A DNA stretch of 50,650 nucleotides from Egibacteraceae bacterium (GTDB lineage Bacteria > Actinomycetota > Nitriliruptoria > Euzebyales > Egibacteraceae): assembly GCA_040905805.1 (NCBI GenBank), contig JBBDQS010000048.1:78706-129355 (forward strand), in the 5' to 3' direction. Under the pieces are notes generated by a model. The model did no database searches and had not been told where the DNA came from. It was given only the letters and a program-made list of their open reading frames with translations. Every line of letters starts with the position of its first letter. Position 1 is the stretch's first letter. The position numbers were made by a program, and so were the translations under genes. Of the stretch, positions 1 to 50,650 are shown piece by piece.

Positions 1-26
1 AGCGACCGCCATGGAGGTGCTGAGAC

Positions 27-4169
<4,143 letters not shown>

Positions 4170-4180
4170 GGCCGATTTGA

Positions 4181-4186
4181 TACCGT
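4181..4186 (+). promoter_or_regulatory. -10 box for a leaderless mRNA
   Basis: TACCGT ends 9 nt before the ATG at 4196, and no Shine-Dalgarno sequence precedes that ATG. The spacing fits transcription starting at or next to the start codon. The same arrangement recurs at 8109, 22464 and 36850. Confidence 0.5.
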
Positions 4187-4195
4187 CTCGGTGCC

Positions 4196-5836
4196 ATGGT
4201 GCTGCCCTCCGTCCCGCCGCCGCCGGACGAACCCGGGTGGAGCCGCCCGTCCGAGCGGGCGCGTCCCGGCTTGCCGACGTGGCTGCTGCCGGCTTTGCTG
4301 CTCGTCGTGCTCGTCGCCTTGGCGGTGCTCGGCATGCTCTCCTACACCCAGCGCCAGGAGGTCGAGCGGCTGCGCGCCGATCTGACCGAGGCCGAGGAGC
4401 GGATCGCCGAGCTCGAAGCCGGGCGGGCCGCGGGGGGCGGAGGGCTCGGTGAGCTGCTCGACGACCTCTTCGGCGGCGGGGACGGGGACCTTGACGGGCT
4501 GCTCGACGGGCTGCTGGACGGCGACCTGGATCTCGAGGGGCTGTTCGGGGGGCTGCTCGGCGGGGCCGGCGGCCTGGAGGACCTGCTGGGCGGCGCCGGC
4601 GGCGCGGACCTGACCCGCTGCCTGGCCGGCGGCGGGGCGGATGGCATGCTCGGCGGCGACGACCCGATCGTGGCCGACGACCTCGACGAGCAGGTCGACG
4701 CGGCCGTCGAGCGGGTCGAGGCCATGCGCGGCCTGGCGTTCCAGGAGCCCGTCGAGACCGAGCTGGTGCCCACCGCGGAGTTCGTCGCGCGCATCACCGA
4801 GCTGGTCAGCGAGGACTACACCGCCACCGACGCCGACCGCGACCGGCGGGTGCTCGCCGCGCTCGGGGCGGTGGAGCGCGACGCGGACATGCGTGCGCTC
4901 ATCCTCGACCTCGTCGGCGAGCAGGCGGCCGGCTTCTACAGCACCGACACCGGGGAGCTCGTCGTCGGTGCCGACGACCCCGCCGCACCGCTACGCCCTG
5001 CCGGTCTGGTGATCCTCGCCCACGAGCTGCAGCACGCCGCCGCCGACCAGAACCTCGGCCTGCCGGTGGACCACCACGACGGCGACGGTGGCGACGAGGC
5101 ACGTGCCGGCCTGGCCCTGGTGGAGGGCGACGCGACGCTGTTCATGCAGCAGTTCGCCCTCGGCGCCCTGGAGCTGATGGACCAGCTGGCGATGGCCACC
5201 GACCCGTCGGTGGCAGCCAGCCAGGAGCAGATCACCGGCTTCCCCGAGTACCTCCAGCGCGAGCTGGTCTTCCCCTACACCGAGGGCATGGCGTTCGTGT
5301 GTTCGCTGTACGCCGACGGCGGGTGGCCGGCGGTCGACGCGGCCTACGACGCGCTGCCGACCACGACCGCGCAGATCCTGTGGCCGGAGCGCTACACCGC
5401 CGGGGAGCCCGCGGTCACGGTCGCTGGGCTGGGCGCGCCGGGCGGCTCGTGGTCCCAGGCGCGCACCACCACCTTTGGGGCGGCTGAGCTGCTGTGGTTG
5501 TTCTCCGCGCCCGGCGACGACGCCGGTGCGGGTCTGGACGCGCCCCGTGAGCGGGCTGCGGCGTGGGCGGGTGGGCAGCTGGAGCTGTGGACCGACGGGG
5601 CCGACAGCGCGGTGGGCATCGCCCTGGCGCAGCGTGCCGACGAGCCCGACCTCTGCGCATCGATGGCCGCCTGGCACGCCGCCGCGTTCCCCGACGCGCA
5701 GTCGGTCTCCACCACCGGGGACGAGGCGCTGGCCGCCCGCGGGCAGGACCAGCACACCGTCGTCGTGTGCGCCGGCGACCGCGTGCGCGTCGGCGTCGCC
5801 CCGGACCTCGCCACCGCCCGCCAGGTGGCGGGCTAG
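4196..5836 (+). CDS. Membrane-anchored HExxH metallopeptidase-like protein
   Basis: Unrecognised protein of 546 aa. It has one N-terminal membrane segment (about 28-50), a short coiled coil (RQEVERLRADLTEAEERIAELEA), and a low-complexity Gly/Leu/Asp region (about 80-150) of repeated GLLDGLLDGDLD-like units. An extracytoplasmic domain with HELQH at 276-280 follows, inside ILAHELQHAAADQNLGLP, which is a zinc-metallopeptidase HExxH motif. A third zinc ligand cannot be assigned by eye; ALVEGDA (about 305) resembles the downstream Glu helix of gluzincins. No substrate can be named. The gene is probably expressed as a leaderless mRNA and its stop overlaps the next start by one base, so it heads a short operon with the DUF192 and nitrobindin-like genes. 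Confidence 0.6.
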   Translation: MVLPSVPPPPDEPGWSRPSERARPGLPTWLLPALLLVVLVALAVLGMLSYTQRQEVERLRADLTEAEERIAELEAGRAAGGGGLGELLDDLFGGGDGDLDGLLDGLLDGDLDLEGLFGGLLGGAGGLEDLLGGAGGADLTRCLAGGGADGMLGGDDPIVADDLDEQVDAAVERVEAMRGLAFQEPVETELVPTAEFVARITELVSEDYTATDADRDRRVLAALGAVERDADMRALILDLVGEQAAGFYSTDTGELVVGADDPAAPLRPAGLVILAHELQHAAADQNLGLPVDHHDGDGGDEARAGLALVEGDATLFMQQFALGALELMDQLAMATDPSVAASQEQITGFPEYLQRELVFPYTEGMAFVCSLYADGGWPAVDAAYDALPTTTAQILWPERYTAGEPAVTVAGLGAPGGSWSQARTTTFGAAELLWLFSAPGDDAGAGLDAPRERAAAWAGGQLELWTDGADSAVGIALAQRADEPDLCASMAAWHAAAFPDAQSVSTTGDEALAARGQDQHTVVVCAGDRVRVGVAPDLATARQVAG

Positions 5837-6168
5837 TGGCCGTGCTGGTCTGCAACGGGCGCGTGCTCGGACCGTTGGAGCTGGCCACGTCGATCGACGC
5901 CCGCACCCGTGGCCTGCTCGGCCGCGACGGCATCGCGGGCGCGATGCTGCTCAGCCCCGCCACCATGGTCCACACCATCCGGATGCGCTTCGACATCGAC
6001 GTCGCCTTCTGCGACCGCGACCTGGTCGTGCTGCGCACGGTGACGATGCGCCGCCATCGACTGGCCCGACCTGTGCGACACACGCGTGCGGTGCTGGAGG
6101 CCGAGGCGGGCGCCTTCGCCCGGTGGGGGCTGACCCCCGGCGCGCGCCTGCAGGTGCGCGATGGGTGA
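5836..6168 (+). CDS. DUF192 family protein
   Basis: Small 110-aa protein of the DUF192 fold. It shows the family pattern RTRGLLGRDGI, then a short hydrophobic AMLL, then a Met/Asp-rich core (VHTIRMRFDIDVAFCDRD). The family's function is unknown; members are often secreted or linked to other enzymes. No signal peptide is visible. The GTG start overlaps the upstream stop as TAGTG, and its own stop lies 8 nt inside the next gene, so translation of the three genes is probably coupled. The protein is slightly shorter than many relatives, which fits the missing export signal. Confidence 0.8.
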   Translation: MAVLVCNGRVLGPLELATSIDARTRGLLGRDGIAGAMLLSPATMVHTIRMRFDIDVAFCDRDLVVLRTVTMRRHRLARPVRHTRAVLEAEAGAFARWGLTPGARLQVRDG

Positions 6169-6637
6169 GTCCCCCGCCCTGCACGAGGCGCTGGGTCCTC
6201 TGGCGTTCCTGCTCGGCGCCTGGGAGGGCACCGGGGCGGGGGAGTACCCCACGATCGCGTCCTTCGCCTACCGCGAGCAGGTCGCGTTCACCCACGTCGG
6301 CAAGCCGTTTCTCGCCTACACCCAGCGCACCTGGGCCGAGGACGACGGCCGCCCGCTGCACGCCGAGTCCGGCTACCTGCGCCACACCGGCGCCGGCGCG
6401 GTCGAGCTCGTGCTCGCCCACCCGACGGGCATCGTCGAGGTCTACGCCGGGCACGTCTCGGCCACGTCCCTGCGTCTGGCGACCATGACCGTGGGCACCA
6501 CCCCGACCGCCAGGCGGGTCGACGCGCTGGAGCGCGACATCGACGTCGACGGCGACCAGCTGTCCTACGCGGTGCGCATGGCCGCGGTCGGCCGGCCGCT
6601 GACCCACCACCTGGCGGCGACCCTGCGGCGCGCGTAG
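6161..6637 (+). CDS. Nitrobindin-like heme-binding protein (FABP-like)
   Basis: 158-aa ten-stranded beta-barrel protein of the nitrobindin/THAP4 C-terminal family, which binds ferric heme and reacts with nitric oxide or peroxynitrite. Family hallmarks are LLGAWEGTGAGEYPTI at the N-terminus, FTHVGKPFLAYTQRTW, PLHAESGYLR, and a C-terminal HHLAATLRR holding the His expected to ligate heme iron. Length is normal. The start is an ATG overlapping the DUF192 stop by 8 nt. It ends 7 nt short of the convergent fumarase gene. The assignment is by recognisable motifs; heme binding itself is inferred from the family. Confidence 0.85.
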   Translation: MGESPALHEALGPLAFLLGAWEGTGAGEYPTIASFAYREQVAFTHVGKPFLAYTQRTWAEDDGRPLHAESGYLRHTGAGAVELVLAHPTGIVEVYAGHVSATSLRLATMTVGTTPTARRVDALERDIDVDGDQLSYAVRMAAVGRPLTHHLAATLRRA

Positions 6638-6644
6638 CCCGCGG

Positions 6645-8045
6645 TCAGAGCACCCCGCCCTCGGTCATGCGCCGGTTGTCCAGGATGCGGTCGACCTCGT
6701 CGTCGGCCAGCACGCCGGCGGCCTTCACGACGTCGCGCAGCGGGCGGTCCTCCACCAGGGCCTGCTTCGCGAGCTCCGCGGACCGGTCGTAGCCGATGGC
6801 GGGCACCAGCGCGGTGACCGTCGACAGGTTGCGCTCGGCCAGCTCGGTGCAGCGCTCCACGTTCGCGGTGATCCCATCGATGCACCGCTCGGCGAAGCTC
6901 ACCGAGGACCGTGCCAGCAGGCGGACGGACTCGAGCACGTTGCGCGCCATCATCGGGATGTACACGTTGAGCTCGAACGCCCCGGACATGCCTCCCACCG
7001 TGGTGGCGGTGTCGTTGCCGATCACCTGCGCGGCCACCTGCGTGACCGACTCGGGGATCACCGGGTTGACCTTGGCCGGCATGATCGAGCTGCCCGGCTG
7101 GATCTCCGGGAGGCGGATCTCCCCAAGCCCTGTGCGCGGTCCGGAGCCCATCCAGCGCAGGTCGTTGGCGACCTTCGTCAGCGACACCGCCACGACCTTG
7201 CACGCGCCGCTGACCTCGACCAGGGCGTCGCGGGCCCCCTGGGCCTCGAAGTGGTTCGTGGCCTCGCGCAGCGCCGGGATCCCGGTGGTCCGGCGCAGCT
7301 CGGCGATGACCCCCGCGGTCATGCCCGCCGGGGCGTTCAGTCCCGTGCCGACCGCGGTGCCCCCGAGCGGCAGCTCGGCCAGGCGCTCCAGGGTTGCCTC
7401 CACCCGCGCCGCGCCCAGCTCCACCTGCCGGGCGTAGCCGGAGAACTCCTGGCCGAGCGTGACGGGTGTGGCGTCCATGAGGTGGGTGCGTCCCGGCTTC
7501 ACGATCGCCGCGAGCTCCTCGGCCTTGGCGGTCAGGGCCACCCGCAGTCGCGTCAGGGCGGGGAGCAGGCCTGTCGCGACCGCTTCGTAGACCGCCAGGT
7601 GCACGGCCGTGGGGAACACGTCGTTCGACGACTGGCCGGCGTTGACGTGGTCGTTGGGATGCACGGGGTCGCGGGAGCCGAGCCGGCCGCCGAGGAGCTC
7701 GATCGCCCGGTTGGCGATCACCTCGTTGGCGTTCATGTTCGAGCTGGTGCCCGACCCGGTCTGGAAGACGTCCACGACGAAGTGCCCGTCGAGCTCGCCC
7801 GCGGCGACCTCGGCAGCGGCCTGCGAGATGGCCCGGAACTGCGGGTCGTCCAGCAGCCCCTGTCCGTGGTTGACGGTTGCCGCGGCCGCCTTGACCAGTC
7901 CGAGCGCCCGCACGAGCTCGGGGGGGATGCCCTGCCCCGAGATCGGGAAGTTGACCACGGCCCGCTGTGTGGAGGCGCCGTAGTAGGCGTCGGCGGGCAC
8001 CTCCATCGGCCCCATCGAGTCGCGTTCGGTGCGGGTGTCGGCCAT
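6645..8045 (-). CDS. fumC: Fumarate hydratase class II
   Basis: 466-aa homotetrameric fumarase of the aspartase/fumarase superfamily, interconverting fumarate and L-malate in the TCA cycle. Supporting motifs are [14 protein letters not shown] near 95-108, the active-site region around [14 protein letters not shown], and the superfamily signature [12 protein letters not shown]. Length is standard. The N-terminus [26 protein letters not shown] matches the family start. The divergent gene begins 78 bp away, so the promoter region is shared. Aspartate ammonia-lyase is the main alternative, but N-terminus and length favour fumarase. Confidence 0.93.
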
Positions 8046-8108
8046 CCTGGGCGTCTCCTGGTCGGTCCTGCGGCGGTGGTTCGAGCCTACTCAACACGGA
8101 CGTCCCGA

Positions 8109-8114
8109 TAGGCT
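8109..8114 (+). promoter_or_regulatory. -10 box for a leaderless mRNA
   Basis: TAGGCT ends 9 nt before the ATG at 8124, with no ribosome-binding sequence between. It sits in the 78-bp region divergent from fumC. Confidence 0.5.
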
Positions 8115-8123
8115 GGCGGGCAC

Positions 8124-8780
8124 ATGACGACCCTCCTGCTCATCCGCCACGCCACGACCGCCGCGACCGGCAAGCGCCTCGGGGGCCGTACGCAGGCCAG
8201 CCTGGACGACGGTGGTCGCGCCCAGGCCCGAGCCGCCGCGGACCGTCTGGCGGACCTGCCGCTGAAGGCGGTCTACGCCAGCCCTCTGGCCCGCACGCAC
8301 GAGACCGCGGCCATCGTCGCTGCGCCGCACGAGCTGGCGGTCGAGCACGCGGACGGGCTGCTCGAGGTCGAGTACGGCCGCTGGACGGACCGGCCCCTGA
8401 AGCAGGTCGCCCGCACCAAGCTCTGGCCGGTGATCCAGGCACGACCGTCGCTGGTGCGCTTCCCCGAGGGCGAGACGATCCGTGCCGCGCAGCTGCGCGC
8501 CGTCGAGGCCATCGAGGAGATCGTGGCGCGCCACGCCAAGGACCTGGTCGCGGCCGTCAGCCACGCCGACGTCATCAAGGCGGTGGTGGCCTTCTACCTC
8601 GGACAGCCGCTCGACCTGTTCCAGCGCCTGCAGGTCAGCCCGGCCTCGGTGACCGCCCTGGCCCTGTCCCCGGGCGGGCAGCCCGCGCTGCTGCGCTTCA
8701 ACGACGACGGGCCGCTCACCCCCGAACGGTTCCGCAGACCGCGCCCCGAGCCGGCCAAGAAAGGCGCCACCCGTGGGTGA
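8124..8780 (+). CDS. Histidine phosphatase, MSMEG_4193 type
   Basis: 218-aa member of the phosphoglycerate-mutase-like histidine phosphatase superfamily. The catalytic His lies in LLIRHATTAATGKRLGG, followed by YASPLARTHETAAIV and the second catalytic His in VSHADVIKAVVAFYL. The sequence matches the actinobacterial MSMEG_4193 subfamily, whose substrate is unknown. The next two genes encode DUF3090 and the SCO1664 family; the three are a conserved actinobacterial unit often found near the mycothiol gene mshC, although mshC is not here. Stop and next start overlap by 8 nt. Confidence 0.88.
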   Translation: MTTLLLIRHATTAATGKRLGGRTQASLDDGGRAQARAAADRLADLPLKAVYASPLARTHETAAIVAAPHELAVEHADGLLEVEYGRWTDRPLKQVARTKLWPVIQARPSLVRFPEGETIRAAQLRAVEAIEEIVARHAKDLVAAVSHADVIKAVVAFYLGQPLDLFQRLQVSPASVTALALSPGGQPALLRFNDDGPLTPERFRRPRPEPAKKGATRG

Positions 8781-9294
8781 GTCCTTCGAGCTCGACAACG
8801 TGGACTGGATCACCGCCGGCGCCATCGGTGAGCCGGGTCGGCGCACCTTCTACCTCCAGGCCCGTCAGGGCGGCGAGCTGGTGGTGCTGCTCGTCGAGAA
8901 GGCGCAGGTGCGCACCCTCGCGCAGCTCTCGCAGGAGCTGCTGGCCCGCGTGGACGTCACCGTCACCCCCGACGACCTGGACACGACCGGGCAGGCGCTG
9001 CTGGATCCGGCCGTGCCGGCGTGGCGGGCGGGCTCGATGAGCCTCGGCATGGACGACGAGGGGGAGCGGTTCCTGCTGGAGGCGGAGGAGCTGCCCGAGG
9101 CGGACGAGCCCGACGAGCCGGCCAGCGCCCGGTTCTGGATGAGCCGGGACCAGCTCATCGCCCTGGCGGCCTACGCGGCCTTCGCCGTCGAGGCCGGCGC
9201 CCGCGAGTCGTGCCGGCTCTGCTCGCGTCCCATCGACCCCATCCACGGTCACGTGTGCCCCTCCATGAACGGGCACGGACCCCTCACCGTGTGA
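8773..9294 (+). CDS. DUF3090 family protein
   Basis: 173-aa protein of the actinobacterial DUF3090 family (MSMEG_4192-like), function unknown. The N-terminal part is beta-rich (GEPGRRTFYLQARQGGELVV) and the C-terminus carries a probable zinc site, CRLCSRPIDPIHGHVCP. The GTG start at 8773 overlaps the upstream phosphatase, and the next gene begins one base after its stop, so the three are surely co-translated. The conserved trio implies a shared role, but nothing in the sequence identifies a reaction. Confidence 0.88.
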   Translation: MGESFELDNVDWITAGAIGEPGRRTFYLQARQGGELVVLLVEKAQVRTLAQLSQELLARVDVTVTPDDLDTTGQALLDPAVPAWRAGSMSLGMDDEGERFLLEAEELPEADEPDEPASARFWMSRDQLIALAAYAAFAVEAGARESCRLCSRPIDPIHGHVCPSMNGHGPLTV

Positions 9295-9295
9295 C

Positions 9296-10024
9296 GTGCA
9301 GATCGACGAGGAGGTCGTGGGGCAACTGCGGGAGGCGCCCCTCACCGTGCTCGGCTATGTCGCCGAGGCGAGCAACCACACCATGCTGGTGCGGCTGGAC
9401 GACGCCGACGACGGGCCCCTGGCGATCTACAAGCCGCGCGCCGGCGAGCGTCCCCTGTGGGACTTCCCGACGGGCACGCTGTGCCAGCGCGAGGTCGCGG
9501 CCTACGCGGTGAGCGAGTTCCTCGGGTGGGAGGTCGTGCCGCCCACGGTGCTGCGCGACGGGCCGATGGGGGCCGGCTCCGCGCAGCTCTTCGTCCCCCA
9601 CGACCCGGCCCGCCACTACTTCGCGCTGGTCGAGGACGCCCGCTTCCACCCGGCGCTCGCCCGCCTGGCGGTCTTCGACCTGCTGGTGAACAACGCGGAC
9701 CGCAAGGGCAGCCATGTCCTGCGCGGGGAGGACGGCCACCTGTGGGGCATCGACCACGGGCTCACGTTCCACGTCCAGATGAAGCTGCGCACCGTCATCT
9801 GGGAGCTCGGCGGGACCGCGCTCGAGGCGGCGTGGCGTGCGGACATCACCCGGCTGCGCACCGCCCTCGACGACCCTGAGCAGGCCCTGCGCCGCCGCCT
9901 GGATGCGCTGCTGAGCCCGGGCGAGGTCGCCGCGCTCGGGCTGCGCGCCGCCGCGCTGTCCGAGGCGTCGGCCCTGCCGGTGGTCGACGCCCCCCGTCGT
10001 GCCTACCCCTGGCCGCCGCTCTAG
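9296..10024 (+). CDS. SCO1664 family kinase-like protein
   Basis: 242-aa protein related to the phosphatidylinositol 3/4-kinase-like fold. It keeps an ATP-lysine region (GPLAIYKPRAGERPLWDFP), a catalytic-loop-like VFDLLVNNADRKGSHVL (Asn-Asp-Arg) and a metal-binding-like WGIDHGLTFH. This is the actinobacterial SCO1664 family, third member of the phosphatase/DUF3090 trio. Whether it phosphorylates a protein or a small molecule is unknown. The GTG start is one base after the DUF3090 stop. Confidence 0.85.
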   Translation: MQIDEEVVGQLREAPLTVLGYVAEASNHTMLVRLDDADDGPLAIYKPRAGERPLWDFPTGTLCQREVAAYAVSEFLGWEVVPPTVLRDGPMGAGSAQLFVPHDPARHYFALVEDARFHPALARLAVFDLLVNNADRKGSHVLRGEDGHLWGIDHGLTFHVQMKLRTVIWELGGTALEAAWRADITRLRTALDDPEQALRRRLDALLSPGEVAALGLRAAALSEASALPVVDAPRRAYPWPPL

Positions 10025-10060
10025 ATCGCGTAGGGTACGGGCCGCGACGAGGAGGTCACC

Positions 10061-10330
10061 GTGAGCCGCCGGTTCCGCTACTACACCTTGCCCGCAGGCG
10101 TCGCCAGCACCCGGGAGGGCCCCGTGGTGATCCGCGTCGAGGCGGGCCAGGACTACGAGCTGTTCGAGTCGGTCCAGGACGGGCAGTGGGTGCAGGACAA
10201 CGCCGCATACGAGTACGTGCACGGGTCCCACGATGTCGAGCAGCGCGACGCCGCCGCGGTCCGCGCGCTGCTGGCCGACCTGGTCGGCGCAGATACCGCC
10301 GACCGGCTGGTGCCGCGACCCAAGAGCTGA
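10061..10330 (+). CDS. Hypothetical protein, 89 aa
   Basis: Small soluble protein beginning MSRRFRYYTLPAGVAS, with no family I recognise. It is acidic, has no cysteine and no membrane segment. GTG start with GGAGG at 10051-10055; a TAGGGT -10-like box lies at 10031-10036. It stands between the SCO1664 gene and ilvA and could be co-transcribed with ilvA, 14 bp downstream. The gene is supported by start signals and actinobacterial codon use only. Confidence 0.65.
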   Translation: MSRRFRYYTLPAGVASTREGPVVIRVEAGQDYELFESVQDGQWVQDNAAYEYVHGSHDVEQRDAAAVRALLADLVGADTADRLVPRPKS

Positions 10331-10344
10331 CCGGCCCGAGCCCC

Positions 10345-11547
10345 ATGGCCCTCGTCACCCTGGAAGACGTCACGCGCGCCGCTGGACGGCTCGCCGGTGT
10401 GGTGCAGCAGACCCCGGTCGAGGAGTCCCGTGCCGTCAGCGGGCTGGCGGGGCACCCCACCGTGCTGAAGTGCGAGCATCTGCAGCGCACGGGCTCGTTC
10501 AAGATCCGCGGGGCCTACAACCGCATCGCGGGACTCTCCGATCGGGAGCGGGAGCGGGGCGTGGTGTGCTCCTCGGCCGGCAACCACGCGCAGGGTGTGG
10601 CGCTGTCGGCGGCGCTGGTGGGTGTGCCCGCCACGGTGTTCATGCCCGTCGGTGTGCCGCTGCCCAAGCTTGAGGCCACCCGTGGCTACGGCGCGACGGT
10701 GGTGCTCGCCGGCGACAGCTACGACGACGCCCACGCCGCCGCGCAGGCGTGGACGAGGGAGCACGAGGCGACGTTCGTGCACCCCTTCGACCATCTCGAT
10801 GTCATCGCCGGGCAGGGCACGATCGGCCTGGAGCTGCTCGAGCAGGTGCCCGACCTCGGTGCGGTGCTCGTGCCGGTCGGTGGGGGCGGACTGGTCTCGG
10901 GCATTGCGGCGGCGATCAAGGCGGTGCGCCCGGAGGTGCGGGTGATCGGGGTGCAGGCGGCCGGAGCGGCAGCCGTGCCGGCCTCCCTCGCGGCCGGGGC
11001 GCCCCGCACGCTGCCGGAGACGACCACCTTCGCCGACGGCATCGCGGTCAGGACACCGGGTGCGTTGACGCTCGCGCACATCGCCGCCCACGTCGACGAG
11101 GTCGTCACCGTCAGCGACGAGGCGATCGCCCGAGCCGTGCTCGTGCTGGTGGAGCGGGCCAAGCAGGTCGTCGAGCCGGCTGGTGCGGCCGGGCTGGCGG
11201 CGTTGCTCGAGGGGGTGACCATGGGCGCGGGAACCGTCGTGCCGGTGCTCGCCGGCGGCAACGTCGACCCGCTCCTGCTGGCGCGCCTCCTGCAGTCCGG
11301 GCTCTTCGAGGAGGGCCGCTACTTCGCCTTCCGCACCCGGCTGCGCGACCGGCCAGGCGCACTGTCGCACCTGCTGGCGCTCATCGGCGACGCCGGCGCG
11401 AACGTCGTCGCGATCTCCCACCACCGCCTGGGCACGCGCCTGGGAGTTTTGGAGGTCGAGGTGCAGATCGAGGTCGAGGCGCGCGGCCACGACCACATCC
11501 GCCAGCTGGAAGGGTCGCTCACCGCCGCCGGCTACCCCGTCAGCTGA
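10345..11547 (+). CDS. ilvA: Threonine ammonia-lyase with C-terminal ACT domain
   Basis: 400-aa PLP enzyme converting L-threonine to 2-oxobutanoate and ammonia, feeding isoleucine synthesis or threonine catabolism. The PLP lysine is in TGSFKIRGAYNR, with the substrate loop SSAGNHAQGVA and the glycine-rich phosphate loop PVGGGGLVSGI. A single C-terminal ACT domain begins at about FAFRTRLRDRPGALSHLL. This short, single-ACT form is the catabolic-type (TdcB/IlvA2) layout common in actinobacteria rather than the long biosynthetic enzyme. ATG at 10345 is the first sensible start; the frame is open upstream through the previous gene. Confidence 0.92.
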   Translation: MALVTLEDVTRAAGRLAGVVQQTPVEESRAVSGLAGHPTVLKCEHLQRTGSFKIRGAYNRIAGLSDRERERGVVCSSAGNHAQGVALSAALVGVPATVFMPVGVPLPKLEATRGYGATVVLAGDSYDDAHAAAQAWTREHEATFVHPFDHLDVIAGQGTIGLELLEQVPDLGAVLVPVGGGGLVSGIAAAIKAVRPEVRVIGVQAAGAAAVPASLAAGAPRTLPETTTFADGIAVRTPGALTLAHIAAHVDEVVTVSDEAIARAVLVLVERAKQVVEPAGAAGLAALLEGVTMGAGTVVPVLAGGNVDPLLLARLLQSGLFEEGRYFAFRTRLRDRPGALSHLLALIGDAGANVVAISHHRLGTRLGVLEVEVQIEVEARGHDHIRQLEGSLTAAGYPVS

Positions 11548-11589
11548 CTGCGTCGAGGCTCCCGCGCCCGAAGGCGCGCACCCCGCGCA

Positions 11590-11606
11590 CCGCGAAAGGC
11601 TCGCGG
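11590..11606. terminator. Hairpin between convergent genes
   Basis: CCGCGA and TCGCGG form a perfect 6-bp stem around a 5-nt loop between the convergent ilvA and ethylmalonyl-CoA mutase genes. There is no T-run, so termination is only suggested. Confidence 0.35.
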
Positions 11607-11649
11607 CGCCCCTGTCAGGCGCTCATGGAGCGAAGTGGTAGCGCCCCAA

Positions 11650-13617
11650 TCAGGCGGTGGCGCGGGCGGCCACCAGATCGGCGATCTCGCCGACCATCCG
11701 GCTGACCTCGTAGTCCTTGGGCGTGTAGACAGCAGCGACGCCGTGGCGGCGCATCGCCTCGGCGTCCACGGCCGGGATGATCCCGCCGACCACGACCAGC
11801 ACGTCGGCACCCTGGGCCCGCAGGCCGTCCACCACCTCGGGGACCAACGCGGCGTGCGAGCCGGACAGGATCGACAGGCCCACGACGTGGACGTCCTCGT
11901 CGACGGCTGCGCGCACGATCTGGGCCGGGGTGAGCCGGATGCCCTCGTAGACGACCTCGAAGCCGGCGTCGCGGGCGCGCACCGCCACCTGCTCGGCGCC
12001 CGACGAGTGCCCGTCCAGCCCCGGCTTGCCGACCAGCAGCTTGAGCTTGCGCCCGACCGCGGCCTCGGCGGCCTTGACCTTCCGGCGGGCAGCCGCCAGC
12101 GCATCGGCGTCCGACGACCCGAGCGCGCCGGCGACCCCGGTCGGGCCGCGGTACTCGCCGAAGACCTCCCGCAAGGCGTCGGTCCACTCACCGGTGGTGA
12201 CCCCGGCCAGTGCCGCCTCGATCGAGGCGGGCATCACGTTGTCCCCACCCGCCGCCGCGCGTCGGACCGCGTCGAGGCTGCGCTGCGCCGTCGCGTCGTC
12301 GCGGCCGGCGCGGAAGGACTGCAGGCGCGCGACCTGCTCGGCCTCGGCGTCGGGGTCCACGGTGAGGAAGCCGGCGTCACGGCCCGTGGTCAGCGGCGAG
12401 GGCTCCGTCCCGGTGAAGGCGTTGACCCCCACGACGGTCTGGGCACCCGACTCGATGCGGGCCAACCGCCGGGCGTTGGAGCGCACCAGCTCGGCCTTCA
12501 TGTAGTCGACGGCCTCGACCGCACCGCCGAGCTCCAGGACCCGCAGGTACTCCGTGTGCGCCCCCTCGGTGATGGCTGCGGTGCGCTCCTCCATGACCCC
12601 GCTTCCGGCGAACAGGTCGTCGTGCTCGAGCAGGTCGGTCTCGTAGGCCAGGACCTGCTGCATGCGCAGCGACAGCTGCTGGTCCCACGGGCGGGGCAGG
12701 CCGAGGGCCTCGTTCCAGGCGGGCAGCTGCACCGCGCGGGCGCGTGCGTCCCTGGACAGGGTGACGGCCAGCATCTCGATCAGGATGCGCGCGATGTTGT
12801 TCTCCGGCTGGGCCTCGGTCAGGCCCAGCGAGTTGACCTGCACGCCGTAGCGAAACCGGCGCAGCGCCGGGTCGGTGACGCCGTAGCGCTCGCGGCACAG
12901 CTCGTCCCACAGCTCGACGAAGGCCCGCATCTTGGCGACCTCCTCGACGAAGCGGATGCCGGCGTTGACGAAGAAGCTGATGCGCCCGACGACCGTGGCG
13001 AAGTCGCGGTCGGCCACCCGTCCGGAGTCGCGCACCGTGTCGAGCACGGCCGTGGCGGTGGCCAGCGCGTAGGCCACCTCCTGCTCGGGCGTGGCGCCGA
13101 CCTCCTGCAGGTGGTAGCTGCACACGTTGACCGGGTTCCAACGGGGGATCTCGCGCACGCTGTAGGTGATCGTGTCGGCGATCAGGCGCATGCTCTGCCG
13201 TGGGGGGAACACGTAGGTGCCCCGCGACAGGTACTCCTTGATGATGTCGTTCTGGGTCGTGCCGGCCAGGGCCGCCGGATCGGCGCCCTGCTCCCGGGCG
13301 ACGCCGACGTACAGCGACAGCAGCCACGCCGCCGTGGCGTTGATGGTCATCGACGTGTTCGTCCCCGCCAGCGGGATGCCGTCGAACAACGTGCGCAGGT
13401 CGTCGATCGAGCAGACCGGCACGCCGACCTTGCCGACCTCGCCCCGGGCCAGGGGATGGTCGGCGTCGTAGCCGGTCTGGGTCGGCAGGTCGAACGCCAC
13501 CGACAGGCCGGTCTGACCCTTGGCGAGGTTGGACCGGTACAGGGCGTTGGACGCGGACGCCGACGAGTGCCCCGAGTAGGTCCGCATCAGCCACGGGCGG
13601 TCCTTGGGACGGGACAA
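11650..13617 (-). CDS. ecm: Single-chain ethylmalonyl-CoA mutase (MeaA type)
   Basis: 655-aa adenosylcobalamin mutase, predicted to convert (2R)-ethylmalonyl-CoA to methylsuccinyl-CoA in the ethylmalonyl-CoA pathway of acetyl-CoA assimilation. It has an N-terminal catalytic barrel beginning KDRPWLMRTYSGHSSA (MeaA hallmark), with TQNDIIKEYLSRGTYVFPP and RYGVQVNSLGLTEAQPENN. A C-terminal B12 domain carries the DxHxxG motif (KPGLDGHSSGAEQVAVRARD) and a VVGGIIP loop. Catalytic and B12 domains in one chain of this length fit Ecm/MeaA better than two-subunit methylmalonyl-CoA mutase. The start is TTG at 13617, chosen because GAGGAGG lies 8 nt upstream and homology begins just after it. No crotonyl-CoA carboxylase gene is adjacent. 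Confidence 0.88.
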   Translation of the reverse strand: MSRPKDRPWLMRTYSGHSSASASNALYRSNLAKGQTGLSVAFDLPTQTGYDADHPLARGEVGKVGVPVCSIDDLRTLFDGIPLAGTNTSMTINATAAWLLSLYVGVAREQGADPAALAGTTQNDIIKEYLSRGTYVFPPRQSMRLIADTITYSVREIPRWNPVNVCSYHLQEVGATPEQEVAYALATATAVLDTVRDSGRVADRDFATVVGRISFFVNAGIRFVEEVAKMRAFVELWDELCRERYGVTDPALRRFRYGVQVNSLGLTEAQPENNIARILIEMLAVTLSRDARARAVQLPAWNEALGLPRPWDQQLSLRMQQVLAYETDLLEHDDLFAGSGVMEERTAAITEGAHTEYLRVLELGGAVEAVDYMKAELVRSNARRLARIESGAQTVVGVNAFTGTEPSPLTTGRDAGFLTVDPDAEAEQVARLQSFRAGRDDATAQRSLDAVRRAAAGGDNVMPASIEAALAGVTTGEWTDALREVFGEYRGPTGVAGALGSSDADALAAARRKVKAAEAAVGRKLKLLVGKPGLDGHSSGAEQVAVRARDAGFEVVYEGIRLTPAQIVRAAVDEDVHVVGLSILSGSHAALVPEVVDGLRAQGADVLVVVGGIIPAVDAEAMRRHGVAAVYTPKDYEVSRMVGEIADLVAARATA

Positions 13618-13672
13618 CGGCGAAGCCTCCTCGGTTACGCGAACGGACGGGGTGCCAGTGTGCTGCGGCCGC

Positions 13673-14068
13673 TCAGGTCCCGGTGCCGACCGCGGTGGCG
13701 TGGAAGATGGTGCCCACCTGGCAGACCGACACGCGGTCCTCGACGACCTGGCCCTCGACCCGCAGGGTGTCGCCCTCCCCGGCGACGGTCTCGCCCTCGG
13801 GACCGAGCAGGCGCACGGGATCGAAGGCGACCTGGTAGCCGTCGGGGTAGACCACCTCGTAGCGGCCGTCGCCGGCCTCGAGCCACACGCAGCCGCCCTC
13901 GAGCTGGGCGTCGCCGCCCAGCGTGCCTTCGAGCACCTCGGTTCCCTCTCGGTCACCGGGTTCTGCGGCTGGCACGTCCTCCTCGGGGTCCTCGGACGGT
14001 GTCAGGGCGGGCTCCTGTCCGCACGCCACCAACAGCAGTCCCGCCAGCACCAGCGCCACCACTCGCAT
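13673..14068 (-). CDS. Secreted lipoprotein, function unknown
   Basis: 131-aa predicted lipoprotein: MRVVALVLAGLLLVAC gives a short hydrophobic signal ending in the lipobox LVAC, so Cys16 should be lipidated. An acidic, Pro/Glu-rich linker and a small beta-rich domain with two further cysteines follow. No family recognised. I chose the ATG at 14068 because GAGGAGG lies 6 nt upstream; longer starts would put charged sequence before the signal peptide. The ethylmalonyl-CoA mutase gene follows on the same strand after about 55 bp. Confidence 0.7.
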   Translation of the reverse strand: MRVVALVLAGLLLVACGQEPALTPSEDPEEDVPAAEPGDREGTEVLEGTLGGDAQLEGGCVWLEAGDGRYEVVYPDGYQVAFDPVRLLGPEGETVAGEGDTLRVEGQVVEDRVSVCQVGTIFHATAVGTGT

Positions 14069-14091
14069 CCGCGTCCTCCTCGGCATCCCAT

Positions 14092-14112
14092 GGCGGTCGC
14101 TGCGCGACCGCC
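14092..14112. repeat. Hairpin copy of the CCATGGCGGTCGCTGC repeat
   Basis: GGCGGTCGC, loop TGC, GCGACCGCC: a perfect 9-bp stem. The 16 bp at 14088-14103 recur at 50635-50650 and, inverted, at the window start, so this is a dispersed intergenic repeat. It lies between the divergent lipoprotein and polymerase genes. Confidence 0.6.
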
Positions 14113-14213
14113 CCACCCTGCACAGCTGAGGGTCCACCGACCGTACCGCGTCCGAACCCGATGGAGGAGACGCCGGTGGATCGGCGTCGGTTCCATGCGA
14201 TGCTGGCGGCACC

Positions 14214-15983
14214 ATGGTCGAGCCGCAGCCCTACGTCCACGCCACCACCGCGGCCCAGGTCACCGAGTGGCTCGCGGCCACCGACGGCGCCGCCTTCGTG
14301 GCCGTGGACACCGAGACCACGGGCTGGGACCCCTACCTCGACCGGTTGCTCCTCGTGCAGGTCAGCGCGGGGGCGGACCGGCCGGTGCTCGTGCTGGACG
14401 CCGCCCGCGTCGACCCGCGCACGCTGCAGCCGCTGCTCGGCGACGAGCGCGTGCTCAAGGTGTTCCACCACGGCTCGTTCGACCTGCGCTTCCTGACCCT
14501 CGCCGGGCTGGAGGTCCGCCGGGTGGCCGACACCATGCTCGCCCAGCAGCTCCTCGACGGTGGGGAGAAGACCGACGCCGGGGTCGGGCTGGCGGGCATC
14601 GCCGGCTTCCGCCTGGGGATGCGCCTGGACAAGTCCGTGCGTGAGACCTTCTCGCCGGTCAGCACCCTCACCATCGAGCAGCTGCGCTACGCCGCCGACG
14701 ATGCGGTGGCCACGTGGGGGGTGTTCGAGCAGCAGTGGCGCGAGCTCGTCGGGCACGGCCTCACGCGGGTCGCCCAGCTGGAGTTCGGGGCGCTGCCGGT
14801 GCTGGCGGACCTGGCGCTGCGCGGCATCGCCTTCGACGCCCCCCGGTGGCACGCGCTGGTCGGGGCGCTGGAGGCCCAACTGCCGGACATCGAGCGGGCC
14901 GTGCAGGAGGCGCTGGTCACCGACGAGAGCCCCCGCGACCTGTTCGGCCCCGAGCCCGTGAACCTGGATTCGCCCGAGCAGGTCCGCGAAGCCCTGGCCC
15001 GCACCGGCGTGCGCCTCGACGGCACCCGGGAGATCGTGCTGCGCGACCACGCCCACCACCCGGCCGTGGCCGCCCTGCTGCACTACCGCCAGACCCGCAA
15101 GATGACGACCAACTGGGGCGGGGACTGGGCCGAACGTGTGGTCCACCCCGTGACCGGCCGGGTGCACGCCGACTGGCGCCAGATCGTGGCCGGCGGCCGC
15201 ATCGCGTGCAACGACCCCAACCTCACGCAGGTCCCCCGTGACGCCGCCTATCGGTCCTGCTTCGGGGGGGAGCCCGAGCGCGTGCTGGTCGTGGCCGACT
15301 ACTCCCAGCAGGAGCTGCGCATCCTGGCGGCGGTCTCGGGCGACGCCGCCCTGACCGAGATCTTCCACCGTGGGGGCGACCTGCACCGCACCACCGCGGC
15401 CATGGTCTTCGGCACCGAGGAGCAGTCGGTCACCGACGAGCAGCGGGCCGCCGCCAAGCAGCTGAACTTCGGGCTCATGTACGGCATGGGAGCGCCGGGG
15501 TTCGCCCGTGCCACCGGTCTGGACCTCGCGAGCGCCAGGGCGACCATGGAGCGCTACTTCACCGCGTTCCCGAAGGTGGCCGAGTGGCTCGCCGAGGCCG
15601 AGGCGGTCGGCAGGCGCACGGGCCGGGCCCGCACCGCGCTGGGCCGGGTGCGGGCGCTGGCCACCGACAACGGACCCAGCCTGGCCACCTTGTCGCGCAA
15701 TGCGCCGATCCAGGGTGCGGGGGCCGACATGACCAAGCTCGCCCTGGCGGAGGTCGGGCGCCGCCTCTCCGCACGGTTCCCCGGCGAGGCGCCCGTGGGG
15801 CAAAGCGGTCTGGTGCTGGTCGTGCACGACGAGCTCGTGGCCGAGGTGCCGCGCGCCGAGGCCGACGATGCCCGCACCCTGGTCACCGACGGGATGCTGG
15901 CGGCCGCCAGGGAGGTCCTGGGCGAGGTGCCCGCCGTCGTGGACGCGGTCGTCCGGTCGCGCTGGGGCACCGCGGATGCGTAG
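14214..15983 (+). CDS. Family A DNA polymerase with 3'-5' exonuclease
   Basis: 589-aa protein with an N-terminal DnaQ/RNase D-like exonuclease (ExoI VAVDTETTGWDPY, ExoII FHHGSFDLRFL, ExoIII RYAADDAVATW, all acidic residues present). A polymerase I core follows: motif A VADYSQQELRILA, motif B RAAAKQLNFGLMYGMG, motif C VVHDELVAEV. There is no 5'-nuclease domain, so it is shorter than classical PolA (about 900 aa) and not an obvious Okazaki-fragment processor. It may be a second, repair-type polymerase. ATG start at 14214, with a GATGCT box ending 9 nt before it that could serve a leaderless mRNA. Confidence 0.9.
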   Translation: MVEPQPYVHATTAAQVTEWLAATDGAAFVAVDTETTGWDPYLDRLLLVQVSAGADRPVLVLDAARVDPRTLQPLLGDERVLKVFHHGSFDLRFLTLAGLEVRRVADTMLAQQLLDGGEKTDAGVGLAGIAGFRLGMRLDKSVRETFSPVSTLTIEQLRYAADDAVATWGVFEQQWRELVGHGLTRVAQLEFGALPVLADLALRGIAFDAPRWHALVGALEAQLPDIERAVQEALVTDESPRDLFGPEPVNLDSPEQVREALARTGVRLDGTREIVLRDHAHHPAVAALLHYRQTRKMTTNWGGDWAERVVHPVTGRVHADWRQIVAGGRIACNDPNLTQVPRDAAYRSCFGGEPERVLVVADYSQQELRILAAVSGDAALTEIFHRGGDLHRTTAAMVFGTEEQSVTDEQRAAAKQLNFGLMYGMGAPGFARATGLDLASARATMERYFTAFPKVAEWLAEAEAVGRRTGRARTALGRVRALATDNGPSLATLSRNAPIQGAGADMTKLALAEVGRRLSARFPGEAPVGQSGLVLVVHDELVAEVPRAEADDARTLVTDGMLAAAREVLGEVPAVVDAVVRSRWGTADA

Positions 15984-16041
15984 GGTCACGGCCCGCGGGC
16001 AGGGATGGACGAAGATTTCCCAGTGTGCCCTGGGCACCGAA

Positions 16042-16057
16042 GTTACCGCGCAGTAAC
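16042..16057. promoter_or_regulatory. Operator-like inverted repeat upstream of the fadA/fadB pair
   Basis: GTTAC-CGCGCA-GTAAC, a TetR-type dyad, lies about 60 bp before the thiolase start. A second inverted repeat (GTGCCC-T-GGGCAC, 16025-16037) adjoins it. Similar TTAC...GTAA dyads control beta-oxidation genes in actinobacteria, so a lipid-responsive TetR regulator is plausible. Confidence 0.45.
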
Positions 16058-16116
16058 ATGCGGGGGCGACGCCGAGAATCCGAGGACGACGCCGGAGTGC
16101 GACGAGGGAGGCAACG

Positions 16117-17295
16117 ATGGCCGAGCTGCGCGACGCGGTCTACATCGATGGAGTCCGCCTACCGATCGGTCGGGCCAAGCCCGACGGGTACTACGCCCTG
16201 ACGCGGGCCGACGACATGGCGGTGCGCACGATCCGTGCACTGCTGGAGCGCAACCAGAGCCTCGACCCGGCGCGCGTGGACGACAACGTGTGGGCCGCGA
16301 CGTCGCAGACCGGCGACCAGGGGCTCACCCTCGGGCGGTCCACCGCGGTGCTCGCCGGCCTGCCGGAGTCGGTGCCCGGCTACGCGATCGACCGCATGTG
16401 CGCCGGCGCGCTGACCGCCATCACCAACGGGGCTAACGCGATCCGCGTCGGCGCGCAGGACGTGGTGATCGCCGGGGGCGTCGAGCACATGGGGCACCAC
16501 CCGATGGGCGAGAACGTCGACCCCAACCCGCGGTTCCTGTCGGAGAAGCTGGTGGACCCCTCGGCGCTGGTCATGGGCAACACCGCGGAGAACCTCCACG
16601 ACAAGGTCCCCGACATCACCCGTGAGCAGGCCGACGCCTACGCCCTGCAGTCCCAGGAGCGGGTGGCCAAGGCGTGGGCGGACGGTGCGTTCGACGACCA
16701 CGTGATCCCCATGACGGTGTGGAGCGAGGACGGGTGGCGGGTCGTCACCCGGGACGAGCACCCCCGGCCCGGCATCACCATGGAGGACCTCAGCCGTCTG
16801 CGGACGGTGTTCCGCGAGGGCGGTCGCGTCACCCCCGGCAACGCCGCCGGGTTGAACGACGGCGCCGGCGCAACCCTGCTCACCAGCAGCAGAGCCGCCG
16901 AGGAGATGGGCCTGTCCGCCAGGATGCGCCTGGTCGACTACACCTTCGTCGGGGTGGAACCCGAGACGATGGGGTGGGGGCCGGTGCCCGCGACCGAGCA
17001 GCTCCTCCAGCGCAACGACCTCACCATCGACGACATCGACGACGTCGAGATGAACGAGGCCTTCGCCGTCCAGTGCGTGGCGTTCCTGAACCACTTCGGC
17101 CTGCCCCACGACACGACGAAGGTCAACCCCTACGGTGGAGCGATCGCGTTGGGTCACCCCCTGGCCATGTCGGGTGCGCGGCTCACCCAGCAGCTCGCCC
17201 ACTTCTTCGCGACCAACGATGACGCGCGCTATGGCATCACGACGCTGTGCATCGGCCTCGGCATGGGCGCCAGCGTCCTCTGGGAACGGATCTAG
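16117..17295 (+). CDS. fadA: Acetyl-CoA C-acyltransferase (thiolase)
   Basis: 392-aa thiolase performing the last step of beta-oxidation (3-ketoacyl-CoA plus CoA to acyl-CoA plus acetyl-CoA). The nucleophilic Cys is in DRMCAGALTAI, the NEAF motif is at MNEAFAVQC, the catalytic His at GGAIALGHPLAMSGAR, and the C-terminal Cys loop reads LCIGLGMGAS instead of the usual CIGGGQG. ATG start with GAGGGAGG upstream. The fadB-type gene starts 3 bp after its stop, so this is a two-gene operon encoding a complex that handles enoyl-CoA to acetyl-CoA. A TetR-like operator lies upstream. Confidence 0.93.
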   Translation: MAELRDAVYIDGVRLPIGRAKPDGYYALTRADDMAVRTIRALLERNQSLDPARVDDNVWAATSQTGDQGLTLGRSTAVLAGLPESVPGYAIDRMCAGALTAITNGANAIRVGAQDVVIAGGVEHMGHHPMGENVDPNPRFLSEKLVDPSALVMGNTAENLHDKVPDITREQADAYALQSQERVAKAWADGAFDDHVIPMTVWSEDGWRVVTRDEHPRPGITMEDLSRLRTVFREGGRVTPGNAAGLNDGAGATLLTSSRAAEEMGLSARMRLVDYTFVGVEPETMGWGPVPATEQLLQRNDLTIDDIDDVEMNEAFAVQCVAFLNHFGLPHDTTKVNPYGGAIALGHPLAMSGARLTQQLAHFFATNDDARYGITTLCIGLGMGASVLWERI

Positions 17296-17297
17296 CA

Positions 17298-19364
17298 ATG
17301 GCAACCACACCCGTGACGCAGTTCAAGGTCACCTACTTCGATGCCGCCCGCGCCGGGCGCCTCGCCATCCTCACCATGGACAACGGTGAGGACTACAAGA
17401 AGCCGACCACGTTCGGCTCCGAGGCGCTGCGGTCGCTGTCCGACGCGCTCGACGAGCTCGAGGGGCAGTCCGACCTGAAGGGGGTGCTGCTCACCGGCAA
17501 GCAGTTCATCTTCGCGGTCGGCGCCGACCTCAAGAGCTTCCACGGTGCCGACGAGGCGTTCGCCCGCGGGGCGGCCGAGGGCGGGCACACGGTGTTCCGC
17601 CGGCTGGCCGCCCTGCCGGTCCCGACCCTGGCGGCCATCAACGGGGCCTGCATGGGCGGTGGGTTGGAGATCGCCCTGCACTGCGACTACCGGACCCTGT
17701 CCACGGGGGCCGCCGCCATCGCCTTCCCCGAGGTGTTCCTGTCCATCTTCCCGGCGTGGGGCGGCACCCAGCTCGCGCCCCGGCTGATCGGGGCGGACAA
17801 CGCGCTGCAGGTCATCGTGCACAACGCGCTGAACAACAACACGGTGCTCAAGCCCGCCGCGGCCTTCGAGCTGGGCCTCGCCGACCGGCTGATCGAGGCC
17901 GTCGACTTCCTGGACCAATCGGTCGCCCTGCTCGAGCGCCTGGTCACGGGCGAGGAGCGCATCGAGCGCGCCGAGCCGGCCACGGACACCCTCGACGCCG
18001 CGCTCGCCGGGGCACGCGAGGCCGCGGACAACCGGGTGCATGGGGCGACCCGCGCTCCCTACCTCGCCATCGACCTGATCGAGCACGCGGCTCGTGGCGG
18101 TGACCTCGACGAGGGTTACCGGATGGAGGCCGACGGCCTGGCGGAGCTCCTGCCCTCCCGCCAGGCGCAGGCCGCCGTCTACAGCTTCGAGCTCACCCAG
18201 CAGCGGGTGAAGCGCCAGCCGTGGCGGCCCGACGCGGAGGCACGCCGGGTCCGCAAGGTCGGCGTGGTGGGCTCGGGTCTCATGGGGGCGCAGCTCGGGG
18301 CGCTGTTCCTGCAGCGCCTCGAGGTCCCGCTCGTCATGAAGGACATCGACCAGGGCGTCCTCGACCAGGCGCGTGGGCACATCGAGGGCGAGCTCGACAA
18401 GCGTGTGCAGCGCGGCCGAATGGGGGAGGGCAAGGCGCGTTTCCTGAAGGGAATCGTCACCTACACCCTGGAGAACGAGCCGCTTGCGGGCAGCGACTTC
18501 GTCATCGAGGCCGTGCTCGAGCGCATGGATCTCAAGCAGCGGATCTTCGCCGACGTCGAGCGTGTCGTCGACCCGGAGGCGGTCCTTGCCACCAACACCT
18601 CGTCGCTGTCGGTGACGGAGATGGCCTCGCAGCTGGAGCATCCCGAACGGGTCGTCGGCTTCCACTTCTTCAACCCCGTCGCGGTCCTGCCGTTCCTGGA
18701 GATCGTGCAGGGCGGTGCCACCAACGACACCGCCCTGGCCACCGCCTTCGAGGTCTCCAAGGGACTGCGCAAGTCCGGGGTGCGATGCGCCGACACGCCG
18801 GCGTTCATCGTCAACCGCCTGCTGACCCGCTTCAACGCCGCCTGCATCGAAGCGCTGCGCCACGGCAACGACTTCACCGAGATCGACGACGCCATCAAGG
18901 AGCTCGGGTTGCCGATGGGCCCGTTCGAGCTGCTCGGCTTCGTGGGCCTGAAGGTCGCGTTCCACACGGCCGAGACGCTGCACGACGCCTACCCGGAGCG
19001 CTTCCCGATCGATGCGAGCTTCCGGCGCCTGGCCGAGCTCGACGTCGACGGGATCTACGACTGGAGCAAGGGGCGGGTGCCCCACGACGCGGTGCGCGAC
19101 GCGGTGGTGGTCGACGCGGACGTCGAGAAGCTCACCGGCGAGGCCATCCGCCAGCGCGCCGTCGAAGCCCTCGCGGACGAGGTCAAGATCATGCTCGACG
19201 AGGGTGTGGTTGCCGACGCCCGCGATATCGACACGGGCCTGCTGCTCGGCGCGGGCTGGCCGTTCTTCATGGGCGGGATCTGCCTGTACCTGGACCAGAC
19301 CGGGTTGTCTGACAAGCTCTTCGGTCAGCGCCTGGTCGGTGAGCGCGACCTGGCCGTCGGCTAG
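17298..19364 (+). CDS. fadB: Enoyl-CoA hydratase / 3-hydroxyacyl-CoA dehydrogenase
   Basis: 688-aa bifunctional beta-oxidation subunit. The N-terminal crotonase domain has an oxyanion-hole region AINGACMGGGLEIALHC and PEVFLSIFPAWGGTQ. The NAD-binding 3-hydroxyacyl-CoA dehydrogenase domain begins VRKVGVVGSGLMGAQLG, with the catalytic His in VGFHFFNPVAVLPF and the C-terminal 3HCDH repeat around LGLPMGPFELLGFVGL. ATG at 17298, 3 bp after the thiolase stop. It ends in a CTAG that also contains the stop of the convergent gene, so the two coding ends overlap by 3 bp. Confidence 0.93.
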   Translation: MATTPVTQFKVTYFDAARAGRLAILTMDNGEDYKKPTTFGSEALRSLSDALDELEGQSDLKGVLLTGKQFIFAVGADLKSFHGADEAFARGAAEGGHTVFRRLAALPVPTLAAINGACMGGGLEIALHCDYRTLSTGAAAIAFPEVFLSIFPAWGGTQLAPRLIGADNALQVIVHNALNNNTVLKPAAAFELGLADRLIEAVDFLDQSVALLERLVTGEERIERAEPATDTLDAALAGAREAADNRVHGATRAPYLAIDLIEHAARGGDLDEGYRMEADGLAELLPSRQAQAAVYSFELTQQRVKRQPWRPDAEARRVRKVGVVGSGLMGAQLGALFLQRLEVPLVMKDIDQGVLDQARGHIEGELDKRVQRGRMGEGKARFLKGIVTYTLENEPLAGSDFVIEAVLERMDLKQRIFADVERVVDPEAVLATNTSSLSVTEMASQLEHPERVVGFHFFNPVAVLPFLEIVQGGATNDTALATAFEVSKGLRKSGVRCADTPAFIVNRLLTRFNAACIEALRHGNDFTEIDDAIKELGLPMGPFELLGFVGLKVAFHTAETLHDAYPERFPIDASFRRLAELDVDGIYDWSKGRVPHDAVRDAVVVDADVEKLTGEAIRQRAVEALADEVKIMLDEGVVADARDIDTGLLLGAGWPFFMGGICLYLDQTGLSDKLFGQRLVGERDLAVG

Positions 19365-20452
19365 CCCGGCGTCTCGCGCGGCCGTGGGCGCCACGCCCAC
19401 GGCAGGCGCAGGACGGCCTCCAGCGGGCCGCGGGACAGCACCGCACGCCACGCCGAGCAGAGCACGACCGTCACGGCGGTGAAGGCGCCGACGGTGCGCA
19501 CGGCGCCCTCGACCGTCTCCCGCACGAGGAGGTCGGGCTCGAACCCCAGGACGAGCAGATGGCCGACGTAGACGGTCAGGGCGAGCTGCCCGGTGGCCGC
19601 GAGCGGCCAGGTGCCGCGGGGCAGCCGGGTGGACACGAGCAGGCTCGCGCCCACCACCGCGGTGGCGACGCCCGTGGCACCGAGGAGCCAGAGGGGCATC
19701 TGGCTGTGCGCCTCGGCCACCAGCAGCTCGTCCCAGGCGGGCGCGATCGTCGGTGCCCCGTAGCGGGCCGTCAGCACCGTCGAGGTCCCGTAGGCGACGC
19801 CGGCGGTCACGGCCCCGCCGACGACCAGGCGCACCCGCACGGCGGTGGACCGCAGGTCCTGGCGGCCGAGCCACAGGCCGAACAGCACCGGGCCGATCCA
19901 GGTGAGGACCGGGTACGAACCGGTGAGCAGCAGGTCGCGGATGATCTCGCCCGCGCCGTCGCTCCACGCGGCCGGGACCCGCGAGGCGAACCACTCGGGC
20001 TGCGCGCGCCAGAGCCCGATGTAGGTGACGGGACCCCCGACCATCGCCACGGCCGCGACGGCGAGCACCACCCGGTCGCCCAACGGCACGAGCAGGAACG
20101 CGACCAGGAAGTAGAGCGCGTAGTACTGCAGGATGACGAGCACGTTGACGTCGAGCTCCTGCAACGCCAGTCCCATCGGCAGCAGGAGCAGGGCCCGGAA
20201 GGCCAGCCGCGCTCCCGCGGAGCGCAGGCGTTGCAGCGACCGGTCCCCGGCGAGCAGTGACACGCCGATCCCGGCGAGCACGACGAAGAGGATGGACGCG
20301 CGTCCGTGCGTCATCCCGTACAGGCGGCCGAGCAGGTCCTCGTCGGACCTCGTCGGACCGAAGTGCACCATGACCATGCCGATGATCGCCAGGGCGCGGG
20401 CGACGTCCAAGCCGAGCATCCGGTGCTTCGGCGCGGCGTCCGGCTCGGTCAT
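19361..20452 (-). CDS. Multi-pass acyltransferase-like membrane protein (HGSNAT/DUF418-like)
   Basis: 363-aa polytopic membrane protein. The start MTEPDAAPKHRMLGLDVARALAIIGMVMVHFG is typical of the heparan-alpha-glucosaminide acetyltransferase/DUF1624-DUF418 group, with the conserved LDVARALAIIGM first helix. About ten hydrophobic segments follow, plus a late GQLALTVYVGHLL motif. Such proteins are predicted to transfer acyl groups across the membrane, but no substrate can be assigned. ATG at 20452 was chosen because homology starts there. It is next to the flotillin gene on the same strand but is separated from it by its own start region. Confidence 0.75.
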   Translation of the reverse strand: MTEPDAAPKHRMLGLDVARALAIIGMVMVHFGPTRSDEDLLGRLYGMTHGRASILFVVLAGIGVSLLAGDRSLQRLRSAGARLAFRALLLLPMGLALQELDVNVLVILQYYALYFLVAFLLVPLGDRVVLAVAAVAMVGGPVTYIGLWRAQPEWFASRVPAAWSDGAGEIIRDLLLTGSYPVLTWIGPVLFGLWLGRQDLRSTAVRVRLVVGGAVTAGVAYGTSTVLTARYGAPTIAPAWDELLVAEAHSQMPLWLLGATGVATAVVGASLLVSTRLPRGTWPLAATGQLALTVYVGHLLVLGFEPDLLVRETVEGAVRTVGAFTAVTVVLCSAWRAVLSRGPLEAVLRLPWAWRPRPRETPG

Positions 20453-20477
20453 GGCGTGGCGGTGACCGCCCGGCGGC

Positions 20478-21908
20478 TCAGCCGTCCCGGGTCTCTGGCT
20501 CGCCATCGCCGTCGCCGCCGGGACGCTTGACGTGCGACAGGGCATCGCTGCGGTCGTCGGGCTTGCCGAGCCGCGACAGCAGCGCGCGCAGGTCCAGGCC
20601 CAGCAGGTCCGACCCCACCTGCAGGCCCTGCTCGACGTTGGTCGCCACGTTGCGGGTCAGCTGCGAGGCACCGTCGGTCGAGATCACCGTCATCTTCTCC
20701 ACCGCCGAGATCGGCTCGCTGGCACTGCGGACGACATCGGGCAGCACGCCGGAGATCAGCTCGATCACCGCGGCGTCGTTGTAGAGCTGGAATGCCTTGG
20801 CGTTCTTCTCCCGAGCGTCGGCCTCGGCCTTGCCGCGGGCGAGGATCGCGGCGGCATCGGCGCGACCTTCGAGCTCCACCGCCTCCGCCATGCGGGAGCG
20901 GCGGGCCTTCTCCGCGTCGGCGTCGAAGATGGCGGCGTTGCGCCGCCCCTCCGCCTCCTGCTCGACCTGGTAGCGCTGCGCGTCCGCCGGCTTGCGGATC
21001 TCGGTGTCCAGCTGGCGGTCCTTCAGGGCGGCCTGGCGCACGGCGACCTGCTCCTGCTCGGCGATGACCTCCTGGTCGCGGGCGGCCGCCTGCAAGGGGC
21101 CCGAGGCAGCGGCACGGGCGTTGGCCTCGTCGGTCTCGGCGCGGATCTCGGCCTTCTTGAGCTCCAGGGCGCGCTCGGCGATGGCGATCTGCTCCTCGGC
21201 GCGCAGCCGCTCCTGCTCGCTGGCCTGGCCGGCCTTGGCCTCGGCGATCTTGGCGTCCTGCTCGACGCGGGCCGCCTCCGGGCGTCCGAGGTCGGCGAGG
21301 TAGGTGCCCTCGGCCTGGATGTCCTGCAATTGGAAGGTGTCGAGCGTCAGGCCCTGGTTGGTCAGCGAGGTCTCGGCCTCCTCGGCGACAGCGGAGGCGA
21401 ACGCCGCCCGGTCCTTGATGATCGCCTCGACCGCCAGGCGCCCGACGATGGCGCGCAGCGAGCCGGCCAGGACCTCCTGGGTGAACTCCTCGATGCCCTC
21501 CTGCTGGGTCAGGAAGCGCTGCGCCGCCGCTCGGATCGCATCCTCGTTCCCCCCGACCTTCACGAGGGCGACCCCCTCCAGGTCGCACTTGATGCCCTGC
21601 TCGCTGACCGCCCCGGTGATGCGCACGGAGATGCGCCGGCTGCGCAGGTCCATGACGTGCAGCTTCTGCACGAACGGCAGCACGAAGACGCTCGCGCCCA
21701 TGATCACCCGCTGCCCGGACATGTCCGTGGAGACCTCGCCGGTCTCGGGGTTCTTGACCGGCCGGCCCTTGCGCCCGGTGATGATGAAGGCCTCGTTGGG
21801 CCCACCCACCTGGACGCGGCGGACGATCAGGTAGCCCACCAGCACGAGCAGGATGACCGCGCCGAGGATGCCGGCGACCAGGGGGCTCTCGGCGATGAAG
21901 TCGAACAT
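20478..21908 (-). CDS. Flotillin (SPFH domain membrane scaffold)
   Basis: 476-aa flotillin: an N-terminal membrane segment (about 9-31), an SPFH/PHB domain (GGPNEAFIITGRKGRPV through the AIVGRLAVEAIIKDR region), and a long coiled coil rich in Glu-Ala repeats (AEAKAGQASEQERLRAEEQ onward). The C-terminal tail is hydrophilic and charged. It would form oligomeric scaffolds in ordered membrane domains. The ATG at 21908 has AGGGGAG upstream. It follows the NfeD-like gene by 11 bp; flotillin-NfeD pairs are a known conserved operon in which NfeD binds the flotillin scaffold. Confidence 0.92.
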   Translation of the reverse strand: MFDFIAESPLVAGILGAVILLVLVGYLIVRRVQVGGPNEAFIITGRKGRPVKNPETGEVSTDMSGQRVIMGASVFVLPFVQKLHVMDLRSRRISVRITGAVSEQGIKCDLEGVALVKVGGNEDAIRAAAQRFLTQQEGIEEFTQEVLAGSLRAIVGRLAVEAIIKDRAAFASAVAEEAETSLTNQGLTLDTFQLQDIQAEGTYLADLGRPEAARVEQDAKIAEAKAGQASEQERLRAEEQIAIAERALELKKAEIRAETDEANARAAASGPLQAAARDQEVIAEQEQVAVRQAALKDRQLDTEIRKPADAQRYQVEQEAEGRRNAAIFDADAEKARRSRMAEAVELEGRADAAAILARGKAEADAREKNAKAFQLYNDAAVIELISGVLPDVVRSASEPISAVEKMTVISTDGASQLTRNVATNVEQGLQVGSDLLGLDLRALLSRLGKPDDRSDALSHVKRPGGDGDGEPETRDG

Positions 21909-21919
21909 GGGCGTCTCCC

Positions 21920-22432
21920 CTATGCGTGATCGGCGGGTTGGACCAGGACCGACGAGGACGAGGTCACCTGCGTGACCACCACCCTCGTGCCCGCCGCGAC
22001 GGGCTCGGCTGCACGGGCCGACAGCTTCTTGATCTGGCCGGCGTACGTGAGCGAGATCTCGCCGAGCCCGTCGTCGGGGATGCGGGTGATGACCACACCG
22101 ACCGTGCCGACGTAGTCCGCGCTGCGCACGGTCCGGTCGGTGGGCATGTTGATCAACGATCGGGTCATGACCAGCGCGAGCGCGCCGACCGCCACGCCGC
22201 TGACCAGGCCACCGAGCGCACCGCCCGCCGCACCCACGGTCGTCCCGGCCATGATCAGCGCCGCTCCGAACCCGAAGGCGGCGAGGAACGACCCGATCAC
22301 CGGCGTGGAGAAGACGCCGCCCCCCACGTCGGGGTCGAAGGCGTCGAAGACGCCCTCGAGGATGTCGCCGAGGACCAGGCTGGCAACCACGATGGCCAAC
22401 CCGACCGCGCCGATGACGATGAAACCCGTCAT
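21920..22432 (-). CDS. NfeD-like membrane protein, flotillin partner
   Basis: 170-aa membrane protein. It has hydrophobic segments at about 3-21 and 45-95, then a C-terminal OB-fold-like soluble domain (SADYVGTVGVVITRIPDDGLGEISLTYAG) typical of the short NfeD/YuaF group. In Bacillus the YuaF-YqfA/FloT pairing affects membrane fluidity; a similar role is inferred. ATG at 22432 with GGAAGGA upstream. The promoter region is only 46 bp, shared with the divergent arginine deiminase gene. Confidence 0.8.
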   Translation of the reverse strand: MTGFIVIGAVGLAIVVASLVLGDILEGVFDAFDPDVGGGVFSTPVIGSFLAAFGFGAALIMAGTTVGAAGGALGGLVSGVAVGALALVMTRSLINMPTDRTVRSADYVGTVGVVITRIPDDGLGEISLTYAGQIKKLSARAAEPVAAGTRVVVTQVTSSSSVLVQPADHA

Positions 22433-22463
22433 GCCCGCGTTCCTTCCGGTTGCGTCGCGAGTA

Positions 22464-22469
22464 TAGGCT
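22464..22469 (+). promoter_or_regulatory. -10 box for a leaderless mRNA
   Basis: TAGGCT (inside TATAGGCT) ends 9 nt before the GTG at 22479 and no ribosome site is present. Confidence 0.5.
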
Positions 22470-22478
22470 CGGCCCACC

Positions 22479-23699
22479 GTGCCCGTGCCTTCCGGTGTGT
22501 CCGTCACCTCCGAGGTCGGTCCCCTGCGCGAGGTCGTGGTGCACCGGCCAGGCCTCGAGCTGCGTCGCCTGACCCCGGCGAACAAGCAGTCCCTGCTGTT
22601 CGACGAGCTCGTCTGGGTCAGCGCAGCCCAGGCCGAGCACGACGGTTTCGCCGACCTGCTGCGGTCCGAGGGCGTCACCGTGCGGCTGTTCGCCGACCTG
22701 CTCGAGGAGGTGCTGGGCTCGGAGGACGTCCGCACCGGCCTGATCGCCGGGGTCGCGACGCCCGACACCTGCGGTGTCGAGCTCGTGGGGCGGGTCGGCG
22801 AGCACCTCGCGTCGCTGACGCCCGCGGCCCTGGTCACCGCCCTCGTCGGCGGCGTGACGGTCGCCGAGGTGCCCGGCGCACAGGACGGGTTCGTGGGCGG
22901 CGTGCTCGGCCCGGGGGCATTCCTCGTGCCGCCGCTGCCCAACACCGTGTTCACCCGCGATCCGTCAGCGTGGATCGGCGCCGGCCTCGTCCTGGGCCCG
23001 ATGCACCACCGGGCCCGACAGTCGGAGCGGCGCCTGTGGCAGACCGTCTACGCGCACCATCCCCGCTTCTCGCATGCCCGGCGCAGCTGGTTCGGCGGGG
23101 AGGCCGTCACGGGGGGCGCGACCATCGAGGGTGGCGACATCCTGGTCCTGTCCGAGGACTGCGTGGCCGTCGGGCTGTCCGAGCGGTCGACCCCGGTGGC
23201 TGCGGAGAACCTCGCGGCACGTCTCTTCGAGGCGGGCGCCGCCCGTTGGGTCCTGGCCGTCGACCTGCCCAAGAGCCGGGGGACGATGCACCTCGACACC
23301 GTGCTCACCGTCGTCGACACCGACGCGGTGGTCCTGTGGCCTCCGGCCCGGTCCCGTCTGCCGGCGTATCGCATCAGCCCCGGGTCACCGCGCATGCGGG
23401 TGGCGCCGGTCACCGACCTGGTCGCCGCCCTGGCCGACGGTCTCGGCGTGGCGCGCCTGCGGGTGGTGACCACCGGCGAGGATGAGGTCGCCGCCGACCG
23501 CGAGCAGTGGGACGACGGCAACAACACCCTTGCCCTGCGCCCGGGGGTGGTGGTCGCCTACGAGCGCAACGTCGACACCAACCGGCGCCTGCGTGAGGCC
23601 GGCATCGATGTCCGCGAGATCACCAGTCACGAGCTGCCGCGCGGGCGCGGAGGCCCGCGGTGCATGACCTGCCCGCTGTGGCGGGACCCGGTGGTCTAG
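22479..23699 (+). CDS. arcA: Arginine deiminase
   Basis: 406-aa guanidino-group hydrolase converting L-arginine to L-citrulline and ammonia. Family marks are [17 protein letters not shown] at the start, [14 protein letters not shown], the catalytic Glu/His region (EGGDILVLS, then [13 protein letters not shown]) and the nucleophilic Cys in the C-terminal [10 protein letters not shown]. No arcB, arcC or arcD gene lies nearby, so it is not in a classical deiminase operon and may serve acid stress or nitrogen salvage. GTG start at 22479, probably leaderless. Confidence 0.92.
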
Positions 23700-23741
23700 T
23701 GCGCGGCGAACGGTGATTGGTGGTGGCGCGTCGGGGAGGTC

Positions 23742-23747
23742 TAAGAT
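23742..23747 (+). promoter_or_regulatory. -10 box for a leaderless mRNA
   Basis: TAAGAT ends 8 nt before the ATG at 23756. A GGGGAGG lies too far upstream to act as the ribosome site. Confidence 0.4.
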
Positions 23748-23755
23748 CCGCGACC

Positions 23756-24307
23756 ATGAATATTCCTCCAGGCAAATACGAGTTCGGTCCCGACCAAGCC
23801 CTCTTGCAGGTCCATACCTTCCGCGAGGGGATGGCCCGCAAGGTGGGCCACGACCTGATCATGCAAGCCGGAACGTGGCACGCCATCGTCGAGGTCGACG
23901 AGGACGTCACCAAGTCGACCGTGACCGCGTCGGTCGACGTGCCCTCGATCACCGCAGTTCAGGGGACGGGCGGGGTGAAGCCGTTGTCCGACGGCGACCG
24001 CGCCGACATCAAGAAGAACATGGTGAAGTCGCTGAACGCGAGCAAGCACCCCGAGATCACGTTTCGCTCGACCAGCGTGGAGAACGGCGGTGGCGACAGC
24101 CTGACGGTGCATGGCGATCTCACCATCGCGGGGACCACGCGCCCCGCCACCCTGGACGTGTCGCTGACCGACGGGGCGGCCAAGGTGACGACGACCATCG
24201 TGCAGAGCCAATGGGGCATCAAGCCCTACAGCGGGCTGATGGGAGCGCTCAAGGTGCGCGACGCCGTCGACTTCCACGTGGAGGGCACCGTCCCACCTCC
24301 TGACTGA
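23756..24307 (+). CDS. YceI-like lipocalin-fold protein
   Basis: 183-aa YceI family protein, a beta-barrel that binds polyisoprenoid or other amphiphilic lipids in characterised members. Typical pattern: a start like MNIPPGKYEFGPDQ, KVGHDLIM near 30-37, the block SDGDRADIKKNMVKSLNASK followed by HPEITFRS, and TVHGDLTIAGTTRPATLDV. No signal peptide is seen, so unlike periplasmic YceI it should be cytoplasmic, which is common for actinobacterial members. The gene stands alone. Confidence 0.9.
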   Translation: MNIPPGKYEFGPDQALLQVHTFREGMARKVGHDLIMQAGTWHAIVEVDEDVTKSTVTASVDVPSITAVQGTGGVKPLSDGDRADIKKNMVKSLNASKHPEITFRSTSVENGGGDSLTVHGDLTIAGTTRPATLDVSLTDGAAKVTTTIVQSQWGIKPYSGLMGALKVRDAVDFHVEGTVPPPD

Positions 24308-24350
24308 CGTGCGGGGGGCGTGCACGTGCGCGCCCTCCGCCTGCGTCAGT
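24303..24350. terminator. Bidirectional terminator hairpin
   Basis: GCGGGGGGCG (24311-24320) pairs with CGCCCTCCGC (24331-24340), ten pairs with one G-T wobble. ACTGACG (24303-24309) and CGTCAGT (24344-24350) extend the stem. It covers both stop codons of the convergent YceI and PadR genes, so it probably ends transcription from both sides. Confidence 0.6.
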
Positions 24351-24753
24351 CCGTCCCGTGCGCGGCCACCTGTTCGTACCGCTCGAGGTACTCATCGAGC
24401 ATCCGTGCGCTGTGGGTGAGCGTGTCCGCCCAAGCGACGAGGACCTGCTCACCGGTCGCCGTGAGCGAGTAGCTGCGCTTCGACGGGCCGGCTTCGGAGT
24501 GCTCCCAGGTCGATCGGACCAGGCCTTCGCGCTCCAGCACGCGGAGCGTGCGGTACACCACGCCGCGGTCGCTGCGGCTGCCGATGGCGTCCAGCTGCTC
24601 GATCAGCGCGTACCCGTGTGAGGGCTGCTCGCGCAGGAACAGCAGGAGGCACGCCTGCAGGAAGTTCTTGGGCTGCGCGGAGTCCGACCCCCCCGGGGCC
24701 GCCAGCGTGCGTTGCGTGCGCGCCTGCGATTCCTCGCTCGTCCTCGTCACCAT
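24346..24753 (-). CDS. PadR-family transcriptional regulator
   Basis: 135-aa winged-helix regulator. The core FLQACLLLFLREQPSHGYALIEQL through DRGVVYRTLRVLEREGLVRSTWE is the PadR DNA-binding domain, and a C-terminal dimerisation helix includes HSARMLDEYLERYEQV. It sits just downstream of hypF on the same strand, so it could control the nickel/hydrogenase genes or a separate target. A start at 24783 (adding MAVKVERART) is possible. I prefer 24753 because the likely -10 box overlaps the earlier ATG. A palindrome between its -35 and start suggests autoregulation. Confidence 0.85.
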   Translation of the reverse strand: MVTRTSEESQARTQRTLAAPGGSDSAQPKNFLQACLLLFLREQPSHGYALIEQLDAIGSRSDRGVVYRTLRVLEREGLVRSTWEHSEAGPSKRSYSLTATGEQVLVAWADTLTHSARMLDEYLERYEQVAAHGTD

Positions 24754-24787
24754 TGTCCTCGCGCGCTCGACCTTGACGGCCATGCAT

Positions 24788-24810
24788 GCACAGATCGTGT
24801 GCCGCGTCAA
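24788..24810 (-). promoter_or_regulatory. PadR promoter with overlapping operator
   Basis: On the minus strand TTGACG (24810-24805) is a good -35. After 17 nt comes ATGCAT as a weak -10. The spacer contains the 15-bp dyad GCACA-CGATC-TGTGC (24788-24802), placed to block RNA polymerase. Confidence 0.45.
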
Positions 24811-27125
24811 TGCCCGCGCCCGGACGATGCGGCGGCGACGGCGGCTTGTCCGAGGCTGATGCCGCCGTCGTTGGGGGGCACCTGGCGGTGGCGCAGGACC
24901 GTGAAGCCCCGTTGCTCGAGCAGGTCCACGGCGGTGCCGAGCAGGCGGAGGTTCTGCCAGACACCTCCGGACAGCGCGACGGTCGACAGGCCGGTGCGGT
25001 CGCGCAGCACGACACAGGTCTCGACGACCGCGGCGGCGAGGCTGTTGTGGAAACGGGCGGCCAGCACACCGACATCCGTGCCCCGGCGCTGGTCCTCGAC
25101 GACCGCGGCAACCAGCTCGTCGCCGCGCAGTCGCAGCGGTGCGCCATCCTCGAGGCGCATGGGGTAGGTGCCCGCCTCCTGCGGGTCGGCCCGCTGCTCG
25201 AGCTCGATCGCCGCCTGCCCCTCGTAGCGCACATGGTCGCGGATGCCGACCAGTGCCGCGACGGCGTCGAAGAGGCGGCCGGCGCTCGAGGTGGCAGGCG
25301 CCGACACGCCCGAGCGGCCCACCGCGAGGATCGTGTCCCACCGCGCCTCGTTGCGCCGGGCGACATCGTGGGCTTCGTCCGCCAGGCCGGCGGCGTCGAG
25401 GTGGGCCGCCGCCATGCGCCACGGCTCGGCGATGGCCCGTGCGCCACCCGGCATGGGCACGGGGGCCAGGTGCGCGGCACGGTCGAAGCCCGTGAGGTCG
25501 CAGACCAGGAACTCCCCACCCCACAGTGTGCCGTCGGTGCCGAAGCCGAGCCCGTCGAACGCCACCCCGATGACGCGACCAGCATGGCCGTTGTCGGCCA
25601 GGCACGAAGCGATGTGCGCATGGTGGTGCTGCACCCCGAGCAGCTCGACCGCCTCCAGCTCCGCTGCGTACTTCGTCGAGAGGTACTCCGGATGCAGGTC
25701 GTGGGCGACCAGCTGCGGCACGATGTCGAAGAGCCTGCCGAAGTGCGCGATGCCCTCGGTGAACGACCGCAGGGTCTCGTAGTTCTCCAGGTCGCCGATG
25801 TGGTGGGAGACGAAGGCGCGCCGGCCGTGGGCGAGGCAGAAGGTGTTCTTGAGCTCTGCGCCGCAGCCGAGGATCGCGCGGCTCGTGGAGTGGGGCAGCC
25901 GCAGCGGCTGGGGCGCGTACCCGCGGGACCGTCTGACGGGCAGCTCCTGACCGCGGAAGGCCCGGGTGACCGAGTCGTCGGTGCGGATGTGGATGGGCCG
26001 ATCGTGGATGAGGAACGCGTCGGCGATGGAGGCAAGCCGCTCGCGGGCGTCCTGGTCGTGGTAGGCAATCGGTTCGTCCGAGACGTTGCCGCTGGTCAGG
26101 ACGAGCGGCGCACCGAGCTGGTCCGCGAGCAGGTGGTGCAGGGGCGTGTAGGGCAGCATCACCGCGAGGTGGCCGTTGCCCGGCGCCACACCGGTCGCCA
26201 CCGGCGCCGTCGGAAGGCGACGCAGGAGCACGGCCGGGCGACGGGGGCCGGTCAGCAGCGCCGCCTCCACGGAGTCGACCGCGCACAGGGTCCGCGCAGC
26301 GTCGAGGTCGCGAGCCATCACCGCGAAGGGCTTGTCCTCGCGATGCTTGCGGTGGCGCAGCGCCTCGACGGCAGCCTCGTCGCCTGCCATCACCGCGAGG
26401 TGGTAGCCGCCGAGGCCCTTGATCGCCACCACCCGGCCGGCATGGAGCAGGGCCACGGTGGCCGCGAGTGGATCGCCCGCCACGGCTGCGTGCTCGGCGT
26501 CCGTCAGCGACAGCGTCGGTCCGCAGGCCGGGCAGCACACGGGCTGGGCATGGAATCGGCGGTCGCGGGGGTCGTGGTACTCGGCGGCGCACGCGGCGCA
26601 CATCGCGAAGCCGGCCATGGTCGTGTTCGGCCGGTCGTAGGGCACGTCGGTCACGATGGTGAAGCGGGGGCCGCAGTTCGTGCAGTTGGTGAAGGGGTAG
26701 GCGTACCGGCGGTCGGCCGGATCGGCGATCTCGGCCAGGCAGTCCCCACAGGTGGCCATGTCCGCCGAGATGAGGGTCTCGCGGCGCCCGCCCGGCGGGC
26801 TGTCGACGATGACGAACCGCTGCCCCCCGACCGGGGGGAGGCGCTCGCGACGCACGCCCTCGACCACGGCCAGGGGAGGGGCCTCGCCTTCGAGAGCCGT
26901 GACGAACCGCTCCAGCGCGGGGGCCGGCCCCTCGGCCTCGATGAAGACGCCACCGGCGTCGTTGCCGACGAAGCCCGTCAGCCCGCATCGCGAGGCGAGC
27001 GCGTGGACGAACGGCCGGAAGCCCACGCCCTGGACGACGCCGTCGACCCGGATACGGTGGCGCACCCGTCCGGAGGCGTCGCCGGCCCGGGAATCAGCCG
27101 GGGAATCAGCCGGGGAATCAGCCAT
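24807..27125 (-). CDS. hypF: Carbamoyltransferase HypF
   Basis: 772-aa [NiFe]-hydrogenase maturation factor that uses carbamoyl phosphate and ATP to make the HypE thiocarboxamide, source of the CN ligands of the active-site iron. Domains in order: acylphosphatase (RVDGVVQGVGFRPFVHAL), two zinc fingers (CGDC...CTNC and CAAC...CPAC), a YrdC-like domain (KGLGGYHLAVMA, KHREDKPFAVMARDL) and a C-terminal Kae1-like domain with metal ligands in GVQHHHAHIASCL. Length is normal. The N-terminus begins with an extra acidic ADSP-repeat from a 12-bp tandem repeat. The CooC-type gene diverges about 40 bp away. Confidence 0.95.
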   Translation of the reverse strand: MADSPADSPADSRAGDASGRVRHRIRVDGVVQGVGFRPFVHALASRCGLTGFVGNDAGGVFIEAEGPAPALERFVTALEGEAPPLAVVEGVRRERLPPVGGQRFVIVDSPPGGRRETLISADMATCGDCLAEIADPADRRYAYPFTNCTNCGPRFTIVTDVPYDRPNTTMAGFAMCAACAAEYHDPRDRRFHAQPVCCPACGPTLSLTDAEHAAVAGDPLAATVALLHAGRVVAIKGLGGYHLAVMAGDEAAVEALRHRKHREDKPFAVMARDLDAARTLCAVDSVEAALLTGPRRPAVLLRRLPTAPVATGVAPGNGHLAVMLPYTPLHHLLADQLGAPLVLTSGNVSDEPIAYHDQDARERLASIADAFLIHDRPIHIRTDDSVTRAFRGQELPVRRSRGYAPQPLRLPHSTSRAILGCGAELKNTFCLAHGRRAFVSHHIGDLENYETLRSFTEGIAHFGRLFDIVPQLVAHDLHPEYLSTKYAAELEAVELLGVQHHHAHIASCLADNGHAGRVIGVAFDGLGFGTDGTLWGGEFLVCDLTGFDRAAHLAPVPMPGGARAIAEPWRMAAAHLDAAGLADEAHDVARRNEARWDTILAVGRSGVSAPATSSAGRLFDAVAALVGIRDHVRYEGQAAIELEQRADPQEAGTYPMRLEDGAPLRLRGDELVAAVVEDQRRGTDVGVLAARFHNSLAAAVVETCVVLRDRTGLSTVALSGGVWQNLRLLGTAVDLLEQRGFTVLRHRQVPPNDGGISLGQAAVAAASSGRGH
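27087..27122. repeat. 12-bp tandem repeat in the hypF 5' end
   Basis: CGGGGAATCAGC occurs twice in tandem (27099-27110, 27111-27122), preceded by a copy with one mismatch (27087-27098). It encodes the ADSPADSPADS N-terminus of HypF. The unit is a multiple of three, so changes in copy number would keep frame. Confidence 0.8.
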
Positions 27126-27165
27126 GTGCTCGCCATGATACGGAGCGACCCGGTACGGTATGCGG

Positions 27166-27924
27166 ATGCGCATTGCATTCGTCGGTAAGGGCGGCGCCGG
27201 CAAGTCGGCGATCGCCGGCACGTTCGCCCGCCTCCTCGCGCAGCGCGGGGAGCCCGTGCTGGTGCTGGACTCGGACCCGCTGCCGGGTCTTGCCTACTCG
27301 CTGGGCATGGACAGCACCGATGCGGGCATCCCTGACGAGGCGGTGATGGAGAACCCCGAGGAGGGTGGCCCCCGCTACATCCTGCGGGAGGGGCTGACCG
27401 CCGCGGACGCGGTCGAGCAGTACGCCGCCGAGGGTCCGGACGGGGTCCGGGTCCTGCAGTTCGGCAAGATCCACGACGCCGGCCGCGGGCTCATGCGCTC
27501 GCAGTTCGCCTACCGCCAGATCACCGGGCAGCTGCCCGACGACAAGTGGAGCATCGTCGGCGATCTCCCCGGCGGGACGCGCCAGCCGTTCCTCGGCTGG
27601 GGCCGTTACGCCACCACGGTGCTGGTGGTCGTCGAGCCGATGGCCAAGTCCTTGCTCTCGGCGCGGCGCCTCGCGCGCCTGCAGCTCATCGACGACCCAC
27701 CGCGCGTCGTCGCCCTGGCCAACAAGGTCCGCGACGAGGGGGATGTCGAAATGGTGGCGGAGCGCACCGGTTTGGAGGTCATCGGGGCGGTCCCCCTGGA
27801 CGACGCGATGGCGGAGGCCGACCGGCGAGGCCGGCCGGTCGTCGAGGACGCCCGGGACTCACCGGTGGTCAAGGCGATAGACTCGCTCGTGGAACGGCTT
27901 CGTGCCGAGGAGGAAACCGCATGA
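27166..27924 (+). CDS. CooC/MinD-type ATPase lacking the metal-binding cysteines
   Basis: 252-aa SIMIBI-class P-loop ATPase related to CooC, the nickel-insertion ATPase. The deviant Walker A is VGKGGAGKSAIAG with the signature lysine, followed by VLDSDPLPGLAYSLGMD. The region that holds CxC in CooC reads FGKIHDAGRGLMRSQ instead, with no cysteine, so it probably does not bind nickel there and may pair with the next gene product. ATG at 27166 is preferred over 27160: it gives the family start MRIAFVGKGG, and TACGGT at 27154-27159 then sits correctly for a leaderless mRNA. It overlaps the next gene by 4 nt (ATGA). Confidence 0.8.
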   Translation: MRIAFVGKGGAGKSAIAGTFARLLAQRGEPVLVLDSDPLPGLAYSLGMDSTDAGIPDEAVMENPEEGGPRYILREGLTAADAVEQYAAEGPDGVRVLQFGKIHDAGRGLMRSQFAYRQITGQLPDDKWSIVGDLPGGTRQPFLGWGRYATTVLVVVEPMAKSLLSARRLARLQLIDDPPRVVALANKVRDEGDVEMVAERTGLEVIGAVPLDDAMAEADRRGRPVVEDARDSPVVKAIDSLVERLRAEEETA

Positions 27925-28655
27925 AGGTCGCAGTGGTCGGCAAAGGTGGGTCGGGCAAGACGACGACGTCGGCGGTGCTGGCCCGCACGATGGGCCGCCA
28001 AGGGCGGGCGGTGGTCGCACTGGACTGCGATAGCAACCCCAACCTCGGCATCTCGCTCGGCGTCGGCGATACCGAGACCGAGCGCTTGGACTCCATGCGC
28101 CAGGCCCTGGCCGAAGGCGAGGAGGAGCACGCGCCGGGCTGGGCGGAGCTGATGGACCGCTTCGGCTCCGACGCTCCCGACAACGTGCGCCTGGCGGTGG
28201 TCTCGCGCATCGAGAACCCGGAACCGGGCTGCCTATGATGCGGACTCTCGCCTGAGCAGTTGCTCGGGTCCGGGGAGTTCGGAGCATCGGTCGTCATCGC
28301 GGACTGCGAGGCGGGCATCGGCACGCTCACCCGCCTCGAGGAGAACGCGGTCGACGCGGTCGTGATCGTCGTCGAAGCCAACGCGAAGTCCCTCGAGGTC
28401 GGGACGCGAGCCGCCGGCCTGGCGGGTCAGCGGGCGAGCACGAGGACGGTGGTCCTGGCCAACCGCGTCCGCAACGACGAGGACATCGCGCGGGTCCGAG
28501 CCGCCTTCCCCGGCGTGGAGGTCGTGCCGATCCCCGACGACCCGGTCATCGTCGAGGCCGATCGCAAGGGCATTGCGCCGCTCGATCTGGACCCCGACGC
28601 GCCGGCGGTCGCAGCGCTCGTCGCGCTCGCCGGGGACCTGCTGCCCGCGGCGTGA
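27921..28655 (+). CDS. CooC-type ATPase with an in-frame TGA (probable selenocysteine)
   Basis: A CooC-like nickel-chaperone ATPase gene of 245 codons if the TGA at 28236-28238 is read through. Walker A is VVGKGGSGKTTTSAV, then DCDSNPNLGISLGV. The frame stays open before and after the TGA and both halves belong to one protein: downstream VIADCEAGIGTLTR and VVEANAKSLEVG match CooC. The local sequence is C104-L-U106-C107-G. The related ATPase at 30620 has C103-T-C105-S-G in the same place, so the TGA replaces the second Cys of CxC. A SECIS-like hairpin follows. Alternatives are a nonsense mutation (TGC to TGA) or a sequencing error. Starts with ATGA overlap and GAGGAGG upstream. Confidence 0.75.
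28241..28272 (+). promoter_or_regulatory. Candidate bacterial SECIS element
   Basis: The upper stem CCTGAGC/GCTCGGG (28251-28257, 28262-28268; 7 bp, one T-G) closes the tetraloop AGTT. The lower stem CGGA/TCCG (28241-28244, 28269-28272) is separated by a 6-nt bulge. The hairpin starts 12 nt after the TGA and the loop G and T fall at 24-25 counting the T of TGA as 1. In E. coli fdhF the hairpin starts after 11 nt and the key loop bases are G23 and U24. Confidence 0.65.
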
Positions 28656-28703
28656 CGTTCGCGCGCCGCGCCGCGGGGTCCTAGCCGGTCACCCGGCACA
28701 GCG

Positions 28704-28737
28704 GTGAATCGCCTCCGCTGGCGCTCCGGCGATTCAC
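28704..28737. terminator. Bidirectional hairpin between convergent genes
   Basis: GTGAATCGCC (28704-28713) and GGCGATTCAC (28728-28737) form a perfect 10-bp stem with a 14-nt loop. It lies between the stop of the CooC-type gene and the end of the metallothionein-like gene. There is no T-run. Confidence 0.55.
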
Positions 28738-28740
28738 GTC

Positions 28741-28986
28741 TCAGGCGGGGATCGGGTCGCAGCACCCGCAGGTGCACGCCTCGCCCGCTTCGCTGGGGCC
28801 GGCGCCGGCCTCGGTGCCGCACCCGCACGCTCCGGTCGGTACGGTCTCGCGTGCCGGCTGCACGCGCGCCGGCTCCTCGGCACTCGTGCCGCAGCCGCAG
28901 CCGCAGGCGGTCTGGTCGGTCTGGGTCGGTGCGGCGACGTCCACGGTGGCGCCGCAGCCGCACTGGCAGGGGGTCTGGTCGGTCAT
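28741..28986 (-). CDS. Cysteine-rich metallothionein-like protein
   Basis: 81-aa protein with twelve cysteines in four clusters: CQCGCG, CGCGCG, CGCG and CTCGCC, separated by acidic or neutral linkers without aromatic residues. This resembles bacterial metallothioneins or small heavy-metal binding peptides, though it matches no family I can name. The start overlaps the stop of the MerR-type regulator gene as ATGA, so the two are one operon. The regulator would sense a thiophilic metal and this protein would bind it. Confidence 0.7.
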   Translation of the reverse strand: MTDQTPCQCGCGATVDVAAPTQTDQTACGCGCGTSAEEPARVQPARETVPTGACGCGTEAGAGPSEAGEACTCGCCDPIPA

Positions 28987-29435
28987 CGGTGGTCTCCTTT
29001 GTCGGTGTCACGGTCGTGGTCGGTCGGTCGGTCGGTGATCGAGACGAGCTCGTCGGCACAACCCCAGCCGGCGCGCTCGTCAGCGGCGGGGAGCTCATCC
29101 ACCATGCGCGTGATGTCATCGCGCAGGCTGGCCAGACCGGCCATCTCCTCCTCGATCTCGGTGAGGCGTGCTGCGAGCAGCTCGCGGGTGTGCCCACAGG
29201 GGCACTGGCCCCGCTCGCGGATGGACAGCAGCTCGCTGATCTCGTCGAGCCGCAGTCCGAAGCGCTGCGACCGCTTGATGAACCGCACGCGCTCCTCGGC
29301 GGCCTCGTCGTACAGGCGGTAGCCGCCTTGACTGCGCCTCGGTTCGGGCAGGAGCCCGATGCGCTCGTAGTAGCGCAGCGCGGACGCCGTGCTGCCGACG
29401 CGTTCAGCTAGCTTGGAGACGGTGAGGTCGTTCAT
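28983..29435 (-). CDS. MerR-family metal-responsive regulator
   Basis: 150-aa MerR regulator: helix-turn-helix and wing VSKLAERVGSTASALRYYERIGLLPEPRRSQGGYR, then a long dimerisation helix and the effector loop RERGQCPCGHTRELL. CPCGHT resembles the Cys loop of ZntR/CadR/MerR-type heavy-metal sensors rather than the copper CueR type. A C-terminal Cys (GWGCADELV) may add a ligand. ATG at 29435. The perfect operator upstream and the overlapping metallothionein-like gene point to self-regulated metal resistance. Confidence 0.85.
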   Translation of the reverse strand: MNDLTVSKLAERVGSTASALRYYERIGLLPEPRRSQGGYRLYDEAAEERVRFIKRSQRFGLRLDEISELLSIRERGQCPCGHTRELLAARLTEIEEEMAGLASLRDDITRMVDELPAADERAGWGCADELVSITDRPTDHDRDTDKGDHR

Positions 29436-29442
29436 GGAGCCC

Positions 29443-29474
29443 ACGATACGCCTTGAACGTGGGTTCAAGGTCAA
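29443..29474 (-). promoter_or_regulatory. MerR-type promoter with perfect dyad operator
   Basis: The dyad CCTTGAAC-GTGG-GTTCAAGG (29451-29470) lies between -35 TTGACC (29474-29469) and -10 TATCGT (29448-29443) on the minus strand. The 20-bp spacing is the over-long spacing that MerR activators correct by twisting DNA. Confidence 0.8.
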
Positions 29475-29500
29475 CCCCGGAAGCAAAAAAGTCCCGGAAG

Positions 29501-29621
29501 CAGGCTGTCGCAAAATGCTGGTACCGCACGGGTCGAACCGCAAGATGCAAACATCCCCTGGCGATCCGGCACAACATGTGGGGTGAGCGCCCATCCCGCT
29601 TGGTCATTTTGCGACAGCCTG
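29501..29621. mobile_element. MITE-like element with 17-bp inverted repeats
   Basis: CAGGCTGTCGCAAAATG (29501-29517) is the exact reverse complement of 29605-29621. The 121-bp unit has no coding capacity and is flanked by GAAG on both sides (29497-29500, 29622-29625), a probable 4-bp target duplication. Its removal restores a second tandem copy of the 17-bp unit CCCGGAAGCAAAAAAGT. Confidence 0.65.
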
Positions 29622-29628
29622 GAAGCAA

Positions 29629-29649
29629 AAAAGTTGGCTCCTGTGAACG
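29629..29649. repeat. 21-bp direct repeat, copy 1
   Basis: Starts AAAAGTTGGCTCC and ends TGTGAACG. An identical copy lies at 30199-30219, 570 bp away in the same orientation. It may be the end sequence of an unrecognised element. Confidence 0.7.
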
Positions 29650-29880
29650 GCCCGCTGTTCACGCGGGTTCCACGCGGTCGCGCAGGCGATCCGAGCCCCT
29701 ACTTCTTGGGGTGGGTGGGCCCAGCGGCGTCTCCGTAGACGGCGCCGCACCTGGCCGACTCCCGAATGCGCCGAGGTCGGCGACGACGGCCCAGGGTGGT
29801 GGAAGGCGTGCGCGCAGGCGCTGCGCACGGCCCGTTCAGGCCCTGACCACCAAGGCCCGCTGCCGGTGGCCGGCCGCGTC

Positions 29881-30064
29881 GCCGGGCCAGTGCGCCACCT
29901 GGGAGGTGGTCGCGTCGCCAGGCCACTTCCCCGGGCGAGTGGCCGGGCCAGTGCACCGCTTTGAAGGTGGTCGCGTGGCCAGGCCCACTTCCCCGGGCGA
30001 GTGGCCGGGCCAGTGCACCAATCTGGAGGTGGTCGCGTGGCCAGGCCACTTCCCCGGCGATAGT
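29881..30064. repeat. Three tandem 61/62-bp repeats
   Basis: Units begin at 29881, 29942 and 30004 with GCCGGGCCAGTGC and share GGTGGTCGCGT and GGCCACTTCCCCGG. Eight to eleven bases in the middle differ between units. GGCCACT and AGTGGCC at the junctions can pair into hairpins. The unit is too long and the variable part too short for a CRISPR array. Confidence 0.75.
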
Positions 30065-30198
30065 GGTGGTCCTCGCGGAGGCGGCATGGCAGGCTACCCC
30101 AGCATCGCGCCGTGTCGGCGAAGGTCGCGGGTTTCCGCGACCGGGCTACAAGGGCACGGCGAGACGCTCGGTGAACCCACGGATCGTTGAGAAGACCC

Positions 30199-30219
30199 AA
30201 AAGTTGGCTCCTGTGAACG
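30199..30219. repeat. 21-bp direct repeat, copy 2
   Basis: Identical to 29629-29649 and followed by a different sequence. Confidence 0.7.
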
Positions 30220-30355
30220 ACCGTGGGTGGGTTTGGCCCCGCTGGCCAGTGTGACGCCGCCTGTGGCCTGCGTGTCCGGCTGTGCGCAAGCGCTGGCTTG
30301 GGAGGCCGCAGTACTTCCAGGGCGCAAGCAGCTGGTCGGCGCCGTCCTGGGTGTG

Positions 30356-30431
30356 GAGTGGACACTTTTCTGGTTGAGCACCCGGATATATCAGGATGTA
30401 TCGGTGTCTCGAACCCGATAAGTGTCCACTC
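30356..30431. repeat. 76-bp palindromic (MITE-like) element
   Basis: GAGTGGACACTT (30356-30367) is the exact reverse complement of 30420-30431. The interior also pairs imperfectly (GGTTGAGCACCCGG against GGTGTCTCGAACC; ATATATC against GATGTAT), so the whole unit can fold into one long hairpin. It is AT-richer than its surroundings. Confidence 0.6.
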
Positions 30432-30513
30432 GATCACCTGGTCGGGCGGGCGCAGCGCTGCGCGGGACGCACACTGCGGGCCGGGCACGCCGCCCGCCCC
30501 TGCCGGTGGCCGG

Positions 30514-30549
30514 CAGCAGCCCGGCTGTACGCAGCAGCCCGGCTGTACG
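30514..30549. repeat. 18-bp tandem duplication
   Basis: CAGCAGCCCGGCTGTACG occurs twice head to tail. Confidence 0.8.
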
Positions 30550-30619
30550 CAGCGGCGCAACCACACCCCGATGGTGGGGGTCAGCCGCCGGCGTGTGCCA
30601 CGACCACGACAGGGTCGGG

Positions 30620-31390
30620 TTAGCCGACCGGTGCGACGTCGGCGGGCTCCTCGGCGATGAAGTCGATCACGCGGTCGAGCGCGATCCGCACGGCGTCGGG
30701 CGGGTTCGTCGTGACCGCCGATCCGTCGCGGTCGGCGTCGGTCACGCCGGAGTCCATCGGGATGACCCCCGCCAACGGGACGCGGTACTCCGCGGCGATC
30801 TCGGCGAAGAACTCCGCGTCGTCGGGCAGGCGGGCCTTGTTGCCGACGCCGTAGACCCTGGGGATGCCGAGCTCCTCGGCCAGCGCGATCGTGCGGGCCG
30901 CCGTGATGACCGACTTGCGGCTGGGCTCCATGATCACGAGCAGCACGTCGGCGTAGGCGAGGGTGCCACCGGATCGGCTGAGGTGCTCCAGGCCGGCCTC
31001 CATGTCCACGAGGGTCACGTCGGCCTGCTCGGCGAGGACCTCGCCGAGGAAGTTGCGCACCGACGCGTGCCCCGAGCAGGTGCAGCCCGCGCCCGCCTCC
31101 ACCACCCGGATCGCCGAGAGCAGGATCGGACCCGCCGGTGTCTCGCGGCCGTACTTGTCGATGACCTCCTGGGAGGTCATGTCGCCGTCGGTGCCGACGA
31201 TGAGCCCGCGGGGCAGGACCGGCACCGCCTCCATGTCGTCCCAGCTGAGGCCGAGCGACATGCCGAGGTTCGGGTTCGAGTCCGTGTCGATCGCGATGAC
31301 GCGATCTCCGCGCGCGGCGTACGCCTGCGCGATGAGTGCGGAGGAGGTGGTCTTGCCCACGCCACCCTTGCCGACGATTCCGAGTTTCAT
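30620..31390 (-). CDS. CooC-type nickel-insertion ATPase
   Basis: 256-aa CooC-like SIMIBI ATPase, the type that delivers Ni to carbon monoxide dehydrogenase or similar enzymes after ATP-driven dimerisation. Walker A is VGKGGVGKTTSSA; DTDSNPNLGMSLGL follows. The metal-binding CxC is intact (AGAGC103-T-C105SGH), then VTLVDMEAGLEHLSRSG and VIMEPSRKSV. It is the full-cysteine counterpart of the TGA-containing ATPase at 27921. Start ATG at 31390 with GAGGAG upstream. It is divergent from the small membrane-protein cassette beginning at 31577. The target enzyme is not in the window. Confidence 0.88.
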   Translation of the reverse strand: MKLGIVGKGGVGKTTSSALIAQAYAARGDRVIAIDTDSNPNLGMSLGLSWDDMEAVPVLPRGLIVGTDGDMTSQEVIDKYGRETPAGPILLSAIRVVEAGAGCTCSGHASVRNFLGEVLAEQADVTLVDMEAGLEHLSRSGGTLAYADVLLVIMEPSRKSVITAARTIALAEELGIPRVYGVGNKARLPDDAEFFAEIAAEYRVPLAGVIPMDSGVTDADRDGSAVTTNPPDAVRIALDRVIDFIAEEPADVAPVG

Positions 31391-31576
31391 AGGTTTCTCC
31401 TCGCCACCGGTGTACGACGCCCGACCCCTCGACGGTACCACGAGCATGCCCGATGGTGCCGGGCTGAGCCCCTACACAGTGGCGGCGATGTGTGCCATCA
31501 TTGGGGAGTAGTCCGAGCCGAACGTGTCCCGGCAGCGAACCGGCCCGGGGAGAGCTTCGAGGAAGGGGTGACCGGC

Positions 31577-31825
31577 GTGGTCCTGTGGTGGATCGCCAAC
31601 GCGACCGCCCTGCTGGTCGTCATCCCCTTGGTGGTGCTCCTCGCCAACCGGGTCATCGCCCAGGCGCTTGAGGTCCGCCAGTACGCCGACGAGATCCTGG
31701 AGCACGGCGTCCGCCTCACCGGCACCCTGGATCCCCTGCCTGCCCTTGCCGACACGCGCACCGCGGTGGCGGAGGCCGGGGAACACGCCGGCCGGTACGT
31801 GACGGCGCTGCACCGCTTGATCTGA
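31577..31825 (+). CDS. Small single-pass membrane protein, LWW type
   Basis: 82-aa protein starting MVLWWIANATALLVVIPLVVLL: one N-terminal membrane helix, then a helical cytoplasmic or exterior tail with VRQYADEILEHGVRLTG. It belongs to no family I know but is clearly paralogous to the protein at 49745 (shared LWW start, VVIP in the helix, EIR-Y-D-LEHGV). GTG at 31577 is chosen over 31568 because it matches that paralogue. First gene of a cassette with another small membrane protein and DUF1059. Confidence 0.7.
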   Translation: MVLWWIANATALLVVIPLVVLLANRVIAQALEVRQYADEILEHGVRLTGTLDPLPALADTRTAVAEAGEHAGRYVTALHRLI

Positions 31826-31855
31826 CCGGCACCCACCCGACAGGAGACGCAGCAG

Positions 31856-32107
31856 ATGTCCGCAGCGGCGATCGTCACGCTGATCCTCGCGGGTCTGCTC
31901 GTGGGTGCGCTGGCCTTCTACCTGACGTGGGTCGTCATGATCGTCAACCACGTCAACGACACGCTCGGCAAGGTGACGTTCGGGGTCCGGTCCATCGCCC
32001 ATCGCACGGGTCCGGTCGGCCCGGCGCTCACCGACGTCAACGGCAACCTCACGGCGGTCGCAGAGGCCCTCGAGGGCGTCGCCGACGCCGTCACCGCCGA
32101 TACGTGA
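31856..32107 (+). CDS. Small single-pass membrane protein, NHVN type
   Basis: 83-aa protein: membrane helix at about 5-30 (VTLILAGLLVGALAFYLTWVV), then IVNHVNDTLGKVTFGVRSIAHR and an amphipathic helical tail. Paralogous to 50004 (VTLI, IYLT, LNHVN, GVRAIA) and more distantly to 49467. ATG with AGGAGACG upstream. Function unknown; the same partner genes recur at the other locus. Confidence 0.7.
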   Translation: MSAAAIVTLILAGLLVGALAFYLTWVVMIVNHVNDTLGKVTFGVRSIAHRTGPVGPALTDVNGNLTAVAEALEGVADAVTADT

Positions 32108-32147
32108 GCCACCGTGACCGAGTGACACCACGACACAAGGGAGCACC

Positions 32148-32330
32148 ATGAGCGTCGAGCTCGCCTGCGCCGATGTCGGCGTCGCCTGCAGGGCGGTGCA
32201 CCGGGCAGCCAGCAAGGATGAGCTGCTTGCCAAGGTGGCGGCCCATGCCCGCGATCGGCACGGGGTCGTCCTGACCCGGACGCTGATCGACTACGCCGCC
32301 GCAGAAGCCCGCACGACCGCGGGAGGGTGA
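32148..32330 (+). CDS. DUF1059 family small protein (all-cysteine form)
   Basis: 60-aa DUF1059 protein: LACADVGVACRAVHRAASKD, then ELLAKVAAHARDRHGV. Cys7 and Cys14 are the conserved pair that could bind metal or form a disulfide. DUF1059 has no established function. It is a complete paralogue of the TGA-containing gene at 50338, aligning residue for residue at the N-terminus, and follows the same two membrane-protein types. AAGGGAG ribosome site before the ATG. Confidence 0.85.
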   Translation: MSVELACADVGVACRAVHRAASKDELLAKVAAHARDRHGVVLTRTLIDYAAAEARTTAGG

Positions 32331-32334
32331 GCCG

Positions 32335-33225
32335 TTGGCCCCCCCTGTGACCTTCGCCGTCACCACGCGGTCGCGCCTGCGCGGCTTCCACCGGTTCCCG
32401 CAGATGTTCTACCACTCGCGCAAGATCCGCCGGCAGCTGGAGGAGACGCCGGGATGCGTGCGGTTCGCCAGCATCATCGCCGGTCCGCGCGAGTTCTGGA
32501 CCATCACCGCGTGGGAGACCCGGGACAAGATGCTCGACTTCATGCGGTCGGGGGCCCACGAGGACATCATGTGGCTCTTCGGCAAGTGGCTGGAGTCCTT
32601 CTGGCTGATGCGGTGGCGGCCGACGGAGGAGGAGGTGGGCACGTGGAACGACGCCACGCTCGGTCCACGCGACGACGGTCGACGCAAGTCGCGTCCGCGC
32701 ACGCCGCAGGAGCAGGCCGCGCTCGAGGCCGCGCTGGAGGCGCTGCCGGTGCTGAAGGCCTCGGCCGGCCCTGACGGCAACCCGACGTACGACTCGTCCC
32801 CGGCGGCTCGCCGCCACCGCCGCGCGGTGAGCGGTGCGGGCTCGATCGTGCTGCGCATCGAGGCGCGACCGGGGCAGACGTTCCGGGCGTGGCGGGAGAT
32901 GCGGCGGGTCGGGCGGCGGCTGCAGGCCGACGAGGCCGTGCTGCGCAGCGTCACGGGCTTCTCCGGGCTGAACGACCACTACGCGCTGGCCGTGCTGCGC
33001 GACGAGGAAGCCTGCTCGCGGTTCCTGGCGGACGTGAAGCAACGCCAGATGCACGAGCGGTGGGGCGAGGCCTGCTGGATGATGCGCTGGAAGCCCGAGA
33101 ACGAGTTCGGGCACTGGGACACGTTGCGGTTGCGACGCGAACCGCTGGGCACCGGCGGGTCCGCCATCCCCGTGCCGGAGGCTGCGGCGCGCGCGGCGGT
33201 CGTGCCCGGGGAGGGCGACGCGTAG
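32335..33225 (+). CDS. Protein with two dimeric alpha/beta-barrel-like (DUF3291/ABM-like) domains
   Basis: 296-aa soluble protein with an internal duplication. Each half has a strand, then a helix with WETRDKMLDFMRSGAH or LRDEEACSRFLADVKQ, and ends in SFWLMRWRPTEEEVGTWN or ACWMMRWKPENEFGHWD. This pattern resembles DUF3291/spheroidene-monooxygenase-like ferredoxin folds, but no activity can be assigned. TTG start at 32335 with GGGAGGG 7 nt upstream, 4 bp after the DUF1059 stop, so it belongs to that operon. Confidence 0.65.
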   Translation: MAPPVTFAVTTRSRLRGFHRFPQMFYHSRKIRRQLEETPGCVRFASIIAGPREFWTITAWETRDKMLDFMRSGAHEDIMWLFGKWLESFWLMRWRPTEEEVGTWNDATLGPRDDGRRKSRPRTPQEQAALEAALEALPVLKASAGPDGNPTYDSSPAARRHRRAVSGAGSIVLRIEARPGQTFRAWREMRRVGRRLQADEAVLRSVTGFSGLNDHYALAVLRDEEACSRFLADVKQRQMHERWGEACWMMRWKPENEFGHWDTLRLRREPLGTGGSAIPVPEAAARAAVVPGEGDA

Positions 33226-33238
33226 CGGCACCGAGGCG

Positions 33239-34051
33239 CTAGTCGGCCTCGAGCCGCTTCAGGCGGTCCACGCCGATGCTGCCGTGCCCGCTGGGCGTCT
33301 TGATCACCAACCCGCCCTGGTCATCGATGTCCGCGGCGGTCCCGACCGCGTCGCCGGCAGGCATGAGCAGCGCCCGAACCCGCGTGCCGAGGGTGCCGCA
33401 CCGGGCCTTGTAGCCCTCCAGCAGTGCCGGCACGCCGGCCTCGTACCACTCGTCCAGTCGACCGAGGATGGCCTCCAGCACCGCCAGGCGTGGCGGGGCG
33501 GCGCCCTGCATCTCCATCGCCAGGCTGGTCACCTGTGGGCGCAGGCCGTCGGGAAAGTCGTCGGGCTCCAAGCCGACGTTCAGGCGCACCGTCAGCACCG
33601 CCGTGTCGATCATCCCCGGACCGAGTTGGGCGTCGACCCGGACTCCACCCACCCCACGCCCACCGACCAACAGGTCGTTCGGCCACTTCAGCGCGACGTC
33701 CATGCCCGTCGCCGCCTCGACCCCCTCGGCGGCGGCCAGGGATGCCAGCAACCACAGCAGGCCCTCGCCGGCAGGGGGGAGCGCCGGACGCAGGACCAGG
33801 GCGAAGGCCAGCGACCGACCCGCCACCGAGACCCAGGTCACCCCGCGCCGGCCCCGCGCGGAGAGCTCGACGTCCATGACCACCAGGGCGCCCTCGGGCG
33901 CGTCCTGCTTCCGCGCCCACCCGAGGGCGAGCGATTCCGCGGAGACGCCGACCCCGAAGTACTGGACCGGGTGACCGAAGGTGCGGTCGGAGCCGAGCGC
34001 GGCCACGATGCGCTCGGCGGAGAGGTCGCCGCCTGCGGGCTCTTCCACCAC
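33239..34051 (-). CDS. Biotin-protein ligase-like protein (BirA catalytic type)
   Basis: 270-aa protein of the BirA/LplA fold without an N-terminal DNA-binding domain, so not a repressor. It retains SARGRRGVTWVS in the place of GRGRRG and LKWPNDLLVGG. However, the position of the catalytic lysine in DRKLAGI is GRGVGGV here, so the lysine is missing, and the first Gly of GRGRRG is Ala. It may be an inactive or altered ligase. GTG start overlaps the upstream stop as TAGTG. Confidence 0.7.
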   Translation of the reverse strand: MVEEPAGGDLSAERIVAALGSDRTFGHPVQYFGVGVSAESLALGWARKQDAPEGALVVMDVELSARGRRGVTWVSVAGRSLAFALVLRPALPPAGEGLLWLLASLAAAEGVEAATGMDVALKWPNDLLVGGRGVGGVRVDAQLGPGMIDTAVLTVRLNVGLEPDDFPDGLRPQVTSLAMEMQGAAPPRLAVLEAILGRLDEWYEAGVPALLEGYKARCGTLGTRVRALLMPAGDAVGTAADIDDQGGLVIKTPSGHGSIGVDRLKRLEAD

Positions 34052-34518
34052 TATCCCGGGCGTGGGATCAGCCGATCGACCTTCCAGCGACCGTCCTCGG
34101 GAGTCATGATCACCGAGCCCGCCGGTATGGACGGTCGCTGGTTGCCGATCGCCACGTCCATCTCGAGCAGGTAGGTCACCCGCACCTGGCGCGTGGTGGA
34201 CTCGGGCTCCGGCTTGGCCTCGTAGGTCATGCGGCTGATCTCCACGGCGCGCAGATCACGACGCAGCCCCTCCAAGAGCTCCTGGTAGTAGGTGTCCAGG
34301 TCCTCCTCGGAGGCGGTCCCCTGCCGGAGGGCGCTCATCAGGTCGAAGGCCATGCCCCGGTCGACGGCGCGGTTGAGCACGTAGGCCCGGGCCTGCTCCG
34401 AGAAGTGCTCCCACACCTCGTGGTGGTCGCCCTTGTCGATAGACGTCAGGAAGCGCTCCGCCGCCGCCTGTGCCTCCGCCAGCTCGTCCTTGGTGATGGC
34501 CTGGCCGTTGTCGGTCAT
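34051..34518 (-). CDS. Hypothetical protein with NTF2-like features
   Basis: 155-aa protein, mostly helical at the N-terminus (ITKDELAEAQAAAERFLTSIDKGDHHEVWEHFS), then strands ending EDGRWKVDRLI. The layout suggests an NTF2-like or DUF4878-type fold, which often binds small ligands, but similarity is weak by eye. No export signal. It lies between the TPR gene and the BirA-like gene, touching the latter, probably in one operon. Confidence 0.6.
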   Translation of the reverse strand: MTDNGQAITKDELAEAQAAAERFLTSIDKGDHHEVWEHFSEQARAYVLNRAVDRGMAFDLMSALRQGTASEEDLDTYYQELLEGLRRDLRAVEISRMTYEAKPEPESTTRQVRVTYLLEMDVAIGNQRPSIPAGSVIMTPEDGRWKVDRLIPRPG

Positions 34519-34543
34519 CGGGCGCCCTTGTCGTGTCGACGGG

Positions 34544-35842
34544 TCATGGCCGTTCGTATCCGAGGGATTCCAGGGTGTCGCGCACCCGCATGCGCTGGGG
34601 GGCCAGCAGCTCGTTGGCGATGGCGTACTCCATGATCTCGCCCGCGGCCTCGCGCGCCTCGTCGGATGGCAGGAACCCGTGCGCGAACATGCGGGCCTGG
34701 AGCGCCGCGACCAGCAGGTCGTCGGGCAGCTCCATCAGGACGTCGAGCCAGGTCGCGGTGATCCGCAGCGCCTGCTCCCGTTCGAGGTTCAGCACCGCGA
34801 CCTCCAGCTCGGTGAGCCGCTCGTCGCGTTGCTTCTCCGGCAGCATGAGGAGGTCGAGCATGCGCCGGCGGAGCAGGCCGAGGCGCTCGGGCTCCTCGAT
34901 GTCGCCGAGCAGCGCCACGAAGTGCTCGGCCCTGGTGGACTGCTCGCCCCGATCCTCGAGTGCCGCCTCGACGAGCTCCAGGTTGCGAAAGGTCTGGTCC
35001 CGCTGGGGCTTGTGCATGCGGATGTCGAGCACCTGCAGCGCGTCGTGGTAGGACGCGAGCGCCCGGCGCATGGACGTGATGTCAGCCTGCTGGGCGTGGG
35101 CCAGGCCCAGGTTGTTCTTGGCCAGGGCGTACTGGAAGGGGTATCGCTGGCGCGTGAAGACCCCGAGCGACTCCTCGAACGCCGACGCAGCCTGCTGGCT
35201 GCGGCCGAGGGCGGTCAGCGAGACACCACGGGCGTGCTGCAGGAGTGCCCACTGGTAGGGCAGCTCCTCGTCGTCGGTCTCCCCGATCGCGTCCTCGTAC
35301 GTCTGCACCGCGGCCTCGTGGTCGCCACCGGCCGCTTGGGCCTGCCCCAGGTTGTGGCGCGCCATCGCGCCCTGGCGTGGTTCCCCGGCGGCGGCGAAGA
35401 TCTCCACGGCCTGCCGCAGGTTGCCCACCGCCTGCTCGTGCTGGCCGAGGTCGCTGCGGGCCAGACCGACGTTGTTGAGCGCCGCGGCGAGCTCGCCGGG
35501 GACGTGGCCTCCTGCGAGCAGGTCGACCGCCCGGGAGCAGGCGTCGATCGCCGCCTGCGGCTCACCGAGCTCGCGCAACGCCGCCCCCAGCGCGTTCTGC
35601 ACGCGGGCGTGCTCGACGGGGAAGCGGTGCGGGCCGAAGAGGCTCGCCGCCTGCCGGTAGGACGCCACGGCTCGGGAGAGGTTCATCCGCCGGTCGCCCG
35701 AGGGCAGCTCGGCGTAGGCCAGACCGATCGAGTGCCGTAGCGAGGCATGCTCGAGCGGACGGGCGGCGCGCGGCGTGGCCTTCAGTCGGGCTTCGAGCTC
35801 TGCGAGCTGCTGCTCAGGCGTCGTCGGGGCCGTCATCTCCAT
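34544..35842 (-). CDS. Tetratricopeptide repeat protein
   Basis: 432-aa soluble TPR protein. At least five repeats run from about 40 to 260 (ALGAALRELGEPQAAIDACSRAV, AALNNVGLARSDLGQHEQAV, ARHNLGQAQAAGGDHEAAV, LAKNNLGLAHAQ). A helical C-terminal region rich in Leu, Glu and Arg has no recognised domain. It should be a protein-protein interaction scaffold; no enzymatic part is seen. On the minus strand TACTCT (35854-35849) lies 6 nt before the ATG at 35842, suggesting a leaderless mRNA; ATG 35836 is an alternative. Confidence 0.8.
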   Translation of the reverse strand: MEMTAPTTPEQQLAELEARLKATPRAARPLEHASLRHSIGLAYAELPSGDRRMNLSRAVASYRQAASLFGPHRFPVEHARVQNALGAALRELGEPQAAIDACSRAVDLLAGGHVPGELAAALNNVGLARSDLGQHEQAVGNLRQAVEIFAAAGEPRQGAMARHNLGQAQAAGGDHEAAVQTYEDAIGETDDEELPYQWALLQHARGVSLTALGRSQQAASAFEESLGVFTRQRYPFQYALAKNNLGLAHAQQADITSMRRALASYHDALQVLDIRMHKPQRDQTFRNLELVEAALEDRGEQSTRAEHFVALLGDIEEPERLGLLRRRMLDLLMLPEKQRDERLTELEVAVLNLEREQALRITATWLDVLMELPDDLLVAALQARMFAHGFLPSDEAREAAGEIMEYAIANELLAPQRMRVRDTLESLGYERP

Positions 35843-35865
35843 GGGAGGAGAGTACCCGCCGACCG

Positions 35866-36771
35866 TCAGAGCGCGGTCTTGATGCGCGACGCGAGCGCCG
35901 GCCCGATGCCGTCGACCTCGGTCAGCTCCGCGGGATCGGCATCGCGGATCTCCTCGACCGAGGCGAAGCGCTCCAGCAATGCGCTGCGGATCACCGGCCC
36001 GACCCCCTTGATGGCGGCCAGGGCCTCCTCGACCGACTCGTCGGTGGTGGTGGTCGACGCCGGTTCGGGAGCCGGCTGCGCGGGTTGCGCTCGAGCGGCC
36101 TGTGCGGCCGCCTGCTTCTTCTGGGCCAGCCCGTGCAGCTTGGTCTTGGTGGCGTCGGACGGGGCCCCGCCCGCCACCTCGGGGTTGCGCTCGCGGTACT
36201 CGCGGTCCAGGCGCTCCTTGCGCTCGAGGATCTCGCGCAGCGCCTGGTCCCGCAGGTCCTCGGAGGGGATGTGCGGCGGCGGCACCCCCGGCAGGCTCTC
36301 ACCGGGTGCGGGGGGTCGGCGGCGCTCGTACTCCTCCTCCGGGATGCGCGCCGCGCGAGCCGCGGCGGCGCTGTCCTCGGCGGCGGCCTGCCGCTGGCGC
36401 TGCAGATCCTCCATGGCCATGTCGGTGATGGCCCGGCGCTCCTCGGAGGGGGTCGCGCCCCCGCCGAGCGTGGGCGGTGCCGCGAAGGCCCCCTGTTGCT
36501 GGGGAGCCGCAGGCGGTGGCGTCCCGCCCAGGAAGCCCCCGCGTTTCGGGGGGGCCGGCTCCGGCTGCGCGGGCGGCCGGGTGGGCGCCGGCGGCGACGC
36601 GCTCGGCGCCGAGACGGACCCCGGCGGCGGCGCCGCGGGAGCCATCCTGGACCCACCCAGGCGCTCAGCGGTCTCACGGCGCGCTTCCTCGAGCTGCCGC
36701 GCGGCCTCCTGCTCGGGGTCAGAGCCCCCCTTGGGACCCTTGCCCGCGAGCCTGTTCAACGGTTTCCTCAT
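35866..36771 (-). CDS. Protein with C-terminal helix-hairpin-helix domain
   Basis: 301-aa protein. Most of it is predicted disordered or coiled, rich in Pro, Ala, Glu and Arg. Residues about 245-301 form tandem helix-hairpin-helix motifs (AAIKGVGPVIRSALLERF and LTEVDGIGPALASRIKTAL), the non-specific DNA-binding fold of UvrC/ComEA-type proteins. No nuclease or ligase domain. It may bind DNA or use HhH for protein contacts. ATG with AGGAG upstream. Confidence 0.75.
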   Translation of the reverse strand: MRKPLNRLAGKGPKGGSDPEQEAARQLEEARRETAERLGGSRMAPAAPPPGSVSAPSASPPAPTRPPAQPEPAPPKRGGFLGGTPPPAAPQQQGAFAAPPTLGGGATPSEERRAITDMAMEDLQRQRQAAAEDSAAAARAARIPEEEYERRRPPAPGESLPGVPPPHIPSEDLRDQALREILERKERLDREYRERNPEVAGGAPSDATKTKLHGLAQKKQAAAQAARAQPAQPAPEPASTTTTDESVEEALAAIKGVGPVIRSALLERFASVEEIRDADPAELTEVDGIGPALASRIKTAL

Positions 36772-36849
36772 GGCGATCTCCTGCCTTCTCCCTCACCGTC
36801 GAGCCTGCCATACGACGGGCCCGGGGTAAACAGGCAAGCGTGGGCGTGC

Positions 36850-36855
36850 TAGCGT
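36850..36855 (+). promoter_or_regulatory. -10 box for a leaderless mRNA
   Basis: TAGCGT ends 9 nt before the GTG at 36865, head of the hydrogenase-protease operon. Confidence 0.5.
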
Positions 36856-36864
36856 GGCGACGCC

Positions 36865-37704
36865 GTGGCCCGCATTCTGGATACGATCCCTGACTTCGTA
36901 GCGCTCGCTAAGGCGGCGTTCCTCGAGGATCGTGCCACGCGCGGGTACCTGTGGGACGAGCGCTACCGATCGCGCCACCCGGAGGTGTTCGCGGTCTTCT
37001 TCGATGGGCACGGCGACGCCGACCAGGTGCCCGCGGTGACCCACAAGCTGACCGACGTGCGCCGGGTGGTCGAGCCGGCGGCGCCGATCGTGACGCGGTT
37101 GATCGAGGAGGTCGAGCCCGCGGTCCGCGACACCCTCGGGCTGGCGGGCCTGCCCGAGCCAATGCACGTGTTGATGGTCGGCACGTTCTCCACCAACGCC
37201 GCAGTGGTGCGCCTCGATGGTGAGGTGGCGGTCCTGCACTGCCTCGAGTGGTTCGGCGAACCCGACACCCAGCGCGTGCTCGTCGCCCACGAGGACACCC
37301 ACGCCTGGCACGAGACGCTCCTCGGCCAGGCACCGCCGACCGATCTCGCCTGGACGGCGTTCGCCGAGGGCCTGGCGATCCAGGTCTCACGAGCGGTCGC
37401 CCCCGACCGGCCGGAGGCGGACTACTTCTGGTACGGCGTCGCCGGCTTCGAGGAGTGGCTGCCGTGGTGCCGGGAGAACCAGGACCTGGTGCTCCAGCGC
37501 TTCGGGAAGGCCCTGGACGAGGACGAGCAGGAGGCGACCGAGATGTTCTTCGGCGCGGGATTCATCGACGACCAGTGGCGGGTGGGCTTCTACGTGGCGG
37601 ACGCGCTGGTCGCCAGCCTCGACGCGGGTGTCGACGAGCTGGTGCGGTTGAGCGTCGAGGACGGGCGGGAGGCGATCCGCACCGCCCTGGACACGCTGCG
37701 GTGA
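36865..37704 (+). CDS. Zn-dependent protease-like protein (DUF2268-like)
   Basis: 279-aa soluble protein with an HExxH motif (HEDTH, 142-146, in VLVAHEDTHAWHE) and a downstream Glu segment TAFAEGLAIQ that fits the DUF2268 predicted zinc protease pattern. Its start overlaps nothing, but its stop overlaps the hydrogenase maturation protease start (GTGA). It may therefore act in the same pathway, for example in processing a different subunit. Substrate unknown. Confidence 0.7.
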   Translation: MARILDTIPDFVALAKAAFLEDRATRGYLWDERYRSRHPEVFAVFFDGHGDADQVPAVTHKLTDVRRVVEPAAPIVTRLIEEVEPAVRDTLGLAGLPEPMHVLMVGTFSTNAAVVRLDGEVAVLHCLEWFGEPDTQRVLVAHEDTHAWHETLLGQAPPTDLAWTAFAEGLAIQVSRAVAPDRPEADYFWYGVAGFEEWLPWCRENQDLVLQRFGKALDEDEQEATEMFFGAGFIDDQWRVGFYVADALVASLDAGVDELVRLSVEDGREAIRTALDTLR

Positions 37705-38198
37705 AGAACGTGCTGGTCGCCGGCGTCGGGCAGGTCCTGCGCGGCGACGACGGGTTCGGCGTCGAGGCGGTCCGCCGGCTCGTGCACATGGACCTCGGCG
37801 AGACCGTGCGGGTCATCGAGACGGGCACGGGCGGTATCAACCTGGTCATGGCGCTGTACGACCCGACCGACGTGCTGATCGTGCTCGACGCGGTCGACCA
37901 CGGCCGGCCACCCGGGACGGTGATGGTGATCGAACCCGAGGTCGCGGTGGTCGAGGACATGCCGGACCTGGAGCGCTGGGACTTCCTCTCCGACATGCAC
38001 TACACGAAGCCGGAGAGCGCGTTCATGCTCGCCAGGGCGCTCGGTGTGCTGCCCGAGCGCTTCCTGCTCGTGGGCTGCCAGCCGCAGGAGACCGACGTCC
38101 TCGAGGTGGGGCTCTCCCACGTCGTCAGCGAGGCCGTCGACGTGGCGGTCACCGAGGTCTGCCGCATCCTCGACGAGGTGCGTGCGGAAGTGGCATGA
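37701..38198 (+). CDS. [NiFe]-hydrogenase maturation protease
   Basis: 165-aa endopeptidase of the HybD/HyaD family, which removes the C-terminal peptide of the hydrogenase large subunit once nickel is in place. The nickel-sensing acidic residue is in GVGQVLRGDDGFGVEAV, the second in VLDAVDHGRPPG, and a His in DMHYTKPE lies where the family has its third ligand; GCQPQ is also typical. Length is normal. The large subunit it would cleave is not in this window. Confidence 0.9.
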   Translation: MKNVLVAGVGQVLRGDDGFGVEAVRRLVHMDLGETVRVIETGTGGINLVMALYDPTDVLIVLDAVDHGRPPGTVMVIEPEVAVVEDMPDLERWDFLSDMHYTKPESAFMLARALGVLPERFLLVGCQPQETDVLEVGLSHVVSEAVDVAVTEVCRILDEVRAEVA

Positions 38199-38224
38199 CC
38201 GGCGAGCAGAGGTAGGGTGCCCCT

Positions 38225-38557
38225 ATGACTGATCCCGGGCAGTGCCCGCAGTGCGGCCGCGTGGCCGAGCCCGACGATCGCCGCACGGCCCAGATCGCCG
38301 AGCTGTCGTTCCGGCCGTTCCTGTGCGACCGGCCACCGGCGAGCTTCACCGACCACCCCTTCCCGGTGCGCTGGCTGGAGTCACAGGTCCCGGACCCCGA
38401 CGAGCTGCAGGGGTTCATGGAGCGGTTCGTGCGCGTGCGCGGACCGTTGCCCGAGGGCAGCGCCATCGCGGAGGCCTTCGGCGAGATCGACCCGATCCAC
38501 GCGTGGATCGAGAACGAACCGTCGCAGGACGGCATCCGCGTGCTGATCCGCCTGTAG
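38225..38557 (+). CDS. Hypothetical protein with N-terminal CxxC
   Basis: 110-aa protein starting MTDPGQCPQCGRVAEPDD, half of a zinc ribbon; a third Cys follows at FLCDRPP. The rest is unrecognised. TAGGGT (38213-38218) ends 6 nt before the ATG, so it may have its own leaderless promoter inside the operon. It sits between the hydrogenase protease and the MoxR ATPase and probably serves the same maturation pathway. Confidence 0.6.
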   Translation: MTDPGQCPQCGRVAEPDDRRTAQIAELSFRPFLCDRPPASFTDHPFPVRWLESQVPDPDELQGFMERFVRVRGPLPEGSAIAEAFGEIDPIHAWIENEPSQDGIRVLIRL

Positions 38558-38584
38558 TCCCCACCCGCACCCAGAGGAGGCGCC

Positions 38585-39469
38585 ATGGTTGCTACCGGGC
38601 TCCACATCCCGTCGGTCGAGGAAGCAGCCAACATGCTGCGGCGGGGCGGGTATCTCGCCGACGCCGCGACCGCCACGACCGTCTACCTCGCCGCTCGCCT
38701 GCGCAAGCCGTTGCTCCTCGAGGGTCCGGCCGGCACCGGCAAGACCGAGCTGGCGCTGGCGCTGGCGCAGGCCACCGGTGCCCGGCTGATACGCCTGCAG
38801 TGCTACGAGGGTCTCGACGAGACCAAGGTGCTGTACGAGTGGAACTACCGCAAGCAGCTCCTCGGCCTGCAGGCCGCGACGGCCAACGGCGAGGACGGCG
38901 GGAGCCCGTTGGACGACGTCTTCAGCGAGCCGTTCCTGTTGTCGCGTCCGGTGCTCGATGCGATCCGTTCGTCGGAGCCGGTCGTGCTCCTGATCGACGA
39001 GGTCGACCGCATCGAGATGGAGACGGAGGCGCTGCTGCTGGAGGTGCTGTCGGACTTCCAGGTCACCATCCCCGAGCTTGGGCTGATCACCGCCCACAGC
39101 CAGCCCCTGACCATCCTGACGTCGAACGCGACCCGGGAGCTGTCCGAGGCGCTCAAGCGCCGGTGCCTGTACCAGTGGATGGACTACCCCACCCCCGACC
39201 GCGAGCGTGCCATCGTGCTGTCGCGGGTGCCCGGCATCACCGAGACGCTCGCGCAGCAGGTGGTGCGCACGGTGCAGGCCATCCGCGGCCTGGAGCTGAA
39301 GAAGGCCCCGTCCATCGCCGAGACGCTCGACTGGGCGGCGACGCTCGTCGACCTCGGGCTCACCCCGGCGGACCGCGATGCGCTGGAGCGCACCGGCGGC
39401 ACGCTGCTGAAGCACCGCAGCGACCAGGCGACGGTGCTGCGCGAGCTCGACGAGGGCTCCGGTGGCTGA
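38585..39469 (+). CDS. MoxR/CoxD-type AAA+ ATPase
   Basis: 294-aa AAA_5 ATPase of the MoxR/NorQ/CbbQ/CoxD group. Walker A is LLLEGPAGTGKTELALAL, Walker B VVLLIDEVDRI, sensor 1 TSNATRELS. These ATPases work with a VWA-domain partner to insert metals or remodel cofactor enzymes; CoxD does this for Mo-Cu CO dehydrogenase. The partner follows with an 8-nt overlap. SD GAGGAGG before the ATG. Confidence 0.9.
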   Translation: MVATGLHIPSVEEAANMLRRGGYLADAATATTVYLAARLRKPLLLEGPAGTGKTELALALAQATGARLIRLQCYEGLDETKVLYEWNYRKQLLGLQAATANGEDGGSPLDDVFSEPFLLSRPVLDAIRSSEPVVLLIDEVDRIEMETEALLLEVLSDFQVTIPELGLITAHSQPLTILTSNATRELSEALKRRCLYQWMDYPTPDRERAIVLSRVPGITETLAQQVVRTVQAIRGLELKKAPSIAETLDWAATLVDLGLTPADRDALERTGGTLLKHRSDQATVLRELDEGSGG

Positions 39470-40829
39470 GACCCGGACAGCCGGGCTGGGCGAGCACGTC
39501 GTCGCCTTCGCCCGCGAACTGCGGGCCGCGGGGATCGCGGTGTCGGCCCCCGAGATCAGCGATGCCCTGGTGGCCCTGCCCGCCGTGCCGCTGGAGCACC
39601 GGGAGGTGGTCCGCGCCGCGCTCGCCGCCGTGCTCTGCAAGGAGCCGGCGCTGCGGCCGCGCTTCGATCGCATCTTCGACCTCTACTTCCCGATGCGGTC
39701 ACCGCGGCAGGGCCGTGCCGAGAGCAGGAGACGCGGTGGGGGAGACCCCAGCCAGGAGCTCACGGAGGCCCTGCGATCCGGCGACCGGGAGCGGCTGCGC
39801 GAGATGGCCCAGGAGCGGGTCGAGGAGCACGGTGACGAGTCCGACGCGAACCTCAGCGAGGACGCCGCGGTGTTCCGGGCGCTGCGGGGGCTGAACCTCG
39901 ACGCCATCATGCAGCAGCTCTACGACGACGAGGTCTCGGGCCAGGGGCTCACGGCCCTGGAGCGCCGTGCGATCACGGAGGACATCGGCGACCGCATGGA
40001 GGCCTTCCGTGACATGCTCACCGACGAGATCTTCTCGGACATGCTGGGGGTCCTGAGCCCGGAGGAGCTGGCGGGCCGCAACCGCCGTCCCCCACCGGAT
40101 GAGATCGACTTCCTCTGGGCCAGCCAGTCCGACGTCGAGCGCATGCGCACCGCCCTGGCCCCCTTGGCCCGCAAGCTGACCCAGAGCCTGTCCCACCGTC
40201 GCCGCCGCGCCCGCCGGGGCCGGCTCGACATGCGACGGACGATCCGCTCGTCGCTGTCGACGGGCGGCGTGCTCGTCGAGCCGCGGTTCCGCCGTCCGAT
40301 CGCCGGCAAGCCGGAGATCGTGCTGCTGTGCGACATCTCCGGGTCCATGCGGGCGTTCGCGAAGTTCACGCTTGAGCTGACCTACGGGCTCGCCACGCAG
40401 TTCCAGCGGGTGCGCACGTTCGTCTTCGTCGATGCCGTGGACGAGGTCACGTCCATGCTCCAGACGGCGGGCTCCTTCCCGGCCGCGCTCGCCCGGGTCG
40501 AAGCCGAGGCCGAGGTGGTCACCACGGACGGCCAGTCCTGGTACGGCAACTGCATGGAGCAGTTCTGGCAGCGCGTCGGCCGGGAGATCGCTCCGCGCAC
40601 GACGGTCCTGGTCGTGGGCGACGCCCGCGGGAACTTCCGCAGCACCGGCGTGGAGTACCTGCAGCGCGTCGCCGACCGCGCCCGCAGCCTGTACTGGCTC
40701 AACCCCGAGCCGCGCGCCCACTGGGACACGGGAGACTCGGTCATGAGCCAGTTCGCGCCGGCATGCGACGAGGTGGTGGAGGTCCGCACGCTCGCCCAGC
40801 TCGAGGCCTTCGTCGCGAGGGCGCTGTGA
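39462..40829 (+). CDS. CoxE-like VWA domain protein
   Basis: 455-aa partner of the MoxR-type ATPase. A helical N-terminal region and a basic middle (RRRARRGRLDMRRTIRSSL) precede a C-terminal von Willebrand factor A domain. Its MIDAS motif is LLCDISGSMRAFAKF, with metal-coordinating DARGNF further on. The pairing matches CoxD-CoxE, NorQ-NorD and CbbQ-CbbO. Here it lies in a nickel/hydrogenase accessory cluster. Start overlaps the ATPase gene by 8 nt. Confidence 0.88.
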   Translation: MAETRTAGLGEHVVAFARELRAAGIAVSAPEISDALVALPAVPLEHREVVRAALAAVLCKEPALRPRFDRIFDLYFPMRSPRQGRAESRRRGGGDPSQELTEALRSGDRERLREMAQERVEEHGDESDANLSEDAAVFRALRGLNLDAIMQQLYDDEVSGQGLTALERRAITEDIGDRMEAFRDMLTDEIFSDMLGVLSPEELAGRNRRPPPDEIDFLWASQSDVERMRTALAPLARKLTQSLSHRRRRARRGRLDMRRTIRSSLSTGGVLVEPRFRRPIAGKPEIVLLCDISGSMRAFAKFTLELTYGLATQFQRVRTFVFVDAVDEVTSMLQTAGSFPAALARVEAEAEVVTTDGQSWYGNCMEQFWQRVGREIAPRTTVLVVGDARGNFRSTGVEYLQRVADRARSLYWLNPEPRAHWDTGDSVMSQFAPACDEVVEVRTLAQLEAFVARAL

Positions 40830-41266
40830 GTGAGCTGCGCGTGGTCGTCACCTTCCCCGAGGGTGACTACGACGTCGAGGAGCAGACGACGATCCTGAAC
40901 GAGCTGCAGAAGGTGCTGAAGGACCAGATGGGCCTGCAGCAGCGCCTGAGCCGCCTGCCGCAGCTGTCGCTGCCGAGCGGGCCCAAGAAGGTCGAGCCGC
41001 GCCTGACGCCGACCCCGCAGCAGACCGAGGAGGTGGCCCTGCGGGTGTTCCTCCTCGAGTTCCCCGACGCGGCGGCCTGCGCCAGTGCCCTGCGCGCGGT
41101 CGGCGGCTGGTACATGCGCCACCCCGGCCTGTCGCTGAGCTTCAAGGCCGACGGGCCCGCCGGGGGGGTCAACCTGCGACTGAAGAACTTCTCCATGGTC
41201 GCCTTCGCGCGCGCCGTGTCGCAGATCACCGAGCTCATGGAGGAGCCCGACCCCCAAGACAGCTAG
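40826..41266 (+). CDS. Hypothetical protein, last gene of the MoxR/VWA operon
   Basis: 146-aa soluble protein, MSELRVVVTFPEGDYDVEEQ, with an amphipathic ELQKVLKDQMGLQQRLSRL helix and a later strand-rich part. No family recognised. GTG start at 40826 overlaps the VWA gene stop as GTGA. It ends 13 bp from the convergent hypE gene. Operon position suggests a helper of the ATPase/VWA pair. Confidence 0.65.
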   Translation: MSELRVVVTFPEGDYDVEEQTTILNELQKVLKDQMGLQQRLSRLPQLSLPSGPKKVEPRLTPTPQQTEEVALRVFLLEFPDAAACASALRAVGGWYMRHPGLSLSFKADGPAGGVNLRLKNFSMVAFARAVSQITELMEEPDPQDS

Positions 41267-41279
41267 TGGCCCGGCCGCC

Positions 41280-42485
41280 TCAGCAGATGCGGGGGAGGGG
41301 GTCGCCGACCAGGACGTCGACGATGCGGGTCCCGCCGAAGGTGGTCTTCAGCAGCACCAGGCCGGGGGGATCGTCGCTGATCGAACCGATCACCGCAGCG
41401 CCCTTGCCGAGGGGGTGGGCGTGCAGGGCCTCCAGGGCGGCGTCCGCCTCGGCGCCGTCGATGACGAGGACCATGCGACCCTCGCAGGCGACGTAGAGCG
41501 CGTCGATGCCGAGGATCTCCGTGGCGCCGAAGACGTCGGGGCGCATCGGGACCTTGCCTTCGTCGAGCACCGCGGCTATCTGCGAGGCCTGCGCGATCTC
41601 GTTCAGGACCGTCGCCACGCCCCCGCGCGTGGCGTCGCGCATGCAGCGCACGCCGGTGGTGGCGTCGAGCAGCCGGTCGATCAGCTCGTGCAGGGGGGCG
41701 GTGTCGGAGACGACGTCGGACTCGATCTCCAGCTCCCCGCGGGCGAGCATGACCGTCACGCCGTGCTCGCCGATGGGTCCGGACACGATGATCGTGTCGC
41801 CCGGCTGGGCGCTCGCGGCCGACAGGTTCAGGTCCCGCTCGAGCAAGCCGATGCCGGAGGTGTTGATGTAGCAGCCGTCGCCCTTGCCGCGGGGGACGAC
41901 CTTGGTGTCCCCGGTGACGATCTGCACACCCGCCGCGGCCGCGGCGGTCGCCATGGTCTCCACGATCCGCCGCAGGTCCGCGATCGGGAAGCCCTCCTCC
42001 AGGATGAACCCGGCGGACAGGCTGAGCGGGCGGGCGCCGGAGACCGCGAGGTCGTTGACCGTTCCGTTGACCGCCAGGTCGCCGATGTTGCCGCCCGGGA
42101 AGAACAGCGGCGAGACCACGAAGGAGTCCGTGGTGAACGCCAGCCGGGTGCCGCCCACGTCCAGCATCGCCTGGTCTTCCATGCGCTCCAGGGTCGGGTT
42201 GCGGAAGCTCTCCAGGAACAGCGCGTCGATCAGGGTCTGGGTGGCTTTGCCGCCCGCCCCGTGCGACATGGTGATGCGCTCCTCCTTGATCCGCGCCTTG
42301 CGGGCCCGTGCGCGCTCGATCTTCTGGTGCACCTGCTCCTCGCGGGAGAGGTGCGCCTCACCGGGGGCGTGCGGCGCGAGCTCGTGGAACTCCTCGTGCT
42401 CGCGCAGGGCCTCCTCGGCCCAGTCCGCGGAACGCGCCCCGTCGTCGTCGGGGGGGACGCCGGGAGCGGCGGCTTGGTCGGTCAT
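41280..42485 (-). CDS. hypE: Hydrogenase maturation protein HypE
   Basis: 401-aa ATP-dependent enzyme that dehydrates a C-terminal thiocarboxamide to thiocyanate for the Fe-CN ligands. The C-terminus is PLPRIC, with the modified Cys last. The PurM-like core includes HGAGGKATQTLI, VNGTVNDLAVSGA, VTGDTKVVPRGKGDG and TRGGVATVLNEIA. It is about 60-70 aa longer than usual: an acidic and then Arg/Lys-rich helical extension (HLSREEQVHQKIERARARKA) precedes the core. Start overlaps the hypD stop as ATGA. Confidence 0.93.
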   Translation of the reverse strand: MTDQAAAPGVPPDDDGARSADWAEEALREHEEFHELAPHAPGEAHLSREEQVHQKIERARARKARIKEERITMSHGAGGKATQTLIDALFLESFRNPTLERMEDQAMLDVGGTRLAFTTDSFVVSPLFFPGGNIGDLAVNGTVNDLAVSGARPLSLSAGFILEEGFPIADLRRIVETMATAAAAAGVQIVTGDTKVVPRGKGDGCYINTSGIGLLERDLNLSAASAQPGDTIIVSGPIGEHGVTVMLARGELEIESDVVSDTAPLHELIDRLLDATTGVRCMRDATRGGVATVLNEIAQASQIAAVLDEGKVPMRPDVFGATEILGIDALYVACEGRMVLVIDGAEADAALEALHAHPLGKGAAVIGSISDDPPGLVLLKTTFGGTRIVDVLVGDPLPRIC

Positions 42486-43606
42486 GTCCCGGTCGCCTCC
42501 CGGACGCGCTCGCGGGTGAACCGTCCGAAGTTGTAGTAGGCCGCGCAGGCGCCCTCGCTGGACACCATGCAGGTGCCGATCGGGGTCTCGGGGGTGCAGG
42601 CCGTGCCGAACACCTTGCACTCCCACGGCTTGAGCACGCCCTTCAGGACCTCGCCGCACTGGCAGGCCTTGGGGTCGGCCACGCGCACGCCCGGGACGTC
42701 GAAGACGCGTTCGGCGTCGAAGGCGGCGTACTCCTCGCGGACCTGCATCGCCGACTGGGAGATGAAGCCCAGGCCGCGCCACTCGAAGTAGGGCCGCAGC
42801 TCCATCGTCTGGCCGATGACCTTCAGCGCCGCGCGGTTGCCGTCCCACGGGACGACGCGGCTGTATTGGTTCTCGACCTCTGAGCGCCCTTCCTGCAGCT
42901 GCTTGAGGATCATGTAGACGCCCTGGAGGATGTCCAGCGGCTCGAAGCCCGAGGTCACGATGGGCTTGCCGTAGTCCCGGGCGATGAACTCGTAGGGCCG
43001 GCAGCCGATCACCGTGGAGACGTGCCCCGGCCCGATGAAGCCGTCCAGGCGCAGGTCCGGCGAGTCCAGGATCGCTTTGATCGCCGGGATGATCGTGACG
43101 TGGTTGCAGAAGATCGAGAAGTTCTCGAGGCCCTCGGCGGCCGCACGCAGCACCGTCGCCGCGGTGGACGGGGCGGTCGTCTCGAAGCCGATCGCCATGA
43201 ACACGACCCGCTTGTCGGGGTTGTTGCGGGCGATCTTCAGCGCGTCCAGCGGCGAGTAGACCATGCGGATGTCCGCGCCGGCGGCGTTGGAGTCGAAGAA
43301 CGATCCCCGGCCCCCGGGCACGCGCATCATGTCGCCGAAGGACGTCATGATGACGTCGTCGGACTCGGCGATCGCGATCGCGTCGTCGACGCGTCCCATG
43401 GGGATGACGCACACCGGACAGCCGGGTCCGTGGATCAGGGACACGTTCTCCGGGAGGTAGTCCTCGAGGCCGTGGCGGTAGATCGTGTGGGTGTGCCCCC
43501 CGCACACCTCCATGAACTTGTACTCGCGGGAGCCCGCAAGCTCGGCGATCTCCTTGGACAGCCGCTTCGCGATGTCCGCGTCGCGGTACTCGTCGACGAA
43601 CTTCAT
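42482..43606 (-). CDS. hypD: Hydrogenase maturation protein HypD
   Basis: 374-aa iron-sulfur scaffold on which, with HypC, the Fe(CN)2CO unit is assembled. Motifs: EVCGGHTHTIYRHG (with the essential Cys), HGPGCPVCVIP, GFETTAPSTA, and the C-terminal [4Fe-4S] cysteines spread over ACQCGEVLKG, WECKVFGTAC and the SSEGAC region. Length is standard. Overlaps at both ends (ATGA) with hypE and the SIS gene. Confidence 0.95.
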   Translation of the reverse strand: MKFVDEYRDADIAKRLSKEIAELAGSREYKFMEVCGGHTHTIYRHGLEDYLPENVSLIHGPGCPVCVIPMGRVDDAIAIAESDDVIMTSFGDMMRVPGGRGSFFDSNAAGADIRMVYSPLDALKIARNNPDKRVVFMAIGFETTAPSTAATVLRAAAEGLENFSIFCNHVTIIPAIKAILDSPDLRLDGFIGPGHVSTVIGCRPYEFIARDYGKPIVTSGFEPLDILQGVYMILKQLQEGRSEVENQYSRVVPWDGNRAALKVIGQTMELRPYFEWRGLGFISQSAMQVREEYAAFDAERVFDVPGVRVADPKACQCGEVLKGVLKPWECKVFGTACTPETPIGTCMVSSEGACAAYYNFGRFTRERVREATGT

Positions 43607-44277
43607 GGTGTCGCTCCTAGGCCTTCGAGGGCGGTCTGGGTCAGTTCCCACAGGACGTGGTACAGGGTCGTCTGGGCCTCCTGGATGCGGTGCACCGAGG
43701 TGGAGGGCACCACGAAGAGGAAATCGATGTTGTCGGCCTCGGCCATCTGTCCGCCGTCGTAGCCCGCCAGGCCCACGGAGATGAGCCCGCGACGCGAGGC
43801 CTCGTCGAAGGCGCGGAGCACGTTGGTCGACCCGCCCGACGTCGACAGCCCGACGGCGATGTCGCCGGGGCGCCCGAACGCCGCGATCTGGCGGGCGTAC
43901 ACGACGTCGAAGCTCACGTCGTTGGACAGCGCGGTGAGGACCGCGATGTCACCGGTGAGCGACAGCGCCGGCAGGGGGCGGTCGGGGGGACCGGGGTGCA
44001 GGAACGTGTTGACCACGTCTTGGGCATCGGTGCTCGACCCGCCGTTGCCGAAGGCGAAGAGCTTGCGGCCCGCGACGAAGGAGGCGGCCATCGCCTCGGC
44101 GCAGTCGACCAGCCGATCGGCGTGCAGCTCGAAGACCTCCTCGCGCAGCGCGACGATCTCCGCCGCCTTCTCGGCGGTGGACCGGCGCGCCTCCGTCAGC
44201 ACGGCGTCGACGTTCGATGCGTCGGCGTACAGGAACGGGTAGAGCGACTCGAAACCGCCCGGGGTGTCGTTGGCCAT
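43603..44277 (-). CDS. SIS domain protein (GmhA-like), copy 1
   Basis: 224-aa sugar-isomerase (SIS) domain protein of the phosphoheptose isomerase type. Motifs FAFGNGGSSTDAQDVVN and VGLSTSGGSTNVLRAFDEA match GmhA. GmhA makes lipopolysaccharide heptose, which an actinobacterium does not need, and the gene is embedded between hypD and a hypC-like gene. A hydrogenase-linked role, for instance binding a phosphorylated small molecule, is more likely. Such genes recur in actinobacterial hydrogenase operons. Confidence 0.85.
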   Translation of the reverse strand: MANDTPGGFESLYPFLYADASNVDAVLTEARRSTAEKAAEIVALREEVFELHADRLVDCAEAMAASFVAGRKLFAFGNGGSSTDAQDVVNTFLHPGPPDRPLPALSLTGDIAVLTALSNDVSFDVVYARQIAAFGRPGDIAVGLSTSGGSTNVLRAFDEASRRGLISVGLAGYDGGQMAEADNIDFLFVVPSTSVHRIQEAQTTLYHVLWELTQTALEGLGATP

Positions 44278-44279
44278 GA

Positions 44280-44525
44280 TCAGTCCGCCAAGCGAACGAT
44301 GGCTTCCTTCGCGTGCACGAGGATGCGCGCGCCGACCTCGGCGTCGACGAGCATCACGCTCACCTCCTCGATGCCCGCGCCCGTGTCCACCCGGGCCAGG
44401 CCATCGTCCAGCAGCTCCACGATCGTGACCTCGACGGCCTCGTCCGAGCAGGTGATGCAGACCTCCCCGTAGCACTCCGGCACGGGGGGAGTCAGCTGGG
44501 TGCCGAACGGGACCGGGTCGCTCAT
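44280..44525 (-). CDS. HypC-like protein without the N-terminal Met-Cys
   Basis: 81-aa protein with a HypC OB-fold (VELLDDGLARVDTGAGIEEVSVML and VGARILVHAKEAIVRL). HypC needs Cys2 (MCLA...) to bind HypD and the large subunit. Here the protein starts MSDPVPFGTQLTPPVPEC and has Cys18, Cys23 and Cys26 instead (CYGEVCITC). It therefore may play a different or specialised chaperone role alongside the canonical hypC at 45159. Start overlaps the second SIS gene by 4 nt. Confidence 0.8.
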   Translation of the reverse strand: MSDPVPFGTQLTPPVPECYGEVCITCSDEAVEVTIVELLDDGLARVDTGAGIEEVSVMLVDAEVGARILVHAKEAIVRLAD

Positions 44526-45148
44526 CGCAGCACCTCGGGGCTCAGGACACCGGGCTGCTCGAAGAACACGTGCACGAGCTCCCAGAGGACGTGGTAGAGC
44601 GTCACGTGCACCTCCTTGATGATCCTCGGGTCGTCGGAGTGGGCGATGAGCACGTGGTCGACCGCGGCGTCGGCGGCGATCGCGCCGCCGTCACCGCCCG
44701 CCAGCGCGACGGTGAGCATGCCCCGCTCCTTGGCCACCTGGAAGCCGCGCAGCACGTTGGCGCAGTGCCCGTCGGAGGAGACGCCGAGCGCGATGTCGTC
44801 GGGGTTGGCCAGGTAGCGCAGCTGGTGGGCGAACACCTCGGCGAACCCCTCGCGGTTGGCGACCCCGGTGATCGTGGCCACGTCGCTGGTCAGGGAGATC
44901 CCCGGCAGGGCGCGCTTGCCGACCAGCACCGGATGGACGAACTCCACGGCGACGTGCTGCGCGTCCGAGGTGGTCCCGCCGTTGCCGAAGCCGACCAGCT
45001 TGCCCCCGCGGTGGAAGCGCTCCGCCATGGCGTGGCACGCGCGGGCCACCCGTTCGGCGTCGGCCGCCACCGCCTCGCCCGGCGCCCGGCGCCGCGCGCG
45101 GGCCGCGTCGACCGCCGACCGCACCGCCGCCGTCGACTGCTGGCTCAC
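44522..45148 (-). CDS. SIS domain protein (GmhA-like), copy 2
   Basis: 208-aa SIS protein paralogous to copy 1: VGFGNGGTTSDAQHVAVEFVH and LGVSSDGHCANVLRGFQVA. In copy 2 the second phosphate loop reads SSDGHC rather than STSGGST, so sugar-phosphate binding may differ. The C-terminal LYHVLWELVHVFFEQ matches the end of copy 1. The two could form a heterodimer. GTG start at 45148, 10 bp after hypC. Confidence 0.83.
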   Translation of the reverse strand: MSQQSTAAVRSAVDAARARRRAPGEAVAADAERVARACHAMAERFHRGGKLVGFGNGGTTSDAQHVAVEFVHPVLVGKRALPGISLTSDVATITGVANREGFAEVFAHQLRYLANPDDIALGVSSDGHCANVLRGFQVAKERGMLTVALAGGDGGAIAADAAVDHVLIAHSDDPRIIKEVHVTLYHVLWELVHVFFEQPGVLSPEVLR

Positions 45149-45158
45149 GACACGCCCC

Positions 45159-45437
45159 CTACTCGATGTCGCTGGTGGCGAGGTCGGACAGCTCCTCCTC
45201 GTACATCGAGCCGAGCTGCTCGAGGAACCGGAACGTCTCCTCCGCCTCCTTCTCGTCGATCTTGGACATGGCGAAGCCGACGTGGATCAAGACCCAGTCA
45301 CCGACCTCGATGCCGCCCTCGTCCGCCGGGATGAGCTGGATGGAGACGTTGCGGCGCACGCCGTTGACGTCTGCCTTGGCGATCCCGTTCTCCGGATCGA
45401 CCAGCTCCACGATCTTGCCGGGAATACCGAGACACAT
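45159..45437 (-). CDS. hypC: Hydrogenase assembly chaperone HypC
   Basis: 92-aa HypC/HupF chaperone. It begins MCLGIPGKIVELVD with the required Cys2, continues GIAKADVNGVRRNVSIQLIP and VGDWVLIHVGFAMSKIDE, and has a C-terminal helix EAEETFRFLEQL. It escorts the iron centre from HypD to the hydrogenase large subunit. It is the first gene of the minus-strand hyp operon, with GGAGGAG upstream of the ATG and a 16-bp palindrome about 100 bp before it. Confidence 0.95.
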   Translation of the reverse strand: MCLGIPGKIVELVDPENGIAKADVNGVRRNVSIQLIPADEGGIEVGDWVLIHVGFAMSKIDEKEAEETFRFLEQLGSMYEEELSDLATSDIE

Positions 45438-46052
45438 GGGATGCTCCTCCACCTGGGGGTGCTCATGGTATCTGCTGCCACCGCGCCGTACAGGGGGCGA
45501 TGGCTCGTGCCGCCACTCCATGCTAGCCGCATATACCTGTGGTACCACAGGCACTGGAACACGTTTCCCTCCGGCCGCTTGCTCCGACGCGCGTCGTGAT
45601 CCCCTAGACTGCCCGCACCCTGCACAGCATGACCCAGCGGCTGACCTGATCCGGGTCCGAGCAGCGCTGGTCGGGTGAAGTGCCGACCGCACCGAACCCC
45701 CTGGCTGTCCCAGTCGTTTATTCCGGCGGGACTAGTCAGGCTCCTAGGTGTGTGGTACACGTACGTCGGCCCCATCGAGGGGAGGGCCAACATGGCACTC
45801 GCAGGATCAGGAACGCAGCGTTGCGCCTCCTTGCCGGAGGCGTGACCGGTTGTGCCTGGTGCCGCCCCCGCACCCTTGCCCATCCAGTCGCCAGTCCGTT
45901 CGCCCGTCCAGCCGACATCGAGCCAAGCCGGCCCGAAGGAGGTTCGCGTTGATCCAAGACGCGGTTTGCGTTGACCCCAGATCAACATCAACAGCCGTTG
46001 TGGTGACCTGTGGTCACCGCGCGTCGTCCCTACACGATCAGGAGGTGGTCCA
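45438..46052. other. Long intergenic region between the hyp operon and the membrane-protein operon
   Basis: About 615 bp with no convincing gene. It holds the divergent promoters, a perfect 16-bp palindrome, a hairpin CGCCTCC-TTGCC-GGAGGCG (45824-45842), the dyads GTTGATC...GATCAAC (45948-45954, 45980-45986) and GGTGACC-TGT-GGTCACC (46002-46018). A 17-codon frame with a strong ribosome site (GGGGAGGG) starts at 45792. It may be a leader peptide, but nothing proves it is translated. Confidence 0.6.
45536..45551. promoter_or_regulatory. Perfect 16-bp palindrome, probable operator
   Basis: CCTGTGGTACCACAGG, fully symmetric, about 100 bp upstream of hypC and within reach of the divergent promoter. 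The TGTGGTACCACA core suggests a GntR-like or other dimeric repressor site. No matching regulator gene is adjacent. Confidence 0.6.
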
Positions 46053-46730
46053 GTGATCGGCACGACCCGACAGGGGCCAGGCAAAGCACCACGACACGCC
46101 CGAGAGCACGGGCAGGTCGAAATCGCCAGCGTACTCGTTCTCGTGGTGGTCCTCGCCGCTGTGGCGGTGTCCGCCGGCCTGCTGGGTCGGACCTTGACGA
46201 CCGCGCGCAGCATCAACGAGAAGGCCGACACGATCGCCGAGAGCGGGACCGGCATCAACGCCGCGACAGACTCCATCGTCCAGCTGAACCGCACGAACGA
46301 GACCGCGGCGTCGATCCTGAACACCGCTGACCCCCTGGAGGGGCTGCTCGCGGAGATCGTGGCGCTCGCCCAGGCCGTCGACGGGCTCGCGACCTCGATC
46401 AACTCGACCGCCGGTGGGATCCTCGGAGCCGCCCAGACCATCAACACCACCGCCGCGTCCGGTGGCATCGGCGGCACCGCAGCCACCATCGACACGACGG
46501 CCGTGGGCATCAACCAGACGGCCGCCGCGATCCTCGACGTCGCCCGGCGCATCGACGGTGACGTGGTGCGCATCAACACCAGCCTCGACACGACGATCCC
46601 GCTGGCACAAGGCATCAAGCAGGACACCGGCGGCATCCTGACCACCGCGCAGTCGATCAACTTCACGGCGTGCGGCATCGACAACAAGCTCTTGCTCGGG
46701 CCGCTGGCCGGCACCGGCGTCTGTCAATAG
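46053..46730 (+). CDS. Single-pass membrane protein with long helical exterior, protein 1
   Basis: 225 aa: one membrane helix (about 22-46, VEIASVLVLVVVLAAVAVSAG), then about 170 residues of degenerate repeats built on I-x-x-TA-x-x-I (SINSTAGGILGAAQTINTTAA). These predict a long helix or coiled-coil stalk outside the cell. Two cysteines near the end (TACGID and GTGVCQ). No recognised family; it resembles methyl-accepting or stalk proteins only in general character. GTG start with AGGAGGTGG. First gene of a run of related proteins. Confidence 0.7.
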   Translation: MIGTTRQGPGKAPRHAREHGQVEIASVLVLVVVLAAVAVSAGLLGRTLTTARSINEKADTIAESGTGINAATDSIVQLNRTNETAASILNTADPLEGLLAEIVALAQAVDGLATSINSTAGGILGAAQTINTTAASGGIGGTAATIDTTAVGINQTAAAILDVARRIDGDVVRINTSLDTTIPLAQGIKQDTGGILTTAQSINFTACGIDNKLLLGPLAGTGVCQ

Positions 46731-46742
46731 GAGGCATGACCA

Positions 46743-47453
46743 ATGGCAACCAAGCTCCAAAGCAGATACGCCGAGACCGAGCGCACGTCGCAGGTGACCC
46801 CCGGCTCGGCGGGCGACGTCGAATCAGCCGGTGTCAGCCGCTGGCTGTGGATCTGGGTGACGATCGCCCTGCTGGTCCTCGTCGTGGTGATCGCGTTCCT
46901 CATCGGCATCTCCAACGCGCTGGTCTCGATCGACAACGCGCTGGCCTCGACCGACTCCGACCTGGTCGATGTCACGGGCGACGTCCGCCCGCTGCCTGAC
47001 CAGGTCGCGCTCGTCAACGAGACCCTCGGCAGCATCGACACCGCGCTCCTCCCGGTCCCGGGCCAGGCGCAGACCATCGTCAGCGAGCTGAGCACGATCC
47101 GCGGCTCGCTGCAGCAGGTCGACTCGTCACTGTCCTCCACGTTGGCGTCGCTGAACAACACGTCCAGCTCCTTGCAGGGGACCGGCGGTGGCCTGGTCGG
47201 CACCTCCGACACCCTGCAGTCGGTGCTGGCGCGGGCCAATGAGATCCTGGCCTCGCTGGAGAACACCCAGTCCACCGGCATGCCGGCGGGCCAGGGCTTC
47301 TCCGCGGACAACATCTGGATGCGAGTCGACATCGCCAACAGCATTCTCGGCCCCGTCAGAAGCGATACGAACAACGTCCTTCCGGCGCTCCAGCAGACCG
47401 ACGGCCACCTCGAGAGCATCTGCACCGGCCTCCCCACTCCGGGCCCGTGCTAG
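46743..47453 (+). CDS. Single-pass membrane protein with long helical exterior, protein 2
   Basis: 236 aa, same plan as protein 1: short cytoplasmic part, membrane helix at about 33-57 (WLWIWVTIALLVLVVVIAFLIG), then a Ser/Leu-rich helical exterior (STIRGSLQQVDSSLSSTLAS). It ends ESICTGLPTPGPC, so again a Cys pair near the C-terminus with the last residue a Cys. Ribosome site GGAGG; 12 bp after protein 1. Function unknown; shared design suggests a hetero-oligomer of proteins 1-3. Confidence 0.7.
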   Translation: MATKLQSRYAETERTSQVTPGSAGDVESAGVSRWLWIWVTIALLVLVVVIAFLIGISNALVSIDNALASTDSDLVDVTGDVRPLPDQVALVNETLGSIDTALLPVPGQAQTIVSELSTIRGSLQQVDSSLSSTLASLNNTSSSLQGTGGGLVGTSDTLQSVLARANEILASLENTQSTGMPAGQGFSADNIWMRVDIANSILGPVRSDTNNVLPALQQTDGHLESICTGLPTPGPC

Positions 47454-47464
47454 GAGGCCTGACC

Positions 47465-48169
47465 ATGACCAACCGACTCCGGGAACGAATCCATAGCGGC
47501 GAGGAAGGCCTCGCCGGGGCGTCCCTCGTCATCGTCATCGCCTGGGCGCTGGCGGCCGTGCTGATGCTCACGGGCACGCTCGTGGCGGCACAGCAGATCG
47601 ACGAGCGGGTCTTCGAGATCCGCAATCTCGTCACCGACATCGAGGACGACACCCGGCACGTCGCCCTCACCGAGGAGATCAACGCGAGTGCCGCCGGCAT
47701 CCTCGACGCGGCAGCGCCCCTGTCCGCTCAGCTCGACGAGGTGATCGGCTCCGCCGGCAGCATCGACGGCACCGTCACCCAGATCCTCGGCACCGCCGGG
47801 GAGATCAACTCGGTCGCGGCCGGCCAGATCAATCCCAACGTTCTCGCCATCGGCGGGTCCGAGGCCGGCATCCGCGGCTCCGTGCAGCAGATCGGCACCA
47901 CGTTCAACACGTTGTTGCCGGTCGTGCAGGACATCAACGTGGGCGTCGCGGACATCAACCGCCGCGTCGACGTGGTCATCGCTGAGGTCCAGGGCATCAA
48001 GGCCGACACCGGCGGCATCGTCGCGAACGTCGGCCTCAGCCCGCAGGAGAACACCATCTACGGGCACGCCAACTCGATCGACTGCAACGCGGTCGTCCGC
48101 CTGCTGAGCCTTGATCCCGCCGGCTTGTTGGCCGGGCTGCTGGGCGGCGGCGGCGGCGGCTCCTGCTAG
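47465..48169 (+). CDS. Single-pass membrane protein with long helical exterior, protein 3
   Basis: 234 aa with a membrane helix at about 17-41 (LAGASLVIVIAWALAAVLML). The helical exterior has ASAAGILDAAAPL and GSIDGTVTQILGTAGEIN, followed by DTGGIVANVGLSPQEN, IDCNAVV, and a tail LLGGGGGGSC ending in Cys. The ATG at 47465 has AGGAGG upstream. KADTGGI here and KQDTGGIL in protein 1 show common origin. Confidence 0.7.
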   Translation: MTNRLRERIHSGEEGLAGASLVIVIAWALAAVLMLTGTLVAAQQIDERVFEIRNLVTDIEDDTRHVALTEEINASAAGILDAAAPLSAQLDEVIGSAGSIDGTVTQILGTAGEINSVAAGQINPNVLAIGGSEAGIRGSVQQIGTTFNTLLPVVQDINVGVADINRRVDVVIAEVQGIKADTGGIVANVGLSPQENTIYGHANSIDCNAVVRLLSLDPAGLLAGLLGGGGGGSC

Positions 48170-48212
48170 GCGCACCACCGTGACCGAGACCCGCTCGCTC
48201 CCACCATCCTTG

Positions 48213-48851
48213 CTAGATCGAGGCGTCGAAGCTCTCGATCACCGTTCGGAAGGTGGGGGCGAGCGGGTCGAGGTCCGCACTCGGCAAGGCCTGCAGGACG
48301 ATGGTGATCATCGTGTCACCGTCGAACAGGAAGTAGTGCAGGTGCACCCCCTCCGCGCTCGAGGCGGCATCGGTGAAGGTGTACAGGTAGTAGATGCCAG
48401 GCAGACCGCCGACGACGACGACGGACGGCTCCGCCAGCATCTCCACCTGCTCACCGTCCATGACGATGGGGTCGGTGAAGGTCCGGACGCCCGCCAGGTC
48501 GTCCTCGCTGACCTCCGCGTCGAGCGTCACGACCCGTACGAGGATGGAGTGAGCGCCGTTGAGCGTGGCGAGCAGGCGGACGGATGGATCGTCCGTGGCA
48601 ACCTGCTCCCAGCCCGACGGGTACGAGACGACGAAGCCCCACTCCTCGTCGTGAAACTCGGTGAAGTCCCCCACGTCAGCGGGAGCAGGCACCGGTTGGA
48701 CGGGTTCCTGGGCAATGGTCGGAGCCGCGTCCGGTTGCGCCGGCGCAGCAAGGCCAGGGACCTCGAAAAAGCGTTCCCCGGCCGTCGCCCCGACCACTAT
48801 GATCAGGCCGGCCGTGAAGGCCGCGCCGAAGAGCATGAGATTGCGCCGCAT
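48213..48851 (-). CDS. Membrane-anchored PsbP/DUF1795-like protein
   Basis: 212-aa protein. N-terminal anchor (LMLFGAAFTAGLIIVVGATAG, about 5-25), a Pro/Ala linker, then an extracytoplasmic domain opening DFTEFHDEEWGFVVSYPSGW, the pattern of PsbP/DUF1795 (LpqN-like) proteins. No function assigned. It runs opposite to the surrounding membrane-protein genes and splits them; the upstream region shared with the next gene is only 47 bp. Confidence 0.65.
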   Translation of the reverse strand: MRRNLMLFGAAFTAGLIIVVGATAGERFFEVPGLAAPAQPDAAPTIAQEPVQPVPAPADVGDFTEFHDEEWGFVVSYPSGWEQVATDDPSVRLLATLNGAHSILVRVVTLDAEVSEDDLAGVRTFTDPIVMDGEQVEMLAEPSVVVVGGLPGIYYLYTFTDAASSAEGVHLHYFLFDGDTMITIVLQALPSADLDPLAPTFRTVIESFDASI

Positions 48852-48898
48852 GCGCCGATCGTAGTCGGAGATCAGAGCGCGCACAGAAGGAGGACCGG

Positions 48899-49189
48899 AT
48901 GTTGAGCCAGTTGCTGGTGATCGCAGATCACGGCGAAGCACATCTGTGGGGATGGTGGCTGGGCCTCGGGCTCGGTTTCGCCCTCGTATGGGTGGTGGTC
49001 ATCCTCGTCTCGGCGATCCTGTCGCGGGCGTCGCGGATCGCCAAGCAGGCCCAGGACATCCTGATCGGCCTCGACCGCGGACGGGTCCAGACCCTGCCGC
49101 TGTGGGACATCGACGCCGTGAACACCTCGGCGAAGGCCATCCTGGATCGTGCGACCGAAGCCCGGGAAGCGTTGGAGGCACAAGCATGA
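48899..49189 (+). CDS. Small single-pass membrane protein (HLWGWW type)
   Basis: 96 aa: a short N-terminus with His residues (LLVIADHGEAHLWGWW), membrane helix at about 18-42, and a helical tail (AKQAQDILIGLDRGRV, then NTSAKAILDRATEAREALE). Unrecognised. Ribosome site AAGGAGG. Stop overlaps the next ATG (ATGA), beginning a tightly coupled five-gene set. Confidence 0.65.
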   Translation: MLSQLLVIADHGEAHLWGWWLGLGLGFALVWVVVILVSAILSRASRIAKQAQDILIGLDRGRVQTLPLWDIDAVNTSAKAILDRATEAREALEAQA

Positions 49190-49470
49190 CCGCAAGCATG
49201 ACGGTACTCGCGTACGCCCAAGAAGAGATCGCGATGTGGTCGGTCGCGCTCGGCATCGGCGCGGTCGTGATCGCGGTCGTGATCGCGCTGCTCACGCTGC
49301 TCCTGCGCTTCGTGCAGGACATCGACCAAGGTCTCGCCGACGTCTGGCAGATGGCCACCAAGCTGGCGGCCAACACCGCCACCGCCTGGCAGCTGCAAGG
49401 GACCGCCAACACCGTGGACAAGCTGCGCGACGAGATTCGCCGCCACGACGAGCTCTGGAGTGCCCAATGA
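49186..49470 (+). CDS. Small single-pass membrane protein
   Basis: 94 aa with one membrane helix (SVALGIGAVVIAVVIALLTLLL, about 19-40) and a helical tail DIDQGLADVWQMATKLAANT then VDKLRDEIRRHDELW. No family recognised. ATGA overlaps at both ends with its neighbours imply equal production with them. Confidence 0.65.
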   Translation: MTASMTVLAYAQEEIAMWSVALGIGAVVIAVVIALLTLLLRFVQDIDQGLADVWQMATKLAANTATAWQLQGTANTVDKLRDEIRRHDELWSAQ

Positions 49471-49733
49471 TCCGACTGCTGATCGTTCTGACCGTCGCGG
49501 AGATCCTGCTCCTGGTGCTCGTGCTGGCCATCTACCTGGTGGTCATCACCACCCGGTTGCGGTCGGTGTCGGCCACCCTGGCCAACGTCGCCTTCGGTGT
49601 GCGCGCCGTCGAGGAGCAGGTGCAATCGATCGCGCCGCCCGTCGTACGCGTCAACAAGGCGCTCGGCGAGATCGCCAAGATGCTTCCGCGCATCGCCGGC
49701 AACGTGCAGCGCTACGCGCGCGCCGTCCAGTAG
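49467..49733 (+). CDS. Small single-pass membrane protein, distant NHVN type
   Basis: 88 aa. Membrane helix at about 3-27 (LLIVLTVAEILLLVLVLAIYL), then RLRSVSATLANVAFGVRAVEEQ. The IYL end of the helix and FGVRA-like stretch align with the proteins at 31856 and 50004, so it is a diverged third copy. ATGA overlap with the previous gene. Confidence 0.65.
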   Translation: MIRLLIVLTVAEILLLVLVLAIYLVVITTRLRSVSATLANVAFGVRAVEEQVQSIAPPVVRVNKALGEIAKMLPRIAGNVQRYARAVQ

Positions 49734-49744
49734 AAGGAGACGAC

Positions 49745-49990
49745 ATGGCTTTGTGGTGGCTTGGCAATCTGATCTTCGTCGCGGTCGTCATCCCGGTGGT
49801 GGTGACCCTGCTGAACAACCTGATGGAGCCCATCGTCGAGATTCGACGGTACGGTGACGACGTCCTCGAGCACGGTGTGCTGCTGATCGCAGCGCTCGAC
49901 GCCGTCGACGAGCTCGAGAACACCCGCGACCTGCTCGCCGAGGTTTCCTCCGGCGTCAAGAGCTACGGCGCTGCCCTCAAGCAGCTGTAG
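49745..49990 (+). CDS. Small single-pass membrane protein, LWW type
   Basis: 81 aa, MALWWLGNLIFVAVVIPVVVTLL, then EIRRYGDDVLEHGVLLIAAL and a helical tail. Paralogue of the protein at 31577, with the same first position in the cassette LWW-NHVN-DUF1059. AAGGAGA ribosome site. Confidence 0.7.
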   Translation: MALWWLGNLIFVAVVIPVVVTLLNNLMEPIVEIRRYGDDVLEHGVLLIAALDAVDELENTRDLLAEVSSGVKSYGAALKQL

Positions 49991-50003
49991 AGAAGGAGTA
50001 GAC

Positions 50004-50246
50004 ATGCCTTTGGCTGCTGTCGTCACCCTGATCGGCGTCGCGCTGACCGTTGCGGTCCTCGCGATCTACCTCACCCGGGTGGCGCTCATCCTGAACCACG
50101 TGAACTTCACGGTCGGCACGATCAACGCCGGCGTCCGTGCGATCGCCCAGGGCGCTGAGCCCCTGGAGCCGCTCATCGGCGAGATCTACTCGCACCTGGA
50201 GGAGACCCGCTACGCACTCGAGGACGCGCTCGGCGTGGAGGGCTGA
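50004..50246 (+). CDS. Small single-pass membrane protein, NHVN type
   Basis: 80 aa, membrane helix at about 5-30 (VVTLIGVALTVAVLAIYLT), then LILNHVNFTVGTINAGVRAIA and an acidic tail. Paralogue of 31856. AGAAGGAG before the ATG. The DUF1059-type gene follows after 91 bp. Confidence 0.7.
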   Translation: MPLAAVVTLIGVALTVAVLAIYLTRVALILNHVNFTVGTINAGVRAIAQGAEPLEPLIGEIYSHLEETRYALEDALGVEG

Positions 50247-50337
50247 GCGGCGGTCCGTTGCAATCCGGGCCCCCACCTGGCTGCGAATAGCAGGTGGAGG
50301 CGCCCAACGTCCGAGACCTCAACCGAGGAGGGCTTCC

Positions 50338-50517
50338 ATGGCATACGAGTTCCGCTGAACGGATGCAGGTGCAACCTGCAAGGGCCACTTCAAGGCGTCG
50401 AGCGAAGACGAGCTTCTCAGCAAGGTCGGTGACCACCTTCGCACCAAGCACAAGGTGCAGAACGTGAGCAAGACCCTGCAGAGGTTCGCCGTCAGAAGCG
50501 CCAAGGGCGGCAACTAG
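50338..50517 (+). CDS. DUF1059 protein with an in-frame TGA (probable selenocysteine)
   Basis: A 60-codon gene if the TGA at 50356-50358 is decoded: MAYEFR-U-TDAGATC, then KASSEDELLSKVGDHLRTKH. Aligned with the intact paralogue at 32148, residue 7 (TGA) falls on Cys7 and Cys14 is kept. The ribosome site GAGGAGGG is intact, no other stop interrupts the frame, and the part after the TGA keeps the DUF1059 pattern, all against simple decay. A perfect hairpin follows the TGA, but closer to it than in standard SECIS elements. Alternatives are a TGC-to-TGA mutation or sequencing error. Confidence 0.7.
50364..50390 (+). promoter_or_regulatory. Hairpin downstream of the TGA, possible SECIS
   Basis: TGCAGGT-GCA-ACCTGCA (50364-50380) is a perfect 7-bp stem starting only 5 nt after the TGA. 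An alternative fold (GGTG/CACT and CCT/AGG, loop GCA at 50378-50380) puts the loop G at the 20th base after the TGA, as in fdhF. The two exclude each other. Confidence 0.4.
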
Positions 50518-50560
50518 GTTGCAGTGCGGTCCCAAGTTCTGGGGCCATCAGGTTCCAAAA

Positions 50561-50594
50561 CGATCCCCCCGCCGCGAATGCGACGGGGGGATCG
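50561..50594. terminator. Strong terminator-like hairpin
   Basis: CGATCCCCCCG and CGGGGGGATCG form an 11-bp stem with a 12-nt loop, 43 bp after the DUF1059 stop. It ends the membrane-protein operon. There is no T-run. Confidence 0.6.
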
Positions 50595-50624
50595 TGTGTC
50601 TGCCGGGTCCGGCGGGATGGATGA

Positions 50625-50648
50625 CTCAGCACCTCCATGGCGGTCGCT
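50625..50648. repeat. Inverted copy of the window-start sequence
   Basis: These 24 bases are the exact reverse complement of 1-24. Their core CCATGGCGGTCGCTGC also occurs at 14088-14103, so this is a dispersed repeat. Confidence 0.8.
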
Positions 50649-50650
50649 GC

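Follow-up and report, generated by a model that had tools for sequence, protein, structure and literature searches.

The locus examined here raises the question of whether an internal TGA codon in a gene for a CooC-type ATPase is a true stop or a site of selenocysteine (Sec) insertion, and what a Sec residue might contribute to such a protein. The gene resides in a stretch of 50,650 nucleotides, hereafter termed the window, from an Egibacteraceae bacterium (GCA_040905805.1, contig JBBDQS010000048.1, positions 78,706-129,355 of the forward strand). The features at issue are as follows.

27921-28655, + strand: Sec-CooC, a CooC-type P-loop ATPase of 244 amino acids with a deviant Walker A motif (GKGGSGKTT) and the predicted motif C104-L-U106-C107-G
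28236-28238, + strand: in-frame TGA, codon 106, predicted to be read as Sec from homologue comparison and from the occurrence of TAG with a CUA tRNA-Sec in Blastococcus
28239-28283, + strand: bacterial SECIS region, with the stem CCTGAGC (28251-28257) and GCTCGGG (28262-28268) and the loop AGTT (28258-28261)

An intact reading frame with one internal TGA

Positions 27921-28655 constitute one frame of 245 codons, encoding 244 residues plus a terminal TGA, in which the TGA at codon 106 is the sole internal stop. This agrees with a sequence-only reading of the same DNA, which had described a single open frame interrupted only at this codon, and the coding composition is indeed unchanged downstream: third-position GC is 0.90 before the TGA and 0.91 after it, and GC by codon position is the same on both sides. 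When the region downstream of the TGA is compared with that of a congener (G001), whose copy is 89% identical to the window gene, 38 synonymous and 21 replacement codon differences are observed, which indicates constraint at the protein level. The peptide around codon 106 reads G-C-L-U-C-G, such that the TGA falls on the second Cys of a CxC motif. The corresponding segment of a paralogue at 30620-31447 (- strand) is G-C-T-C-S-G, and the contrast between these two motifs drawn by the earlier reading is thus borne out. Standard ORF calling splits the Sec-CooC frame at the TGA.

Homologues carry only Cys or a stop at codon 106

Homologues were sought among 61 relatives of the host and in 84,980 species genomes, which yielded 20 further Sec-CooC members, with identities of 56-89%, from diverse Actinomycetota that include Acidimicrobiales, Euzebyales, Geodermatophilaceae, Nocardioidaceae and Amycolatopsis. 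Plasmid records searched for the family gave only one distant partial match. Codon 106 is either Cys (4) or a stop (16) in all 20 homologues, which is the Cys/Sec exchange that the sequence-only reading had anticipated from an alignment. With the window gene included (n=21), eight sequences have TGA at both codon 104 and codon 106 (U-x-U-C), a single stop is present in nine, and the remaining four encode C-P-C-C-G. The identical sequences L034 and L069 were counted once, and two of the eight double-Sec copies come from a single genome (G006). The proposal of one Sec in the motif therefore holds for the window gene, but not for the many relatives that have two.

Scattered stops in relatives would have refuted the assignment, and none are present except in L068, a frame-shifted copy of the Cys form from a MAG. 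With L068 set aside, the only other in-frame TGA in any member is at the first Cys of the same motif. That the congener and 19 more homologues keep Cys or a stop at exactly codon 106 argues that the TGA is not a chance occurrence. In the tree, the Nocardioidaceae Cys forms L063 and L065 are nested within the Geodermatophilaceae Sec forms (99/94 and 100/97), which fits a change from Sec to Cys in lineages that lack the machinery.

A conserved SECIS hairpin follows the TGA

The hairpin of SECIS geometry that had been noted after the TGA is recovered by folding as a 7-bp stem with the loop AGUU, in which the loop G and U are located at positions 24 and 25 (T of TGA = 1). Its distance is 19 nt from codon 106 and 25 nt from codon 104, and it has a minimum free energy (MFE) of -26.3 kcal/mol, compared with a range of -13.4 to -27.7 among stop-containing members. 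The published bSECIS model specifies a loop of 3-9 nt, the first two positions of which include G, a stem of 4-16 bp, a distance of 16-37 nt from the UGA and an MFE of at most -7.5 (PMC13188914). The window hairpin satisfies these limits for loop, stem, spacing and MFE.

As a 7-bp stem with an AGUU loop, GAGCAGTTGCT is common to all 17 stop-containing members. Pairs form in 99.2% of the 119 pair cells of the stem, versus 13-47% for slid partners, and compensatory changes are evident at the outermost pair (alternating between C-G and G-C) and at another pair (C-G, U-G, U-A). A shuffling control for the counts of pair types gave 303/500, although this control is weaker because most of the stem is invariant. 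Under the loop, the first Leu is invariably encoded by TTG, although this codon accounts for 3.3% of Leu codons in the window genes. The Cys members L063, L065 and L068 have lost GAGCAGTTGCT, and the Amycolatopsis Cys member retains a degraded SECIS-like copy, GAACAGTTGTTG, that may be a relic of the element.

Selenocysteine machinery and a UAG variant

A search for selA, selB, selC and selD, named in the sequence-only reading as a check, was successful for three of these genes in the host. Its genome carries selA and selB on one contig, and a selD gene that likewise contains an in-frame TGA, at the position of its Sec. The gene selC was not found in the host draft assembly (166 contigs, 95% complete): scans of the host sel contigs gave none, and the selC region of the congener matches only paralogous flanks in the host. 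The best Rfam match, at 47.7 bits, is a tRNA-Ser according to ARAGORN and was rejected as a candidate. The host genome was searched by family and by region only. In the congener and in most genomes of the set, tRNA-Sec is present.

Sec forms are accompanied by selA in 14 of 16 genomes and Cys forms in one of four (P=0.03); when scored by selA or selC, the association of form with machinery gives Fisher P=0.013 (species not independent). The Cys forms L063, L065 and L068 are in genomes without selA. Amycolatopsis marina (L060:6001-6732) carries a Cys form, with a hydrogenase as neighbour, despite the presence of selA and tRNA-Sec in its genome.

In Blastococcus saxobsidens DSM 44509, the motif codons are TGC-CCG-TAG-TGC, with the TAG at L067:6316-6318. 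The tRNA-Sec of this species (L095:1501-1596; 65.8 bits to Rfam tRNA-Sec) is encoded directly upstream of selA and has the anticodon CTA, and for this reason ARAGORN labels it as tRNA-Pyl. UAG-Sec decoding in B. saxobsidens has already been published for other genes (PMC5330540). The Blastococcus member matches this Geodermatophilaceae system in its use of TAG and its CUA tRNA-Sec, whereas the genes named there encode FDH, UGSC-motif proteins and AhpC, and the CooC-type gene is additional. A joint change of stop codon and tRNA-Sec anticodon would be very hard to explain without Sec.

These data bear on two explanations that dispense with Sec. It is hardly conceivable that the TGA is a true stop, or a sequencing error, in a pseudogene or split gene. 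Standard ORF calling does break the frame here, but a stop occupies the same codon in 17 distinct sequences, one of them from an isolate genome (Blastococcus), the coding composition continues unchanged beyond it, and the differences from the congener are mostly synonymous. Very unlikely, too, is decoding of the UGA as Cys or Trp, or readthrough, by a near-cognate tRNA, for which the failure to find selC in the host draft can be cited. Such decoding is at odds with the presence of TAG exactly where tRNA-Sec has a CUA anticodon, with a SECIS conserved through compensatory change, with the presence of selA, selB and selD, and with Cys at this site in three genomes without selA. The prediction of Sec at codon 106 is instead supported by the Cys/Sec exchange, the SECIS with its compensatory changes, the sel genes and the TAG/CUA co-switch. 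We conclude that 27921-28655 is an intact gene for a CooC-like ATPase predicted to be a selenoprotein, for which Sec incorporation is nearly certain on genetic grounds and protein data are lacking.

Identity of the ATPase

The closest solved relative by sequence is CooC1 (3kje; 4.4e-15), and C104 and U106 are aligned on its C-x-C. An AlphaFold model (pLDDT 87) adopts the MinD/CooC fold, and Foldseek searches with this model return FleN, MinD and CooC1 at similar scores, with NifH-type proteins also matched. Because FleN, MinD and CooC1 score alike, the fold alone is not decisive, and CooC identity is favoured by the motif together with the sequence match. The predicted protein meets the expectations for CooC in its SIMIBI/MinD fold, its deviant Walker A (GKGGxGKT) and a CxC at the CooC1 position, with Sec replacing the second Cys. 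A weak Pfam match to Fer4_NifH falls at the P-loop end. Assignment as a MinD/ParA partition ATPase was rejected, since the scores for the NCBIfam models minD_arch (45.9 bits) and ParA_partition (29.9) are below the cut-offs of 201.75 and 180, respectively.

One criterion, linkage to Ni-CODH, is not met: the neighbourhood is that of a [NiFe] hydrogenase, and no CODH catalytic gene was present among the neighbours scanned. CODH linkage is common to CooC homologues but is not required of each. Given this neighbourhood, the protein is filed as CooC-type rather than as the CODH accessory CooC itself. The sequence-only reading had named a CooC-type nickel ATPase; the CooC part stands on the 3kje match and the CxC position, whereas nickel is inferred from homology and the hydrogenase neighbourhood, without metal data. 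Like CooC1 of Carboxydothermus hydrogenoformans (the CODH nickel-insertion ATPase; 3kje, 3kjg-3kji), the window protein has this fold, a deviant Walker A and the aligned C-x-C, but it differs in that its motif includes Sec and is followed by a third, adjoining Cys, in being paired with a CxC-less paralogue, and in its location beside a hydrogenase.

The earlier statement that no selenoprotein of the CooC family had been described agrees with a 2026 review, which tabulates 119 prokaryotic selenoprotein families or subfamilies and includes none that are CooC, MinD or ParA-like (PMC13188914). NCBIfam (June 2026) has no matching selenoprotein model, and no paper on CooC with selenoprotein or selenocysteine was found in the open-licence literature, to which this search was limited. 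CobW proteins are P-loop NTPases that handle metals, and the CobW-related selenoprotein NF041053 presumably belongs to the G3E GTPases, a different P-loop family from Sec-CooC. NF041053 is probably the nearest listed selenoprotein (PMC13188914), but it carries a UxxC motif. Sec-CooC would thus be a new selenoprotein family, with four sub-lineages seen, beyond the current list of 119. It offers a natural UGA/UAG/Cys series at one codon. Sec would be located in a metal chaperone that is driven by ATP and encoded next to a hydrogenase, and the naturally occurring Cys and Sec forms allow the metal site itself to be compared. Standard gene calling breaks such genes, which are therefore probably overlooked when H2-scavenging Actinomycetota are annotated.

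A gene pair within a hydrogenase maturation island

The neighbourhood of Sec-CooC in the window includes the following genes.

27160-27924, + strand: CooC-like paralogue without CxC, the upstream partner, with a 4-bp ATGA overlap with Sec-CooC
30620-31447, - strand: third CooC-type ATPase, CxC intact (G-C-T-C-S-G), a conserved neighbour
24807-27221, - strand: HypF carbamoyltransferase for [NiFe]-hydrogenase maturation (TIGR00143, 767 bits)
41280-43505, - strand: frame with HypE as its C-terminal part (TIGR02124, 445 bits, residues 410-741)
42482-43651, - strand: HypD (PF01924, 524 bits)
45159-45692, - strand: HypC (PF01455, 90 bits)

The CxC-less CooC gene overlaps or abuts Sec-CooC in 19 of 21 members, mostly with the 4-bp ATGA overlap, and the two are probably translationally coupled. 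Across several lineages, the conserved island comprises the CxC-less CooC, Sec-CooC, the C-T-C CooC and a fourth CooC (C-L-C-S-A-H), as well as HypC, D, E and F, SIS-domain proteins and [NiFe]-hydrogenase subunits, although hydrogenase genes are not seen on every recovered locus (e.g. L057 and L058). The hydrogenase large subunit is closest to 5aa5 (497 bits), which we take to be the actinobacterial-type hydrogenase (group 1h, formerly 5) of Cupriavidus necator.

The host lacks HypB, and for HypA there is no more than a weak partial match. Among the genomes with the Sec-CooC family, 19 of 20 lack HypB. It is also missing, however, from most HypD-bearing relatives: 28 of the 30 HypD-bearing genomes among the 61 relatives have no HypB above the curated cut-off, and most of these are without the CooC pair. 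HypB loss consequently does not follow the presence of this pair, and a specific replacement of HypB by it is not supported. HypA/HypB nickel insertion resembles the system described here in proposed role and neighbourhood, but HypB is a GTPase from a different family.

Two [NiFe]-hydrogenase large subunits are encoded just past the window on the same contig, at L026:2679-4391 (- strand) and L026:6239-9383 (+ strand). One is near small membrane-like proteins; the other is accompanied by a small subunit, a NifU-domain protein and a GAPDH gene.

Proposed function of Sec-CooC

The dimer interface of CooC1 brings together two CxC motifs, which share a single metal. We propose that UGA 106, directed by the downstream SECIS, would insert Sec at the second of the two chalcogen positions in the metal-binding CxC, resulting in C-x-U-C in the window protein and U-x-U-C in many relatives. 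The tandem paralogues would probably form an ATP-driven asymmetric heterodimer in which only the Sec subunit supplies metal ligands. With a third chalcogen adjoining the motif (C/U-x-U-C) and a partner without CxC, the simplest reading would be a single ligand-rich site. Nickel would most likely be bound there and handed over during maturation of the neighbouring group-1h-like [NiFe] hydrogenase, with nickel binding and ATPase activity both inferred. With a selenolate, the metal ligand would be softer and more nucleophilic and could be oxidised reversibly, in an organism for which an aerobic lifestyle is inferred; tighter binding of soft metals and easier recovery from oxidation would be expected.

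As a whole, this account of a selenoprotein CooC-type ATPase that forms a heterodimer with its CxC-less partner and hands nickel to the neighbouring hydrogenase appears to us quite probable. Its foundations are evident from comparative sequence analysis, namely the Sec codon, the SECIS, the Cys/Sec exchange, the homology to CooC, the tandem gene pair and the nearby hydrogenase genes. Inference extends to the formation of a heterodimer, the identity of the metal as nickel, the role of the hydrogenase as client and any advantage conferred by selenium. Delivery of nickel to the hydrogenase is likely, but there are no protein or metal data to support it.

Even with Sec accepted, the U/C-x-U-C motif could be a redox relay (selenenylsulfide/diselenide) or a site for another metal, with ATPase-driven transfer of electrons or metal as in relatives of the nitrogenase Fe-protein. 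We consider this unlikely, yet not to be dismissed: redox roles are assumed for the majority of selenoproteins (PMC13188914), U-x-U-C brings together three closely spaced chalcogens, NifH-type proteins are among the Foldseek matches, and HypB absence is uncorrelated with the pair. By sequence, however, the best match is CooC1, whose metal-binding CxC is where the motif aligns, the conserved island is one of hydrogenase maturation, and the Fer4_NifH match is weak and confined to the P-loop end, all of which speak against this alternative.

Other CooC lineages with TGA in the motif

Three further CooC lineages carry TGA in the motif, reading G-U-T-G, G-U-L-C-G and G-U-G-G. The G-U-T-G(A/E/I)SHVTVRD lineage occurs in three genera (host C93:69352-70089, L056; G008:C14, L054; G040:C58, L133), and has predicted Sec at the first CxC position, Gly at the second and a loop starting G-U. 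The GGG-U-L-C-G-AHST lineage, from two genera (G050:C27, L036; G060:C78, L035), has its TGA at the first Cys of CxC. A host copy at C115:11204-11920 (L048) has a single predicted Sec in P-G-U-G-G and is located behind a CxC-less CooC partner. These three additional lineages suggest that Sec was probably adopted at either or both positions of CxC.

A broader hypothesis, which we advance only tentatively and consider possible rather than probable, is that a single superfamily of metallochaperones acquired selenium several times, with Sec at the first CxC position, the second or both, or in reduced U-x-G/U-G-G forms. On this view, the symmetric CooC homodimer would be replaced in the window type by an asymmetric heterodimer with U-x-U-C on one subunit only, which would insert nickel into high-affinity [NiFe] hydrogenases of lineages that lack HypB. 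The host CooC paralogues on C115, C14, C93 and C85 have no clear nickel-enzyme neighbours. There is no hydrogenase near the C115 copy, which has the same AGTT hairpin after its TGA, and the C93 copy is near a FecCD transporter gene.

Follow-up and report, generated by a model that had tools for sequence, protein, structure and literature searches.

The window examined here, a stretch of 50,650 nucleotides from an Egibacteraceae bacterium (GCA_040905805.1), contains near its end a series of genes for small membrane proteins lying next to hydrogenase maturation genes, and this raises the question of what these proteins do and which enzyme they serve. The first-pass annotation regarded them as an undescribed operon-like run of eight proteins, closed by a selenoprotein gene, and proposed a membrane platform for a hydrogenase.

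Membrane protein genes of the window

The set and its immediate companions are the following:

46053..46730, plus strand: P1, single-span membrane protein with a long heptad helical tail and two cysteines near the C terminus
46743..47453, plus strand: P2, of the same build as P1, with a single span and a long heptad helical tail
47465..48169, plus strand: P3, a paralogue of P1
48213..48851, minus strand: M, N-terminal hydrophobic helix and weak PsbP-like domain, kept beside the set elsewhere
48899..49189, plus strand: S1, HylTM1-like
49186..49470, plus strand: S2, HylTM2-like
49467..49733, plus strand: S3, HylTM3-like
49745..49990, plus strand: S4, HylTM4-like
50004..50246, plus strand: S5, HylTM5-like
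50338..50517, plus strand: DUF1059 protein with an in-frame TGA (probable selenocysteine) at codon 7

Each of the eight open frames P1-P3 and S1-S5 encodes a single strongly hydrophobic helix together with a tail predicted to be helical, which confirms the build proposed earlier, and the tails have a heptad-like period of 3.4-3.55 (p ≤ 0.005 in six of the eight). The arrangement fared differently: gene M, on the minus strand, splits P3 from S1 and rules out one continuous operon, and the tight order with ATGA overlaps holds at the S1/S2 and S2/S3 junctions only, the other gaps being of 11-13 bases, with 91 bases ahead of DUF1059. Nevertheless, the genes recur in the same order across other genomes, which is more than chance.

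The S1-S5 counterparts are described as HylTM1-5 of group 1l [NiFe]-hydrogenase clusters (PMC9561532), so that the set cannot be called undescribed in this part. As in the group 1l clusters presented there, five short single-span proteins with one transmembrane helix each follow the same TM1-to-TM5 order, the S genes being homologous to the five that are interposed between the subunit genes, and the linked hydrogenase is group 1h-related. Unlike those clusters, the window set lies outside the small/large subunit pair, is partly duplicated, is joined by the three longer coiled-coil proteins P1-P3, by M and by the UGA-containing DUF1059, and has homologues also at CO dehydrogenase (CODH) loci. 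The duplication within the same cluster consists of a partial S1-S2-S3 at L003:7093-7920 (34-39% identical; L003 is the same contig, extended past the window end at 50650) and a partial S4-S5-DUF1059 at 31577-32330:

31577..31825, plus strand: second S4, 42% identical to S4
31856..32107, plus strand: second S5, 44% identical to S5
32148..32330, plus strand: second DUF1059, with cysteine at the UGA position

No Pfam family matched P1 above cut-off; one of its two cysteines near the C terminus is invariant among six aligned sequences, and in P2 a PLP motif and two C-terminal cysteines are invariant among seven homologues. AlphaFold modelled P1 and P2 as helices with low confidence (pLDDT 53 and 58), and none of the 295 matches of a PDB fold search with P1 reached E ≤ 0.001. 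The tail orientation of P1-P3 was not settled by prediction. PDB sequence matches of the S3 and P2 profiles to designed coiled coils, chemoreceptors and viral coiled coils were read as composition and not as kinship, and the scores against DUF948 (PF06103), 20.0 bits for P2 and 16 bits for S3, were both under the gathering cut-off of 37.2. M scored 21.7 bits against PsbP, below the cut-off of 23.5, and no solved relative was found for it; it recurs adjoining the same gene set in other genomes and loci.

Hydrogenase encoded around the set

The hydrogenase-related genes of the window are the following:

24810..27221, minus strand: HypF
30623..31387, minus strand: CooC/MinD-type ATPase of the hydrogenase cluster
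33242..34051, minus strand: BirA-like ligase, group 1m cluster gene
34547..35842, minus strand: tetratricopeptide-repeat (TPR) protein, group 1m cluster gene
38585..40829, plus strand: MoxR ATPase and VWA pair, sharing its sequence families with the CoxD/CoxE-type pair at CODH loci
41283..43651, minus strand: HypE and HypD
45162..45437, minus strand: HypC

The guess that a hydrogenase would be found nearby proved right once the contig was extended past the window: genes for a [NiFe]-hydrogenase small subunit (L003:11595-12797) and large subunit (L003:12856-14739) follow, the subunits, a protease and NfuA-like genes lying 6-10 kb beyond it. The S set of the window is thus separate from the subunit pair, whose genes are adjacent at L003:11595-14739. 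The large subunit has 5AA5 as its best solved relative (497 bits, compared with only 115 bits for HucL), and the enzyme is taken to be group 1h/1m-type; in a midpoint-rooted tree its large subunit forms a long branch outside the clade of loci with interposed TM genes. A first scan for relatives of a degenerate large subunit returned nothing. A NiFeSe signal, suggested by in-frame TGA in some hydrogenase matches, was dropped, as the one inspected (L067:3342-5114) ends in DPCMSCATH and its TGA looks like a natural stop.

All of the gene content published for the group 1m cluster of Actinobacteriota (PMC9561532) was found in the window cluster, namely adjacent subunits, protease, FeS protein, CooC-type ATPase, TPR protein, BirA-like protein and DUF1059, together with a pair of small TM proteins (82-92 aa); the likeness is one of gene content, and the full S1-S5 and P1-P3 set and the UGA go beyond the list given there.

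Distribution across genomes

Among 396 genomes, S4 was placed 42 times. Within a distance of 20 kb, 16 of these places had a hydrogenase large subunit, 12 had form I CoxL and 14 had neither. Two of the unlinked places sit 21.5 and 22.8 kb from the paralogue of the large subunit that belongs to the same cluster, and short contigs account for several more, while G381:C58, G279:C9 and G124:C188, with neither enzyme, are unexplained. S1-S5 lie within the hydrogenase operon in Rubrobacteraceae and many phyla. The exact order small subunit-S1-S2-S3-S4-S5-large subunit was present in 36 of 80 kept loci, as labelled with profiles built from Actinomycetota loci, and of the 65 loci holding both subunits, in several phyla, 45 had four or more S genes placed between the two.

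In some Actinomycetota the set adjoins form I CODH and CoxG instead of hydrogenase, with CoxG directly upstream of S4. All seven strong P2 places (>100 bits) in a search of 275 genomes were beside hydrogenase, CoxL or CoxG. S4 accompanied 11 of the 57 CoxL places over cut-off, or 12 with the held-out genome G100, which the S4 search had missed and which carries P1-P2-P3-S1-S2-S3-S4-S5 in one run, ordered as in the window and 6-7 kb away from CoxL. By comparison, none of 20 control CODH loci picked for absent S4 showed any S or P match of at least 25 bits. Of 50 genomes reached via group 1l-type loci, 48 had S2 and 16 form I CoxL; no S2-CoxL pairing occurred among them (on the one shared contig they were 866 kb apart), and the CODH link is therefore so far confined to some Actinomycetota.

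These data modify the proposed hydrogenase platform. The link with hydrogenase stood, the S genes being hydrogenase-operon genes across several phyla; the restriction to hydrogenase did not, since the set also occurs at CODH loci. The hydrogenase-free occurrence named in the first-pass annotation as the refuting case was found in part: eight of the 11 CODH-linked genomes had no [NiFe]-hydrogenase match at E ≤ 1e-10, two had matches of E about 1e-12 only and one had a group 1h enzyme, but the set there stands beside CODH. A hydrogenase-only reading is thus ruled out as too narrow, and the data fit a platform that serves trace-gas dehydrogenases. Two CODH-linked groups appear on the S2 and S3 trees.

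An in-frame UGA in DUF1059

The in-frame TGA of the DUF1059 gene after the membrane genes, noted at first pass, was confirmed at codon 7, and the protein scored 47.2 bits against a cut-off of 21.1. We consider that this UGA probably encodes selenocysteine, as judged from sequence. In all 11 UGA-bearing DUF1059 genes, from 10 genomes, the UGA occupies the same conserved cysteine column; the 50 codons after it differ from the sister genome by 10 synonymous and four non-synonymous changes; and SelA (429.2 bits, cut-off 267.9) and SelB (329.6 bits, cut-off 242.25) are present in this genome. These three observations speak against a true stop in a decayed gene, which we regard as distinctly improbable in spite of two points in its favour: tRNA-Sec was not found in this 95% complete genome, where 150 of the 830 candidates were scored, the sole match over the gathering score being tRNA-Ser according to ARAGORN, and a SECIS-type hairpin after the UGA, present in the window and the sister genome, was not consistent elsewhere. 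Co-occurrence with SelA was rejected as evidence, being non-discriminating (SelA passes its cut-off in 29 of 33 genomes, whether or not the UGA is there). If true, a selenocysteine-containing DUF1059 would bring a family of unknown function into the selenoproteome.

Proposed function

It is likely that S1-S5 assemble with P1-P3 into a hetero-oligomeric helical platform in the membrane, which would serve soluble trace-gas dehydrogenases as an enzyme-neutral dock. The direct basis is the homology and shared order with the group 1l genes, the linkage to both enzymes and the combination of single helix and heptad tail; from these we infer platform assembly, enzyme docking and the quinone route. 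The single N-terminal helix would anchor each subunit, and the heptad tails may bundle into a scaffold holding the dehydrogenase at the membrane, here the group 1h/1m-type [NiFe]-hydrogenase and elsewhere MoCu-CO dehydrogenase accompanied by CoxG; trace-gas electrons could then pass to respiratory quinone and the respiratory chain. S1-S5 would most likely make up the core dock, to which P1-P3 add a further tier or stalk.

The set might instead be a passive anchor, tethering the enzyme while electrons exit via a different carrier, which would be CoxG at CODH loci and an FeS or cytochrome partner where hydrogenase is linked. CoxG has been described (PMC13240472) as a membrane protein that binds quinone and acts between CODH and the quinone pool; its family (PF06240) is distinct from the S set, which it accompanies rather than resembles. 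Its retention beside S4 agrees with such an anchor, and so does its C-terminal hydrophobic helix, absent in 11 of 11 complete CoxG at S-bearing loci and present in three of seven usable controls, a difference only suggestive of handed-over anchoring. Five to eight different helices, however, exceed what anchoring needs, and the conservation of five paralogues as a set points to a defined bundle; we find a purely passive anchor rather unlikely.

Less probable still is an assembly or maturation platform outside the working enzyme, which would bring MoxR/VWA, CooC, NfuA and protease together at the membrane while cofactors are inserted. MoxR/VWA, CooC-like and NfuA-like genes do recur by the set where hydrogenase is linked, and CODH loci have MoxR and VWA genes of the same families, but the five genes stand between structural subunits in group 1l-type operons, as expected of stoichiometric subunits. 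The cofactors of hydrogenase and CODH are made by different pathways, and a shared maturation platform is therefore less natural than a shared electron outlet. Finally, an unrelated membrane scaffold of DUF948 or chemoreceptor-like coiled coils, near the enzymes by chance, would agree with the weak profile likeness to DUF948 and generic coiled coils and with the 14 unlinked S4 places, but is hardly credible in view of the CODH-linked groups on both trees, the held-out G100 and the conserved position inside hydrogenase operons across phyla, which largely refutes it.

The preferred trace-gas dehydrogenase platform resembles by analogy HucM of Huc (group 2a; PMC10017518) in its proposed role, a coiled-coil scaffold linking a soluble atmospheric-H2 hydrogenase to the membrane by a quinone route. 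HucM, as described there, is one membrane-peripheral protein in a tetramer, in contrast to eight proteins with predicted spans in the window, and the large subunit encoded here is 1h-like. In PDB sequence searches, HucM did not appear in the 60 best matches listed for the profiles of S3 and P2 or in the 10 matches of S2.

More tentatively, and with some doubt, the set may be a modular, enzyme-neutral quinone-docking bundle, recruited at least twice, as read from the S2 and S3 trees, by the unrelated metalloenzymes [NiFe]-hydrogenase and MoCu-CO dehydrogenase. It would let soluble enzymes acting on atmospheric trace gases reduce menaquinone, P1-P3 extending it as a stalk and the selenoprotein DUF1059 serving as a redox accessory. 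New here are the travelling of P1-P3 with S1-S5, the CODH-side location of the set in some Actinomycetota and the UGA at the conserved cysteine of DUF1059; in the open-licence PMC text covered, nothing pointed to the CODH link, to P1-P3 or to a selenoprotein in the DUF1059 family.

For the bacterial sink of atmospheric H2 and CO, a central open question is how soluble, high-affinity hydrogenases and CO dehydrogenases deliver their electrons to quinone in the membrane. A module of membrane proteins common to both enzymes suggests that the electron outlet evolves apart from the catalyst, and makes this question directly testable by experiment.

Gene set and its hydrogenase cluster

All nine open reading frames of the set noted in the first-pass annotation proved real: three longer single-span coiled-coil proteins (P1, P2 and P3, of 225, 236 and 234 aa), each with one hydrophobic helix and a tail of ~180-200 residues, five short single-span membrane proteins (S1 to S5, of 96, 94, 88, 81 and 80 aa), each with one helix and a tail of ~55-66 residues, and DUF1059. 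None of P1-P3 and S1-S5 matched a Pfam family at cut-off, the closest being DUF948 (20.0 vs. 37.2). The set is not the single continuous run initially described, being broken by a minus-strand gene, M, which was seen again near the set in other genomes; the reported ATGA overlaps exist at S1/S2 and S2/S3 and are missing at all remaining junctions. The hydrogenase sought past position 50650 was found on the same contig (G000:C48; 144,619 bases, of which the window covers 78706-129355), with its genes 6-10 kb beyond the window edge, a maturation protease and an NfuA-like protein among them.

Features of the cluster (plain positions refer to the window; L003 is the locus covering the contig past its edge)
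31577-32330, second S4-S5-DUF1059 group of the same cluster (identity: S4 42%, S5 44%, DUF1059 40%)
48213-48851, minus strand, gene M between P3 and S1; best Pfam match PsbP, just below cut-off (21.7 vs. 23.5)
L003:7093-7920, second S1-S2-S3 (34-39% identity), immediately downstream of a degenerate large-subunit paralogue of the hydrogenase
L003:11595-12797, hydrogenase small subunit
L003:12856-14739, hydrogenase large subunit, intact, with DPCMPCTTH and tail

HypF, HypE, HypD and HypC are all encoded within the window. The best solved relative of the intact large subunit was 5AA5 (HofG; 497 bits), from the Ralstonia eutropha hydrogenase of actinobacterial type (group 1h); Huc scored only 115 bits. 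The gene content agrees with that published for the Actinobacteriota group 1m cluster (PMC9561532, in excerpt): a CooC-type ATPase, a pair of small TM proteins, DUF1059, and BirA-like and TPR proteins are encoded at 30.6-36 kb, and the genes downstream supply the rest of the list. In agreement with a 1m-type enzyme, the large subunit fell outside the clade of loci with interposed TM genes, on a long branch of a midpoint-rooted tree.

Several further genes of this genome should be mentioned. Of the four Ni-ligand cysteines, only one survives in the degenerate large-subunit paralogue (L003:8035-9747, minus strand, past the window edge; CGWSGS, DPGMTEATH), while its same-genus counterpart at L054:3750-5567 keeps all four (CGWCGS, DPCMHCGTH); judging from these motifs, the paralogue has apparently become a pseudo-enzyme only recently, next to an S1-S2-S3 set of its own. 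Two more large subunits, G000:C51:38936-40819 and G000:C19:49720-51438, are 85% and 44% identical to the near-window one. Two GmhA/SIS-type isomerase genes (43606-45148) lie between hypD and hypC, their family (41) occurring at other hydrogenase loci. A weak ABM-type match (32347-33222; 21.9 bits, cut-off 23.1) adjoins the second DUF1059 and has relatives in other clusters (family 30).

S1-S5 as HylTM-like proteins

The set had been called undescribed, which must be withdrawn for S1-S5: in group 1l [NiFe]-hydrogenase clusters the small and large subunits are separated by genes for five short transmembrane proteins, HylTM1-5 (PMC9561532, in excerpt), and S1-S5 are HylTM-like genes of this known kind. 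In six Rubrobacteraceae loci (L080, L085, L088, L089, L091 and L092) the order small subunit-S1-S2-S3-S4-S5-large subunit was present, whole or cut at contig ends. GTDB contigs were scanned with nine large subunits, giving 371 relatives, of which 80 were kept; placement was counted in 65, one or other subunit going undetected on the contig in the remaining 15. Four or more S-like genes lay between the subunits in 45 of the 65 loci and two or three in 5; two to four were upstream of the small subunit in 13, and 2 had none. The exact S1-S5 order between subunits was found in 36 of the 80 kept loci, across which no match to P1-P3 was reported. Actinomycetota, Chloroflexota, Acidobacteriota, Gemmatimonadota, Bacteroidota, Pseudomonadota, SAR324, Armatimonadota and Deinococcota were represented.

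The set beside CO dehydrogenase

When 396 genomes of the phylum were searched with an S4 profile built from two sequences, 36 gave matches, at 42 places in all. A hydrogenase large subunit (from strong matches in S4-bearing genomes plus two large-subunit paralogues) lay within 20 kb of 16 places, CoxL of form I MoCu-CO dehydrogenase (CODH) over the TIGR02416 cut-off lay within that distance of 12, and the other 14 had neither; wide flanks covered 40 places (all except G141:C541 and G253:C48). Among the 14, G000:110285 and G226:28392 have the large-subunit paralogue of their own cluster at distances of 21.5 and 22.8 kb, the short contigs of G211, G258 and G017 carry genes of a hydrogenase cluster, and G189 adjoins CoxG, the CODH-associated membrane protein; G386, G381:C58, G124 (two places), G253, G103, G141 and G279:C9 were left unplaced. 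At CODH loci the set is tightly packed (S4-S5-S1-S2-S3 in seven of them), follows CoxG (PF06240, 58 bits vs. 22.2), lies ~1.6 kb from CoxL (TIGR02416, 1114 bits vs. 991) and is surrounded by CoxM, CoxS, MoxR and VWA genes. In genomes G092 and G189, where the set adjoins CoxL and CoxG respectively, the genes run S4-S5-S1-S2-S3-P1-P2-P3.

A P2 profile run over 275 genomes gave seven places above 100 bits in six genomes, and six of these places had previously turned up next to hydrogenase, CoxL or CoxG. The new seventh, a held-out case in genome G100, carries P1-P2-P3-S1-S2-S3-S4-S5-M, all in the same orientation and 6-7 kb away from CoxL (1187.8 bits), on a contig also bearing a canonical 1h-type large subunit. 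Weaker P2 matches (31-38 bits) included S5-like genes of Rubrobacteraceae operons. Among 20 control CoxL loci, taken from 45 other places over cut-off, none had an S or P match of at least 25 bits, and two had an M match. Against a general link, S4 was near CoxL in just 11 of 57 CoxL places (12 with G100), mostly in a sub-group scoring 1050-1121 bits. In 50 genomes, reached through 50 of the 80 kept loci that could be named, S2 occurred in 48 and form I CoxL in 16, the two never side by side (in the one case of a shared contig they were 866 kb apart), so that to date use with CODH is restricted to some Actinomycetota. On S2 and S3 trees, calculated from few columns, the 11 CODH-linked rows formed two groups (two label changes, shuffled mean ~10.6), which fits at least two recruitments.

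It should be added that the MoxR/VWA pair of the hydrogenase cluster in the window (38585-40829) belongs to the same sequence families (36 and 37) as the CoxD/CoxE-type pair at CODH loci and, on sequence grounds, is a second shared element of the two gas enzymes.

UGA-bearing DUF1059

In the loci scanned, 11 distinct DUF1059 genes from 10 genomes bear UGA, always aligned with the first conserved Cys (FRU vs. FRC), and a phylum search returned further ones; the DUF1059 of the second group (31577-32330) has Cys there. The 50 codons after UGA differ from those of a sister genome by 10 synonymous and 4 non-synonymous changes, and SelA and SelB are encoded on one contig of this genome. Selenocysteine in DUF1059 is therefore likely, although not proven, since tRNA-Sec was not found in this genome and no consistent SECIS hairpin was seen. 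Just downstream of selB, L094:3361-3530 holds a direct repeat of ~60-90 bases, in which no tRNA was recognised. In the 1m cluster DUF1059 is listed as a domain of unknown function (PMC9561532, in excerpt), and the word is absent from the deep-Sep paper. For P1-P3, the CODH use and UGA-bearing DUF1059, no description was found in the open-licence literature searched.

A probable membrane platform

Heptad-like periodicity, at 3.4-3.55 residues, is seen in the tails (shuffle p < 0.001 for P1, P2 and S3, 0.001 for S5, 0.004 for S4, 0.005 for S2, 0.033 for P3 and 0.12 for S1), each tail being taken from after the best 19-residue window and possibly including the end of the membrane helix. Mean net charge of S1-S5 is higher after the helix than before it (S1: +1.58 vs. 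-0.42), which by the positive-inside rule places the S tails in the cytoplasm; orientation signals of P1-P3 were mixed. The group 1h-type hydrogenase and CODH are presumably cytoplasmic as well, and no Tat motif was seen by eye in the small subunit. For P1 and P2, AlphaFold returned helices only, at low confidence.

Together these features suggest that the set forms a membrane-embedded helix bundle, its coiled-coil tails in the cytoplasm, that probably docks the enzyme. At S-bearing CODH loci, none of the 11 complete CoxG proteins had a hydrophobic helix at the C terminus (a twelfth was cut by the locus end), against 3 of 7 usable controls (an eighth was excluded as a repeat that ran to the end of its locus); this small sample fits a handover of CoxG anchoring to the set. 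HucM, the stalk of Huc hydrogenase, has been described as a tetrameric coiled-coil tube and proposed to conduct menaquinone (PMC10017518, in excerpt), and by analogy we infer that the bundle may let quinone reach the docked enzyme.
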